Origin: Dysidea avara
Taxonomy: Eukaryota > Porifera > Demospongiae > Dictyoceratida > Dysideidae
NCBI RefSeq assembly: GCF_963678975.1
Contig: NC_089276.1
Span: 1,364,001-1,428,000, forward strand
DNA length: 64,000 nt
Direction of reading: 5' to 3'
The notes beneath the pieces were generated by a model. It did no database searches and had not been told where the DNA came from. It saw only the letters and a program-made list of their open reading frames with translations. Positions 1-64,000 of the stretch are shown one piece after another (positions within the stretch are counted from its first letter, which is position 1; each line of letters starts with the position of its first letter). Position numbers and translations under genes: made by a program.

Positions 1-3000
1 GATAGTTCAGCTACAAACAAATCACCCTGTAGAGAGATCAGCTAGAAGAAGTTAACTTGTACAGAATTCAGCTACAAACAAATCACCCTGTAGAGAGATC
101 AGCTAGAAGAAATTATCTTGTAGATAGTTCAGCTACAAACAAATCACCCTGTAGAGAGATCAGCTAGAAGAAGTTAACTTGTACAGAATTCAGCTACAAA
201 CAAATCACCCTGTAGAGAGATCAGCTAGAAGAAATTATCTTGTAGATAGTTCAGCTACAAACAAATCACCCTGTAGAAAGATCAGTTAGAAGAAGTTACC
301 TTGTAGAGGATTCAGCTACAAACAAATCACCCTGTAGAAAGATCAGCTAGAAGAAGTCACCTTGTAGAAAGTTCAGTTACAAAGAAACCACCATGTAAAG
401 AGTTCAGCTACAAACCAGTGACCTTGTAGAGACATCAGCTAGAAAAGTTACCTTGTAGAGAGTTCAGCTACAAAGAAACCATTCTGTAAAGAGCTCAGCT
501 GCAAACAAATCACCTGTACAGAATTCAGCTACGAACAAATCACCCTGTAGAGAGATCAGCTAGAAGAAGTTACATTGTAGAGAGTTCAGCTAGAAGAAAT
601 TACCTTGTAGAGAGATCCCTATAGAGAGATCAGCTAGAAGAAATTACCTTGTAGGTAGTTCAGCTACAAACAAATCACCCTGTAGAGAGATCAGCTAGAA
701 GAAGTTATCTTGTAGATAGTTCAGCTACAAACAAATCTCCCTGTAGAGAGATCAGCTGGAAGAAATTACCTTGTAGAGAGTTCAGCTACAAAGAAACCAT
801 TCTGTAAAGAGCTCAGCTGCAAACAAATCACCTGTACAGAATTCAGCTACAAACACATCACCCTGTAGAGAGATCAGCTGGAAGAAATTACCTTGTAGAG
901 AGTTCAGCTACAAAGAAACCATTCTGTAAAGAGCTCAGCTGCAAACAAATCACCTGTACAGAATTCAGCTACAAACAAATCACCCTGTAGAGAGATCAGC
1001 TAGAAGATATTACCTTGTAGATAGTTCAGCTACAAAGAAACCATTCTGTAAAGAGCTCAGCTGCAAACAAATCACCTGTACAGAATTCAGCTACAAACAC
1101 ATCACCCTGTAGAGAGATCAGCTAGAAGAAGTACCTTGTAGAGAGTTCAGCTACAAAGAAACCATTCTGTAAAGAGCTCAGCTGCAAACAAATCACCTGT
1201 ACAGAATTCAGCTACAAGCAAATCACCCTGTAGAGAGATCAGCTAGAAGATATTACCTTGTAGATAGTTCAGCTACAAACAAATCTCCCTGTAGAGAGAT
1301 CAGCTAGAAGAAATTACCTTGTAGAGAGTTCAGCTACAAAGAAACCATTCTGTAAAGAGCTCAGCTGCAAACAAATCACCTGTACAGAATTCAGCTACAA
1401 ACAAATCACCCTGTAGAGAGATCAGCTAGAAGATATTACCTTGTAGATAGTTCAGCTACAAAGAAACCATTCTGTAAAGAGCTCAGCTGCAAACAAATCA
1501 CCTGTACAGAATTCAGCTACAAACACATCACCCTGTAGAGAGATCAGCTAGAAGAAGTACCTTGTAGAGAGTTCAGCTACAAAGAAACCATTCTGTAAAG
1601 AGCTCAGCTGCAAACAAATCACCTGTACAGAATTCAACTACAAGCAAATCACCCTGTAGAGAGATCAGCTAGAAGATATTACCTTGTAGATAGTTCAGCT
1701 ACAAACAAATCTCCCTGTAGAGAGATCAGCTGGAAGAAATTACCTTGTAGAGAGTTCAGCTACAAAGAAACCATTCTGTAAAGAGCTCAGCTGCAAACAA
1801 ATCACCTGTACAGAATTCAGCTACAAACAAATCACCCTGTAGAGAGATCAGCTAGAAGATATTACCTTGTAGATAGTTCAGCTACAAAGAAACCATTCTG
1901 TAAAGAGCTCAGCTGCAAACAAATCACCTGTACAGAATTCAGCTACGAACAAATCACCCTGTAGAGAGATCAGCTAGAAGAAGTTACATTGTAGAGAGTT
2001 CAGCTAGAAGAAATTACCTTGTAGAGAGATCCCTATAGAGAGATCAGCTAGAAGAGATTACCTTGTAGGTAGTTTAGCTACAAACAAATCACCCTGTAGA
2101 GAGATCAGCTAGAAGAAGTTATCTTGTAGATAGTTCAGCTACAAACAAATCTCCCTGTAGAGAGATCAGCTGGAAGAAATTACCTTGTAGAGAGTTCAGC
2201 TACAAAGAAACCATTCTGTAAAGAGCTCAGCTGCAAACAAATCACCTGTACAGAATTCAGCTACAAACACATCACCCTGTAGAGAGATCAGCTAGAAGAA
2301 GTACCTTGTAGAGATCGAACGCTCAAAATGTAGACTCATTCGCTCGCTCGAGACTAGCCGAAACACGTCTCGGCTTTAATTAATCCGGGTCACATCCGGG
2401 TCAAATCCGGGTCAGTGGGTCATCCGGGTCAGCAGTAGTGACCTGGTTTCAACGTTGGTTCACATACCTTTTCTTGATGCAGCTGCGAGTTCAGCTACAA
2501 AGAAACCATTCTGTAAAGAGCTCAGCTGCAAACAAATCACCTGTACAGAATTCAGCTACAAACAAATCACCCTGTAGAGAGATCAGCTAGAAGATATTAC
2601 CTTGTAGATAGTTCAGCTACAAAGAAACCATTCTGTAAAGAGCTCAGCTGCAAACAAATCACCTGTACAGAATTCAGCTACAAACAAATCACCCTGTAGA
2701 GAGATCAGCTAGAAGAAATTACCTTGTAGATAGTTCAGCTACAAACAAATCTCCCTGTAGAGAGATCAGCTAGAAGAAATTACCTTGTAGAGAGTTCAGC
2801 TACAAAGAAACCACCATGTAGAGAGTTCAGCTGCAAAGAAATCACCCTGTAGAAAATTCTGCAAGAAACAAATTGCCCTGTAGAAAGATCAGTTAGAAGA
2901 AGTTACCTTTTAGAAAGTTCAGCTACAAAGAAACCATTCTGTAAAGAGCTCAGCTGCAAACAAATCACCTGTACAGAATTCAGCTACAAACACATCACCC

Positions 3001-3080
3001 TGTAGAGAGATCAGCTAGAAGAAGTACCTTGTAGATCGTTCAGCTACAAACAATTCACTCTGTAGAGTGTTCAGTTACAA
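1..3080. repeat. Satellite array with nested higher-order periodicity
   Basis: Degenerate subunits of about 29-32 bp, each built on 'tcagct(a/g)(c/g)aa...ctgta(g/c)a', run head to tail from the first base, so the array continues outside the window. Four subunit types form a unit of about 122 bp (for example starts near 781, 903, 1025 and 1146). Blocks also recur at about 426 bp (1131 and 1557) and about 1.4 kb (the 'ccctatagagagatcag' variant near 610 and near 2023). Subunit lengths are not multiples of three and no long frame is open, so it is not coding. It decays after about 2810 and fades near 3080. Confidence 0.93.
2317..2486 (-). repeat. Foreign fragment captured inside the satellite
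   Basis: This 170-bp block interrupts the array and is nearly the reverse complement of about 7722-7880. The copied segment spans the junction between the palindromic element's arm (ending gcagctgc) and the hAT-like element inserted there, so it is a copy of an existing junction rather than a fresh insertion. Compared with the source it carries one extra ~11-bp 'catccgggtca' unit and a 4-bp addition. It rejoins the satellite at 'cagctgc', a word also present in the satellite subunit. Confidence 0.85.
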
Positions 3081-3280
3081 AGAAACCACCATGGAGATTT
3101 CTGTAATCAGATTATGTATATATTATATATATAATTTGTACATTTACTGATAAAATACTTAAAGTACATCTACTTCATCTTTTCTTCTTCCTGTAGTAAA
3201 GAAAAAAAAGCATAGGTTAAAAAAGTCCCAAGCTGGCCATAGGCCGGCTTTGGGGTATACAAATACAAAAAGAAATGAAA

Positions 3281-3610
3281 TCTAATCCAAAACAGCCAAG
3301 CTGTAAAAAAAGTGTGCGGCCCTCAGAAAGGCTATGGTGAAAAAAGATGTGAAATCCAAGGTGGCGGCCAAGAAATGGCTGTTATGGTAGGTTAATGGTA
3401 AAAATTTTAATAACAACAATTCAGGTGAATTTTGGTGCCGCTTGGTCAATTGGCACAAAATTCACATGAATTGTCGTTATTAAAATTTTTACCATTAACC
3501 TACCATCACAGCCATTTCTTGGCCGCCACCTTGGATTTCACATCTTTTTTCACCGTAGCCTTTCTGAGGGCCGCACACTTTTTTTTACAGCTTGGCTGTT
3601 TTGGATTAGA
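3281..3610. repeat. 330-bp foldback (palindromic) element
   Basis: The arm starting tctaatccaaaacagcc is matched by its complement ending ggctgttttggattaga. The arms also pair through the 'aagtgtgcggccctcag' and 'aaatccaaggtggcggcc' segments, with the centre near 3445. The open frame at 3432-3644 is simply the right arm. Identity between arms is high but not perfect. No target duplication is clear. Confidence 0.85.
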
Positions 3611-3629
3611 TATACACATCGATAAATTA

Positions 3630-3870
3630 TTAAACAGTTACTAGTCCAGCTAGGCTGTGCTTGAATTGGTCAATCTCTGTTAAATCAATCACTTGTTGGG
3701 GTAAGGAATTCCAAATATTGATTGCAGAGGGGGAAAAAGAAAATTTATAACAGTCAATTCTAGTCATTGGGGTTAAAAATCTCTTATCATGGCCTCTGGT
3801 GTGAGTTAGGATTAGGAAAAAGGAAATCATCAGCATTTGGTGAGATATAATTCTAAATAACATTGTATCA
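3630..3870 (-). pseudogene. LINE reverse-transcriptase C-terminal tail
   Basis: The minus-strand frame encodes a short tail with 'FSFSPSAINIWNSLPQQVID', the pattern F-x-R/S-x(3)-x-WNSLP that ends the ORF2 of CR1/jockey-like non-LTR retrotransposons. Only about 77 codons remain, with no reverse-transcriptase core, so this is a 5'-truncated dead copy. Comparable tails lie at 29756-29941 and 59318-59551. Confidence 0.75.
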
Positions 3871-5209
3871 TTCTGATACTGTAGATACAGCAGTAAATGA
3901 AAGCAAATGTGTTAATGGAGACAGATTGATTACCAGAACCAACTTATGTGATTCCACTGATTGTTCTATTGGAGTAGTTAGGTGACTGCTCTATTAGAGT
4001 GGCCGTGTACTCCCAGCACTGACTTATGCAGTATTCCATTCTTGCATAACCTTTAGCACAAATTCTAGTAAATCAAGCAAAGTAAATTGGCTAATGACTA
4101 CATCAGCAACTGCATGGGCATTGGAAAAGGTGATGGAACACTGCCCCTCCATTTTTGAAAGGGCAGTTGCCCCCATCCACCCTCCCCTTCCTATTTCTCC
4201 GCCCGCCCTGTTACGGACACTTGGCCTCACAGTTTGTATTGCAATTTTATTTTAAATGCTTTGTAATGTAGGGTAGGCCTGTATTAATGCCCTGTGGGCA
4301 ACATGTAGCCACCCACAGCCAGGGAAAATATACTTATACTATTACAGCTATACTAATAGTTACAGTTGGTTGAGTTGATGGGGATTGGTTCCGGACATAC
4401 AAAATGGTATGTACAGGCTCTCTCAGACTTAAAGTTGTCGGCAGTAAAATGAGTCCAGAAGTAGTTAGTTATGTGATGCTTGACTGTGTTAGTAGATAAT
4501 GATAGGTCTAAGACTGGTAAAATAGTGGTATGATGCTATTGGAGGAGTAGATAGTCAATACTTGGGGTGATGGCTAAAGAATTCCATCTAAGAATAGTTG
4601 ACCATAAAAGCTCTGTGGTCAAGAATCAGTCGTGATGGGGAGGAGGTCACTGTGAAAATGGAATTGCTCCACATATAACAGGCAAAATTGAAAATTTGCA
4701 CCATATAAATTGTATAGAATATGTTATGTGAATCAGTACCACAGAATATTCATTGAATGTGTAAAACAATTGACTATATATGTGCTTCATGATCACCTGT
4801 TGTGGTACGCAGTATTTGTAAGGGTCAGTAAAGGTTTAGCATGCACATAAAGGCAACTTATAAAGGCAACTGTACGCTTCTACTAGGGGGAGAGTCTTCC
4901 ATGCATCGTACACATGCTATAAACATGTGTTGCTTGGTGTGAGAGCTAATTAGGCTCTTTCTGTTGCACACTGAGCCAGCTAGTGTGTAATTAGTTGAAA
5001 GATTTTGAGTTGTGCATGCTATATGAGTCATATCAGCTTACTTATTGAATCTATCAGTTGCGGCAATAATCAAGCTACGTAGCTAGCAGGTTAACCTGAG
5101 AATCTCAATCATTGCAATACATTCAAAATCTTTGAAACTCAAGACAAACACTACAAAATTGTTAATAGGCAACAATAATATTACAGTCTGGTAAATGCAA
5201 ACCACACAA
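3871..5209. other. No gene seen; 3' flank of kinase-kelch gene
   Basis: Frames are short and unconvincing. Two copies of the dispersed motif (ttctattggagta near 3964 and gactgctctattagagt at 3984-4000) are present. The region lies downstream of the minus-strand gene ending at 5210. No AATAAA signal is close to that stop. Confidence 0.5.
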
Positions 5210-6139
5210 TTACTGTGGCTGGCATAAGCCAACCCATACACCATCTGTAACTTTGTCCTTGTTATTTAATCCTCCAATTACAACTATTCTGTTGCTAGGT
5301 AGACCAACCACAGCTGGAGCTCTTCTTTCAAATGGCATTTGACCAATGACATCCCATCTGTCACTGATCTTGTTGAACATGTGAATGTCACTAGTACTGG
5401 TGGACACACCGCTATCTTCTAACTTTGCTCCTCCCATCACCAGCACTTGTCTTCCTTGCATGCTGACAGGAGCTGAACGAAGCCACAGAAAATCCTGGTG
5501 AGAAATCCACTTCAACTGGCAACTGAACAAGGTGTCCAGTGAAGCAGTAAATACTGCTGGAGAGGCTTTACCATCTTGATCAATTCCTCCTAACAGGTAG
5601 AGTACATTGTCAGCAATCACTGACCGTAACCCATACTGTGGTAGTGGTAGTTGATCAGTAGTGTACCACTGCTTGTTGATACTGTCAAACAGTTCGGTGG
5701 AAGGAATTATTTCATAACATTTGTTCCCTTCAGTTAGACCTCCAACTATGATTAGAGTTCCTTGGTGACCAACAGCTGAGGCTTTAAATCTTGGCTTAGT
5801 CATCTTGGTGCAGTACAGTTTTAACTTATAGTTTTCTAGTAGAAATATCTTCTTGGTCACTTTAAGGCCACTTGTTTGCCCTCCAGCAATAACCAACCGG
5901 TTGTTGAGAGTAGTCAAGGCACACCAACAGTGAGAAAGGTCAATTGAAGCACCCCACATATCTTTTTCTGGGTTGTATACTTCTATTTTAAAAGATGGAT
6001 CTCCTTTTTGTCGGTTAATACCTCCTCCAACATAGATGTTGCCTTCATGAAACACAGCGGTGTGGTATGCTTGATTCTCTGGTGCTGGGGTACCCTCTCG
6101 CCACTTGATACTCACTGGTCCACTGAACACATCCGGTAC
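5210..6139 (-). CDS. Kelch-propeller exon (terminal) of kinase-kelch gene 1
   Basis: This exon encodes about 309 residues ending at a stop at 5210. Six kelch blades are visible from their double-glycine strands in order: YVGGG, VIAGG, IIVGG, YLLGG, VMGG and VVIGG, each followed by the spaced Y/W residues of a blade. It starts with VPDVFSGPVSIKW, matching IPDSFSGPVNIKW at the start of the second-gene exon at 46490-47383. The exon boundary is set by an AG acceptor at 6140-6141. The frame upstream of it runs into a CA repeat and is not coding. Kelch propellers bind partner proteins. By the paralogue, this one should follow a kinase domain. The only kinase exon upstream on the same strand is 18446-19471, and its donor phase (0) matches. 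Confidence 0.88.
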   Translation of the reverse strand, partial: VPDVFSGPVSIKWREGTPAPENQAYHTAVFHEGNIYVGGGINRQKGDPSFKIEVYNPEKDMWGASIDLSHCWCALTTLNNRLVIAGGQTSGLKVTKKIFLLENYKLKLYCTKMTKPRFKASAVGHQGTLIIVGGLTEGNKCYEIIPSTELFDSINKQWYTTDQLPLPQYGLRSVIADNVLYLLGGIDQDGKASPAVFTASLDTLFSCQLKWISHQDFLWLRSAPVSMQGRQVLVMGGAKLEDSGVSTSTSDIHMFNKISDRWDVIGQMPFERRAPAVVGLPSNRIVVIGGLNNKDKVTDGVWVGLCQPQ

Positions 6140-6269
6140 CTTTAAATAGTCAAATAATAGTATTGTGAATATAATTATTATGCTTACTACAAAAGGGTAG
6201 AATCCACAATCATGTTTTGCTGTATGCATTAGCATAGTACAAAACATTGATATGTATAGATACACATGT

Positions 6270-6271
<2 letters not shown>

Positions 6272-6356
<85 letters not shown>

Positions 6357-6366
6357 CACACACACA
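6272..6366. repeat. (CA)n microsatellite
   Basis: About 47 CA units, nearly uninterrupted (one CG near 6349). It lies in the inferred intron about 130 bp from the kelch-exon acceptor. Long CV or TH frames through it are artefacts. Confidence 0.97.
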
Positions 6367-7191
6367 AAATTTTAGTCCAGAAGATTGGTCCAGCCAGAGA
6401 CCATTTTGGTCAACTACAGTTGGTCCACTAGACATTGTATCAGTTTTGTTTACCATTGCAAATGTATGCACAGCTCAGCTTGGCTAACTTGTGACTGCTT
6501 AGCTGACTGCCAGACACCATCTTGGAATGCTGTATTATATAAGTGTACAACAGTAAATTTTGATGAAAGAAAAAATTTGAGAAATCAGTAAAGTTCATCA
6601 AACATTCATTATACAAGTTTAAGCCATTGCGGTTTTAAAATAGTCTGTGCTTTTGAGCAGTAATAATCAAACCTCAAAGTTATGCTTCACATCAGATGCT
6701 GTTTTGGTAGACTGTACCGATTTTTTTCTGACTAGTAAATAGTACAGTCAAAAATGGCTATTCCGTGACCACTTTTCGGCTAACATGTTTTGATGGTTGA
6801 TTTCACTTCTTGGGGTCATTTTATTGACAATTTAGCTCCCAGGTCCCTCCCAAAAGTCCTGGAATTTTTTGCTATGGCGCAAAATTTAATATTGCTGCTA
6901 GTGCAATCTAAAATCAGGGTATGCTGCATACAATAGTGTGCAAAGACACTGTTTAGGATAAATAAACCACAAGGATTCCAATTCTGGAATCAGTTTCATG
7001 CTATGACCTTTATTAGATCTAATAATCAATAATAATTTCAATTGGGAAGAGCGAAAAAAGCATAAAATTGAGGTTAAATGCTTCAGTATTTACATGTAGA
7101 AACTTGCATAAGGCAAGATGAAACTTGCACATTTGATGAGGTAGCAGTATGTGCATGATCATGCAGGAATATTGAGATTTAGTATAAATAC

Positions 7192-7556
7192 TAGGGCTGT
7201 GCGATAATGGCGATAACATGATTATCGTGATATCTATGTGATTATCGGGATAAAGATAATGAATTTTCTATTATCAATATAAAAAGATAATAGTAAATCT
7301 CTGTAGACTATTGTATATTAAATGCAGGCAGACGGTACTCTTGTGAATAAGGTCACAACCGGCTGTGGTAATTCTGAAAAGGGCAATTTTTGTAAGAGAT
7401 ACTAACCTTAAACATTTATTATTAGGCACAACTGTGCTTGTAAAAGTACTCAATAGCAATATTTCATTATCGAGATAATATTGTTTATCATGATAAAATG
7501 GATTTTGTTATCGAAACTTATCAAGATATAGGTTTTTCCATTATCGCACAACCCTA
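7192..7556. mobile_element. hAT-like MITE, 365 bp, 8-bp target duplication
   Basis: Terminal inverted repeats are TAGGGCTGTGCGATAATGG and CCATTATCGCACAACCCTA. A perfect 8-bp duplication ATAAATAC lies at 7184-7191 and 7557-7564. The right arm of the surrounding palindrome carries the empty site with one copy. The interior is AT-rich and noncoding. 8-bp duplications and TAGGG-TG-type ends fit the hAT superfamily. Confidence 0.93.
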
Positions 7557-7750
7557 ATAAATACAGAGATTTTTGAGCCACTAGTTCAGTCAGTTTAACT
7601 TGTCAATTTGGCTAAGTCACCTTTTATAATACAAGGATTTGCGGTACTAACTACTATATTCCTAGCCCTCTGATCAATCAAATTTAGTGGCAAAGAAGCA
7701 CCAAAACGCACATTATTTTTTGCAGCTGCATCAAGAAAAGGTATGTGAAC

Positions 7751-8243
7751 CAACGTTGAAACCGGGTCACTACTGCTGACCCGGATGACCCACTGACCCG
7801 GATTTGACCCGGATTAATTAAAGCTGAGATGTGTTTCGGCTAGTATCGAGCGAGCGAGTCTACATTTTGAGCGTTCAATTCATGTTGAGTAAATATTGCA
7901 ACTTCAGCCTAGCTGTAGGTTGAAGACCAAAAAAAAAAAAAAAAAAAAGGTCTTCACCTACTGACAATAGCTACCCCTCACCATAGATACCCTCAATTTC
8001 GTGCTACATACTACACTTACTAACAAATGAGCGTGGCTGAGCGTATGTTGGTAATGCAATAAGTGGGCGTGGCTCACGAAAGAGCTACACGATAGCGTTT
8101 ATAAGTTTCCACGTCGTCAAACGAACAATTTTGTTTCTCACGTGATCCAATTCGGGTCAGACCCGGATAAATTGTAAACTGGGTCAGACCCGGATGACCC
8201 GGAGAAAATGTGACCCGGATGACCCGACCCGGTTTCAACGCTG
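7751..8243. mobile_element. hAT-like nonautonomous element, 493 bp, 8-bp target duplication
   Basis: Ends are CAACGTTGAAACCGGGTC and its partner ending GGTTTCAACGCTG. The 8-bp duplication ATGTGAAC lies at 7743-7750 and 8244-8251, and the empty site is present in the right arm of the palindrome (about 9764-9775). Internally there are repeated 'gacccgga' words, a poly-A stretch flanked by ggttgaagacc, and no open frame. An 84-bp relative lies at 12742-12825, and part of this copy was captured in the satellite at 2317-2486. Confidence 0.92.
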
Positions 8244-8323
8244 ATGTGAACTAAATAATTATTTTTGTATCATAAATATTTAAGCTCATTTTGGCCTTAA
8301 ACATGTAGATTGTAGCAAGAACA

Positions 8324-8960
8324 ATGGAGACAGCTCAAGTACCATGCATGCTTCAGTGTGATGAGCCTTGTAATCTAGCCATGGGTATCATTGATTCCAT
8401 TGAGAGGTGGGAGAGTATCAGGCAAAAGGTTCTCCACTGGAAAGGTCTTGACAAGTTTGGAAGTGTTCATGAATGCGTAGATTGGGTGAAAGGTTCAGTT
8501 GGACACTTTATTCATGATTCCTACAGATTGACACTTAGCAATGCCAGTTGCAGTCTTCATCCATGGCTGAGGTTAGCTCCCAAGACGAAGCTCCAGCTGC
8601 CAAGAGGCTATGATCAAGTTTACGGCTGATTCATGACAAAAAAAAATGTGTTTGGTGTTGCAACCAGAATCAACAAAGCATCCAGAGTCAAAGCTTTTGT
8701 TGATTTCATATGACCATGCATGGGTTGTTTTCAAGAAAGAGCCACACAGTGGCCTTTGAAGATCAGAAAATGTGTGACAGAATCAACTGTCTGATTGATT
8801 CTGCAGCTGATCAGCCCTATATGCTCTTGAAATCAGGTATCATCACAGACGCTGGCTGAAGTATGTTCGGAAATTCCAGAAAAAGAGTGAAGATGATAAG
8901 CTTCCACAAATGCAGAACATTACTATATACTTATCGTGAGGTTCAGACTATATTTAATCT
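8324..8960 (+). pseudogene. Decayed transposon-type ORF, left palindrome arm
   Basis: Reading from METAQVPCMLQCDEPC onward gives peptides such as RWESIRQKVLHWKGLDKFGS and GHFIHDSYRLTLS, followed by frames broken by stops. The right arm keeps the complementary version with some parts intact that are lost here, so the parent protein had a Cys-rich N-terminus, a 'RWESI' segment and a C-terminal region near the palindrome centre (FEENEYSSFLTVL). I do not recognise the family with certainty. Similar cysteine-rich ORFs occur as multicopy transposon genes in invertebrates. It is dead in this form. Confidence 0.55.
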
Positions 8961-9059
8961 TTGAGGAGAATGAGTACTCCTCATTTTTGACAGTACTCAT
9001 GCTCCTCAAAGATTACCTTTCAAGTGTGGTCAAAAACGTAGTCTGAACCTCACCACAAG

Positions 9060-9700
9060 TAATGTTCTGTATTTGCGAAGGCTTATCATCTTCACTCATT
9101 TTTCTGGAATTTCTGAACATACTTCAGCCAGCATTTGTGATGATACCTGATTTCAAGAGCATAGCTGCAGAATCAATCAGACAGTTGATTCTGTCACGCA
9201 TTTTCTGATCTTCAAGGTCCACTGTGTGGCTCTTGAAAGCAGCCCATACACAGTCGTATGAAATCAACAAAAGCTTTGGCCCTGGATGCTTTGCTGATTC
9301 TGGTTGCAACACCAAACACATTTGTTTTTGTCATGAATCAGCCGTAAACTTGATCATAGCCTCTTGGCAGCTGGGGCTTCATCTTGGGAACTAACCTCAG
9401 CTATGGATGAAGACTGCAACTGGCATTTATCCACCTCGCATTTCTTCTGTGTCTTTTGAGCCTGCACTAGCTTCTTGATATTGCTAAGAGTCAATCTGCA
9501 GGAGTCATGAATAAAGTGTCCAACTGGACCTTTCACATGTATTCATGAGCACTTCCAAACTTGTCAAGACTTTTCCAGTGGAGAGCCTTTTGCCTGATAC
9601 TCTCCCACCTCTCAATGGAACCAAATGGCACCCGTGGCTGGATTACAAGGCTCACCACACTGAAGCATGCATGGTACTTCAGCTGTCTCCATTGTTCTTG
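9060..9700 (-). pseudogene. Decayed transposon-type ORF, right palindrome arm
   Basis: This is the mirror copy of 8324-8960. The minus-strand reading includes GPVGHFIHDSCRLTLSNIKK, a Q/K-rich linker and LISYDCVWAAFKSHTVDLED, then INCLIDSA. Frameshifts and stops separate the pieces. Where the two arms differ, each preserves frame in places the other has lost, which implies an old inverted duplication and not a recent conversion. Confidence 0.55.
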
Positions 9701-10375
9701 CTACAATCTAAATGTAAAAGGCCAAAATGAGCTTAAATATTTATGATACCAAAATAATATTTAGTTCACATTACCTTTTCTTAATGCAGCTGCAAAAAAT
9801 AATGTGTGTTTTGGTGTTTCTTTGCCACTAAATTTGATTGATCAGAGGGCTAGGAATATAGCAGTTAGTACTGCAAGTTCTTGTATTATTAAAGGTGAAT
9901 TACCCAAATTGACGACTTAAACTGACTGAACTAGTGGCTCAAAAATCTCTGTATTTATACTACATCTCAATATTCTTGCATGATCATGCACATACTGTTG
10001 TGCAAATTTCATCTTGCAAGTTTTTACATGTATATACTGAAGCATTTTACCTCGATTTTATACTTTTTTCGCTCTTCCAATTGAAACTATTGGGTCTAAT
10101 AAAGGTCATAGCATGAACCTGATTCCAGAATTGGAATCCTTGAGGTTTATTTATCTTAAAAAGTGTCTTTGTGCACTACTGTATGCAGCATACCCCAATT
10201 TTAGATTGCACTAACAGCAATTTAAAATTTCGTGCCATACCAAAAAAATGCTACCGGGACTTTTAGGAGGGACCTGGGAGCTAAATTTTCAATAAATGAC
10301 CCCAAGAAGTGAAATCAACCATCAAAACATGTTAGCTGAAGAGTGGTCACAGAATTGCCATTTTTGACTGTACTA

Positions 10376-11271
10376 TGAAATAGAATAGATGGCTACGCTA
10401 TTCATCTTTTTTTAATCAACCGAGTACCAGTAAATATTATTATGCCTTTTCATATGAATTGCAAATCTCTTATTGTACCAATGTGCTTAATGATTCTGCC
10501 AGCATATTAAGTTACAATTTGTACTGGTATACGTAATTGGCACAAGAAAAGCACCGATTACCCAGATCCACCAATAGCCTGACTAAAACTCAAATGGGAT
10601 AGTGCCAGGCCAAAGAGTGAGGGGTCAGGCCAGCTGTAAGTTGAAGACCAAAAAAAAAAGAAGAAAAAAAGAAGAACAGTCACAACCTGCTGACAATAGC
10701 TGCTCTCCACCAATTATAATCTCTTTATGTATAACTACACATACGTAGCTAAGTTGCTTGCTACACTGCTTCTCTGAATACTGTGATTGCTCTATTAGAG
10801 TATCCAGATCCTGACTGTTCTATTAGAGTCTCACGATCTTCTCTTGCAAACAGTGTCCCATAAAAGTGGGGGGGGGGCATGACTCCTCCCCGTCTCCACC
10901 ACCTATGGATAGTGCTGCTTTCAGTAGTACATTAATTAGTTATATTGTTCTTTGCATGGGAGGATCAAAGTGCTGCCGTACACTGTATTTTTCATACTGT
11001 TTCAATTAGCTACAAAACTGTACTGTATGGGTGATACAGTACAGTTATGTGGATAATTTGACAAGGAATGTTATGAAATCAACCCCAATCAGACAGTACG
11101 ATTCATCATGTGTAAATCACTAAAACTAGCCAAACCAATCTTACCAGTTAGTTCTACAACTAGAAGAGGGACACTTACTGATAGTCTGATCACCAAAAAT
11201 TGAAGCAGTTCAGGCATGTGAGATGAATGCTCCAACCAAGAAGATCAGGACTCAGAGTACAATATATACTG
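10376..11271. repeat. Repeat-derived spacer with dispersed motif pair
   Basis: No gene is seen. About 10627-10700 shares the 'agctgtaagttgaagaccaaaa ... ctgacaatagct' segment with about 7912-7970, and with about 22535-22575 in the opposite direction. Two copies of the dispersed motif (tgctctattagagta near 10787 and gactgttctattagagt near 10812) follow. A G-run lies near 10868. Confidence 0.6.
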
Positions 11272-11416
11272 GTTAAAGCACCGCCGCGAGTACAATAGCA
11301 CGAGGGTGTCGGCAAAAGACTAATTCAGCACTCAGCTTCGCCTCGTGCTGTATTCAGTTCGAGACCATGCCAGAGTACTATTTTTTCATATTGCATGAGC
11401 ATGGCAGTGCTTTAAC
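11272..11416. mobile_element. ~145-bp MITE, copy 1
   Basis: The ends gttaaagcac and gtgctttaac are inverted. The interior carries gcactcagcttcgcctcgtg followed by ctgtatt, shared with the copy at 11653-11800. It is noncoding. The flanks do not give a clean target duplication. Confidence 0.65.
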
Positions 11417-11652
11417 TGGTTTAGTTGTCTTCGTTCAGAGCGTTCATTTAGACTTGAACCACATTGGTTTTCAGCCATCAAGTGTCTATATAGTACAAGT
11501 TTGATCATAAAACAAACATATAGCATCGTTTTGGCTACTTCTGGCAATTTAAAATGTTATGCACATGATCAACAGTTCTGTACTTTCCTTTCAGTGTTGC
11601 ATGGAATTAATATGTTTGACCTTTACCCATGCAAGTGCTTTAAAATTTAACA
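11417..11652. other. Spacer between two MITE copies, no gene seen
   Basis: AT-rich sequence with no convincing frame. It separates two members of the same small element family. Confidence 0.4.
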
Positions 11653-11800
11653 CATAAAGCACTGCATATGCTTGTGTGTACAAAAATACAGCACTCAGGG
11701 GGTCAAATACAACATTTGGCTTCACCTTGTGCTGTATTGGCCTCTCATCACATCCCCTCATGTGGTATTTTCCATACATACATGTGGCGGTGCTTTAACT
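11653..11800. mobile_element. ~148-bp MITE, copy 2
   Basis: It has the same layout as 11272-11416: a degraded left end (cataaagcactgc), a central gcactcag...cttgtgctgtatt and a right end ggcggtgctttaac. The copies have diverged considerably. Confidence 0.6.
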
Positions 11801-12469
11801 ATAACATACAGTAACAGTGATTGGAGTTACTTTAATAGTGAAAGTTGCACTGTAAAACAAAGTCATATAGCCACACAAGTTAAAGTTCCAGCATCCATAA
11901 GACTGGTAAGGCATGAGTGAAACAGAGATGTTGCCAGCATTCATGCAGATTTGAACCCTCTCATGTTTATATGGGAAACTATAGTCAAACTGTTCCATTT
12001 GAAAAACTGAAATGCACATGGCAACACTTTTAACACCTGATTCACATTGCGCTGATTTCTCATCCAGGTACAACACAACACAAAAGGGTGAATAAGCCAT
12101 GCTGACCCTGGGCCAAACGTATGACAAGATGAGGTGGGTTGACCATATTTAGGGACACTAACTCACGATAGTCATTTGCTGGACCTTAATAAGTAATATT
12201 CTACAATGTGACTACAATGATATTAAACCATAGATACTATACTAATTACACGGGATTGGAAGCTCCATTCATGCGCCGGCACTCCTCATTGTATTGGAAA
12301 TAATTACTTTGGCAAGTGTGTCATATACATTTGCTGCATTGCTATGTTCTATTATAAGAAGTTGGAATTTGGCAGCTGTAAGTTTGTCAGCTAGATTTGT
12401 AACTGCTACACTAAACCACTCTTAAATCACAACATGAATACAGTAGTTGTCAGTAGGTTGCTTAGAAGT
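11801..12469. other. No gene seen
   Basis: Short frames on both strands (for example 110 codons at 11795-12127 on minus) lack recognisable motifs and sit in intronic, transposon-rich DNA. I treat them as chance. Confidence 0.45.
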
Positions 12470-13400
12470 TAGTGTTTTTCTAGTACAGGTATATTATTCT
12501 AGTACAGTTCTAGTTCTAGTTCAGTTGTCAGAAATATTTTAAATTAGTATTAGTTCTAGTATTCATTGTTTAAAACAATTTTAGTTAGTATTAGTTCTAG
12601 TATTCCTTGTTAGAAACAATAATAGTTTGTATTCATTTTAGTATTCATGACTGAGTTAGTATTATAGTACCTGCAATTTAGTAAGTATTAGTTATTGCAA
12701 TTTAGTAATGCTTTTACAAAACTTGATCACTAACTATATGTCAGCGTTGAAACCGGGTCGGGTCATCCGGGTCACATTTTCTCCGGGTCATCCGGGTCAG
12801 CAGTAGTGACCCGGTTTCAACATTGCTATATGTGTATTAGAATTATCATCCTATACCATTTTGAGAAGTAGACCCTAATAAAAGATTTTAAGAAAAAAAA
12901 AACATCCTACATGCACCTAAACAGTATACTTCTTGTTTCTATGTAAGAAAACGTCTCTAAGTTTTGTCTGTTATGTGGCTTTGTTTCCCCATTGTCACCT
13001 CTCCACCAGAAGAAAATATTCTTTTCAATGAAGCAGTGGTTGCTAAATGTCACAAGCCACTTGAAAAAGTTGCCTTTGTTGTTACAAAGGTGTACCACAA
13101 AGTGAGGCTTTAATGTGCCAGATAGTCAGCTCATTAAACAGGTTCCTGCTAAATCTCAAACAACAGTTACAGTATATAGTAGTTGCAGTAATAAAGTTTT
13201 AGTTTAGTTCTAGTATTTGTACTATAAATCTATTAATTTTAGTTTAGTTCTTGTTCAAAACTTAAAAACAACACTTTTCTAGTATAGTTCCAGTTTTTAA
13301 AATGGATTGTAATGGAATTATAGTTTAGCCTAGAACTAAAAGGAAAAGGCTGTACTAAAACTACTTTTAGTTCTAGTTCTAGTATACTAGAAAAACACTA
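12470..13400. mobile_element. hAT-like element, 931 bp, 8-bp target duplication
   Basis: Ends are TAGTGTTTTTCTAGTA and TACTAGAAAAACACTA. A perfect duplication TTAGAAGT lies at 12462-12469 and 13401-13408. Both subterminal regions are rich in 'tagttctagt' words. A smaller element (12742-12825) is nested inside. It has no coding capacity. Confidence 0.92.
12742..12825. mobile_element. 84-bp hAT-like MITE, 8-bp target duplication
   Basis: CAGCGTTGAAACCGGGTC opens and GACCCGGTTTCAACATTG closes it. A perfect duplication CTATATGT lies at 12734-12741 and 12826-12833. It belongs to the same family as 7751-8243 but is reduced almost to its ends plus a few 'tccgggtca' units. It is nested in 12470-13400, so it is younger than that element. 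Confidence 0.93.
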
Positions 13401-13819
13401 TTAGAAGTACCCAAAAGATACCTGATTCCGTGCCTGTTTATCACTGAAAAGATATATAGAGAGAGTTCGTGATCAGTTGTACCAACATGTAGTACAAGCC
13501 ATTTGGAATCGTCTCAACTCCAATATAATACCAGTAGGTTTAATTTATGTCTTCAAAGACATTGCAAGGGATACACACAATGGTTTCATTTCATTTGGTT
13601 TCATTGCATTGCCTGAGAACTTTGTACTACAGGACAACTTAGGTAGAAATACTCATTCATATTTCATCCTATACACTTATCTTGTGTTCTTCATAGCCTT
13701 AGCAAAGTAGGCATATAAAAAACCAGAGTTTAAATCTTTTGTAGCCCTCACTTACTGGAATGTAAATCCATGAAACTACAGAATACAGTGCTTAGCCAGA
13801 ATACATGCATTCTATTGAG

Positions 13820-14665
13820 CAGGGGCGGATCTAGGGGATGGGCTTTGGGGCTGAAGCCCCCCCCCCCCTTCACTTATAGGCTTTACTTGATCAATATGCT
13901 GAGGATTATAATGAAATTTTGTTTAAGCATAATTATATAATCACTAATTATACGAATTCTCATAAACCCACCTTATAAACATCTTTTCAATGCATTATTA
14001 GCGGATTTATGCTAAAAGTTATGCAACAAGGGCCCGGATCAGCATTGGAGGTGTACAAGATCGAGATACTCTAATAGAACAGTCACCTAACTACTCTAAT
14101 AGAACATCAGTGTAAGCATAAAAAGTTGGTTCTGTTATGCCAAATCTACCTGTGACTATACATACAATGAAGTGCATTGGTATGTTTAAAAGGCTTCGCC
14201 ATTTCCTTGTGTAGTTATTACTGGTACCGGTATACTTAATTCAGGTACACAATTTCCATTGAAAATGCTCTCAGATTCTATCTCGTATCATTCAAATTTC
14301 AAAATTTTCCAGTTTCAACATTATTATTCTATCATGCACACACAATTGTGAGAGGGTGCATCATGTGCTTGGTTGTCTGAACCTACTCAAACCTTTCCAT
14401 TAGCAAATGCTGCAGAGAACCATATATATCTAAAGGCAGTGTATAAAATATCTACAGTATTCTGACAGGCATAAATATGCATTTTATGTGGAAATTTCTC
14501 CAAATTCCAGTATTTTAGCATCTATTTTTCAAAAATTTCCTGGGGGAGCATGCCCCCAGACCCCCCTAGCTCCAGCATGCTTTTGCATGCTGGAATGCTT
14601 TTGCATGCTGGAGGGTGTGCTTTGTAGACCCCCTAGTTCCAGCATACTTTTGCATCCGCCCCCTG
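13820..14665. mobile_element. DNA transposon with 5-bp target duplication (copy A, 846 bp)
   Basis: It begins CAGGGGCGGATCTAGG and ends in the inverted ATCCGCCCCCTG. TTGAG lies at 13815-13819 and 14666-14670. The same ends and a 5-bp duplication are found at 29321-30524 and 61878-62305. The interior has a C-run, two dispersed motifs (14066 and 14092) and a right subterminal block of gcatgctgga repeats. The block near 14540 (cctgggggagcatgccccca) recurs inverted at about 43535-43570. It is nonautonomous. Confidence 0.88.
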
Positions 14666-14670
14666 TTGAG

Positions 14671-16010
14671 TCTGCGAACAGAGCTTCCAATCCTGCCAAT
14701 GTAGGGATTTTCTCACTGAACTGTTCTGTAATGCTATCATCCATCTCTTGTTTCAGCACTTGGAATTTTTAAGTTAATAATTTTTATTATAGTAGTGCAA
14801 TTATTTAATATCATAAACTAAACCACTTTGTGTGTGCACTCAAAATTTGAGCATATAAACAAGTTCCCACTTTTAAAGATGATACTTAAAACTTGTAAAC
14901 AACAGTTACACACACAATGTTGCTGAGGTGCAGTAATTCCTACCTGTATTTGAGGCATCCTTGTTGCTGGCAGGGTTTGTGTGTATGATCGCTTTATATG
15001 AGACTGAGTATCAGGAGTTAGATCACTAGTTGATTGAACATCCTACACAGAACCACAACATACATTTATTAACTGATGACCACACAATTAAAGAATCACC
15101 AGGTAATTGCTGCTGCCATGAATTCAATAATTTACTTTTCTAACACCCCATTCACATTATCCCATCATGTTTTCAAATTGATTATTTATGTTTAACTCTG
15201 TTCACACTATTGTAGTACACATTAAATGCTTACCATTGAGTGTGACATCCAATTAATATGGACAGGAGGTGGGTGACTTCCCTGATCATCCACTGACTTA
15301 TGGAGCTGAAAAATCATTACATAAGCAGTGACGCATGAAAAATTACTAATCTATTGCACAACGAGTGGGATTGAGATACATATGAATATTGTGAGCTCTT
15401 GGGGAATAGCATAATGTGTAATACCATAGACTCTGGTTATTAGGTAAAATATTACAATTATTTGTGAAATTTACCATGCGCAGGTGTCTTCTAAGAGATT
15501 GTTATTTGTGCCCACCAAGCAATTGTTTACACAGTTAGTTTCACTCGTGGAATAATCCTGAGAGCAGCTACCGTTATTTCAGGAGGTAGTATTTGCTAGA
15601 CACATGCCTGGTAAGGTATCAAGTGTACATGTACTGTGACACTTCTTCTGCTTCTGTTCTACAAAGCATGAGCTTGCAGCAGTAGTGATGTCAACTAGAT
15701 GTGCTTAACAAACAGGTGATATCTACAGCCATCTTAGCAATTAATTTTAATATGAGTAAAATGATTTTAGTCTCCTTTCAGTTTGGCATAAGAATTAGTT
15801 GCTGGATCAGATTTCTACTGTTGCACATTAACTGCTACAAGTGCATAAATACAGGTCACTTTTAAAAGGTGCTTTCTAGTGAATTGACCAACAGGAAGTA
15901 CTATAATTCAATCATATGTAAGTAATCAAATACTATGCACTCTACAGAGAGAAGCCACTGTTAGCAGGTAAAGCACACTACTACTTTGGTCTAGCTTTTG
16001 TGCTGAATTG
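14671..16010. other. Intronic DNA, no gene seen
   Basis: No long frame and no recognisable repeat ends. Confidence 0.4.
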
Positions 16011-16014
16011 TGTC

Positions 16015-16260
16015 GGAGCAGTAAATAATGTCCAAAATACTATAAAACAATAAGAAGTGAATATCCCTACTATGCTATAGAGATTCTACAATCAAAATGC
16101 ACAGTAGGGATATTCACTTCTTATTGTTTTATAGTATTTTGATATTGTGTACTATAATTATACTCTGATCCAGCTTGTTTCAGTACTTTTTATTGCAGCA
16201 CTACATTGTCCCTACTCTAGTTTAAAATTCCTAAGTTTTCTTATATTTGTTTGTGAATGT
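16015..16260. repeat. Partial hairpin element (same family as 36818-37100)
   Basis: Inverted blocks pair around 16090: taaaacaataagaagtgaat with its complement, and gtagggatattcacttctta. The right flank (gcttgtttcagtacttttta ... ccctactctagttt) matches the right arm of the fuller copy at 36818-37100. The left outer arm is missing. Confidence 0.75.
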
Positions 16261-17562
16261 TTTTTGTAAACTCATGATCACTATTTACCTACCACAATTA
16301 TAAATGGTGAGTGTTGGTCACAGTGTCTAAAAACATTCAGTGAAACTATTCTGGCTAGCTAAACTGGTATACCACAAGGTTGCTCATTTTAGTTGACAGT
16401 ATTTTTTGCATATGCTTTGTCAGTGCATATGTAGATACCAGTCTCCAATTCCTGGTGGCAAACTACATTGCTGGAGAACAGCTCGCATCGCTAGTGTCAC
16501 AGTACTGACTTATCATTGACTTTCTCAAGCTGACACGCGAACTGACATGTGTATTCCAATATATGATATTGTGTAACGTGTGACACCCGGTAGGCCTGAG
16601 CCTAATATGCTCAAAATTTTACCTATTATATTCTTTCCAGAATTTCCCAAAAAATTCTCCTATTATTCTTTTTTTATTCTTGTATCTAGCCTATTACTCC
16701 AAAATAATGCCCATTTTAGTAATAATAATGCTCATTTAGTTTCTGTAGCTATAGTCACTTAGTTCTCAAGATGCTGATATAAGAGGTACTTTTGCCAGAA
16801 TTAATTAATAGCTAGCCAAAAATGAAGCATTCCACCTTACACATAATTGTTATAGCCATTACAACAGACTCAAAATGGCTATCAGAATAATTTTCAATCA
16901 TCAGTGTATAAAGCTATAGCTATAACTATATGCTAAGTTCAGTAGATAATGATATCAATATGTTTGTTGAAAGGCTTAAAGAAATACACTGGTATGAGAT
17001 GTACAAGTTTCAGAATTGCAGATAATCATACAGTTAAATCCCTGATGCTGTCTGCAGATTGTAATAACATGAAACAATCTGACTGTTCTATTAGAGTATT
17101 TGAGCATTTTATTAGAGTATATCGATCTTTTAGAGGCTCTTCAACCCCTTTCAGCCAGCTATCTATCATTCTTAGTAGCTTACTTCCTTCTTCTAGGTAG
17201 CTAATCAAGAAGAGGCATGCCCTTTAATTCCAACGATTATTTCCATGGACGTCCGATAATTCTAAAATTATGCCTGTAACTATCCTATTATTCCGGAATT
17301 ATTCTCACGAAATTGATGACCTATTATTCTCAAAATTATGCCGGCATATTAGGCGCAGGCCTAACACCCGGAGATGAAAGCCATCGACTGCTGGTTATGG
17401 TACAAGGATAAAAGGTATAAGACTATAGCGTATGTATTGTATACCTATCATTATAACAAAGGTTTCTTCTTAAGTGAATTCGAAGCATTTCTGTGAAAGA
17501 ATTAGGGCTGTAGCTGTAGCCAGCTTTCCACTGAAAGTGTCAGGCAGGCAGGTAGACAAGCA
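16261..17562. other. Intronic DNA with dispersed motif copies
   Basis: No gene is seen. Motif copies lie at 17081-17099 (gactgttctattagagtat) and about 17106-17120 (a ttttattagagtat variant). The region 17215-17370 is rich in 'tattattc' words. Confidence 0.4.
17081..17120 (+). repeat. Dispersed ~20-bp motif, pair
   Basis: Two copies of (g)actgttctattagagta spaced about 25-30 bp. It is the same short word described across the window in both orientations. Confidence 0.6.
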
Positions 17563-17946
17563 TAGTCTCACGTAGACCAGACCGACTTTGTGTGTGTGTG
17601 TGTGTGTGTGTGTGGGGGGGGGGGGGGGGAGGGAAGTGGTCTGGTACACTTGCAATAAAATTTCTGTGTAACATTCTAGTTTCACTCCAGACATTGTGGT
17701 CCAGACTAGTAGTGTTCCACCAGCTCTATGATGGCTGCTGATTGGCAAAGCCATTCACTACAGAGCAAAATGCTTTATAGTATAATAGTTACAGCACCTA
17801 AAGCATAAGAAGAGAATGGCTTTGCCAATCAACACCCACTGTAGAGCTGGTGGAACGCTACACAGAAATTCTATTGCAAGTGTACCAGTCCACTTTTTCC
17901 TGCCACCAAACAAAATAAAAAAGTCAGTCTGGTCTATGCGAGACTA
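17563..17946. mobile_element. ~384-bp foldback element with 'tagtctc' ends
   Basis: The left arm tagtctcacgtagaccagac pairs with the right arm ending gtctggtctatgcgagacta, and pairing continues through ttccaccagctctatgat / gtagagctggtggaac. A TG-plus-G run (17590-17630) lies in the left arm. The end sequence TAGTCTCGC recurs at 48595. Confidence 0.75.
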
Positions 17947-17984
17947 AGGCAGATAAGCAGTAGAAAACTGATTCCATTGAATAA

Positions 17985-18110
17985 AATTCTGTAGCAACTT
18001 GACAAAAGTGTTTTGGGTCTCTTTTGGGCTTGATTTTACCCGACCAATACTATCATGTTGTTTTGAGAGAAAAGTGAAGCAGACTTTTATATCATGGGCC
18101 ACACCCACAC
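17985..18110 (-). repeat. Degenerate copy of the coding-like repeat seen at 37857
   Basis: Read on the minus strand it gives a peptide resembling F-S-x(5)-YWLGKPKPKQAF-x(2)-TRNAFNQVA at 37857-38081, but with disruptions. It is one of four copies in the window (34488, 35909 and 37857 are the others). Confidence 0.5.
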
Positions 18111-18445
18111 CATAGATATACTAAGCCCAGGTATCTGGGGTTAGTATATCTACGGCTGTTTTGATTTGCTTTAAAGGTAGCTGATTCTACCTATATAACA
18201 TTCATCTCTCATAGAGCTAGTCATACACTGAGCTAGTCATACACTACTTTATTTCAATTCAAAAGTGATGGGCAAATATTTATAGTGAAAACTTTTGTTA
18301 CACTAAAATAACACGCACAGACACAAAAAATTCAAATGGGAAGTGTTAAAGACTAAAAGTTCACTGATTGACTCCATGTACTTTTGCATAAATTGACACA
18401 CAAGATATCTTCATCATGACTATACTACACATCAAGGGTAATTAC

Positions 18446-19471
18446 CTCATTTATTGTTCTAATCTCATGTATTAGAACTTGCTGCTGCTCATTCTCATTT
18501 CTCAGTTGCTCTACTTGATGATATAAAGTGATAATATCTTGTGGACACGAATGTGGAGACTTGTTCATGTAACAATTCTTGCTTGCTTGGATACTTTCAC
18601 AGACAGCTGCTATGGTTGGCCTCGTACTGGGATCATCATCCAGACACTCCTTTACCAGTGGCCTCATTTCTTCAGCCTCTCCTCTCATTGCATCCAGGTA
18701 TTGTTGACGACGCTGAACTTCAGTAAATGCATTATTGATCTTTGTGGTACGGTCATATACCACTTTATCAGATGGATGAGGCCAATTTTGGTTAAATGTG
18801 TGCAGAATTATTCCGCCAAATGAAAATACATCCATGGGAGGCCCGTATTCTGGCTTATCACACAGTACTTCAGGTGGCATGAAATCGGTAGTCCCTGGAG
18901 CTTTAGTCATTGTCTTTTTACTATCAGCCTTTATCACTTTGGCCACTCCGAGATCACTGATCTTCGCTACATGATGTGCCGTCAATAAGATGTTGTTAGG
19001 GGAGAGGTCTCGGTGAACAATGGGAGGATCATGATTGTGAAGGTAACACAGGCCAAGGGAGACACCATGGACAATTGAAAATTTTATATGGACAGGAATC
19101 TTCTCATATTTATCCACCAGTGAGGTCAAGCTATCCGCCATCATCTCCATAACCATTACTGGTAGCCGCATCCTTCCCTGCAAACTTCCTGCCCCTGAGG
19201 GATAATAAACACCTAGGAACTGTATAACGTGTGGATGACGTAAAGCACTGCATTGATGACACTCAGTCATAAACGACTCTACAATTCGCCGCATTTGCAC
19301 TTCGTCAACTCCATCCACCAGAATGGAATGAATCTCTTTAGCTGCACAGATCGTTCCATGATAGTTGACCGCGTACACTCTCCCGTAAGCCCCTCGTCCA
19401 AGTTCCCTGCCACCCTGCAGTGGCGTTACTGCTTTCAACTCAAGATCGTGAAATATGTCACCTGATTCCAT
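18446..19471 (-). CDS. Protein kinase exon (first) of kinase-kelch gene 1
   Basis: About 342 residues. The start is well fixed: an in-frame TAA directly precedes the ATG at 19471. Kinase landmarks by residue: Gly-rich loop GRGAYG 25-30, Lys45 in CAAKEIH, alpha-C Glu70, HRDLSPNN 153-160 with catalytic Asp155, DLG 173-175 where DFG is usual, and GTTDFMPPE 193-201 as activation segment/APE. The domain ends near 295. A Gln/Glu-rich amphipathic helix, probably coiled coil, occupies about 312-342. The overall look is tyrosine-kinase-like (TKL). All catalytic residues are present, so activity is likely. There is no signal peptide or membrane segment, so it should be cytoplasmic. Six codons after the GTAATT donor the frame stops, which supports splicing. 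The downstream kelch exon is inferred to be 5210-6139. Confidence 0.92.
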
Positions 19472-19563
19472 TTAACTTCGATCACAAAAAAGGCCTCAAA
19501 CCCCCCCCGCTCAAACCTTATAAGCAGAAAAACCGGCGAAACTGAATAATATTGCACGTGATT

Positions 19564-20103
19564 TTACAAGAACCTTTTAAGGGGATAGTTAGGGTCCGCA
19601 ACGTGAAAAATGAAGTTGTAAGAAACAAATCCCCGACTATCGTAGTATAGTGCCCCATCACTAATTCCACCCTTGGTTTGGAACTGAGTTCCCTTGTTGG
19701 AGCAACACGCGGATTTTAATATCTCACGTGATAGATCTTTATTCCGTGCGCTCCAAAGAAGACGTCCTGAGCTCCCAGATTCTGAGTGTGATATCAAGTG
19801 TTGTTGGTCTACAAAACCATGCATAGAAGTGAGTAAAACTTTGCCTGTGTTTTCCCCGGAGGCTGATTTTCTGCGAATGGGTCGAGAAATTATACAATGT
19901 GATAGGATTGGCTTCTGTTCTCTTGGCTGGCAGAGCACCTCGAACGAAAAATTTCTTTAATTTAAAATTTCTTTAATTTAATTTAATAAAATTAAATTAA
20001 ATTAAAGAAATTTTTCGTTCGGTAGAGCACCTCGAACGAAAAATTTCTTTAATTTAATTTAATTTTCTTTAATTTAATAAAATTAAATTAAAGAAATTTT
20101 TCG
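19564..20103. repeat. Upstream region of gene 1 with AT hairpins and repeat fragments
   Basis: Frames are open on both strands over 19564-19960 (124 codons minus, 88 codons plus) without recognisable motifs. The plus frame ends in IQCDRIGFCSLGW, which recurs as IQCDRIGFSSLGW in the arms of the palindrome that follows, so it is probably repeat DNA and not an exon. Two hairpins of aacgaaaaatttctttaa and its complement lie at about 19945-20013 and 20034-20104. Confidence 0.5.
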
Positions 20104-20595
20104 TCAGATGTTCTTCTGGATCTTCCCCTGATTTAAAGCTCCTAGAAAGACAGTTTGTAACAGTAGGAAGGAGGCAACCAACCAAAATCATTGAAGATCA
20201 TTGCACTGAAAATTTCATCTCTGCCAGCCAGATGGTTAGAAAGGTCGCAGCTCTTTCAAACTTGGTGTGTAGAATACTTATACAATGTGATAGGATTGGC
20301 TTCTCTTCTCTTGGCTGGTAGAGCACCTCGAACGAAAATTTCTTTAATTTAAAATAATGATTGGCTTCCGAGGTGCTCTACCAGCCAAGAGAAGAGAAGC
20401 CAATCCTATCACATTGTATAAGTATTCTACACACCAAGTTTGAAAGAGCTGCGACCTTTCTAACCATCTGGCTGGCAGAGATGAAATTTTCAGTGCAATG
20501 ATCTTCAATGATTTTGGTTGGTTGCCTCCTTCCTACTGTTACAAACTGTCTTTCTAGGAGCTTTAAATCAGGGGAAGATCCAGAAGAACATCTGA
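20104..20595. repeat. 227-bp perfect inverted repeat with 38-bp spacer
   Basis: Arms 20104-20330 and 20369-20595 are exact reverse complements as far as I can read, with equal length and no indel. Each arm holds an open frame of about 70 codons ending TAG (SPDLKLLERQFVTVGRR ... RIGFSSLGW). The spacer is an AT-rich remnant of the flanking hairpin sequence. Perfect arms imply a very young inverted duplication or ongoing gene conversion. An assembly artefact is possible. Confidence 0.9.
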
Positions 20596-20599
20596 GGTT

Positions 20600-22319
20600 T
20601 CTAAGAAGTGGTCAAATCCTTGACTTTTAAAGTTTAAAGGTCATTGGAAGCTACTACTCTAATAGAACATTCAGTATTCTATCAGAACAACCGTGTAGTC
20701 ACTACATTTACCATCTGCTTTTGGTTGTGTCAATTGAACAGCTGTATAGATTGCTTGGAAAGTGTGCATTTTATGGACATTTAAATCTTGATAATTGTTT
20801 TTAAGATGCAAGCAATGCAGATGCTGGAGAGTCTAATAGTATTTGAAACCCATTTATTTGCTATAAAGTAATCATTTTGTATCAGCTAGAGCACTCTATT
20901 GCAGGACCAGCTCAGGTAACCTCACATTTTACATACCTGGTTTTCTATACGAAACTCAACAATAATAATTATTATGTATCTTGTGCAACTGCCTAAACAA
21001 ATAACAACTCAGTAATGCAGATACAGCCATATTACCCTAATGCTGCTGTGTATATTGCCTGTGAGTTTGTGAAATTATGATTCATGACTAAGATAGAGGT
21101 AATGCTTCACAGTTTTATCTGTCAATGTGATCATTCTATTAGAGTATTTTATTACTTTATAGGTGTATAGTAGACCAATAGATTACACTTGTTTTTCCTT
21201 TTTATTGTGTTTTGCACAGGTAGTGAAAATAGGGCAGGGAACCACAAGGCCATGGTCCCCCAGTTTTGGTGGTCAATTCTTGTAGCAAAAGATCAATGTG
21301 CTCCTAATCATTCTAATAGAGCAATCACAACTGTTAGTAGCTGCTTAATTTTTAAAGTGAAAATGGCCACCCAAAGTACTGTCTCAGAGCCCTAAGACAT
21401 GCATCTAGATGGAATCTACTAGATGGAATCTGTGTTTGTATGGGTTAATCAAAGCAGAACTTTTTAACGTTCAATTGCAAGTACTTGATAATTAAATGTA
21501 AGGAGATGTGCTACATTTAACCTGTTGTATTGATTTCTGCTTGTCACAGGTCCATATGCATTGGACTGCTCTGTATAACAACACCTGCTCAAAACAACAA
21601 ACTTATCTTGAAAATACTCATCAATCTGCAATGTAATAAAGCCAAATTCTGTTCACCTAGATCTATTAATTTGCATCTCTACCTATGCCATTGTTTCCTT
21701 AACCATATCAATGATTGTTTGTTCCATTGATTGTTGAGTGCAGCTGTAAGAAACTGTCGTCAAAGTTAATAAATGCATGGCTAGAGCAGACTAAAAAGCA
21801 TTACAAATCATTGGGGGTATCAATCCAGCTAACTAGTTTGTAAAGAAATAATTGGCTATAAGCTTGCACAATATTTTGAGTATTGATGGATGAGAAACTG
21901 ATGATTGAGATTATGTGACCTATTTTATTTAAGCGTGTGGTCATGCACATGTATGATTTGTTTATTGTCTGCCGTGGATATTGTACCCGCATGCTAGGTC
22001 ACTTCAAGTGTGATTAGTCTATTACATTACGCACATGTAGTTTACAGTAGGTTAATGTACAAGTGTATATGGTACGCCTCACTATATAGCTTAATAGGAT
22101 GTGTAAAATGGATGCAGGAGCTGGAATAAGAAATGAAAGACCTGGCAGTTTATCTACTTCCTGAGCACAATGCAACAACTGAATATAGATAATTACTATA
22201 GAGTTAATTATGAAGGAGTTATTGCATTGATAAACATGCCTACTTATGCTCATGATTATAAATTAAATATGTGCTTATTGTGCTACACTTGAAAGTTGTA
22301 AACACAACTTTATGGTAAA
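20600..22319. other. No gene seen; scattered dispersed-motif copies
   Basis: Short frames only. Motif copies lie near 20655, 20677, 21131 and 21309. No recognisable transposon ends were found. Confidence 0.45.
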
Positions 22320-22640
22320 ACAGTCTGTTCGGCGGGGCAAGGGGGCTGTGACCCCTGTGAAAAAAAATTATGGGGGCTTAGCTAAAATTATCTGTAGCTG
22401 TGATGGAGAGCCTAGCTCAATAGCATCAATAATAATTTGAGATACTATAATAGAGCAGTCAAGATTGAAATACTCTAATAGAGCAGTCACAGTATTCTTA
22501 GAGGAGCAGTGTAGCAAGCTACGTATGTAGTTATAAATAAGGATTTTTTTGGTCTTCAACTTACAGCTAGACCATGGCATTATCAATCTAGAACCCAACC
22601 CCCCTTTAATAAAGGTGTCTCGTCCGCCCTTGCTATTCCT
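22320..22640. repeat. MITE-like fragment with motif pair
   Basis: It contains two dispersed motifs 28 bp apart (22443 and 22471), then agcaagctacgtatgtagtt and ggtcttcaacttacagct, the inverse of the arrangement at about 10627-10830. That makes it a second, inverted copy of the same composite. Clear terminal repeats were not found. Confidence 0.55.
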
Positions 22641-22990
22641 GCATTAAAGTCATACTGCCAATCATTTCATGAACTATCATTAGATTGACAGCTATTATGG
22701 ACAATTCAGTTTTGGTGACTGCTTTCCAAAGTAATGTGAGTGAGATGATGAGTGTGCAACATAGAACACAGGGAAGTGTAACACTTAGAGTGTGCTGGTC
22801 CTAGCATGAGATCAACTACATGGCAGGGGTCTGGGGTTCCATCCTAGAAGATTTTTGTGCTTTAACACCTTGACTGAGAGTGCTAATGACATAAATTAAC
22901 ACTGTGCAACTTTTAAAGTATATACCACATTGTTTCAAATGAAACTATAGGGAGATGCACTCCTACAATTATAACTAAGTGCGTTTGAAT
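22641..22990. other. No gene seen
   Basis: No convincing frame or repeat. Confidence 0.4.
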
Positions 22991-23009
22991 AAAAATGTAA
23001 CTACATATG

Positions 23010-23297
23010 TCAACAATTAGTGAAAACTAGCAGCGATTTTATCATCATGTACATTGCAGGATGTATGGAAGACTACTTTACTTGTACACAAATCACCCAA
23101 CCACACTGCATGAGGAAGTCAAAGTGTACAACATGTACCTCAAACATTGCAGATTATACATAGTTGTGTTCTTCAGTGTGATTTAAAGCCATATCAAGAT
23201 CAATTCCATCTTATCTAAACCACTTCTGTATAATATTAAAGCTCTCAAGAAGTGGAAACTTGAAGATGCTACACAGCCACCAAGCAAGAGGCCTAAG
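23010..23297 (+). pseudogene. Decayed paralogue of the 28191-28982 gene (C-terminal part)
   Basis: The frame ending at 23297 reads IKINSILSKPLLYN...ATQPPSKRPK and then stop. This aligns with FKINSLLSKPFLYD...KATQPSGLKQ near the C-terminus of the intact protein at 28191-28982. An in-frame TAA lies just upstream (about 23182), and the preceding stretch aligns only loosely, so it is a broken copy. Similarity is judged by eye over about 35 residues. Confidence 0.55.
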
Positions 23298-25409
23298 TGA
23301 ACCCTTGCTAAGAGTCATGTTGACTAGCTATTCTGAGACTAAACTATATAGCTTTAGTTTGTGAGATGTACAGTAATATGATCATGCATGTTGTTATAAT
23401 TGGTTTTTACCGATGATCATGTTAACAATGAGTATAGGCAATATTTGTAATTGTATTATATGAACCGCTAAAACTAATGGAGCCCACAGCTCAAATTATG
23501 TGAATCTAATCTACTTTTTGTTTTAATTTCTCATGAGTATGGCATTAAATGGGCTATGTTATTATTATGCTATTTTGTACTATGGTATAAAAATGTCACA
23601 ACTATATAAATGGCATCCCTACCATAGTGAAGTAGCAACAATTATGTTTTTAAATCAAGACTATTCGTCAATTCCTTTTCAACCATTTTCTTTGGAACAG
23701 TAAGTGACATCCATTATTTGAGTTCATCAATATTATCAAGGGTGATCCTAACCCAGTTTACCCTCCCAATACTTGGTTATCATGTACTGAGCTGCTTTTG
23801 GGTTGCCTCTGACTTCTCACCTGCAGCATCAGTAAATTAGATACACAAAATTAATATGCTGTAGCTATCATAAATGCACATGCAATTTTAACCAAAGCAT
23901 TATTATGCTTTCATCAACCATTTTACTGCTATAGACAGGGTCCAGCTGGCATTTAAAAAGGGGAGTTACACTCTATTAAATGTATTGAAATGACAGCTTT
24001 AGTTTAGCTACAGTAGTTGATGATTGTTTAAAAGTTCACTCCTCAACACTTTCCATTTAGAGCTTTGAGGTCAACTAGAGGCACTTAGTATAGAGCTGTT
24101 AGTTGCCAATAGTTGGCAGTTTGACAAAAGGACATGATTCTGAGTAGTGTTGTAGACTAGACATTTAGTATTATTATTCTGTAGTAGGAGTATACATGTA
24201 ATTGGTAGTGTGACTGCCAAAGGGGGCAATTATATAGCTTAGCTGGCCCTAGTAAAGCTACTTTAGCTTCTATCTCAGTAATCACAATCTTAGCAGCAGA
24301 ACAAAAGCAACAACATAAATTAAACTGTACAGTGGCAACTAATAGTACGAGTTCAAGTGATCTTATAATAACAAAAAGGTTGTTTACTACATGAAATTAA
24401 CTAGACCAAGGTCTCTACAAGAGTCATGTGATCATCACAGTAGTTAGTAAATTTAGCCACAAGTGAATTTGATTTCTATACACTCACACAAAGCCTAAAG
24501 TAGCAGGAGTTAGTCTTCTAAGAGTGATAGTGGTACCATATTGTCTGACCACAATTTGTAAACAACCCTCATGCTGACCAGAATTTTCTGACTTTCCCCT
24601 GACATCTGTATGATCAATGATGTGTGCAGTCATCATCAGATTACTTACTCTACTGTAAGATGTGCATATACAGCACTGTGTGTGCATGTACATAATTAAC
24701 GAAAGATAGCTTTCCAGTACATGTAGTAGTCACACAGGGCAAGAGTCTATGAAGCATCACATCCAATTAGAGATAGTGTAAACATGTATAGTACATTCAT
24801 GCACAAAATTAATGGTTTTGTCTTCCATCATAGTCTTCCAGGCCATCATGTGTATACCTCTTACATGTAGTCTCTGTACATGCCATAGAATTATATACAT
24901 TCACAAGAATTGTAAACACAATTTTATTGTACAAAGTAGTTATCTGTAATAATATGAAGTACCACTGAGACATTTAGCTACAATACAGTTATACTTATCC
25001 AAGTCAATGTGACCATTTTTTGCTAAGTTCATCTCTACCATTGTCTCATTCCCTATAGTGCTTGCTTTGCATGTGATCATGGGGCCATTTAGCTGTTGAT
25101 CCATGTTGGAAGCTAATTCATTTGTGGGTTAGTAGTAAATTGTTATCAGTCACTAGTTTTTGTACTTATATAATTTAATGTATCTGCACGGACAAACATA
25201 GAATTCTAGGAAAACTGGAATGGAAAATTGCAACAGTAACAACCACCTGATGAAGGTAATCATGTCAATATAATAATACAGGTTGGCATAATGCTTCTTT
25301 GAAGTGTACATTGTGTGAGTGAAATACTTTAATAAAGCAGTCACTATCAAAATACTCTAATAGAACAGTCAAGTATGTTTGTTAATAACTATCCTTCCAT
25401 TGAAAGCCA
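23298..25409. other. No gene seen
   Basis: AT-rich sequence with short frames only. A pair of dispersed motifs lies at 25325-25372, immediately before the foldback that starts near 25410. Confidence 0.45.
25325..25372 (-). repeat. Dispersed ~20-bp motif, pair
   Basis: tactttaataaagcagtca and tactctaatagaacagtca, 28 bp apart, in the orientation opposite to 17081 and 43909. Confidence 0.65.
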
Positions 25410-25895
25410 GTGAATTTGATGGACTGTTATATAGCTAGAAATGATTATGCATATAGACAAGCTATAGCTAAGTTGTCAACACCGAAAGCTAACTACTCCC
25501 AGTCCCTTGAAACCACAAGCATTCAACTACCATTTGAGAAATAGTGAAGTATTCTAGCTAACTGATAGTGCTGGCATAATAGATGTGAGAAGTTGCACTC
25601 AGGATAAAAGTCACATGTGGCAATATGTGTCAGCTGCAGTATGCTTGTCAAGCTGGAGTGGCTTTAATGAGGAAAAAGCCAGTCATGGGACCCCAATCAT
25701 GGAGTCGCTCCAGCCTGAAAAGCTGCAAGTGCAGTTTCTGAAGCCTACAATAGGTATCACTTTACTATAGAATCATTTGTAAACATCTTAAATAGTTTAA
25801 ACTGTTTATGGTTTCAAGGGAGTATAGCTAGTTTTCAGCATTGACAACTCAGCCAGTAATCTTTGTCAAATACAGTCCATCAAATTCACATAATG
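25410..25895. repeat. ~485-bp foldback element
   Basis: Outer arms gtgaatttgatggact / agtccatcaaattcac and inner arms gttgtcaacaccgaaagcta and cccttgaaacca pair across the centre near 25650. The frame at 25585-25770 lies in the loop and has no recognisable motif. Confidence 0.75.
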
Positions 25896-28140
25896 TCAGT
25901 GTAACAGTTGAAAGATCATCACGGAATATCAGTTTATTCTACCAAAGCAGTTGCTGCATGCCAGAGGAAACTGTCACAGTAGAAGCACCTAGCACTGAAT
26001 CACCAGTGCTTTACTTTTTGTTTAAAAGAGGAATCTGGAAAATAATCTTGTAGAAAGACATTAGCTACACATTCGTGATTCGACTTTATGTTGCATATGT
26101 TTCACTCTGGTTGTAAGTATACAAATATCTGTTTGGTTAAATTTATGTAATGAAATTCACAAATGTGTTTTGCAAGTGCAACTTGCATCCCTGCATGCTA
26201 AGATTTGACATGTGACTTTGCTTGTCTGGCTGAGGATTAATAACTTGCTTTCACTGATCAATAAAACTCAATGATGTTGAACTACTGTATAGTCATTTAG
26301 CAGCACCATCCTTCCATCACTTTACATGATACTGGATCCTTATGTTACTGTGTTAAATGAGAAATTCTCTTGGTGGAATGTAAATCCAGATTTGGCCAGA
26401 ATAAATAACCTGATGGCACATCAGCTTAAAATAGTAATGTAGAGATTCTGATTGTTTAGCATTGAAATGAGTCTTGAATGTTCACAACACCTCACCCAAC
26501 ACACTCCCAAAGCTAGTACAGTTAGTCGGCACTCGAAACTGCACTGAGATATCTTCTCTCGGGGTCTTTGGAGAATCCCCAAAGCTCAATTCCACATGTC
26601 TTACTTCCTCATTTCATGTATACAAGAGCACAACAACTGGAAGGCATTCTGAACATGCATTCACTCATGTCAAGTTTCATGTTTTTGCCCAAAAAAATGG
26701 CGGACATAGAATTCACATGATTTTTAAGGTTATATAAGGTGACCACGGCTTCCTGCTACACCCATCTATATGTCAGGTTCTTTGTGTGTGATATATTTTT
26801 TCTACTTAATATGAAATGGTATGAATAAAGCAAATGTTTTTACTAGCAAGTTATCGCTTTTATCAAAAAGTGAACGATTTTATCACTGTTAACTACTGTA
26901 CAAAATAAGTCTAGATCTATCGACAAAGAATAGTTTTAATCAAGTAATCACTATTGTACAGTTTATCAAGAAAGAGTGGCGACATAGATATATTTTATCT
27001 GTAAGTTTCAATTCTGACAGAGATGAACAGTAGCAACCAATTAAAATAACGGATTTCTTCCCAATTCAAGTCCCAACATCACAATGATAGCACAATGGAT
27101 GATAATGATGATGGTGGATGACAAAAATGGCAAGCCAACAAACCAGGCAGACAGACACTCTGCTTTAATACCATTGAAAATACCCAAGATGAAACTGACA
27201 TTTAGAGAGTGAATATATAGTGAAGAAGTAAAGACAAAGTACAATGTAATCAAACTCTCTCCTTATCCAGTCCATTACTCAACACATTGTAGTTTAGCAT
27301 GGGAAGAGTTGGCAATAGGAGAGCCAAGTGTGACATAATTATAAGATATTACATGATATTTCTGAGAAGGAAGTTACATGAGAGTGTGAAATAAATTGTT
27401 TCATTGTTATAATTGAGCGTGCATGTGTCAGATATTTATTAGCTATCAACTTCATTTGCACTACACATCTCTACTATAGTCTTTCAGAACCAAGGAGTTA
27501 ATTTTGGGGGCTGGCCCTCCTGGGTTAGCTATTTCCCTCCTCTAGGTTTACACCTAAAGGCTTGATATGTAGTTTTTTCAATATTAACAAATGGTTAATC
27601 AATTGTCATTCCAAAACAACTTACTTTGTCCCAATATTCTGAATTGAGCCCTGCCAGGTTAATTTAATAAGCAATGCTGCACTGTGAACCCTTTAAACAC
27701 CAGCCGTGGTTTATCAAAAGGAGGTAATGTCTGGTCACTGGACTGGACTGTTGGACTGACATTTCTTTTGGTTTTTTACATTTTTATTGATGGGGTTACT
27801 GTACACTTGGATGACTTGTGAAGATACTTCAGCTGTATGAATGTATGTAGATGTATTGTAGCACCTGCTACAATACCATACCACACATGCTGACAAACTA
27901 GTGGGTTAGAAGAATTCTGTAATCATTAGAAATATTAGTACCACATGTTACTTGGAAGTAACAAGCTCCTGGTAATAGACTAATATTAAACTGTGTTAGT
28001 GGTTAGAATATCTTGAGTTGTTGTTACCACAACACCTCAGTTATGTTCTTTAGAACAACATTGGTTAATTGGTGATACCATTTATGGCTAAGAGGGAATT
28101 ACCATGCTAATCAACGTGTTTGACGTAATGCTGATAAGCA
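25896..28140. other. No gene seen
   Basis: Several short frames (for example 26474-26737, plus) lack recognisable motifs. It is the upstream flank of the gene at 28191. Confidence 0.4.
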
Positions 28141-28141
28141 G

Positions 28142-28151
28142 AGTATAAATA
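28142..28151 (+). promoter_or_regulatory. Possible TATA box of the 28191 gene
   Basis: gtataaataa lies about 40-50 bases before the ATG at 28191. The spacing allows a short 5' leader. This is pattern only. Confidence 0.4.
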
Positions 28152-28190
28152 AGCAGACTGGTATAACTACCAGTAGATTGGGATAAGAAG

Positions 28191-28982
28191 ATGGCTTCAA
28201 AGGGGAAGAGATCTAACTTACCAAAGCTGCAGAGCATCACTACTGCTGATATTTCGAGGCAACTAAAAGAGAAGGGTGGTGATAACACAGAATTCTTCTA
28301 TCTCTATGTGTCAACATCAGGTAGAGAGCAGAAAAAAAGACAACCAACATCACAAGTTCTACCACAAGGACAACGACAGCTACCCTTTCTTCCTCAAACT
28401 GTAGAAGATCCAGTAGATGATGATGACACAACAGACAGCGATGAAGAAGATGATGAAGACATAACAGATGATCAAGATGACAGAATGGACAGCCAAGACC
28501 ATCAAGATGACAGAATGCCTGATCAAGATGATCAAGGTGGCACTAATTTGAGTCCTCCTCAACCATCACCAGCCTCTCTCATAAGCCAATCGCAATCATT
28601 AAAAGAATACAGGGCTAGGAGAGAAAAAGCAATGAATGATGTACACAAAAAAGTTTTACCATCACTCCTGGATCCAGATAAATGGGAAAAGGTTTTTGAC
28701 AAAGACACCAAATTAACCTACCGAGCACTCTATTTCAACATCATCAAAAAGTACCCTGGGGAGGAAGAACGCCCCTTCATTCAACGAGTTGGCAAGATAC
28801 GCCACAAAATAGCTGAAGAAGTCCAAAAGTTTATGGTCAAGCATCGAGTGAACTTCAAAATTAACTCCCTCTTGTCCAAACCATTTCTGTATGATGAAGA
28901 AGCTCTTGAGGAGCAGACCATGAAGGCTACACAACCATCAGGTCTAAAGCAGGGGACAGTGGATGATCATCAGCAACAGTAA
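28191..28982 (+). CDS. Hypothetical single-exon protein, acidic centre
   Basis: 263 residues, unrecognised. Residues 1-70 are basic and polar. Residues 75-120 are almost entirely Asp/Glu/Gln with a repeated 'DDRM-x-D/S-QD' pattern. Residues 135-225 form a predicted helical, charged domain (KEYRARREKAMNDVHKKVLP ... RVGKIRHKIAEEVQKFMVKH), and a C-terminal FKINSLLSKPFLYDEEAL segment is shared with the broken copy at 23010-23297. There is no signal peptide or membrane segment. The acidic and basic composition would suit a nuclear or chromatin protein, but that is a guess. The start has a good context (aagATGG). A paralogue and single-exon structure also allow a retrogene or transposon accessory gene. 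Confidence 0.7.
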   Translation: MASKGKRSNLPKLQSITTADISRQLKEKGGDNTEFFYLYVSTSGREQKKRQPTSQVLPQGQRQLPFLPQTVEDPVDDDDTTDSDEEDDEDITDDQDDRMDSQDHQDDRMPDQDDQGGTNLSPPQPSPASLISQSQSLKEYRARREKAMNDVHKKVLPSLLDPDKWEKVFDKDTKLTYRALYFNIIKKYPGEEERPFIQRVGKIRHKIAEEVQKFMVKHRVNFKINSLLSKPFLYDEEALEEQTMKATQPSGLKQGTVDDHQQQ

Positions 28983-29320
28983 TGACTGTGACCCCACTGT
29001 TTTACGGAACATGTTATTTTTAGTGTATAAACGAATGTACTGCATTCGTTCAATGGTTGGAAGGGTGCATCATTCGAATGACATTAGCAAAGTTCGAATT
29101 TTGCGCATGCGCAACCTGGTCATAATTATTAGCGAGCAGAAGACCGTAAGAATCTCATCACGCCATGAATAATTTTAGCAGGGGGCAGTTACGCTTGAGA
29201 CAATAGAAAGTAATGGAAGGTGGTGTCTGACAAGTTAATTAGCTCGCACCACGAGTGGCCACGCCCACCACTAATTACGAAGTGCAGTTTATGATCATGA
29301 TTATGATCATACGACACCAG
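28983..29320. other. Flank with NRF1-like palindrome
   Basis: No gene is seen. The 3' flank of the 28191 gene carries the GC-rich palindrome described next. Confidence 0.4.
29101..29114. promoter_or_regulatory. NRF1-type palindrome TTGCGCATGCGCAA
   Basis: It contains a perfect TGCGCATGCGCA, the consensus of NRF1, a conserved animal promoter factor. It stands out in AT-rich DNA. No gene start is evident within a few hundred bases on either side except the end of the 28191 gene. Confidence 0.45.
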
Positions 29321-30524
29321 CAATGGCGGATCCAGGATGGGGCATTTGGGGCAAATCCCCCCCCCCCCCCCCCACCTCGTGGAGGAGCCATACTTCTGAT
29401 TAAAATACTTAACTTAATGTCAGAGCAAGATCAGCTTAATAGCTTATATAACTCACGAAACTATACACATTTTCTTAGCATTTATTACAAATTCAACTGA
29501 AAAATCAAAGTGAACCAAAGTCAAACCATAGATAATATATTCTATCTATGATCCAAACTAACTATAACTGTCACCCTGCGCCTTCGTGCGTACTAAGCGC
29601 CTCTAAAAATAATTATCGCGTTAATGTTATTTAAGACATTCAGAGCCTTATTTTATTTATTTATTATTACTGAGCAGGCAGCACTCAGTGCTAATTAGCT
29701 CAGGAAAACTTTAGCAATTAAAAACATAGTTACAATGATTACATGCGTACAGAAGTTAGGACTTATAAATTTGCTGGATTTCATTAGTAAATTGGTCAAT
29801 GTTATCATGATCAATTAATCTGGGTGGTAAAGCGTTCCAATCACGAATTGATCTGAAATAAAAACTATGCTGGAATATGTTGGTGGATGAAGTAGGAAGA
29901 ATGTAACGTCTAGGATGATATTGTCTAATGGCTCTTTCCATTTCTAAATAGTAGGATGGGATAGATAAAGGGTACTCATTTTGGATGATTTTAAATAGTG
30001 TTTGTAACCTAAATATCTTATGACATACTTGGAGACTTGTCTAAGAAAGCTGTTGTAACATATTTGTGATTGAACTGTATCTACTAAAATCATTTAAAAC
30101 CCATCTTGCAGCTCTACACTGCATTTTCTCTGACTGTTGGATATCAGTTTGATAGTATGGGTCCCACGGCATATTCCATTGCAGGACGAATCATGGTGAG
30201 GTAAGCTGATGCTTTTACTTCTGGCGAGCAACTACTAAGGTTTCATTTGAGAAAGTTTAAAGTTTTGGTGGCTTTAGCAGCTGTGTTTTTTATGTGAGAT
30301 GACCAAGATAGTTTTGCCTTTAAAACAGCTTTTAAGACTTCACAAGCATCTGGAAAGGCCAAAAAATGGTAAAAATCAACAGTGAGATACTATTATTTGC
30401 TGCTTCAAAAATGCAGCAACTACAATAGCTAGTTAACAAGAGAATCTGCAGCTAGCTCTCCCCAACGACCTACAACTTGGCCTGTTTGTGCCCCTCCCCT
30501 TGTCAGGTCCTGGATCCGCCCCTG
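29321..30524. mobile_element. DNA transposon with 5-bp target duplication (copy B), interrupted by a LINE
   Basis: Ends are CAATGGCGGATCCAGGA and TCCTGGATCCGCCCCTG. ACCAG lies at 29316-29320 and 30525-30529. A C-run follows the left end. Outside the inserted LINE (about 29655-30320) the sequence aligns, inverted, with copy C at 61878-62305, including 'agaggcgcttagta' and the agaagtatggctcc block. Without the LINE it would be about 540 bp. Confidence 0.88.
29655..30320 (-). mobile_element. 5'-truncated LINE inside copy B
   Basis: The minus strand encodes the end of a CR1-like reverse transcriptase: LSWSSHIKNTAAKATKTLNF near the truncated 5' end, then SIRDWNALPPRLIDHDNIDQ in the 61-codon frame at 29756-29941. 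The 3' end is an (aata)-rich tail near 29655-29675. Stops are present, so it is dead. It inserted after the DNA element. Confidence 0.8.
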
Positions 30525-30534
30525 ACCAGATCAA

Positions 30535-32148
30535 ATGTCTTCGCACTTTAAGAAAGAGGTACAAGTCTCGTCCTATTGAACACAATCTGCTCCATATTAC
30601 AACAGCTGAATAAACCCTTCAAAGTAGCATTCAACAAGCTAACGCCAATTTTGAAGCAAAACTGGTGAACAATTTTGCTTTTAGCGATGACTCCAAAATA
30701 TTCCAATATGTGAGAAACATTACCAAATCTGTTTCCATCCCTTCCACAATATTTTATGACAACACTTCTGCCTCTAAAGACTTTGACAAAGCTACTTTAT
30801 CAACAAATACTTCTACTCAGTGTTCTCTCAAAGTACTTATTCCCTTCCTAATTTTGAAAATATGCCCCCAACAAGTGTGTCCCTTGACTCAATTTACATT
30901 TCTGAAGAAGTTCACGACGCATTATCATCTCTGGATCCTCACAAGGCAACCGGTATAAATGGAATCAGTCCACAGCAATTCTAAAACACTGTGCCTCTGT
31001 TCTAGTCAAACCTCTGCACTATTTGTTTTCATATGCTATCCACTACTACTCACTACCTTCTGAATGGCAAATTCACTGTATTACTGCTATCTTTAAATCT
31101 GGTGACAAAAACAGTGCCACCAACTACAGACCTATGTATCTTTGCTTTGTGTCGCATCAAAAGTACTTGAACGAATAATATACAACAAAGTAATAGCATC
31201 CATTTTCAGTGCTATCTCTATGTGTCAATTCGGATTTATGAAAGGCTGTTCTACTTTACAACAACTTCTTATATTTTTAAACAGTATTCATGAACACTGC
31301 AAAACTCAAACAGATGTAATATACTTAGACTTTGCAAAAGCCTTTGACAGAGTTCCCCACAATGAATTACTTTTAAAACTCTGGAGAATCGGTATCACTG
31401 GCGACCTTTGGTGGTGGTTTAGATCTTACCTCAACAACAGACAGCATTGTGTTCGCCTTAATGGTTCACATTCCACCTTCCTTCCAGTCTTATCAGGTGT
31501 GCCTCAAGGGAGTATCCTAGGACCACTTTTATTTCTTATCTACATCAGTGACTTATTTTTATCTGTCTGTTCCTCTAATGCTCTCTCCTTTGCAGATGAC
31601 ACAAAATGTTATAAAATTTTTTTTGAACACCTAGACTCCATACAATTTCAACAAGACCTTGATTCAATTGCTAACTGGTCTAGAGATTGGAACCAATTTA
31701 ACACCAGTAAGTTTATACATCTATTATTTGATACAAAATTCCCCACATCCTATTTCATAGACGACACTATAATCAAAACTAGTAGTACTCACCGTGACCT
31801 CGGTGTCATTTTATCAACCAATTTATCTTGGAAAAATCATTATAACCATACATCAGCTAAAGCCTATAAAACCCTCGGACTATTGAGACGTACCTTCAGC
31901 CACTCAATTGACATTCCAACCAAGAAAACTTTGTATTTAGCATTAGTTAGATCACAACTACTTTACTGTTCTCCTTTATGGTACCCCTACCTTATTTGTG
32001 ACATCTCTACTTTAGAGAGAATCCAACGCTGGGCAACCAAATTTATTCTAAATGACTATGTAACTGATTACAAAACACGTCTTATCAAACTTAACATGCT
32101 ACCACTGATGTACACCTATGATCTTTATGACATACTTATTTATTTATT
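30535..32148 (+). pseudogene. LINE reverse transcriptase (5' and core part of a split copy)
   Basis: An early part in a broken frame (ALSSLDPHKATGINGISPQQF near 30920) leads to the long frame at 31142-32212. RT landmarks in the long frame: DVIYLDFAKAFDRVPHNELL (block A), GVPQGSILGPLLFLIYISDL (block B), SFADDTKCYK (catalytic FADD), HRDLGVILS, and the thumb-like ERIQRWATKFILND. It stops matching at YDILI about 32145, where an antisense LINE is inserted, and resumes at 33303. Frameshifts before 31142 show it is dead. CR1/jockey-type clade by motif pattern. Confidence 0.85.
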
Positions 32149-32149
32149 T

Positions 32150-33302
32150 CATTGCTTTACAGATACACAGCAAAATTACAAGGATGGTAGGTACAATAAT
32201 AAGACAGTATGATTGGAAAGGTGATCTGAAGGACAAATGACAATCAATGCCAGATGCCTATAAAACTAACTACTTATACTTAACTTAATTACCAAAAGCC
32301 TATGAAACTAGTTATTACAATAAATGATAGTTACAAGGGTTGGGGAGCTTAGCACAATTACAACAAGGACATGCGAAATGGAAAGTACATTTATTATTTG
32401 AATTAAAATTACTTAAAAATGTTCCCATAAATAGCTCTTTAACTGTTGCTTAATTGTGTTGAAGGAGAGGGTAAGGTCAATTACTGGCAGAGAATTCCAT
32501 AATCTGAGAAGTCTATAAAAATAAGAATTGGCACATATTGAATTACTTAAAATCTTGTGATGTAGTTTGATATTTGATGATCTGGTATTAGAATTATTGA
32601 AGGTTACATAATTGGAGATGTTAAAACTAGGAGTAGGATACTTTAATGATCTGATGAAAAATAGAATGTCTAGTAATTCAAATGTGTACATTAAGGGTAA
32701 TAGTTTGAGATCCATAAGTCTTTCCTTGTAATCCGAAGTAAAATCGTTTAAAATAAATTTGGTGGCACGTCGCTGAATTCTTTCCAACATCGAAATATCC
32801 TTAATGAGATTGGGCCTCCACAAAGGAGAGCAATACAATAAGGTTGATCTCACTAAGGTTAAATAAAGAGTTCTTTTGGGTTGGATTGATATAGTGTTTT
32901 TGAATGTTCGCCATATCAGACTAATTGATTTATAAGCCTTAGCTGTAATGGCTTCGTAATGGGATTGCCAAGTTAAGTTTGTTGTAAATATGATGCCAAG
33001 ATCTTTGTGTTGAGGTACTTTAGATAGTTCAAAATTATCAAGATTGTAAACAGTGATAGCTGAAGATGATGATGGTAAACACTGTAGGACAACACATTTG
33101 TTAACTTTGAAAGAAAGAAGGTTCTCTGTACTCCACTTATATAATAGGTTCAAGTCATGTTGGAGATGAGTGGAGTCCATATGAGTTCTTATAGGTAGAT
33201 AACACTTGAGGTCATCGGCAAACTTGAATATAGTTGAATGTACTACGACATGAGATAAGTCATTTATATAGATTAAAAATAGTAACGGTCCTAGTATACT
33301 CT
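32150..33302 (-). mobile_element. Antisense 5'-truncated LINE inserted in a related LINE
   Basis: The frame of about 298 codons on minus starts inside block B (SILGPLLFLIYINDL) and runs to a normal C-terminus (LLRLWNSLPVIDLTLSF ... LWEHF), with FADDLKCY as the catalytic motif. Its 3' untranslated part reaches the junction near 32150. The flanking plus-strand LINE reads continuously across it (YDILI | FFIKSIQHP). The 5' truncation in block B is typical of target-primed reverse transcription. Its frame is intact for this length, so it is fairly young. Confidence 0.85.
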
Positions 33303-33640
33303 CCTTCATAAAATCAATCCAGCATCCATCAAACCATTTCAGTATCAGTAACTATGTCAACGTTTGTCGCAATCCTACCAGATCCTCCACCAGCAACAAG
33401 CTTCAACACAATTTTACATCATCCAACAAACAAAGTAACTTCTACTTCAACAGATTACCAAGAACCTACCTTTTTCTGCCATAAAATCACAGTTACTCAA
33501 GATCTTCTGGCAGCATTTTACAAATAATTTTGACTCTGACAATCCTCACAGTTTGCACTTTGTTTGCCCTTGTAGTACCTGCTTCAAATCTCCCCACCCA
33601 CCAAACTTAGCAGTAATTAGTAATTTTTTCTCGCTCTCTC
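33303..33640 (+). pseudogene. 3' remainder of the split LINE at 30535
   Basis: Reads FIKSIQHPSNHFSISNYVNV and onward in the frame left at 32145, then broken frames with FNRLPRTYL and, near the end, HFVCPCSTC, a Cys cluster also seen at the tail of 56916-57360 (CPCSKC). It ends in AT-rich sequence. Confidence 0.75.
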
Positions 33641-34487
33641 TTTTTAAAATAAGTAATTATGTCAGTAAGTCTATTATTAAATACACATGTAAATTTTTTT
33701 TTAAATTATAGGATAGTTAAAGTACATATCAAACATAAAATAATGTATGTAATAACTTTTGCCAGCTAGCTTAAATTTGATTGTAATTTTATACACTCAA
33801 TTGTAAATATAAGTTGTACGTATACATTTTCTGGCTGTGGGCAACTTTAATGCAGGCAAGGCCTGCATTAAAAAGAGAAAAAGAATTATGATTAAGGTAC
33901 AGGGTAGAGGCTCAGCCTGTATACCCGATCAATTACATAATTACAACAATAACAATATCTATACAAAAATAAATTTAGAATCAGTTGGGACAAGCTGTAG
34001 AAGAAGAATATTCAGTTGTGTACTACTGTAAGGTCTTTTAGCAGCAGCTACATCTTACTTTGTGTTTTCTCCAGCTGCTATATCTTGTTAAACAGACAAA
34101 TAACAGTGTCAACGTGAGAAATTCCATTTGCCAAAGGGAACCAAAACAAAAACTGGTTTAAGCTACAATACACTCAAAATTATGCAATGTACATAATATA
34201 TAGCTATAGCACCAAACAATATTCATCAAACCTTCGAATGTTGCATTCAAACCTTCGAAGCATAAAATCTACATTTGTTTATGCACTAATTATTTTATGG
34301 TGTCATATCATGTACATTTGAGCTTGAGAATAAAATGAGTGAATAATTATCTTAGATTCAAGGGGTTTGTAACTAGCAATTTGGGTCAAGGTAGGTGACC
34401 TACATAATTAAAAGCAAATCAAGTAAGCACTGTATAGCCTGTTAGTGTATCATACATTACAATATTACTGACAGTGTATTAAGAATC
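33641..34487. other. No gene seen
   Basis: AT-rich flank. The small hairpin gcaggcaaggcctgc lies near 33853. Confidence 0.4.
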
Positions 34488-34680
34488 ATGAAGGCTTGGG
34501 CTTTTCGGGCCAAACATATCACCCCAAAACCAGCCTCACAATACCTTCATGGTGCCTTGGCAGTATTGGTGAGATATACACAAGCCCAAAAGTGTCTACA
34601 GAGCACCAAAAAACGTTTTCAATATGTTGCTACAGAATTCTATGTTTATTTAGCAGAATTTTCTGCTGACTGACTGACAA
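34488..34680 (+). repeat. Coding-like repeat, copy 1
   Basis: A 61-codon frame whose end (LQSTKKRFQYVATEFYVYLA) aligns with copies at 35909 and 37857 (FRSTRNAFNQVAMEFNGIFY). Each copy ends near a run of ctga / ctgactgac. Copies share amino-acid pattern better than nucleotide identity, which suggests a once-coding multicopy element. No host function can be assigned. Confidence 0.5.
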
Positions 34681-35137
34681 TCTGCCTGCCTGATTCCTTC
34701 AGACAAGACAACCTTGAAGGCTACAGGCCTGATTTGTTCACTGTTACATGTTGCTTCAGCCTGATGGACATACCTGTATCCTCCTTTGTGTGAGTCAATT
34801 CATGGTAACAGCTTCCCTATGCATGTAATGGGAATCCTCCGAGTTTTCCACTGTGACTGGATTGATTGCAGAGGTCCTTCATGTAGTGTTCTTCATTTGT
34901 AATGGGTTGAAAATACCTGAAAAACAAAGTGTAATGGCACTTCGTTTTCAGTTAGAGTTCATTATGAACTCTTGCTTTCAGTAATAATTGATAGCTCACA
35001 TGTTCAGATGCAAAATTATTTTAATGGTATGCCTGGCATCATCCTTCCTTTTGATGCGGTATGCACTGGTTCATTAATCATAACTATGTTATTAAAAAGT
35101 GAAGAAACAAGTAGAAGAAAAAAAATCTGTCTGATTA
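34681..35137. other. No gene seen
   Basis: No convincing frame or repeat. Confidence 0.35.
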
Positions 35138-35828
35138 GGGATCATAGCCATAAAAGTATCAAAACAAGGAGGTTGCCTTCAGTGTTGGGCAAGTTACTTT
35201 TTTATAAGTAACTAGTTACATATTACTTGCAACTGAATTATTTAGTTACAGTTACATAATATCCATAAAATAAATAATATTACATATTATATTACTTTGT
35301 ATCCACAGCCTTAAGCTGTCACGTGTGAAACTACCACCTTATCACTTGACATGATTGCGTTGTTGGACAATGTGCAAATCTTGGTTATAAGTAAGAAGCT
35401 GGTGAATAAGCTTCATTCAGTAGGCTTCTTTACTTCGTTGTGGCTAGGCATTACTCAGTGGATTACTAATGAGATTAGTAACTTCGTTACTTGTAGTAAT
35501 AATATTACGTAATATTAAATTTGTTACAGTAACTATATTACTTAGGTAACGTGTTACATTTGTAAGTAAAGTAACTTGAGTTATATTACCTGTTTTCATA
35601 GCGTATTTCGTTATATTACTTAGTTACCACAAAAGTAATAATATTACATAACGCGTTACATAAGTAACATGTTACTCCCAACACTGGTTGCCTTATACCT
35701 GTAGACCTGCAGATATACTATTGGACATTTAATCCCTAATTCAGTGTATCATGATAATGACAGAATTAGGGATTAAATGTATATCTGCGACCTCTTTGTT
35801 TCCCTACTTTATGGTTATGATCCCACAT
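35138..35828. repeat. Foldback element interrupted by a hAT-like MITE
   Basis: With 35180-35694 removed (element plus one target duplication), 'gggatcatagccataaaagta ... gcagatata ... aatccctaattc' pairs with the inverted sequence at 35765-35828. The original was a hairpin of about 175 bp with its centre near 35755. Confidence 0.75.
35180..35686. mobile_element. hAT-like MITE, 507 bp, 8-bp target duplication
   Basis: Ends are CAGTGTTGGGCAAGTTACTT and AAGTAACATGTTACTCCCAACACTG (last part shown as its end). GTTGCCTT lies at 35172-35179 and 35687-35694. The interior is filled with 'gtaactagttac / attacttag' words typical of the CAGTGTTGGG-type hAT MITEs known from many animals. It has no coding capacity. 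Confidence 0.93.
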
Positions 35829-35908
35829 CATACTGAATATTCCTTCTACGCCTCACATTTTGTGAGGCATACAAATCCCATGAAAACATTTAGGAGGAAA
35901 CCTTGTAA

Positions 35909-36112
35909 TTGAAGGTAATAATATCATGCAGTACAGTAGGAACGTATAGTAGGGATCACAAAGGTTTTGCTTTTCTTGTCCAAGATTGTCACTCTAAAAC
36001 CAGCCTCACTTTTAGTTCGGCAGTATTGGACAGACATATAAATGTCTTCAGAGCAACTTCACACTCTTCCAACAACTTCTATGAAATTTATTTTCTACTA
36101 ACTGATTAACTG
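35909..36112 (+). repeat. Coding-like repeat, copy 2
   Basis: The 66-codon frame contains YSRDHKGFAFLVQDCHSKTS and ends near NNFYEIYFLLTD, aligning with 37857 (YSRDHKGVGVV ... GIFYGLTD). Part of the middle is missing relative to 37857. Confidence 0.55.
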
Positions 36113-36817
36113 ATGCCTTCACAACTCAACTATAACTGACACTTTCTTCACTGTTTTCTCTTTAGCCCAAGATGAGCCTATTGTCACATGTAGCAGCTAC
36201 AATGTATGCATCATAGACATGCCCCATTCTAGTATGTACTATTGTGTAGATATTGATTTGTGGTGTTGTCTTCAGTGTTGGCTATAACTATCCATAATTT
36301 TGGTAGACACTGGATTGAATACAGAGATGCTTCTTGTACTGTTCTTCAATTGTAATACAGTTCAACAGGTGAAAATGAAGCAGAATGGCCACTTTGCTTG
36401 CAAGAAACAGACCACAGACACAGACGGATACATGATTACATGTACATCACTTAGTAATGGGACACATTACATTTTCTATTATGGGAACTATATTATAAAG
36501 TTATGCACTTAGGTACTTCAAGAGAGTGGAAGTGCTAAGAAAAAATGTTACTATGTCACTGAGTTCAATACAGTGTCATTAGCAATTTTCACAAAACGCA
36601 CACTTTGGTAAGCTGCATGACTAGAAACATTTTGCGAAATAAATACTCTTTTAGCCACCACTTTCAATGGTATATAAAACTATAGAAAAGTTTATTTATG
36701 TAATGTTCAATCTGTACACACAGACAACATTTTAATGAACACACAATGCTAGGGTATGATGCATACATTGTAGTTACTAGATTGCACAACAATATGTATT
36801 TGACAAGTACACAAAAA
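36113..36817. other. No gene seen
   Basis: A 70-codon frame at 36300-36512 lacks recognisable motifs. Confidence 0.35.
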
Positions 36818-37100
36818 AATTGGAATTTTCAACTAGAGTAGGGACTGTAACACATCGATAAAAAGTACTGAAACAAGCTGGAGTAGTGCATGATATTAAA
36901 TCGCAGTAAAACAATAAGAAGTGTTATATCCCTACTGTGCATTTCCATTATGGTATCTTGAGCACAGTAGGGATATAACACTTCTTAGTGTATTACTGTG
37001 ATTTAATATCGTGCACTACTCCAGCTTGTTTCAGTACTTTTTATCGATGTGCTATGATGGTCCCTACTCTAGTTGAAAATTCCAAATTTTTCTGTGTAAT
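36818..37100. repeat. ~280-bp hairpin element, complete copy
   Basis: The left arm (tggaattttcaactagagta ... aagtactgaaacaagctgga ... aataagaagtgttatatccc) pairs along its full length with the right arm, centre near 36950. The partial copy at 16015-16260 shares the inner and right arm. Confidence 0.88.
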
Positions 37101-37149
37101 TGTTTGTTAACTTTTTTTGTAAATAATTATTATGCCATGTACACCACAT

Positions 37150-37610
37150 CTGAAATGGCGCCGTGTGCCCCAGCTATATCAGTTATCGTCTGAAATGTGA
37201 AGTATCCATTATGCTTCATTGTCAGCTGTGTTCAACCCGTTACACAGAAGTACGAATCGAGAACTGTTTGAAAAGCACATCTACAATCCATGCATACCAA
37301 AACAAATGGTGCCGTGCACCCCAGTTATATCAATTATTGTCTGAAAACTGAAGTATCCATTACGCTTCATTGTCAGCTATGTTCAACCCGTTATACAGCA
37401 TTTAGGATCAAGAACTGTTCGAAAAGTGCCTCTGCAATGTATACATACTGATAGAAGAAATGGTGTTGCGCGCCCCAACTATATCAATTATCGTCTGAAA
37501 AGTGAAGTATCCATTATGCTGCGTTGTCGGCTATGTTCAACCCGTTACACAGCAGTATGAATCAACAACTGTTCGAAAAACACCTCACCTCTGCAATCAA
37601 AACTGCCACT
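37150..37610 (+). repeat. Three tandem ~152-bp repeats
   Basis: Units start with 'aaatgg(c/t)g(c/t)(c/t)g(t/c)g' near 37153, 37304 and 37457 and share 'gaagtatccattatgct...tcagct(a/g)tgttcaacccgtta'. A 83-codon frame (37524-37775) runs from the third unit into unique sequence (CYEGKPSRAATKST ... YILRYAKRHL) without recognisable family. Confidence 0.75.
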
Positions 37611-37856
37611 ATGAAAAATACGGACAATTTCTGTTACGAAGGGAAGCCATCACGTGCTGCCACCAAATCAACACCTTTTGCTGTTAGTAAAGATGAATGG
37701 GACACAAAGGAGGACACTAGTAAGTCCATGAAGAATGCATTGTACATACTCCGGTATGCCAAAAGGCACCTCTAGGGCCGAAACGACATCAAACAGTGAA
37801 AAAAATCAAGCCCGTAGCTTAGCCATTATTGAGTTATGCTTGTATGAAGACATCAG

Positions 37857-38081
37857 TCAGTCAGTCAGTCCGTAGAAAATTCCGTTAAATTCCATAGCAA
37901 CTTGGTTGAAAGCATTTCGGGTCGATCTGAAAGCTTGTTTGGGCTTAGGTTTACCTAACCAATACTGCCTCATCGTCGTTGGGGAAAATTGAGGCTGGTT
38001 TTTGGGTGAAGTTATTTTGTGGACCACACCTACTCCTTTGTGGTCCCTACTATATAGTCCTACCATACTATATGATAACAT
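37857..38081 (-). repeat. Coding-like repeat, copy 3 (best preserved)
   Basis: A 74-codon minus-strand frame: YSRDHKGVGVVHKI, then QPQFSPTTMRQYWLGKPKPK, then FRSTRNAFNQVAMEFNGIFY, ending GLTD and stop, followed by a (ctga)n run. It aligns with copies at 34488, 35909 and (weakly) 17985. Conservation in protein space across diverged copies suggests a mobile or multicopy coding unit. No known domain is evident. Confidence 0.6.
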
Positions 38082-38089
38082 GGGTATAT

Positions 38090-40104
38090 TGGTGTGCCTT
38101 CAGAAATGGAGAGTATTAATACTTCTGTTTAATCTTGTGATTATACCTGTGTACCATGCCTCCAACTGTATGTGTATTACAACTTGACCACATTCTGATG
38201 AGATTCTATACTGTAATTGAATTTAAAAGTTTGTATTGTTATAGTAGTGTTCATAGTTATACCCCCTGTAGCATGTAAACATCAATAAGAATTACGTATG
38301 TAGCCATATCTCATGGTCTACTTGTCATCCCAACTTCAAACTCACTGGCATGTAAAACGGCTATGAGAGGAATATTTGAACAAAAAATAAAAGCAATTAA
38401 AATATCGGTATTTGAAAAAATTAAAATCAAAGGAAAAAGTCACACTTTTGTGGTTTGACATTTTCCTTTCAGTAATTATAATGAATTATATATCACTTGA
38501 AAGAGAATTTAATAAGCATTCCAAAAATCTAAACAGAAAGGTTCTGTGGCAATTGCTGGCAAAGTTATGGCCATTTTACTAATAAACTTTGAGCGGTCAT
38601 ATCTTAAGGAAGATCAATAGAATGGGCCAAATTTTGGTGTGAGAAAGTTTCTTGGTAGAGTCCATATCTATGCCAAATTTCATGAAAATCCAAAGGGGTT
38701 GGGATGTTTTTGGTTGATTTGGTAATGGAATGACCCAGGAGCTTATAAGGACCAAAAGTGAAAAATCTTACACTTTTGGCTGACAGCCAACTTGGAATGA
38801 CCCCCCAGCTGTGAGCAGTGCCTTTAGTGCTCTAACAGATTGGTTGCCCCCTTGCTGCCAGCACTCACTGTCTCATACACTGTCCAGGGATATGCCCACA
38901 GTGGTCAGCACCGACCACCACTCTGATAAAATAGCCACCAGTACCACTCAACATCCACTACAAATTCACCTCTGACTTACAAAGTTAAGGCCCCATACTA
39001 TGCATTTCTTGGCCCAACCCTTCTCTTCTAACCACCACTATTCTAAACCTGGGCACATCATTGGCTGTTGCACACTAAATCCATCTCTATAGCCAGTTAG
39101 AACAGCTGCTTTGCAGATCCTTCTTTACTACTAATTGCTTAAGGCTGCAAAATGCAGCCACCTCCTTAATAAGCTAGGTCAGAGAATTTTGTCCCTGCAA
39201 TAATTACCAGCTTTCACTGTACTATTAGTGAAGGATTAAGTATCAAGATAGGCCTACTGAGACAGATGCTACAACATCATCTCCGTACAACCTCCAAATA
39301 TAGTAGTAAAATTTTCACCCTGGTCCAAAGGCTAATAATTAATACTGTCATGATAGAGACTCCACTAGCTGTACAAAATATGTTATCATGAGAGTATGCA
39401 CTAATTACGCCGAAGTTCTAAGTTTTACAACACAAATACATGTATGGTTAAACTCAATGATTGGTACTAAATCTCTTCAACATGAAAAGACAACCTTCGG
39501 GTGATGAGACAACTGCCTTAAGATTAAATTCTCGCAATGATCACAGCCTATAGTTCTGATGTGCTTATTTATTAGTAATATAAATTTTAAAGACGTTTAT
39601 TTACATTAGGACATAATTACTCATCTCTCTATTGTCTCTGGACATACTTGCCATTTCTCTACCATTCTCATTTCACTTCACAAGAGCTCGTACTGATGTG
39701 GGCAGAGTTGTGGCTCCTCCGCTTGAATTAGCTTGAAGTAGATTGAGATACTCTAATAGAGTAGTCAATCAATCTAATAAAACAGTCATGTTTCTACAAG
39801 TGCTGTATTTTAATATTGTAATTAAAGTCTGTAAGTACAAAAGTTGTAACTATGCTGTAACTTTGATTGCTGTATTTATGACTGCTCTATCAGAGTATCT
39901 TGATTGTTTTAATGCAGTACAAGATGAAAGGTAAGGGTTTACTAGTTAAAATGAGTGTTACTTGACTGCAGTTACATGCCACTAAAATTACAGTTGTATT
40001 TTGATATCTTGTCACTGTAATCTAAATTAAAAGGGGCTTCTGTCAAAACCATGGAGATCCACCTACTTTTTTCAACAGTGGGAGTATGCTTATTCTAACA
40101 AAAA
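38090..40104. other. No gene seen
   Basis: No gene-like frame. The word tggaatgaccc occurs near 38728 and 38797, resembling the ends of the palindrome at 54378. Dispersed motif copies lie at about 39746-39763 and 39880-39896. Confidence 0.4.
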
Positions 40105-40640
40105 GGTTTGAAATCCCACCCAAAGCAGCTTATAGCTGTAAAAAAAGTGTACTTCCAAGTAAAGCAGAGTTAACTGTGACAAAAAGTGATGATATCAAAG
40201 TGCGGCCACGTGTGAGGTATGAAAGTTGTAAAATTAATATTACTCGGATAATACAAAATTATTTTTAAAGTATTAATGAGAACTATGTGATGCTGTTAGT
40301 TTTTAAGTGTGTGAGCATCTTCATAAATGCCACATAAATTTGATTCTCAATAAAGCAAAGTATATGCATTCTCTGATAACAATAAATAATTTGAGTTTGG
40401 CCGCCTTTCCATTCTGTGAAATTTGTGTGGCATTTATGAAGATGCTCATGCACTTAAAGACTAGCAACATCACATAGTTCTCATTAACACTTTAACAATA
40501 ATTTTGTATTATCTGAGTAATATTAATTTTACAACTTTCATACCTCACAACTTGCTGTACTATGATATCATCACTTTTTGTCGCAGTTAACTCTGCTTTA
40601 CTTGGACACGCACTTTTTTACAGCTCTAAGCTGGAATTCT
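40105..40640. repeat. ~535-bp palindromic element
   Basis: The left arm (agctgtaaaaaaagtgtac ... agcagagttaactgtgacaa ... gtgaggtatgaaagttgtaa) pairs with the right arm to a centre near 40365. The 'agctgtaaaaaaagtg' end is also present in the palindrome at 3281-3610, suggesting related elements. Several arm mismatches exist. Confidence 0.82.
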
Positions 40641-41439
40641 CTATTACACAGCTACGAGGGTCTTTGCTTCAAGCATACAGATTAATAAAGTGCGTAAGAA
40701 CCAAGTAGCTAGCACAGTAGTGACAATCTCTGTGTGAGGCATAGTTTAGCCTTGCAGTAGGCTAGCTTCTTTCGTGAGCCACGCCCACTTTAAAATCAGG
40801 AATGCTTGTAAGCATATGTGCAGTCCACATACACCTACAAACACTATCACACAACAGGAGCCACACTACTTTCAGTATGGTGAGGTGAAGCTTCATAAAT
40901 TTTCACGTGACAAAATTTCACGGTAGTCTTACTGACCGCGAAAATTACGTACTGCAAAATTTTCTGGGTATACGGTAGTACTCACTGGAGTTGTTGGTAG
41001 CTGTTGTTTATGATCAGTCTAGCTAAGAGAGATAATCTACAACTGTGATTAATGACCACCACACCTTTTCATCAAGGACCACATGCCATTGTCCATGGAG
41101 ACTACCGAGTGCCAGTGTGGTTAGGTGGCTTCATCATATTTCCTCCATCATGGTTAACAGCACTCACATGTTGACATAGAACTCCAATGAGATGAAACTA
41201 ATTCCTCTGTAATAGAACACATCAGTTAGTAAATAGCTGCTTTATTGTGGCATTCTAAACACTTGCTGTTAGCATTTTTACACCAACAAAAAAACTGTCT
41301 TTTGAAAAACTGTCTTGCAGTTTATAAAAAACCATAAACTCTTTAACAAATTACCCCTGTTACCATCACTATAGTAACAGTGACCACACTCACCATAAGT
41401 GTGTACACACGTTACACCATGGTCCTCCATCTCCCTGTA
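40641..41439. other. No gene seen
   Basis: Repeat-like words (cgtgagccacgcccact near 40775, also in the element at 7751) but no frame. Confidence 0.35.
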
Positions 41440-42253
41440 AACAAGATCATGTGATCAGTAGAACAAGTGGAGTACAACTAATCCCACAATTAGTGTTGTT
41501 GTCTTTGATGTGTAGCCACTTTCCCTTATGTTGTTCATTCTGAAATGCTACAATGTTCTCACCACGATGATGTACCTTCCATTCAGCTACAACACATCAT
41601 GTCATATATCATTTCACTGACAATACAATGAACTTTACCCCTACTATAATATGTACACAATAATCTTTCACTTGTATACGATCTAATGAAAAGGGTTAGC
41701 TGTGTGAGACCAGAGTGGGACCTCACAGTTTAGGACCAAGATGTAGACTACAATAAAGAGGTTTCCTTATCACAGGTAAAATGTATGGAACCACACTTGT
41801 TAGGACAAGTCTTTATTATGATGGTTTACTAATGGGGACTTTAATAGGGAAGGAGGAGCTGGCTACTATAAGGGAAGAAATCTTCATGGCATTAAAGTTT
41901 TATGGATTGCCAAAATTTAGTAAATTTGTAATTTTTGTGAACAACTTTTCATGGTTGAGACGTAAACTTATAATACTAAATGAATGACACTGGTCCAGCT
42001 TGTTTTGCAAGTACAGAAGCACTCTGAGCATTAGGATCAGACTGGAACACAAGACAGGAGACATCACAGTAGACATCTTTAATAGAATTGCCCATATTCT
42101 CCACACACCAGTCTTATTGGGATTCTTAGCAGAACCATCAAGCAAGATGTCCACATGTGCCCCTCGATGTTGACAAGACTCAAACACTACATATCCATTT
42201 TCTGTGGTGTATAAAGAAGTGGTAATTACAGCTACATGTTTACATTTCATCAC
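41440..42253 (-). pseudogene. Possible beta-trefoil-like protein fragments, frameshifted
   Basis: Two minus-strand pieces look protein-like. One (about 42100-42245) reads ENGYVVFESCQHRGAHVDIL, then LLDGSAKNPNKTG. After a one-base shift it continues GNSIKDVYCDVSCLVFQSD (about 42000-42090). The other (about 41490-41600) reads EWKVHHRGENIVAFQNEQHK, then GKWLHIKDNN, and starts after a plausible AG acceptor. The hydrophobic/Gly spacing resembles beta-trefoil folds (FGF or fascin-like), but this is by eye. The frameshift suggests a pseudogene, or a gene model I cannot resolve. Confidence 0.3.
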
Positions 42254-42519
42254 ATACTGACATTACTTATGTACACTACTTTCCTCCACCACCATTGTCT
42301 AACTTTCCGTCTTTAAGGTGCTCCTCCACATGTGGAGGGCTATCCAACTCAAAAACAAAAACACCTTAAGAAACACAACATATTAGATCAGTGGAACTTC
42401 TACACTACACATGATACTATCACACACACTACACACAGACAACAAATCCCTTCAACATACATGGTTACACCTACACAGTTGACTGGACTACCTGTACACT
42501 ACTTGGGTGTTATGAGACA

Positions 42520-43314
42520 GTGTTGTTAAATCCTCTTGGTGGTAGGATTAGTACCCCACAGGAAACTGTCTCACAAGTGCATGAAGTTGTGGGGACTCCA
42601 GTTCTGTTTGAACCTTCACAGGATTTTGGGTACTTGCTTCCCCAGTTTAGTAGGTTGCAATTAATACCACTGGCTTCCCCAATTAACACTGGGTCTCCAT
42701 TAATACGTACTATAAAACTGTCAAGCTTGCTTGTATGCACCAACAATCAAAAAGTGGGTGTGGTTCCATGTAAACCTACAGACAACACATATATCTTACC
42801 ATTAAAACAACTGATACAAAAACTGCTCCTATGCAGCTAGTTCAGGCTAGCACTTATCAATGAGAAATCATATCTTACTCCATCTTTCTCTTTGCTCCAC
42901 CAGCACAGCATGTGACCAGGGTGACCAGATGACATGACCAAGTTCAACCCTAAAACACAAAACACACTGGCAGTACAAGTACAGTGTTCCCAGTCATTTA
43001 GCTCTCAACCCAATACAGCCCATCCTAAGAGCTCACTACAACAGACACACACAGTCATACTCCATGGTCCACTTTGCAGTCACATCATCATCGTGATTCT
43101 GAATACCTCATTCACAACTCCTGTTGATCAAGTGGACATGTGCTCCTTGTTTCAGTAGCTAAAGGATCTGATGGTGAGCATTATATAGACCACAGGGTGT
43201 TACATCAGCAGATGACATCATATGATGGTGACCCTAGAGTAGAAGAACTAGTTGTGTGTCAACGAGTAGTTACCTTTGATTTGACTATCACTACAATTGG
43301 TCGTGTTCCCCTGT
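42520..43314 (+). other. Weak coding fragments (plus strand)
   Basis: A 106-codon frame (42520-42840) contains VSQVHEVVGTPVLFEPSQDF. A second open stretch begins after a good acceptor (tgctccttgtttcag, ending 43154) and reads AKGSDGEHYIDHRVLHQQMT, then VEELVVCQRVVTFDLT up to a stop near 43313. The family is unrecognised. The minus strand is also open over part of this, so the direction is not certain. Confidence 0.3.
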
Positions 43315-43363
43315 GACAGTCTCTGTCAGTGGCTTGACTGTACCATCAGGACGGATACCAACA

Positions 43364-44033
43364 CAGGGCCGGAGCTCAGAGATTTTGAGTGGTCCGGCCA
43401 TCCATGGACTGTAATGGAGGTCATAGTCATGTACACTACTTTTTTATTGATCGGATGTGATTTTTAGATTATCTGCTTTCATGTGATACTCAATTCAACT
43501 GCATCTGCTAAGTACACACAGCATGCCAAGCTAGGGGGGTCTGGGGGCATGCTCCCCCAGGGAAATTTTTGAAAATAGATGTTCTGAAATGGTATCTGGA
43601 AGCTATTTTACTTGTAAAGCCTCTTACTCCGTTTGTTAACATCAATGATATATCCTGATAATTTTGTACTACAATACCAATTAGTTCAATTTCATATCTA
43701 AAATTTTACTTTACAATTTTAGTGAATGCTTAGCTCTTTGAGATACAGAAACTATTGAGATTGTAATTGCTAATGCATGCATAACATGTATGATTAAATA
43801 GCCCAATACAATGCCTGCAGATGATTCACTGGAACCATTGAGTGATTTGAAGACAATTAACATGCATGTAATAGCTTAGACTATAAGTAGAACAGTGGTA
43901 TACCGAATGCTCTATTAGAGTAATTCGATGACTGTTCTATTAGAGTATATTATGATGACTGTTCTATTAGAGTATCCCTACAAATTTAAAGTAGCTGAAA
44001 AGTGGTCTGGCCGGACCATGGGCTCCGGCCCTG
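43364..44033. mobile_element. hAT-like element, 670 bp, 8-bp target duplication
   Basis: Ends are CAGGGCCGGAGCTC and GGGCTCCGGCCCTG. A perfect duplication TACCAACA lies at 43356-43363 and 44034-44041. The interior has ggtccggcc subterminal words, a block shared inverted with the element at 13820 (about 43535-43570) and three dispersed motifs at 43909-43975. It is noncoding. Confidence 0.93.
43909..43975 (+). repeat. Dispersed ~20-bp motif, triplet
   Basis: Three copies of (gact)g(t/c)tctattagagta, spaced about 20-28 bp, lie inside the hAT-like element near its right end. Confidence 0.7.
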
Positions 44034-44070
44034 TACCAACATGTTGACCATGTTGATTGTTTGACTCCAG

Positions 44071-44189
44071 TACAACAAATCCCTCTGTATGAACAACAAA
44101 TCCCTCTGTATGAACAACAAATCCCTCTGTATGAACAACAAATCCCTCTGTATGAACAACAAATCCCTCTGTATGACATAGACAATTAA
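44071..44189 (+). repeat. 21-bp minisatellite, in frame (QQIPLYE)x5
   Basis: Five near-identical 21-bp units encode QQIPLYE repeats in the plus frame, preceded by HVDHVDCLTPV and followed by DIDN and stop at about 44187-44189. A unit length divisible by three and the open frame are compatible with a coding repeat. The complement is also open (CSYRGIC repeats), so direction is unproven. Confidence 0.65.
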
Positions 44190-45149
44190 AACATATCAGA
44201 CAAGCTACCAGACTATATGCTACTCACTGAAGTCATGTACTCTGAAGTTGTACCAGTCCCTGTCATTGTACTGTTTGAGGTAGCTTGATATTTCCAGTCA
44301 ACGTGTTTCCTTACACTTTGGATTGATAATATTCTTAAAATGGTATTTTACATCGTGTATACCAATTGTTGTTTTCTGTTTGCCGGTTCATAATTAACCC
44401 TCTTATGTGACCATCTCAGCGAAAAACCTAACTAGTTCGCATAAGCATGCAGTTTTGAGAAAAATGAAATTCGTAAAATAACACATGCTACAAAGAAATA
44501 ATACACAAGTTTTTATCAAGCCACTATTCAGAGGAGGAAGACTCAAATTGATAAAACTATATACACCATCTTATCCATCTGCTCATGGAGAGTTCGAAAA
44601 TCTTTGTTTCGTTTCTGTAGCCTCAATGGTGTGTATGTCACATGAGTTAGTTTTCAATATTGTAGACATCAAAAATCATCACCATTTCTTTGCCTTCGTA
44701 CATATATATGCACAAGTGACTTCAGGGATAAAACTACAGAGGTTGCTTTGCCAAATCATGGTGAACAGTTTATCCTAATCCCTGTAGCTAAACATACACA
44801 GCACATGTATGTAATTTTTGACTTTGGTGCAGCTTGCTATTTTAGTCTGACTAGCCAAAAGTCTGAACAAACAGTTTTTCATGTCAGTGCACACCTATGT
44901 GCTTAAAACAAAGATGTAGATATTCTGGATACTGGTGAAAGAAGCTTTTACCTACTCTAATACAACACACTGGACCAACACACAGATGGACAAATATGTT
45001 GGCAATTTGTCTGCCCTGTCCCAAAAGTGCTATAAGAGTCCCTATTATGTGAGGTAATTCAGTGCCAGTGCTGAAAAACTGATCATAAGAGTTTGTAGAT
45101 GAAGACTTGCATGGAACAGATAGAGCAAAAAGGTGCATCAAAAAGGTCC
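44190..45149. other. No gene assigned
   Basis: Frames of 97 codons (44485-44778, plus) and 85 codons (44884-45141, minus) are open but carry no motif I recognise. Confidence 0.35.
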
Positions 45150-45420
45150 CAAAAGTGAAAAAAAAAGTTATGACCTAGGCGGGGATTGAACCCTGGCTGG
45201 TTATAATCACTTGGGGTTAAGGGAGGTGCACAAATCGCCACAGTGGTTTTGACAGGAATGTAGCTCAACTTTTCAGTGATCCTTCCCTACACCAGTGCCT
45301 TCATCGCCCTATAAAGAGCGAACAAAAGCACGTATTGATTTGCTACAACAACACTCGAGTTGCCAGATGATGGGCGTTTAATTTCGCTAAAGTCCCGCCT
45401 ATATACGTGCTTTGCATGCC
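45150..45420 (-). mobile_element. tRNA-derived SINE, copy 1
   Basis: The minus-strand head (45240 down to about 45168) has a B-box-like gggttcaatcccc and a degraded A box. The body shares 'agatgatgggcgttt', 'gagcgaacaaaagcacg' and related words with copy 2. The tRNA fold is broken, so this is not a functional tRNA gene. Confidence 0.65.
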
Positions 45421-45469
45421 AAGATATGATGAGCTAAAGGTCGTGTTTTTAAAAGGTGTTCACAAAAAG

Positions 45470-45750
45470 GTACTGAGTAGAAAGAAAAAAAATCTGTCAA
45501 CACGTGGATTTGAACCCACGACCTCTTACACGCTAGTCAGGCGTTCTACCACTTGAACAGTATGTGCTGTGGTTTTCAAAGGAATGTTGCTCAAGTTTTC
45601 TCTACACCTTGGCCTTCTACGCGCTGTAGAGACCGAACGGAAGCACGCGTGAACTCGTGATAACAATCTTAGAGTAGGCGGATGATGAGCGCTTCATTAT
45701 CAGCACAGACTATGTCGATTCGCGCCAAGTCTGGTGAGTAAGCAGCGTGA
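45470..45750 (-). mobile_element. tRNA-derived SINE, copy 2
   Basis: The minus-strand head from 45560 to 45497 has a D-arm gttcaagtggtagaac (perfect 4-bp stem), a TAGCGT anticodon-loop-like stretch and a T-arm cgtgggttcaaatccacg. It resembles tRNA-Ala(AGC), but the anticodon stem has mismatches and acceptor pairing is poor. The body is homologous to copy 1 (gatgatgagcgcttcatt, gaccgaacggaagcacg). Confidence 0.7.
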
Positions 45751-45782
45751 CCGTCAGACAGACAGACAGACAGACAGACAGC
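45751..45782. repeat. (CAGA)n microsatellite
   Basis: About seven cagacaga units end the region next to SINE copy 2, followed by a TA-rich run. Confidence 0.9.
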
Positions 45783-45799
45783 TTTTCAGCTTTATATAT

Positions 45800-46489
45800 A
45801 TATAATATAAGATAAGATTGGTGAAACAACACGTGACATAGGGAAAAATTATGTAATTTTAATTTCTTTGATATAACATGTGATCACCTCCTTCACAACT
45901 TGACATGTTTCAGTATACAATACAATACATATAACACTTAGGCCACTTCAACTAAATCTTTTGTTTCTCGACCCTATATTTTTCAGTATAAAATAATTAT
46001 GTTAATCACGTGATCACCTTGCAAAGAGTGGCAACGCAACGAAGGAGTTGCAAATTTATCTTTAAGCTCTCAAAAAGTATAGGTAACACTAAATATCTCA
46101 ACATAAAGCTGCCTACTCGCAAGTGATACAGCAACCGTAATGTAGCTTAGCCACCGTTTGACTCACAATATCACTCTTCAGCTAGCAAAATAGCCTATTT
46201 TTATTTTTATTTTACTGACCTACCGACCTTTATTTGGTTGAATTTTGCCCGAGAAACAAAAGATTTAGTTGAAGTGGCGGTGTGTGAATTAACCATCAGC
46301 TTCACTGTGTGTATAAAATCATTTGTTCGTAAATTCCCAAAGAAACACATTTCTGTTCAAAGCATGTACACACAACACATCTAGATCACACTTAAAATTA
46401 GAAAATAAATGTAATGTACATTTAATTATGTGTGCTGCATGAAACTATTAAAATACAATTTATAGTAACAACAAATTACGTTTGTCTCA
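45800..46489. other. 3' flank of kinase-kelch gene 2
   Basis: No gene is seen. On the minus strand an ATTAAA polyadenylation-like signal lies at 46421-46426, about 65 bases past the stop codon at 46490. Confidence 0.45.
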
Positions 46490-47383
46490 CTACTGGAATG
46501 ATACAATCCATACTTTGTTGGTAGATCTTCCACCCTTGATCATTCCACCGATCATTACTAGCCGGGATTCTTCATTACACACAACAGAAGTGAGACCTGT
46601 CCGTACTGGAAGAGTTGCAATCGCCATCCATGTAGCTGTAGAATTGAGGGTGTAAATGTCATTACCGCCTATTGCTAACAAGTATTTGTTATTCAGACCA
46701 GCAGCAACTAGACCACCACATGGAGTATCTACAAGATGTTGCCACTTTACTTGGTGACTAGACAAAGTATCAAGAGGAGCAGCATACACTGCTGTAGAGT
46801 ACTTGTCATCTTTAGTGTTCCCACCTAACACATACACTGTGTCACCTACTATGACTGAGTATGAGGAATAAAGCTTTTGAGGGAGATCATCACATTTGAA
46901 CCACTGGCCAGTAGTAGCATTAAAGAGTTCAGTTGTACTGAATGTGTCCCTACCAACGCTGCCACCAATCACTATCATCTTTGATTGGTGGCTAGTAGCA
47001 GTGAGTCTACATCTTGCTGTAGGCATTTCTGTATATTCTTTCCACTGGCCACTCTCCAGTACAAGTACTTTGTTAGTGACTCTACGACTCGTTCTAATTC
47101 TCCCACCAACAATAACAACTTTACCTGTCAGCACTGTGATGGCAAATAAATAATGTGGAGTGTCAATAGTGTCCCATGTGTTAGTGTCTGGATGATACAT
47201 GTCTAGTGTGTAGGAATTTTGTACTCCACCATCACCATCTCTGGTCCAGCCACCTCCCACATAAATCACTCCATTATATAATACTGCAGTGTGATTGTTC
47301 CTACCCACTGGTGCAGGGGCTCCTTCCTCCCACTTGATGTTCACTGGTCCACTGAACGAGTCAGGTATGGTGGCCTTCACTTT
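46490..47383 (-). CDS. Kelch-propeller exon (second) of kinase-kelch gene 2
   Basis: 297 codons plus stop, beginning KVKATIPDSFSGPVNIKW after an AG acceptor at 47384-47385. Six kelch blades are marked by YVGGG, VIVGG, IVIGG, YVLGG, LAIGG and VMIGG, each with the expected spaced aromatic residues. It joins the kinase exon in phase 0 across a 55-bp intron (47384-47438, GTTTGT...TTTAG). The full protein would be about 623 residues: kinase, short linker, propeller. The propeller presumably selects substrate or partner for the kinase. There is no membrane or secretion signal, so a cytoplasmic protein is expected. Confidence 0.93.
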   Translation of the reverse strand, partial: KVKATIPDSFSGPVNIKWEEGAPAPVGRNNHTAVLYNGVIYVGGGWTRDGDGGVQNSYTLDMYHPDTNTWDTIDTPHYLFAITVLTGKVVIVGGRIRTSRRVTNKVLVLESGQWKEYTEMPTARCRLTATSHQSKMIVIGGSVGRDTFSTTELFNATTGQWFKCDDLPQKLYSSYSVIVGDTVYVLGGNTKDDKYSTAVYAAPLDTLSSHQVKWQHLVDTPCGGLVAAGLNNKYLLAIGGNDIYTLNSTATWMAIATLPVRTGLTSVVCNEESRLVMIGGMIKGGRSTNKVWIVSFQ

Positions 47384-47438
47384 CTAAACAATATCACATA
47401 TTCTATACTAACACATCATAAGCTGTGTACTAACAAAC

Positions 47439-48416
47439 CTGTAATTGTGTTGATTTTTGCTTGATCTCAGCCAACCATGAGATGGGGTCCATACCATCAC
47501 GAGTCGTCTTTTTGCTGTACTCTTCCTTCATCATTTTGATCCTCTCAGACATGTCTGCTGCTGGAGGACGTAATCCTGGATCATCTTCTAAACATGACAT
47601 AACCAATGGCTTCAAATCTGCATCACTTCCAATCATCATGTCTATGTACTCTTGACGTCGTTCTACCTCTGATAACATTAACCGTTTCCTTGTCTTGGGA
47701 TCAATTTGTTTCACAGCTTTCGGAAGTGGCCATTGTCGGCTAGTGATGTGGAGGATCACACCTCCAAAAGAGAACACATCTAATGGTGGTCCATATACTG
47801 GCTTATCATCCAATGCCTCTGGGGACATAAACACACAAGTTCCTGGAGTTTTAGTCATCGTATTGCTTTGATTCATCGTCATTGTCTTTGCCACACCAAG
47901 ATCTGTGATCTTTGCTTCAAGAAGACGATTCACAAGAATGTTATTAGGAGACAAGTCTCGGTGGACAATTGGAGGATTGTGACCATGAAGATACCTCAGT
48001 CCTAGAGACACATCATGTAGTATTGACAGTTTCACCAGTAAGGGAGTATTATCATGTTTATCTACCAGTGATGTTACAGTCTCCTGCATCTTCTCCATCA
48101 CCATAACAGGTAGTACGGACTCGTCACTAGAAGGATAGTAAATTCCTAGGAATTGTACAACGTTAGGATGACGTAGAGTACTCCAGAGGTGACATTCTCG
48201 CAAGAAATCATCTTTTATTTTGAATTGTTCTTCGGCAGTGGGAAGTTCCATCATCCAACGATGAACCTCTTTACTGGCGCATGACTTTCCATCGTATTCT
48301 ACCTCGAAAACTTTCCCATACGACCCTCGACCTAGTTCCACTCCAGTTGGTCTCACCCGAGAACTGGGAATCTTAAGGTGATGTAGCGCTTCAGCTGCTG
48401 CTAGAAACGAAGCCAT
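47439..48416 (-). CDS. Protein kinase exon (first) of kinase-kelch gene 2
   Basis: 326 residues before the donor (the frame alone would stop two codons later). Landmarks: ELGRGSYGKVF loop at 27-37, Lys49, alpha-C Glu74, HRDLSPNNIL 152-161 with Asp154, DLG 172-174, and GTCVFMSPE 192-200. It matches the kinase of gene 1 closely throughout (LGVAK, YGPPxDVFSFGG, ECLxDDP or SCLEDDP). The ATG has a strong context (AAAATGG). The linker after the kinase is shorter than in gene 1. All catalytic residues are kept. The lysine of the usual HRDLKxxN is replaced by serine in both genes, so the substrate class is not predictable from this motif. Confidence 0.94.
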
Positions 48417-48594
48417 TTTAATGAGACCGGAAATGAAAAGGGTGTGTATATAGAAGTCCTGCTCAGTCAGTGTCAGTGCTGCGGATAATAACTCCCACCG
48501 GCTTCTAGGATGATGGTGATCGTAATAAGTTTAGACGAATAGTTCAAAACACAAAAGCGTCATTTTGGGGGGAGGAAATATGGACGGATGTAGT

Positions 48595-49090
48595 CTCGCG
48601 GCGCCCGACCCTAAAAAGAGGGTCTGGTGAAACTGTGTACAAAAAGTTTGGCGCTGCGGGAATGTTGGAAGCTCCAATCAGATTACTAGAAGCCACATTT
48701 TTGCGCGCTCTTATTTTCGCTCACAATTGTCCAGATGTTACCAGCTTCATGAACGTGAAAAAAGACGGGCATATGATGAGCGTGTTAGAGAGGTTGAGAG
48801 AGCTTGCTTTTCACCATTGGTGTTTGCAGCTACTGGTGGCATGGGCCCACTGCTACAACAGTTTTTAGGAAGCTTGCTTCCGAATGTTGGTCGGGATGTT
48901 GGCTGAGAAGCGCAGCACTAATTACAGCAAATGCCTATTCTGGCTGCGATGTAGGCTTTGCTCTTCATTGTTAAGATCTGCAGTGATGTGTTTGAGGGGT
49001 CATCGCTCTTCAGTTGGCCGTCCATCAACTACTAATATTGATCTGGCCTACTCGGAGGGTCGCTTGGAGTCTGGCGGCCTTGTTTGATTG
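48595..49090 (+). pseudogene. Decayed LINE/RT tail near a 'tagtctcgcggcgcc' end
   Basis: From about 48655 several plus-strand frames together read ERLRELAFHHWCLQLLVAWA, GPTATTVFRKLAS and FWLRCRLCSSLLRSAVMCLR. This matches the pattern 'TGGMGPTA.. YKRLASLLAEK.. YWLRCRLSFSLLRSAIMCLRG' that I recall as the tail of a widespread invertebrate retroelement ORF. It is broken by several frameshifts. The 5' boundary carries tagtctcgcggcgcccgacc, a repeat end also seen at 17563. Confidence 0.6.
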
Positions 49091-49757
49091 CTGGTATTTC
49101 CAGCTGTCCAGCACTTTAACACCTAGTGCTGGGGGTGGTGGCAAGGGCAGTCCATCTAGCCCGGGGGAAAAAAAAACAAAAACTAGAAGCCACATACTAA
49201 CCCGCATGCGTTAAAAATTTTCCCTGTTGAGCAGACTGGGCGTCCCGAAAAATTTCCACGAATATTTTAGAAACCGTCTTTACAGAAGGTTTTAAGAATA
49301 ATTTCTCGAATAATTTAATGTTCTGGGATGGTTAGTAGTGAAATTAAAGATCACTTGTTGAAATTATTTATGACTGGAACGGCGGTGTTCAGGGTGCAGT
49401 CGGGACGCAACCGTCAAAAAACGGAAGTTTTTAATTGCACGCGCAATTTACGAGAAGTCTAAAATGGCGTTCGAGACGTGCCACGCGGATGAGAAAAATG
49501 CCTTTCAACCACTGAGCTTCTGGCTTGTTTTTGAACAAAAACACTTCAAGAGATGATTTATGAAGATAGCTATGCAGTTTTTTTAATCATGAATCGTGCA
49601 GGTTGGAAATGTTTCCTTGGTAGAATTGAACAGGATTTAACTGCTCTCGATTTCGCTTTGCTGTGGATAAAGTAAGAAGAGTGCACAAAATCCAAGTCTA
49701 TGGAAGTGAAAAGGTTTGTATGTAGTATGTTTAGAAGCTGTATGAAGGCATTTACTG
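49091..49757. other. No gene seen
   Basis: No motif-bearing frame. It lies between the LINE tail and the cysteine-rich pseudogene. Confidence 0.4.
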
Positions 49758-51095
49758 CTATGAAACAAATTTGTACTCACTAATGTGTTCTGTAACATTG
49801 GTGGTCTCTCTATCTCTAACTGTAGTTGTTATAGATGTTAAAAATTGAAGTAATAGAAGATTGATACTATTTAACTCTTCGTTAATGTTAAGTAATGCAC
49901 AGCTGGGAGATGGTTGTGAATGAGATGACTTCTTTATTTCTTCATGTAATAAATTATTGACAATGATGCTTGCTTCCTTTAGTGTTGTGTCTACGTCTGG
50001 TATTTGACATTGGATTTCAGGTTCAGATAAGTACTGATTTGGGGGTTGTGATGCACTGAGTGCCCAAGACAATGCAACTATGACATCTCCCCCTTGACGA
50101 TACAATACAGTCCCAAGTTTCTTGTGAACACACTATTACATCATGTAACCATCAAGGTGAGTGATTAGTTGGTGTAGTAGCCAACGAGAAGTAAATTTCA
50201 CACTGCTACCTCCCATGTCTAGGGTAACTTGAACAGTATTGGTGTCCTCAGAGGGCTGAATACCATAAACATTAAGAAACACTTGACATACCCATGGAAG
50301 TAAAAGGGCCTTCTGGACCAATAAGTGCTGGGCTACATATATCACAGATGAAACTATGGCTTTGGTAAGATGATCAGTTTTGCTATCTTCCTTTGTAGCT
50401 TCCCATTCCTTGATAGATTTTTGTAACATTTCATCTGACCCATTTGGTTTACAATTTGGTTTATAATCTGTGGACTTGGCAATAGTGCAGTGTGTGTTAT
50501 AACAGCTAGTACAAATATAGTCATCTGGTGATATAACAGTGTCAGTTCCAGTTGTATCTGTAATGTATTTTGAAACTACTACAGGGTTGGGACTGTGGCG
50601 ATAAAGCTTCTGACCAGGTTTAGGTGTAGCTCCACAAGAGGAGCAGTTTTGTGGATGGATAAACTTTACTATAACAGCTTGGGCACAGAAGGAATGGAGT
50701 ACTTGATGATGACTGTACCCTAAGCATTTCCTCAAGTTCACTTATGTTAGCAAAAGCAGGCTTGATGAGTTTATCACTTAACTTGTTGGTGCATGCAGGG
50801 TGTATACAGGATTTAGAAGATGTCTGTATACTATTTTTCCATTTCGGGGTATAGTGGGGAATGTCATTGTAGCGTTTTGCTTCTATCCAATGTTTTTTAC
50901 AAATAATGCTATCTTCGGGTAGGTGTTTACCAAGGTGTTTACTAAAAAACTCTTTCTGTAGCCCCTACATTGATATACCTTAATTTTTGACTAACTCTGT
51001 TTCCACACAGGACACAGCACTGTGAGGTCTCCTCTTCAGCTGACTCAGGAGCAGTGATAGCAGAATTCTGGCACAAGGAGTCTCCACCTGATAAC
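49758..51095 (-). pseudogene. Cysteine-rich (zinc-finger-like) multicopy-type gene, broken
   Basis: From the 5' end (about 51060, minus) frames read TSQCCVLCGNRVSQKLRYIN and, after a shift, ICKKHWIEAKRYNDIPHYTP. After another shift the 201-codon frame at 50136-50741 contains NCSSCGATPKPGQKLYRHSP and the C-x2-C pair YICTSCYN. It then meets two consecutive in-frame stops (TAA TAG at about 50133-50138) before the same frame resumes (49758-50105: RQGGDVIVALSWAL ... IVNNLLHEEIKK). A GTGAGT donor lies near 49782. Frameshifts plus double stops make it a pseudogene. The family is unrecognised. The Cys/His pattern suggests zinc binding, and a transposon origin is possible. Confidence 0.65.
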
Positions 51096-51414
51096 TAAAT
51101 TTAAAATTGTTGATTAAAAACATGTGTTAAAATAGTCTTGTAAATAATTAACGAATCTGGCTACAACAACTAAAGTGCACATCATTTTAAAGCTTTATTT
51201 TCAAGCACAAGCCTTTGTTTCTCTAACTAAATGGATTAACAACACTAGTATGGCTTGAAACAAATTTGTACTACATGCAAAACCACTGTGTTAATACTCA
51301 CCTGGTTCATTCTGCAGTCTCTATTTCGTTGCTAGCATATTCCAGCTGCCTGGTTTGGTTACTGTGGGAAAGGCAGCTGACGTATTATTTCGTGTTCCAT
51401 TGGATAATTTTTTT
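51096..51414. other. No gene seen
   Basis: AT-rich flank with a T-run at 51409-51424. Confidence 0.35.
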
Positions 51415-51830
51415 TTTTTTTTTTAATGTTATTTAGACAGGGAGACAGCATCAGCAAAAGCTGTTTTTCAGCTGTGCCCTGAACAAGCATACAAAAACAA
51501 TATAGGTACATATATACACACAATTAACTAAATATGACTTAAATAAGCTAGCTTAAAGCTATTTAATGAGTTCATCTCGGTGATTGAGGTAGGCAGGCTG
51601 TTCCATATAGTTGTGCCACGATAATATAGACTTCGTTTGCCATAGTTTAATCGCACAGCAGGTACATACAAACGATGGACATTGCGCCCTGCACGACCTG
51701 TGACGGATAAAGCAGACCTGAAGGTGGAAAGTAAGTAGGAGGGTGATAGCCTTTTTAAGATCTTGTATACTTGTATGGCAATATGAAATCTGCGACGTTC
51801 AACTAAAGTAAGATTAAATGCAGAAGATCT
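51415..51830 (-). pseudogene. LINE reverse-transcriptase C-terminal tail
   Basis: The minus strand reads LVERRRFHIAIQVYKILKRL, SPSYLLSTFRSALSVTGRA and RSLYYRGTTIWNSLPTSITE, the standard end of a CR1/RTE-like RT. The 5' truncation point is close to 51830, where agatctggcagagtgcagatct forms a small inverted repeat. Confidence 0.8.
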
Positions 51831-52004
51831 GGCAGAGTGCAGATCTTCTGCACTCTGATAATTATGTGCAGCGTCACAGCAGGAAGTTACAAGCGTATGA
51901 AAAGAGATGGTGTTTTACTACAATTACCGCTGGTTCCTTCGCGGGAAAAGCCGTGCAATGAAATACGCGTAAAAAAGCATAATTTTGCCACTTGCGTTTC
52001 GACT

Positions 52005-55000
52005 GGTGGGGTCTATTCTACGGAACGGAACGGAATGATGGACTAAACTGCGGAACGGAATGCTTTCTCAGATCATGAAGCTTGCAGCTTACCATTGCTG
52101 TACAAGTTATCAGTGGCACTTCCAGCAGGTAATCAAACGTACCCCAAGAAAGATAAAACGAATTTAAGGATCGATTGTGGGTTCTTGTTGGTTGTCATTA
52201 GTAACGAAGTACTAATTGTGGGAATAGCTGACTCAGTGTGTTCATCTTCGGATATATCAAGTAGGGAACTTAATGCATGACTTGTTTTTACTAGTATGTG
52301 AGTTATTTTTACTTACTTGACTTTAGAATGTACAGTCTGAGGCCCAGCCTTTCTAATCGGCATAAATCAGTATGTGTATAGCTACACTACAAAGGAAACA
52401 AGTATGGTGACAAGCTGAATCAACTCAATCTAAGTAGAATCTAAAGGAATTTTGTGCAGTGTGTGAGGAGCAAACATTCAGATACCTCAAGGAGGCTATA
52501 TTGTGTGAACATCAATGATTCATTGACAGAGTAGTGGACTATTGTCAGATATCTTGGCCTGAGTACTGAGTTGAATTCTGGATGGGATCTATTTTACAGA
52601 ATGGAATGCTTTCTGAATCAACTTGCAGCTTGGCTAGCTGCTATCATTGCTGAAATTGCATTTTATCAGTGGAACCTCCAGGAAAATGGAATAGGATAAT
52701 TATAAAACATTAATTAAGTGATTGTTTAGGTAATCATGACTTTATTCAGTCTAATAAACAGAATATATGGTTGATTGAGTGAGGTATCACTTTCAGAATG
52801 TTCAGACGACCAGTGATGAGATGCATGGATTCATCGAATTTTTGTTGTGGTTGGAGACATTAAATATCCAAAAGCAAACTGACTGTATAATATTAATTCA
52901 CTTTCTTTAATTTTGAGCCTGTATACAAATAATTGAATTTTCCTTGTCAATAGAAATCCTAGAATAAGATGGGAGAGAAACTTATCTTTGTTTACCTATA
53001 CTGTACAACCAAGAGTTCGTAATACTGATTTGTATGGGGGAGAGTGTCTAACTTTCAGTATGGCCTGTACAAACACCCTGCGTAAAGTTCACCTTTCATC
53101 AAATCAACACCTTTACTGGGGGATAGAAAACTGTTGATTAGTGTTGCTGAAGAAGGTAAAGCCTATGTTCTGAAATAAGGCCGAGGTGTTACTTTAAGCA
53201 GGGTGTTTGGTGAATGCATTCAAGTTAGACACTCTCCACCTTATGAAATCTTGGTACAACTTCAAAGGAAAATGAAGAAAACATACAGATGAATCAATAA
53301 GATCACTACAGTAAGGTGAATTACAGTCTAGTGAGATCTTGGTTAATTAATGACAGTTGTTGGAGATTAAGTGTGGTAGCTTCTTGCTCTTGAATATGTT
53401 GCAAAGTGGAAGTACAAATCAAAATGGGATATCAATTTCATTATGAAAAATTAGTATACATAAATAATCTAGCATTACTATTTCATTTGTCCTCCACTTA
53501 AACATGCTACAACAGTACTAGTGTCAGTACATTGGCAGTGAGTCTACCTTGACATCTCAACTCTAGAGTAGATCCAACACAGGACAGCCCGCACTGTAAC
53601 AAATACATGTGATCCCATTGTAATTTCATGGACCAGCTGGACTGGGAATCACTTGAAAATAGACGAACAAATTTAACCTGTTTTGTTTGAAGTGAAGCAT
53701 GTGAAATGTTACACTTAAGAAATCCTAGGATTCTTAGGTGGTATGTAATTAATGTGAGTGTTCCATTTCAGGTCTGACTAGATACATTGAAATTACACAC
53801 ACATCTTGGTCCAAATCACGTTTGCCTGGTGGCTACGGGCATGGTTTCACATGCGGCTTATAATAGAGATTTGGCTGATCTTGGAGTTTTGGCATTTAGC
53901 CTGATTCAAGGTTAGCAGTCAGACACATCCTTGAATTGTGCAACAGATAAAATCAGCTCACTATTGAATACGGCATTAGTCCACTGCACCAGCTGTTAAT
54001 ATATAAATAACTCCATGCATACACTTCAGTGATGTTTGCAGAATATACCCTCCTTGCGGTCTGCCAAAATATTTGCTCCTCACACACTGCACAAAATTCT
54101 TCAAGTTTTAGTTCAGCTGGCTCTTTCCTGTTACCAGTATCTTCCTGCTTGCTTTATTTATACACTGACTTATGACTTGAAAGACCGGCCCAGACTGTTT
54201 TCTAAAGTCTAAATAAGAAAAACAGCTCACATAAAGTTCCCTTCCGTATGGATGAACATCACTGATACAGCTCATCCCACAATAATACTTCGTTACTATT
54301 GACAACCAACAAAAACCCACAATCGATCCGTTAATTCTTTTTATCTTATGTTTAACCACCCACTGGAGATGCCACTGGGTCATTCCATGTCAAATCAACA
54401 AGGAATTTAGAGTCACCTCTCGGATTTTGATGAAACTTGGTGTGTTTGTAGTACCTGTGGTGCTTATCACTCATGCAAATTTTTAGCTCCATACATTCCA
54501 TAGTTTCTGATTTATGACCACAAATATTTTGAATATTTCATGAAAATTTGGTCCATCTCTGGTTACAATATCAACTGCAACTTTGTACTGTGTAAATATT
54601 TTTAAACACAGTTTTCACTGATGGAAGACTGTTGATTGACCTTTACAGTGATCCCTAAATTATGGGATATCTACTTAATTATGGTTCAACAGTACTTCAT
54701 TGAAAACTTTAATCCTTTATATTTTGAAAAATGCTGCTTGAAATTTTTCAAATTCTTTTGTGAATAATGATTGGGTCATAGTCTATGTTTGATAAAATTT
54801 TTATGGTGGGATCACAATGGGCTCAAGAGATATAATGAATTATGTTGTGGTATGCGGTGGAATTTGCAGGCTATTATTGCTGTATTGGAGTGTACACTTC
54901 CAATAACCACTCACAACAAGGCCATGCCAAGTTTGTCTTACAGAGTGAAGGTGTCTAGGTACATTGAAACCTGTATTAATGACCACCTGTATTGAAAGAC

Positions 55001-56870
55001 CATCTATAAGCTGCAGCTAATTTATACTTTAATTGGATCTTAATGAATAGCCCCAAAGCATCAATCTTTTCTAGCAAATCCAAAAATGGTCCTTATTAGA
55101 CAGGTTGACTATAAATGAGATCATCATGCATCCATAAACACATTAATGTTGTACCATCTCTTCAGTTATACCTTATTTATTAAGTAAAATCTTGCCGTAG
55201 TGCACTTACATACATATCCCCCTCTACACTATTTAAGTTACGTACATGGCTGCATAGGTACAACAGACCTCCTCAAAAAGGATATCTGGGTACCTTGATA
55301 GCCTCATGATCTCACTTTATAATTGTATGTACATTTTGGACCCAAGACAAGTCTGTGGTTTCTCAAAAATGAACACTTTATCAATGGTCCAGGGAATAGA
55401 AGAGTTACACTGTATATAGTAGATGCATTACTTGTACCAAGAGTTTTTATATTATTAACACTTGCTTGCACCTCAATGCGTGATTTATAGTACTGTAATT
55501 ACTAAAATTAATGGTTTTTCAAAGTATTTTGTGTTCACGTTTTTGAAGATCAGTACAGGTAAATGTTAAATATGTGGCCAACATGTTTACTTCCTACATG
55601 AGTATGTGTATGAATTTATGACTTGATCTTCAAAGTGGTCGTGAATGTAAAGTAATGTAGTAATTAATTTCACACATTGAGGTACAATCAATGCATGTAC
55701 GTATATGGTAAAACCCCTCCATTGCTAGGACCATAATAAAGTGCTCATATTACAGAAGCTACAGAGGTATCTTGGTCCAAATGTATATGCACCGCTAGAG
55801 TGGGAGTACAGTGTATAAACAGGTGTCCTGGTTATCAAGGTATCCAGGTATCCCTTCTGAGGAGTCCTGTTGTATGTATCTATGCAGCCACGTACGGAAC
55901 TTAAATATGGCTAAATCCACTACAGTTAATAAAGAAGGTACTTGTGAAGAGATGGTACAACATTTACATGATGTTTAGGGACACATGGTGGTCAGATCTA
56001 TAATTTATAGTCAACCTGTCTAATAAGGACCATTTTTGGATTTGCTAGAAAGGGTTGATGCTTTTGTGCTATACATTAAAGAAGTATAATTTAACTGCAG
56101 CATATAGGTGGCCTTTCAATACAGGTGGTCACTAATACAGGTTGCAATGTACCTAGACACCTTCACTCTGTAAGACAAACTTGGCATAGCCTTATTGTGA
56201 GTGGTTATTGGAGGTGTACACTCCAATACAGCAATAATAGCCTGCAAATTCCACCGCATACCACATCATAATTCATTATATCTCTTGAGCCCATTGTGGT
56301 CCCACCACAAAACTTTTATCAAACATAGACTATGACCCAATCATTATTCACAAAAGAATTTGAAAAATTTCAAGCAACATTTTTCAAAATATAAAGGATT
56401 ACAATTTTCAATGAAGTACTTTTGAACCATAATTAAGTAGATATCCCATAATTTAGGAATCACTGGAAAGGTCAATCAACAGTCTTCCATCAGTGAAAAT
56501 TGTGTTTAAAAATATTTACACAGAACAAAGTTGCATTCAATTTTATAACTAGAGATGGACCAAATATTCATGAAATATTCAAAATATTTGTGGTCACAAA
56601 TCAGAAACTATAGAATGTATGGAGCTAAAAATTTGCATGAATGATAAGCACCACAGGTACTACAAACACATCAAGTTTCGTCAAAATCCGAGAGGTGATC
56701 CTAAATTCCTTGTTGATTTGACATGGAATGACCCCACTGCTAACTTATAAGGGAAGTTTCAGCAATGGTAAGTTGCAAGCTTCAATTTGAGAAAGCGTTC
56801 CGTTCCGTGGTTTAGTCCATCATTCCGTTCCGTTCCGTTCCGTTCCGTAGAATAGTCCCCACCGGTGTTC
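52005..56870. mobile_element. Composite foldback, 4.9 kb, with nested palindrome
   Basis: Outer tips ggtggggtctattctacgga (52011 on) and tccgtagaatagtccccacc (ending about 56866) are inverted, each followed by ggaac-type pentamer repeats and 'cttgcagcttaccattgctg'. The left arm (52005-52600) also pairs with 53850-54380, sharing 'ggatcgattgtgggttcttg', 'agtaacgaagta' and 'gaattttgtgcagtgtgtga'. The element at 54378-56733 is nested at the right side and pushes the right tip outward. A small inverted repeat (about 53035-53240, gggagagtgtctaacttt) lies in the middle. Confidence 0.75.
54378..56733. mobile_element. 2.36-kb near-perfect palindromic element, 6-bp target duplication
   Basis: Ends GGTCATTCCATGTCAAATCA and its complement pair, and the arms match inward for about 1.1 kb each to a centre near 55555. 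CCACTG lies at 54372-54377 and 56734-56739. Arms differ by scattered substitutions and small indels, so it is not brand new. Frames in the arms (for example 54771-54995) have no recognisable domain. tggaatgaccc words near 38728 may be a relic of the same family. Confidence 0.88.
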
Positions 56871-56915
56871 AGAGGCGTGCAACTAAATACATTCCGTAAA
56901 TGATTACTCTACTGA

Positions 56916-57360
56916 CTACAATTCTCGTCTTATTAAACTCCATATGCTACCCCTGATGTACATTCTTGATGTAAATGATGTGATGTTCTTTCCTAATAAT
57001 CTCCACCACCCTCACAATGGATTTGACATCAATAATTTTATTAAATTTGCAACTGGTCACACACGTCTAGCTTCTGGAAAAATAAGCTACTCCAAACAAC
57101 TGAAGATCACCTGACAATTCCACTAGTAACTTCTATTTTAACCGGCTTCCTCGCATCTGGAATGCCTTCCCATTATCAACTTCCAGGACAACCCACTCAA
57201 GATAAAGGCCAAACTTTTAGATTATCTGTGGAATCATTTCACTGCCAATTTCACCTCCAACAACACCTGCTCTTTTTCATTTCTATGTCCATGCTCAAAG
57301 TGTTCAAAGATCCCTCACCAACCTAACTTCAACTCCCTTTAACTGTTAATTTTTCTCCCT
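56916..57360 (+). pseudogene. LINE 3' tail (same family as 30535-33640)
   Basis: Plus-strand frames read SRLIKLHMLPLMYILDVNDV, then FIKFATGHTRLASGK, and end with CPCSKCSKIPHQP, the Cys cluster also present at about 33570. Stops occur in the middle. It is 5' truncated and dead. Confidence 0.75.
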
Positions 57361-57384
57361 TTAAGTAATCAAGTAAAACCACTT

Positions 57385-59605
57385 TCAGGCTTGAGTGACA
57401 ACGACGCTGTTTTAGTATCCATCAAGATTCCTAAACGTGTAATTAAACAGCATCCCAGAACTGTTTACCTTTACAAGCTAGCTGACTGGGAAAAAATATA
57501 AGAGGAATTATCAGACTTGTCACATGATTACTTTGAAATAAATCAAGCATCACCCCAAAGCTTAGATGAAAATTGGTACTACTTCTTACAAAATTTACAA
57601 GAAATAATAAACACTCATACTCCTACCAAGAAATTAAGTACAAGAATTCACCTTCCCTGGCTGTCTTCTGCTTTAAAATGACTCATACGCAAAAAGCAAA
57701 GAGTTTATAGAAGAGCAAAGCGTTATTGTCGAGATAGTGACTGGAATGAATATAAATCATTACAAAAAGAAGTAGATCATAAACTAAAGTACCAACACAA
57801 ATCCTACCTGACAAACCTAACTTCATCACCAGACAGTAACAAAAAGTCTTTATGGCACTACATCAAGTCACGAAAACAAGAAAACAATGGTATTAGTACA
57901 TTAATAAATCCTATAAATGGTCATATCATAACCAATCCTGTGGAAAAAGCAGACACCCTCAATCAACACTTTCAGTCTGTCTTTACATCCAAAGATAATA
58001 GCAACATTCCTGACAAAGGTCCATCCTTATTTCCATCTTTACCTACATTTGAGATTACCGAACAAGGAGTCTACAACTTGTTAAGTACCTGTGACACATC
58101 CAAATCCCCAGGACCTGACTCCTTACATCTGTATGTACCCATTCTAACTCATATTTTCAAACAATCACTAGAATCTGGTGAAGTCCCATTACAATGGAAG
58201 CATGCCTATGTCACCCCAATATTTAAAAAAGGTTCCAAAGCTCACCCAGGCAACTACCGTTCTATCTCACTCACCTCAATAGTTTGTAAAACAATGGAGC
58301 ATATCATAGTGAGTCAAATTATGAAGCATTTGGAGGACCAAAATATCTCTTCAGACAACCAGTTTGGATATAGATCAAAACATTCCTGTGAGACTCAACT
58401 ACTCATTACTGTAAATGACATTGCAAAAGATATTGACAGGAACCTGCAAGTTGATGCTGCTATATTAGACTTTTCTAAAGCGTTCAACAGAGTAGCTCAT
58501 TCTAGACTTCTGGCTCTACAAATTGAATTACTATGGTATAAGAGAAACTGTCTTACAATGGCTAGAGTCCTTCCTTTATTGTCGTACCCAACAGGTTGTA
58601 GTAGAAGGCTCTAGATCTTCTACATGTCAAGTTACATTCAGTGTTCCACAAGGTTCCGTACTTGGTCCCGTGTTTTTCCTAATTTACATTAACGATATTG
58701 TAACAAACATCAAGAGTGAAATTAGATTATTTGCTGACGACGTTCTACTCTATAAAACTATAGCTACACCCAACGATCACAGAATACAGCAAAATTACTT
58801 AGATTCCCTAACACAATGGGCTAGCAACTGGCTGATGGAATTTAACATTCCCAAATGCAATATTTTACAATTTACAACCCACCACAGTAAAAGCACTTTT
58901 ACATATAAAATGTCTAATATTCCATTGAATATTGTATCAGAGCACACCTATCTTGGTATCCGCCTCCATCATACACTATCGTGGGAACCTCATGTTAACT
59001 ATATTTGTAGAAAGGCAAACCGTCTTCTTGGATTTCTGAAAAGGAATTTATATAATTCCCCAATACAAATCAAAGAACACTTATACAAACAATTATTGTT
59101 AGCTTCTATTGAATACTGCTCAGCCATCTGGGACCCTTATCACCAAACAACAGTTAGCAAATTAGAAATGATCCAACACCGAGCTGCTAGATTTGTCCTT
59201 AATAAACCATGGCACAGATCCAGTCAACAACACAGTATTACAGATATGCTTAATTACCTTCAATGGCCAAGTTTAAAAAGTAGAAGGAATGCTAGACTTA
59301 TCTTATAATTCAAGATTGTGAGAAACTTACTGGTGCTACCAAATCATTGTTTACCCCAGCCAACCCCTGTATCATATACTCGTGCCAATAATCCCCTCAA
59401 ATTTGCACAGCTACAATCCAGAATTGATTTATACAAGTATTCTTTTCTGCCAAGAACAATTATTGATTGGAATAACTTGAAAATTGATAACATTGACACA
59501 ATTAGCCTTGACACTTTTAAGAACATTATAGATAAGCTAAACAATTTGTAATGCACATTAGCGTGTTGCCCCTGGTGGGCTTTGCTAATTAATAATAAAT
59601 AAAGT
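57385..59605 (+). pseudogene. LINE with endonuclease end, linker and reverse transcriptase
   Basis: Begins LSDNDAVLVSIKIPKR (end of an APE-type endonuclease), continues through a basic linker (WLSSAL then KKQRVYRRAKRYCRDSDW), then the RT. Landmarks: KSPGPDSLH, HAYVTPIFKKGSKAHPGNYR, DAAILDFSKAFNRVAHSRLL, SVPQGSVLGPVFFLIYINDI, RLFADDVLLYKT, TYLGIRLHH and a C-terminal SFLPRTIIDWNNL. Stops near 57500 and 57680, a frameshift near 58520 and a stop at 59308 inactivate it. It ends in an (aataaa/gtaa) tail near 59605. CR1/jockey-like clade. Confidence 0.88.
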
Positions 59606-59724
59606 AAGTAAACTTTGTAGCTAATCACTACTACAATTTAGCTTCTGGCCACTGACACAGGATGTCAGTGGACCATCAGTGTGCTGCCACGTTTCTCGAT
59701 TCTGTCATACCAACATCTGCAACT

Positions 59725-59857
59725 TGTATGTATGTATGTATGTATGTATGTATGTATGTATGTATGTATGTATGTATGTATGTATGTATGTATGTATGTA
59801 TGTATGTATGTATGTATGTATGTATGTATGTATGTATGTATGTATGTATGTATGTAT
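59725..59857. repeat. (GTAT)n microsatellite, ~33 units
   Basis: An uninterrupted tetranucleotide run. All CMYV/THIY frames across it are artefacts. Confidence 0.98.
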
Positions 59858-60573
59858 ATGTACACTGAAAATATTATATTATTATTATTACTAGGCCCGG
59901 GGCAAATACAACCAAGTACAATCAACTAATGAGGCATGTACAAACAGTGCATGGCCAACACAGTGTGTCCAGATCATGTAGAAAAGATGCACAGGAAATG
60001 ATACATATGCATACGTACACAGTCAAGGGAGTTTAACTGGCATCGGAAAACCACAATACTAAAACACAACTGACACAAAAACCAAGTTAAGTCAGCTATA
60101 TTGAAAGTTTATATTGAAGGTGTGACGTGTCTCTGAAAATGACTCAGCAGTGAAGTGAGGCTATGCAGAACAAGGGACATGATGATGGCTCAATTAGCAA
60201 ATGGTTCCAATCAAGCCAATATGGCACAACAGACTCTATTGTAACTAGAGGCCATGCACTGGTGAAGTGCCAGTATATCAGCAGTGTGGCATTGGCACTA
60301 GTTAGCACAGTGATCAGTCTATAACATTATGCATACAGCCACGCACAACATACAGGAGATAGTTACACATTGTTGTATATGCAGCAATGCATCTCCTTGT
60401 TTATTACAGACTCACAGTAGCGTAGTAAGCCAGGTGGAAAATAATTCCAGCTGCTAGCAAGCCAGATGGAGGATGAAGATGTGTAATACAACTTGCGAGA
60501 ACATTCAATTCTATAAATAGTTTCCACTCTCAAGATGTTCAGAGTATTCAATCAAGATCAGATTGCTCCACAT
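59858..60573. other. No gene seen
   Basis: No convincing frame or repeat end. Confidence 0.4.
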
Positions 60574-60720
60574 ACCTTAACCTTATCAGGATCTGCCTCA
60601 TTATCCAGATCACTCTTATCCTTCAGGTCATCCAGTGTGTGTGAGTGTTTATCGGGACATTGAACCCTTCAGGTATCGTAAATCATCAGCCTGCTCACAC
60701 ACCCTGTATGACTCTTCTGT
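60574..60720 (-). pseudogene. Exon-like fragment with one frameshift
   Basis: Minus-strand text TVFTEESYRVCEQADDLRYL and, after a one-base shift, HTLDDLKDKSDLDNEADPDK ends at a perfect donor (AAG|GTATGT at 60573/60574). It may be an exon of the gene at 61034-63105 or of a neighbour, or a relic. Family not recognised. Confidence 0.35.
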
Positions 60721-61033
60721 GAACACTGTGAGCAATTTCCTATCCTGTGGGATTCAGTGTAGCAACTCTAGTAGACATGACTAGCACAACAAAAATGGAC
60801 TAAGAGGTGTAGCTCATATAAAGGTATATAGAAATACTAAATATTAGGTTGTATTATAATGTGTATGTTAAACATCATCTTATGACACTAGTGTACTTAT
60901 CATCATTGTTGAAGTTGTTTGTAATTACACCAGCTGACTACTTCCCTTGTTATTTTATTAGTGTAATGTCATACACAAGTATAATATCATATTTAAATTA
61001 TAAACACTTAAAGGTCTATACAATATACACAGG

Positions 61034-61237
61034 CTATTCATCATTGTTCTCCTCTTGTTGTTCTTCTCGTTGCTCTACTTCTGGTTCATCTTCACAATAA
61101 GTCACTGATAACATCTTGTATGACGCATCACCATGACAACATGCCCGGTGGTTAGCATATTTGATGAACTTCACATTATCACTCTCAACATAGGCCAGTG
61201 CCAACAAGTTAGGTCTGTCTGGCAATACTGACAGTAA
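61034..61237 (-). CDS. Last exon of unrecognised gene
   Basis: It starts after a clean acceptor (cattgttacag) and reads LLSVLPDRPNLLALAYVESD, then CCHGDASYKMLSVTYCEDEP, and finishes with a Glu/Gln/Asn-rich acidic tail before the stop at 61034. Phase 0 at its start agrees with the end of the exon at 61409-61657. The tail would be cytosolic if the protein is membrane-bound, but no membrane segment is seen here. Function unknown. Confidence 0.6.
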   Translation of the reverse strand, partial: LLSVLPDRPNLLALAYVESDNVKFIKYANHRACCHGDASYKMLSVTYCEDEPEVEQREEQQEENNDE

Positions 61238-61408
61238 CTGTAACAATGAACACACAAGACACATACCGTATATAGTGGGATATTTTCAAGGGTGAAAAGT
61301 TTAGCAGATTTAGCTACAGTTATTCATAAATTTTTAACTTGATGCATTTGTCACAATCACTTAATTAAAATGGCATTAAAACATGAAAGGAAACAGTGTA
61401 TTCCCAAC

Positions 61409-61657
61409 AAATCCCAGCAGTTCACTGGTTGGAACAGTACCAATTTTGTTGCTGTTAGCAAATACTAGTGGATAGTGTATGAGGGATACTGTAATAGAAA
61501 AACCAGGCTCAGTAAAGTGGAGTATTGTTCTGAGTATGTGACTAACTGTCACCATCTCTTCTTTCACTTTGGTAGTGGCATAACTATCATAACTCTCTTG
61601 AGAGCAACCAGAATAATCTAATTTGAAATGTGGTATATACCCCAGTATAAATGTCCC
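61409..61657 (-). CDS. Internal exon of unrecognised gene
   Basis: Reads GTFILGYIPHFKLDYSGC, then ATTKVKEEMVTVSHILRTIL and SITVSLIHYPLVFANSNKIG, ending ELLGF before a GTTGGG donor (phase 0). The composition (spaced Tyr/Gly, beta-strand-like) suggests an extracellular or lumenal domain. Upstream it is separated from 61684-61730 by only 26 nt. Confidence 0.55.
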
Positions 61658-61683
61658 CTTCATGATTTCATATAACCCCCTAC

Positions 61684-61730
61684 CTTCGAAATTTTGGATT
61701 GTAACAAACTACCATTCTGTTCTCTAAAAC
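61684..61730 (-). CDS. Short internal exon of unrecognised gene
   Basis: Between an AG acceptor (catatagcag) and a GTAGGG donor it reads FREQNGSLLQSKISK. Removing the 26-nt gap 61658-61683 joins ISK to GTFILGY in frame. Without removal the frame meets a stop. The exon is short and the call rests on frame and splice signals only. Confidence 0.4.
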
Positions 61731-61877
61731 CTGCTATATGGTATGTGACAATAACGATCACAATTGGTTATGAACTTAGCATTGAAAAGTTCACACTTCT
61801 TTTTGTTTGTTTTGAATTGTTCATACTTCATAAGAGTTATAAACTCTAACTCTTGGTATCACACATGTAACAGCTTA

Positions 61878-62305
61878 CAGGGGCGGATCCAGGAGTTGGC
61901 AAGGGGAGGGGAACAAACAGGTTAAGTTGAAGGTGGTTGGGGAGCGCAGATTCTCTTGTAAGTTTTTAAGCAGCAATGATAACTCCTTAGTAGGTTGATT
62001 TTTTTCATTATGGCCTTTGCAGATGGTTGTGAAGTCTTAAAATCTGTTTAAAAGGTTATGAACGTCTTAACACCAGCAATACACTTATTATATTTAGAGG
62101 CGCTTAGTATGTACGAAGGTTGCTGAGTGACAGTTTGCATAGGTAATATATTACTTTACATGAGTTTGCAATAAATCGAGGTAATATATGCAGTTTTCAT
62201 GAGTTATATAAATTGATTTTATCAAAAGAAGTATGGCTCTTCCACAGAGGGGGAGGGGGAGGGGGAGGCATTTGCCCCAAATGCCCTATCCTGGATCCTC
62301 CATTG
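61878..62305. mobile_element. DNA transposon with 5-bp target duplication (copy C, 428 bp)
   Basis: Ends are CAGGGGCGGATCCAGGAG and the inverted TCCTGGATCCTCCATTG. GCTTA lies at 61873-61877 and 62306-62310. It aligns inverted with copy B (29321-30524) without the LINE. The gggaggg run near the right end corresponds to the C-run in copy B. It lies in an inferred intron of the minus-strand gene. Confidence 0.9.
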
Positions 62306-62444
62306 GCTTAGCATAGCTTGAGGTTTGCAATTTTGCAAAAAAAAAAAAAAAGATTCCCCAAGTAATTGCAGTTAGCTGGGGTTGTCATTTATTGTGTGCC
62401 TCAGGTCTTCTTCATCATGTTACATATAATTCATTTCAACTAAC

Positions 62445-62743
62445 CACATCTTGGTCATCACTTTTAAAGTCACCTTTAGAAAGATAAGTGACTGTTCCAC
62501 CATAGTCTGAGGACCAGTCTACAGTGAACACATCACATAGTGTTCCTGTTGGTAGAGTGTATACCACTTACTGTTTGAATCAAAGAACAACATCACATCA
62601 AGGGTAAAGTCTACATCTGTTTGTAGTTGGTGGTCATGTGCTAGTGTGTAACATCCTGCTGACACATTGTAGAAGGTGTCATGACACTGTGCCATACATT
62701 CTGGGTCTGTATCAACTGGATCCTGTAACCAACCAGTAATACC
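62445..62743 (-). CDS. Exon block of unrecognised gene, with a 26-nt gap
   Basis: Minus-strand reading from about 62743: GITGWLQDPVDTDPECMAQC, then FYNVSAGCYTLAHDHQLQTD and TLDVMLFFDSN (62572-62740), then after a shift TLCDVFTVDWSSDYGGTVTY and LSKGDFKSDDQDV to a donor near 62445. The shift can be explained by a 26-nt GT-AG interval (62546-62571, gtaagt...accaacag) or by a 2-bp CT duplication, which would give SNSKWYTLPTGTLCDVF. Several paired cysteines suggest a secreted or receptor ectodomain. No family recognised. Confidence 0.5.
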
Positions 62744-62764
62744 CTAATAGAAAAATCTTCAAAA

Positions 62765-63003
62765 GTGCGTGTGCGTGTGTAGTGTGTGTTGTGTGAAAGT
62801 GCGTGTGTGTGTGTTGTGTGTGTGTGTTGTGTGTGTGTGTTGTGTGTGTGTGTTATGTGTGTGTTGTGTGTGTTGTGTGTGTGTTCGTGTGTTGTGTGTG
62901 TGTGTTGTGTGTGTTGTGTGTGTGGGTTGTGTGTGTATTGTGTGTGTGTTGTGTGTGTGTGTTGTGTGTGTTGTGTGTGTGTGTTGTGTGTGTTGTGTGT
63001 GTG
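62765..63003. repeat. GT-rich microsatellite / minisatellite
   Basis: Interrupted (gt)n with regularly placed 'gttgtgtgtg' units. It lies in an inferred intron directly before the acceptor near 62744. Reading frames through it are artefacts. Confidence 0.95.
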
Positions 63004-63020
63004 CAAAATCCAAGTCATAC

Positions 63021-63105
63021 CTCCTCGTGGTGCTTCACAGGCAGTAACTTTGTTACTGGCTAATATGACTGGTACTCTTTGGAAGTTATTCATGTGGTTT
63101 CCGTT
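63021..63105 (-). CDS. Upstream exon fragment of unrecognised gene
   Basis: Minus-strand FQRVPVILASNKVTACEAPR ends at a GTATGA donor (63020). Its donor phase (1) does not match the next visible exon (phase 0 at 62743), so either an exon is missing or the gene is damaged. Beyond about 63110 the sequence changes to the flank of the LINE at 63257, which may have cut off the 5' part. Confidence 0.4.
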
Positions 63106-63256
63106 CTGACCTTGTCAGTAGCCATTTGAACTCTGAAGGGTTTGCACACTGCAGTGGTGTTGGGAGCCTTCAGTGCTTGACTGAAATTTGCAATGGAAGT
63201 GGAGAATTCTCACTTTATTAAACAACCAGGTTTGCACCCTAGTGGTTTTCACTGCT

Positions 63257-64000
63257 TGAAGTCTTTTTGCGTGTGGGTGTTGGAATGTCTGTAGTCTTGT
63301 TGAGGCAGATGGTGGGGTTAAGACTGCTACTGTTCGAACTGGGAAATATCCAGTAGTAGTAGATAGGAAAATTAAATTTCTAGTGAATGAGTTGAAATGT
63401 TTTAGGATGGGGGCAGTGTGCATTAGTGAAACTAAGTGGTTGGTAGTGATCTGTATGAGGTGGATGGCTTTACAGTGTTACATTCCGGCCGTGAGTTACC
63501 TCAGCCTAGTAATGTATTTCAGCGTGGTGAGGGAGTTGCAGTAGTACTTGATCCTATCATGACTCAAGCTTGGCGTGATGCAGGGGAGTCATGGTCAGCA
63601 GTCAATTCTAGAATTGTGTCTGTCCATTTACAGTTTGGTGGCAAACATCCATCAGGTAGTCAGTGTCCATCAGGTAGTCAGCAGTTTGTGACCATTATTA
63701 GTGTGTATGCACCCACCCATAGAGCTCCAGCTGAAGTAAAAGAGAAGTTTTATGATGATCTACAGGCAGTGATTAGTTCAGTTCCATCAAGTGATGTGTT
63801 ATTGGTTATGGGGGACTTTAACCCAATGGTTGGTTGTGTGAGTAACTCAGCATCTGAGTCTTTGTGGGATGGGGTACAAGGAAATTTTGGTGTTGGTAAG
63901 ATCAATGAGAGTGGTGAGTCACTGCTTTCCTTCTGTGCATTGAACCAGTTGTGTGTGATGAATACAATGTTTGAGAAGAAGAGAATACAACAGTATACTT
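63257..64000 (+). pseudogene. LINE with APE-type endonuclease, runs off the window
   Basis: From 63260 the plus frame reads CGCWNVCSLVEADGGVKTA, then KFLVNELKCFRMGAVCISET and KW, matching the 'WNVRSL ... SETK' start of APE-like LINE endonucleases. One base is missing near 63440. The frame 63436-64000 is then open to the end: DLYEVDGFTVLHSGREL, FVTIISVYAPTHRAPAEVKE and LLVMGDFNPMVGC, holding the SVYAP and GDFN catalytic motifs. It resembles the endonuclease of craniofacial-development-protein-2-like elements. The frameshift indicates a dead or nearly dead copy. The RT should lie beyond the window. Confidence 0.85.

Follow-up and report, generated by a model that had tools for sequence, protein, structure and literature searches.

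The protein kinases closest to the one described here (gene 1) by sequence match in the PDB are CTR1 (2.1e-23) and IRAK4, kinases which we take to belong to the TKL group and in which we know of no kelch propeller. The kelch repeats of the same gene find their best PDB match (1.8e-13) among the propellers of KLHL/KBTBD proteins, which have BTB domains and are not known to carry a kinase. Transposon-driven intron growth and exon shuffling are well-known mechanisms, the latter being understood in general terms as the movement of exons through long introns of matching phase. Gene 1 resembles this concept in having a phase-0 junction at a domain border and halves of apparently differing ancestry, the recombination route being one that we infer in the present instance. 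A literature search that included PMC12909245 and PMC6208332 returned, in the portions of text available from these sources, no description of a kinase-kelch family of such a kind, a result that leaves its absence from the literature unproven.

Two further systems for comparison lie in the same genome. The C9-type genes share with gene 1 the domain order, the strand, gaps of 3-29 kb between the two exons, phase-0 ends where these were read and the kelch sequence (44-56% identity), but their kinases belong to another clade and are about 50% identical to that of gene 1 in the cases compared. Conversely, 28 fetched loci (L003-L030), mostly on contigs C6, C1 and C8 and here termed C6-type, share with it the kinase (72-77% identity) and a coiled-coil-like tail, but have a kelch domain of another type wherever one was seen (12 of the 28), which is approximately 24-29% identical to that of gene 1 (24-28% in six compared at the sequence level) and lies 0.6-3.1 kb downstream. 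Taken together, the observations described below suggest that gene 1 is probably a single kinase-kelch gene with a predicted intron of 12.3 kb, assembled as a mosaic of these two subfamilies and since duplicated in tandem.

Exon layout and domains of the two genes in the window

The window, i.e. the entire stretch of DNA analysed, spans 64,000 nucleotides (C5:1364001-1428000) of a 550.8 Mb genome in 108 contigs. Its principal features are listed below, with a slash marking exon borders here and in the text.

5210..6139, minus strand: gene 1 exon 2, kelch propeller, 309 aa plus stop, beginning VPDVFSGPVSIKW (Pfam kelch models; identity to the long-gap kelch subfamily)
6140..18445, minus strand: predicted intron of gene 1, 12,306 bp (no kinase or kelch match inside; collinearity with copy B; gap typical of the kelch subfamily)
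18440..18445, minus strand: putative 5' splice site of gene 1, GAG/GTAATT, phase 0 (sequence; ends of DNA matches)
18446..19471, minus strand: gene 1 exon 1, kinase part of the coding sequence, 342 aa including a short coiled-coil-like tail, ending in RTINE (Pfam; ORF; identity to 28 loci)
46490..47383, minus strand: gene 2 kelch exon (Pfam kelch models, best 3e-27)
47384..47438, minus strand: gene 2 intron, 55 bp (sequence)
47439..48416, minus strand: gene 2 kinase exon (Pfam Pkinase, 1.4e-38)

An earlier sequence-only reading had described two minus-strand genes that share an HRDLSPNN/DLG kinase and a similar propeller start, with exons 55 bp apart in one and candidate exons 12.3 kb apart, with matching phase-0 junctions, in the other. 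Open reading frames, motifs and Pfam matches bear this description out, the exact distances being 55 bp and 12,306 bp. The kinase ORF of gene 1 (18425-19471) gives a Pkinase match of 5.8e-42 and contains the motifs CAAKEI, HRDLSPNN and DLG, which presumably correspond to the catalytic lysine, the HRD motif and the aspartate of DFG, the motifs of an active enzyme. Several kelch models score over the cut-off in the second exon, the best at 1.4e-23, identifying it as a kelch propeller. Splicing out of the 12.3 kb intron would join the two coding exons into a protein of about 651 aa (342 + 309), and a plausible role of this product would be that of a kinase in signalling, with the propeller as the part that binds a partner or ligand.

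Gene 2 (46490-48416) displays the same kinase-kelch order and motif pattern. Its kinase is 47% and its kelch domain 36% identical to that of gene 1, values by which it is a distant relative and no recent paralogue. The start of the gene 1 intron shows no significant likeness to the gene 2 intron (2 of 300 shuffles, in one of 31 comparisons). Searching the 64,000-nucleotide window by tblastn with 14 kinase and kelch queries recovered matches with E < 0.01 only at genes 1 and 2; hence, within the window, no kinase exon was found nearer to 6139 and no kelch exon nearer to 18445. Weak matches were also recorded at 44902-45105 (E 0.04 to 0.66).

At the splice ends of gene 1, the acceptor TTAAAG/GTACCG at 6140 is in phase 0, in agreement with the phase-0 donor at 18445. 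The open frame 5' of the kelch exon (6409-6140) holds four AG dinucleotides, among which phase 0 occurs only at 6140; a better-looking candidate acceptor, TTTTGTAG at 6187, was set aside as it is in phase 1. The donor lacks a G at +5, and the acceptor ends in AAG, preceded by a broken pyrimidine tract, where most relatives have TAG. Judged by sequence, most relatives have a stronger-looking acceptor, and this is the main internal argument against splicing across 12.3 kb. The weak-looking acceptor would suit an explanation in which the two halves are separate genes or fragments, namely a free-standing kinase that ends in TINEVITLDV and a stop by read-through into a former intron, and an orphan kelch domain whose own kinase has been lost. 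The matching phase-0 ends speak against such a separation, as do several of the comparisons below, and we regard it as unlikely; the two halves are more likely to be parts of one gene with a long intron.

Long gaps as a trait of the kelch subfamily

The distances separating kinase and kelch exons across the genome were obtained by pairing, by position, the matches of the window kinase (at least 117), the window kelch domain (at least 128) and a C9 kinase (at least 150), these counts being lower bounds because the searches score the best candidates only. A pair consists of a kelch match and an upstream kinase match on the same strand within 31 kb, with no listed kelch match between them. The pair table draws on 117 of the 117 window-kinase matches, 108 of the 128 kelch matches and 55 of the 150 C9-kinase matches, most of the other C9-kinase matches being repeats of window-kinase ones and two fragments at C9:8940-9652 having been dropped. 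Gaps based on the C9 kinase are somewhat over-stated, since they are measured from the end of the matched range. The 20 kelch matches left out are mostly fragments or weak matches. One of them has at least 44% identity (C11:5833075, a fragment close to 5833542, which is listed), 12 fall at 30-43% and seven below 30%. The kinase-kelch family extends to well over 100 kinase exons in this one genome.

Among typed kelch matches at least 44% identical to the window kelch domain, 30 of 40 are paired with a kinase, including the window gene and its tandem copy B, and the gaps in these 30 pairs range from 2,776 to 29,097 bp with a median of 12,730. For kelch matches of 30-43% identity, 46 of 64 typed are paired and the median gap is 154 bp, with 17 of the 46 gaps exceeding 600 bp and the longest reaching 26,280 bp. 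A listed kinase lies within 35 kb of 32 of the 40 more similar kelch matches; the closest such kinase shares the strand of the kelch match in all 32 and lies directly upstream in 29, a same-strand result that is partly expected given tandem arrays running in one direction. The 28 pairs other than the window gene and copy B, with their same-strand layout and similar distances, argue against a separation of gene 1 into two genes.

As read by eye, compact relatives share the position of the junction and its phase 0, an example being AKEQ/QPVDVPDIFS in L082. In those C9-type genes that were read, the kinase exon mostly ends in CAACAG/GT and the kelch exon starts with AG/GAACAACTGG. Gene 1 agrees with the family in having a kinase exon upstream on the same strand with phase-0 ends. 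Given the long-gap pairs and the junctions at the same place and in the same phase, the long gap most probably represents a single long intron whose position is old and shared, and which may contain small extra exons. The long intron is thus a trait of the kelch subfamily and not a peculiarity of gene 1.

This distribution also alters what can be drawn from the comparison with gene 2. The sequence-only reading had treated the two genes as a clear natural comparison of intron growth between paralogues, and had preferred a single gene 1 whose intron was inflated by nested transposons. Since the kelch subfamily as a whole has long gaps, the contrast is one between old subfamilies, not sister paralogues, and an inflation relative to gene 2 is not supported. 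The single gene with a long intron is retained, on the strength of the 28 other pairs, the similar gap of the tandem copy, the match at the junction and the constraint on the coding exons, and so are the nested transposon-like insertions; the alternative offered by that reading, a gene 1 split into halves with separate fates, is less likely. An origin from a short ancestral intron, as in gene 2, inflated by nested transposons in gene 1 alone would be consistent with the insertions described in the last section, which are real and specific to individual copies, but it is contradicted by the gap table, where long gaps run throughout the kelch subfamily, and we consider it highly improbable. Should RNA confirm the splicing, the roughly 30 paralogues would form a natural series for asking how introns in a common position lengthen and then remain long.

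Apparently conflicting ancestry of the two halves

In a kinase tree of 52 sequences, the kinases of the window gene (copy A) and copy B form a clade with the 28 C6-type kinases (support 100/100), and the AU test rejects grouping them with the 16 C9-type kinases (p 7.7e-9), placing the kinase of gene 1 outside the C9-type subfamily. The compact genes L081-L083 join the C6-type and window kinases against the rest (SH-aLRT 98; 100/98). Comparison of the window kinase with those at nine of the 28 C6-type loci gives dN of 0.15-0.18 against dS of 0.45-0.83, values that speak against a separation into two genes or fragments. The C6-type kinase tails, where read, end in QQL/GTAAGT or similar. At the DNA level, the best match of the window kinase to this clade (L018) stops at 18447, in the last bases of the exon, and the other C6-type matches stop between 18476 and 18552. 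A match of L022 to window positions 19594-19803, upstream of the kinase, was discounted as evidence: it occurs in one of the 28 C6-type loci only and lies about 1 kb farther from the kinase there, and may therefore represent a dispersed repeat.

The kelch half gives a different picture, which depends in part on the treatment of the C6-type kelch domains. These were seen within the 1.5 kb flank at 10 of the 28 loci, two more being located at 1.4 and 3.1 kb and none among the paired matches for the other 16, so that 10 could be included in a kelch tree of 34 sequences. They were left out of a 24-sequence tree, and L053, L079 and L080 were also left out of one of 21 sequences. In these two smaller trees the kelch domains of copies A, B and C group with the C9-type sequences, with support of 91/85 (24 sequences) and 100/98 (21 sequences). 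The kinase tree predicts a placement of the window kelch domains with L081-L083; this union is rejected (p 0.0097 and 0.0057 with 24 and 21 sequences, respectively). A position just outside the C9-type sequences withstands the test (p 0.128 and 0.155 with 24 sequences, 0.208 with 21). The best tree of 34 sequences does not unite the window and C9-type kelch domains in a clade (p 0.15 if they are forced together), and a union of the window kelch with the C6-type kelch is not rejected (AU 0.345); this tree has unsettled bootstrap values and a long-branch warning. Gene 1 accordingly has the kelch type and long gap of the C9-type subfamily, an assignment that weakens when the C6-type kelch sequences are added.

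The two halves thus yield conflicting supported trees, the conflict being weaker once the C6-type kelch sequences are added. Because the trees conflict and the best DNA match of the kinase to C6-type sequences stops at 18447, a C6-type gene seems to have supplied the upstream half of gene 1, and a long-gap gene its downstream half, by a presumed direction and route of transfer. The same conflict would be compatible with two separate genes. Another explanation has one gene but no swap in the lineage of the window gene, which would retain the ancestral pairing, the C6-type kelch domain having evolved very fast or itself been swapped. The C6-type kelch domains do lie on a very long branch, and their joining with the window kelch domain is, as given above, compatible with the larger tree; however, the kinases of L081-L083 group with those of the C6-type and window genes, and yet a grouping of the window kelch domain with the kelch domains of L081-L083 is rejected in both smaller trees. 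This makes an ancestral pairing in the window gene decidedly improbable.

Under the preferred mosaic origin, a kinase-exon segment of one subfamily would have landed upstream of, or within the long intron of, a gene of the second subfamily, whose members normally have 3-29 kb between kinase and kelch exons. Long phase-0 introns would allow any such kinase exon to be spliced to the kelch exon downstream, with the direction of the swap and the recombination route being conjectural. By extension, we tentatively raise the possibility, to which we give slightly less than even weight, that phase-0 introns of 3-29 kb give recombination the space to re-pair kinase and kelch halves across subfamilies, the window gene being a working and already duplicated product of such a swap. 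If borne out at the RNA level, the family would provide a test of whether long introns at domain borders let paralogues exchange their kinase and binding halves.

Tandem copies and turnover of the intron

The same contig carries two further copies, which, like the differing ancestry of the halves, were absent from the sequence-only reading. Copy B (C5:1334188-1350182) has a kinase 94% and a kelch domain 95% identical to those of the window gene, separated by a gap of 14,025 bp; blocks of this gap, with 3-6% substitutions, are collinear with the window intron. Copy C (C5:1302104) consists of a third, broken kelch domain of 83% identity. Its intron pieces match those of the window gene as far as window position 15188, and reading 16 kb upstream, to C5:1319500, revealed no kinase. 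It would appear that the mosaic unit was duplicated in tandem and that the introns of both copies then gained and lost insertions.

Comparison of copies A and B gives dN 0.027 and dS 0.075 for the kinase exons (ratio 0.36, Fisher p 0.004) and dN 0.020 and dS 0.049 for the kelch exons (ratio 0.40, p 0.04). Against the broken copy C, the dN/dS of the kelch exon is 0.27 for A (p 1.4e-5) and 0.50 for B (p 0.016). Judged by these ratios, each half of gene 1 looks constrained between the tandem copies A and B, which argues against the two halves being unconnected fragments. Some features of the copies point the other way: copy B has a CAG-to-TAG stop in the N-lobe of its kinase and an open kelch frame, so that the halves may have separate fates there, and copy C is a kelch domain without a kinase in the stretch read. 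Copy B also has a 1-bp deletion a few bases 3' of the donor.

Differences between the copies were found at the following positions of the window intron.

6743..10359, no strand assigned: imperfect palindromic element of 3.6 kb with long inverted-repeat arms, present in copy B and absent from copy C (inverted repeats; copy comparison)
7200..7557, no strand assigned: insertion of approximately 0.36 kb inside the palindrome, present in the window copy but lacking in copy B (copy comparison)
7755..8240, no strand assigned: insertion of approximately 0.49 kb inside the palindrome, with the 8-bp flanking repeat ATGTGAAC, present in the window copy but lacking in copy B (copy comparison)
15502..17504, no strand assigned: segment of 2.0 kb in the window copy, absent from copy B (copy comparison)

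Copy B in turn contains a 2.0 kb insertion, absent from the window copy, which has 29-bp terminal inverted repeats and a TA duplication and is situated slightly under 40 bp after the donor. As these nested insertions are specific to individual copies, the transposon-like insertions are real and the intron is still changing. Most intron blocks, however, are common to copies A and B and parts of them to copy C, a further point against an inflation confined to gene 1. The insertions account for the turnover of the intron, and not for the difference between genes 1 and 2.

Array of long-gap genes

Genome searches with the window kelch and a C9 kinase placed kinase-kelch genes of the long-gap subfamily (gaps of 3-29 kb) in an array on another contig (C9:257354-1545174). 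Several of its adjacent kelch exons are spaced ~66-79 kb apart, which suggests that large units were duplicated in tandem.

Insertion in the tandem copy of gene 1

The tandem copy of gene 1 (copy B) contains a 2.0 kb insertion at 4111-6120 of its locus, L062 (C5:1347111-1349120), which is absent from the window copy. This element, bounded by perfect terminal inverted repeats of 29 bp and a TA duplication, sits just under 40 bp past the donor.

Other features of the window

A near-perfect inverted repeat, recovered by an inverted-repeat search of the window, lies upstream of the gene 1 kinase start, and weak kelch-like tblastn matches to five C6-type kelch queries adjoin gene 2 on its downstream side.

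20104-20595, inverted repeat (arms 236 nt, 98% complementary, spacer 20 nt)
31106-32209, reverse-transcriptase ORF (Pfam RVT_1)
44902-45105, minus strand, weak kelch-like matches (E 0.04 to 0.66)
57682-59305, reverse-transcriptase ORF (Pfam RVT_1), in two overlapping frames
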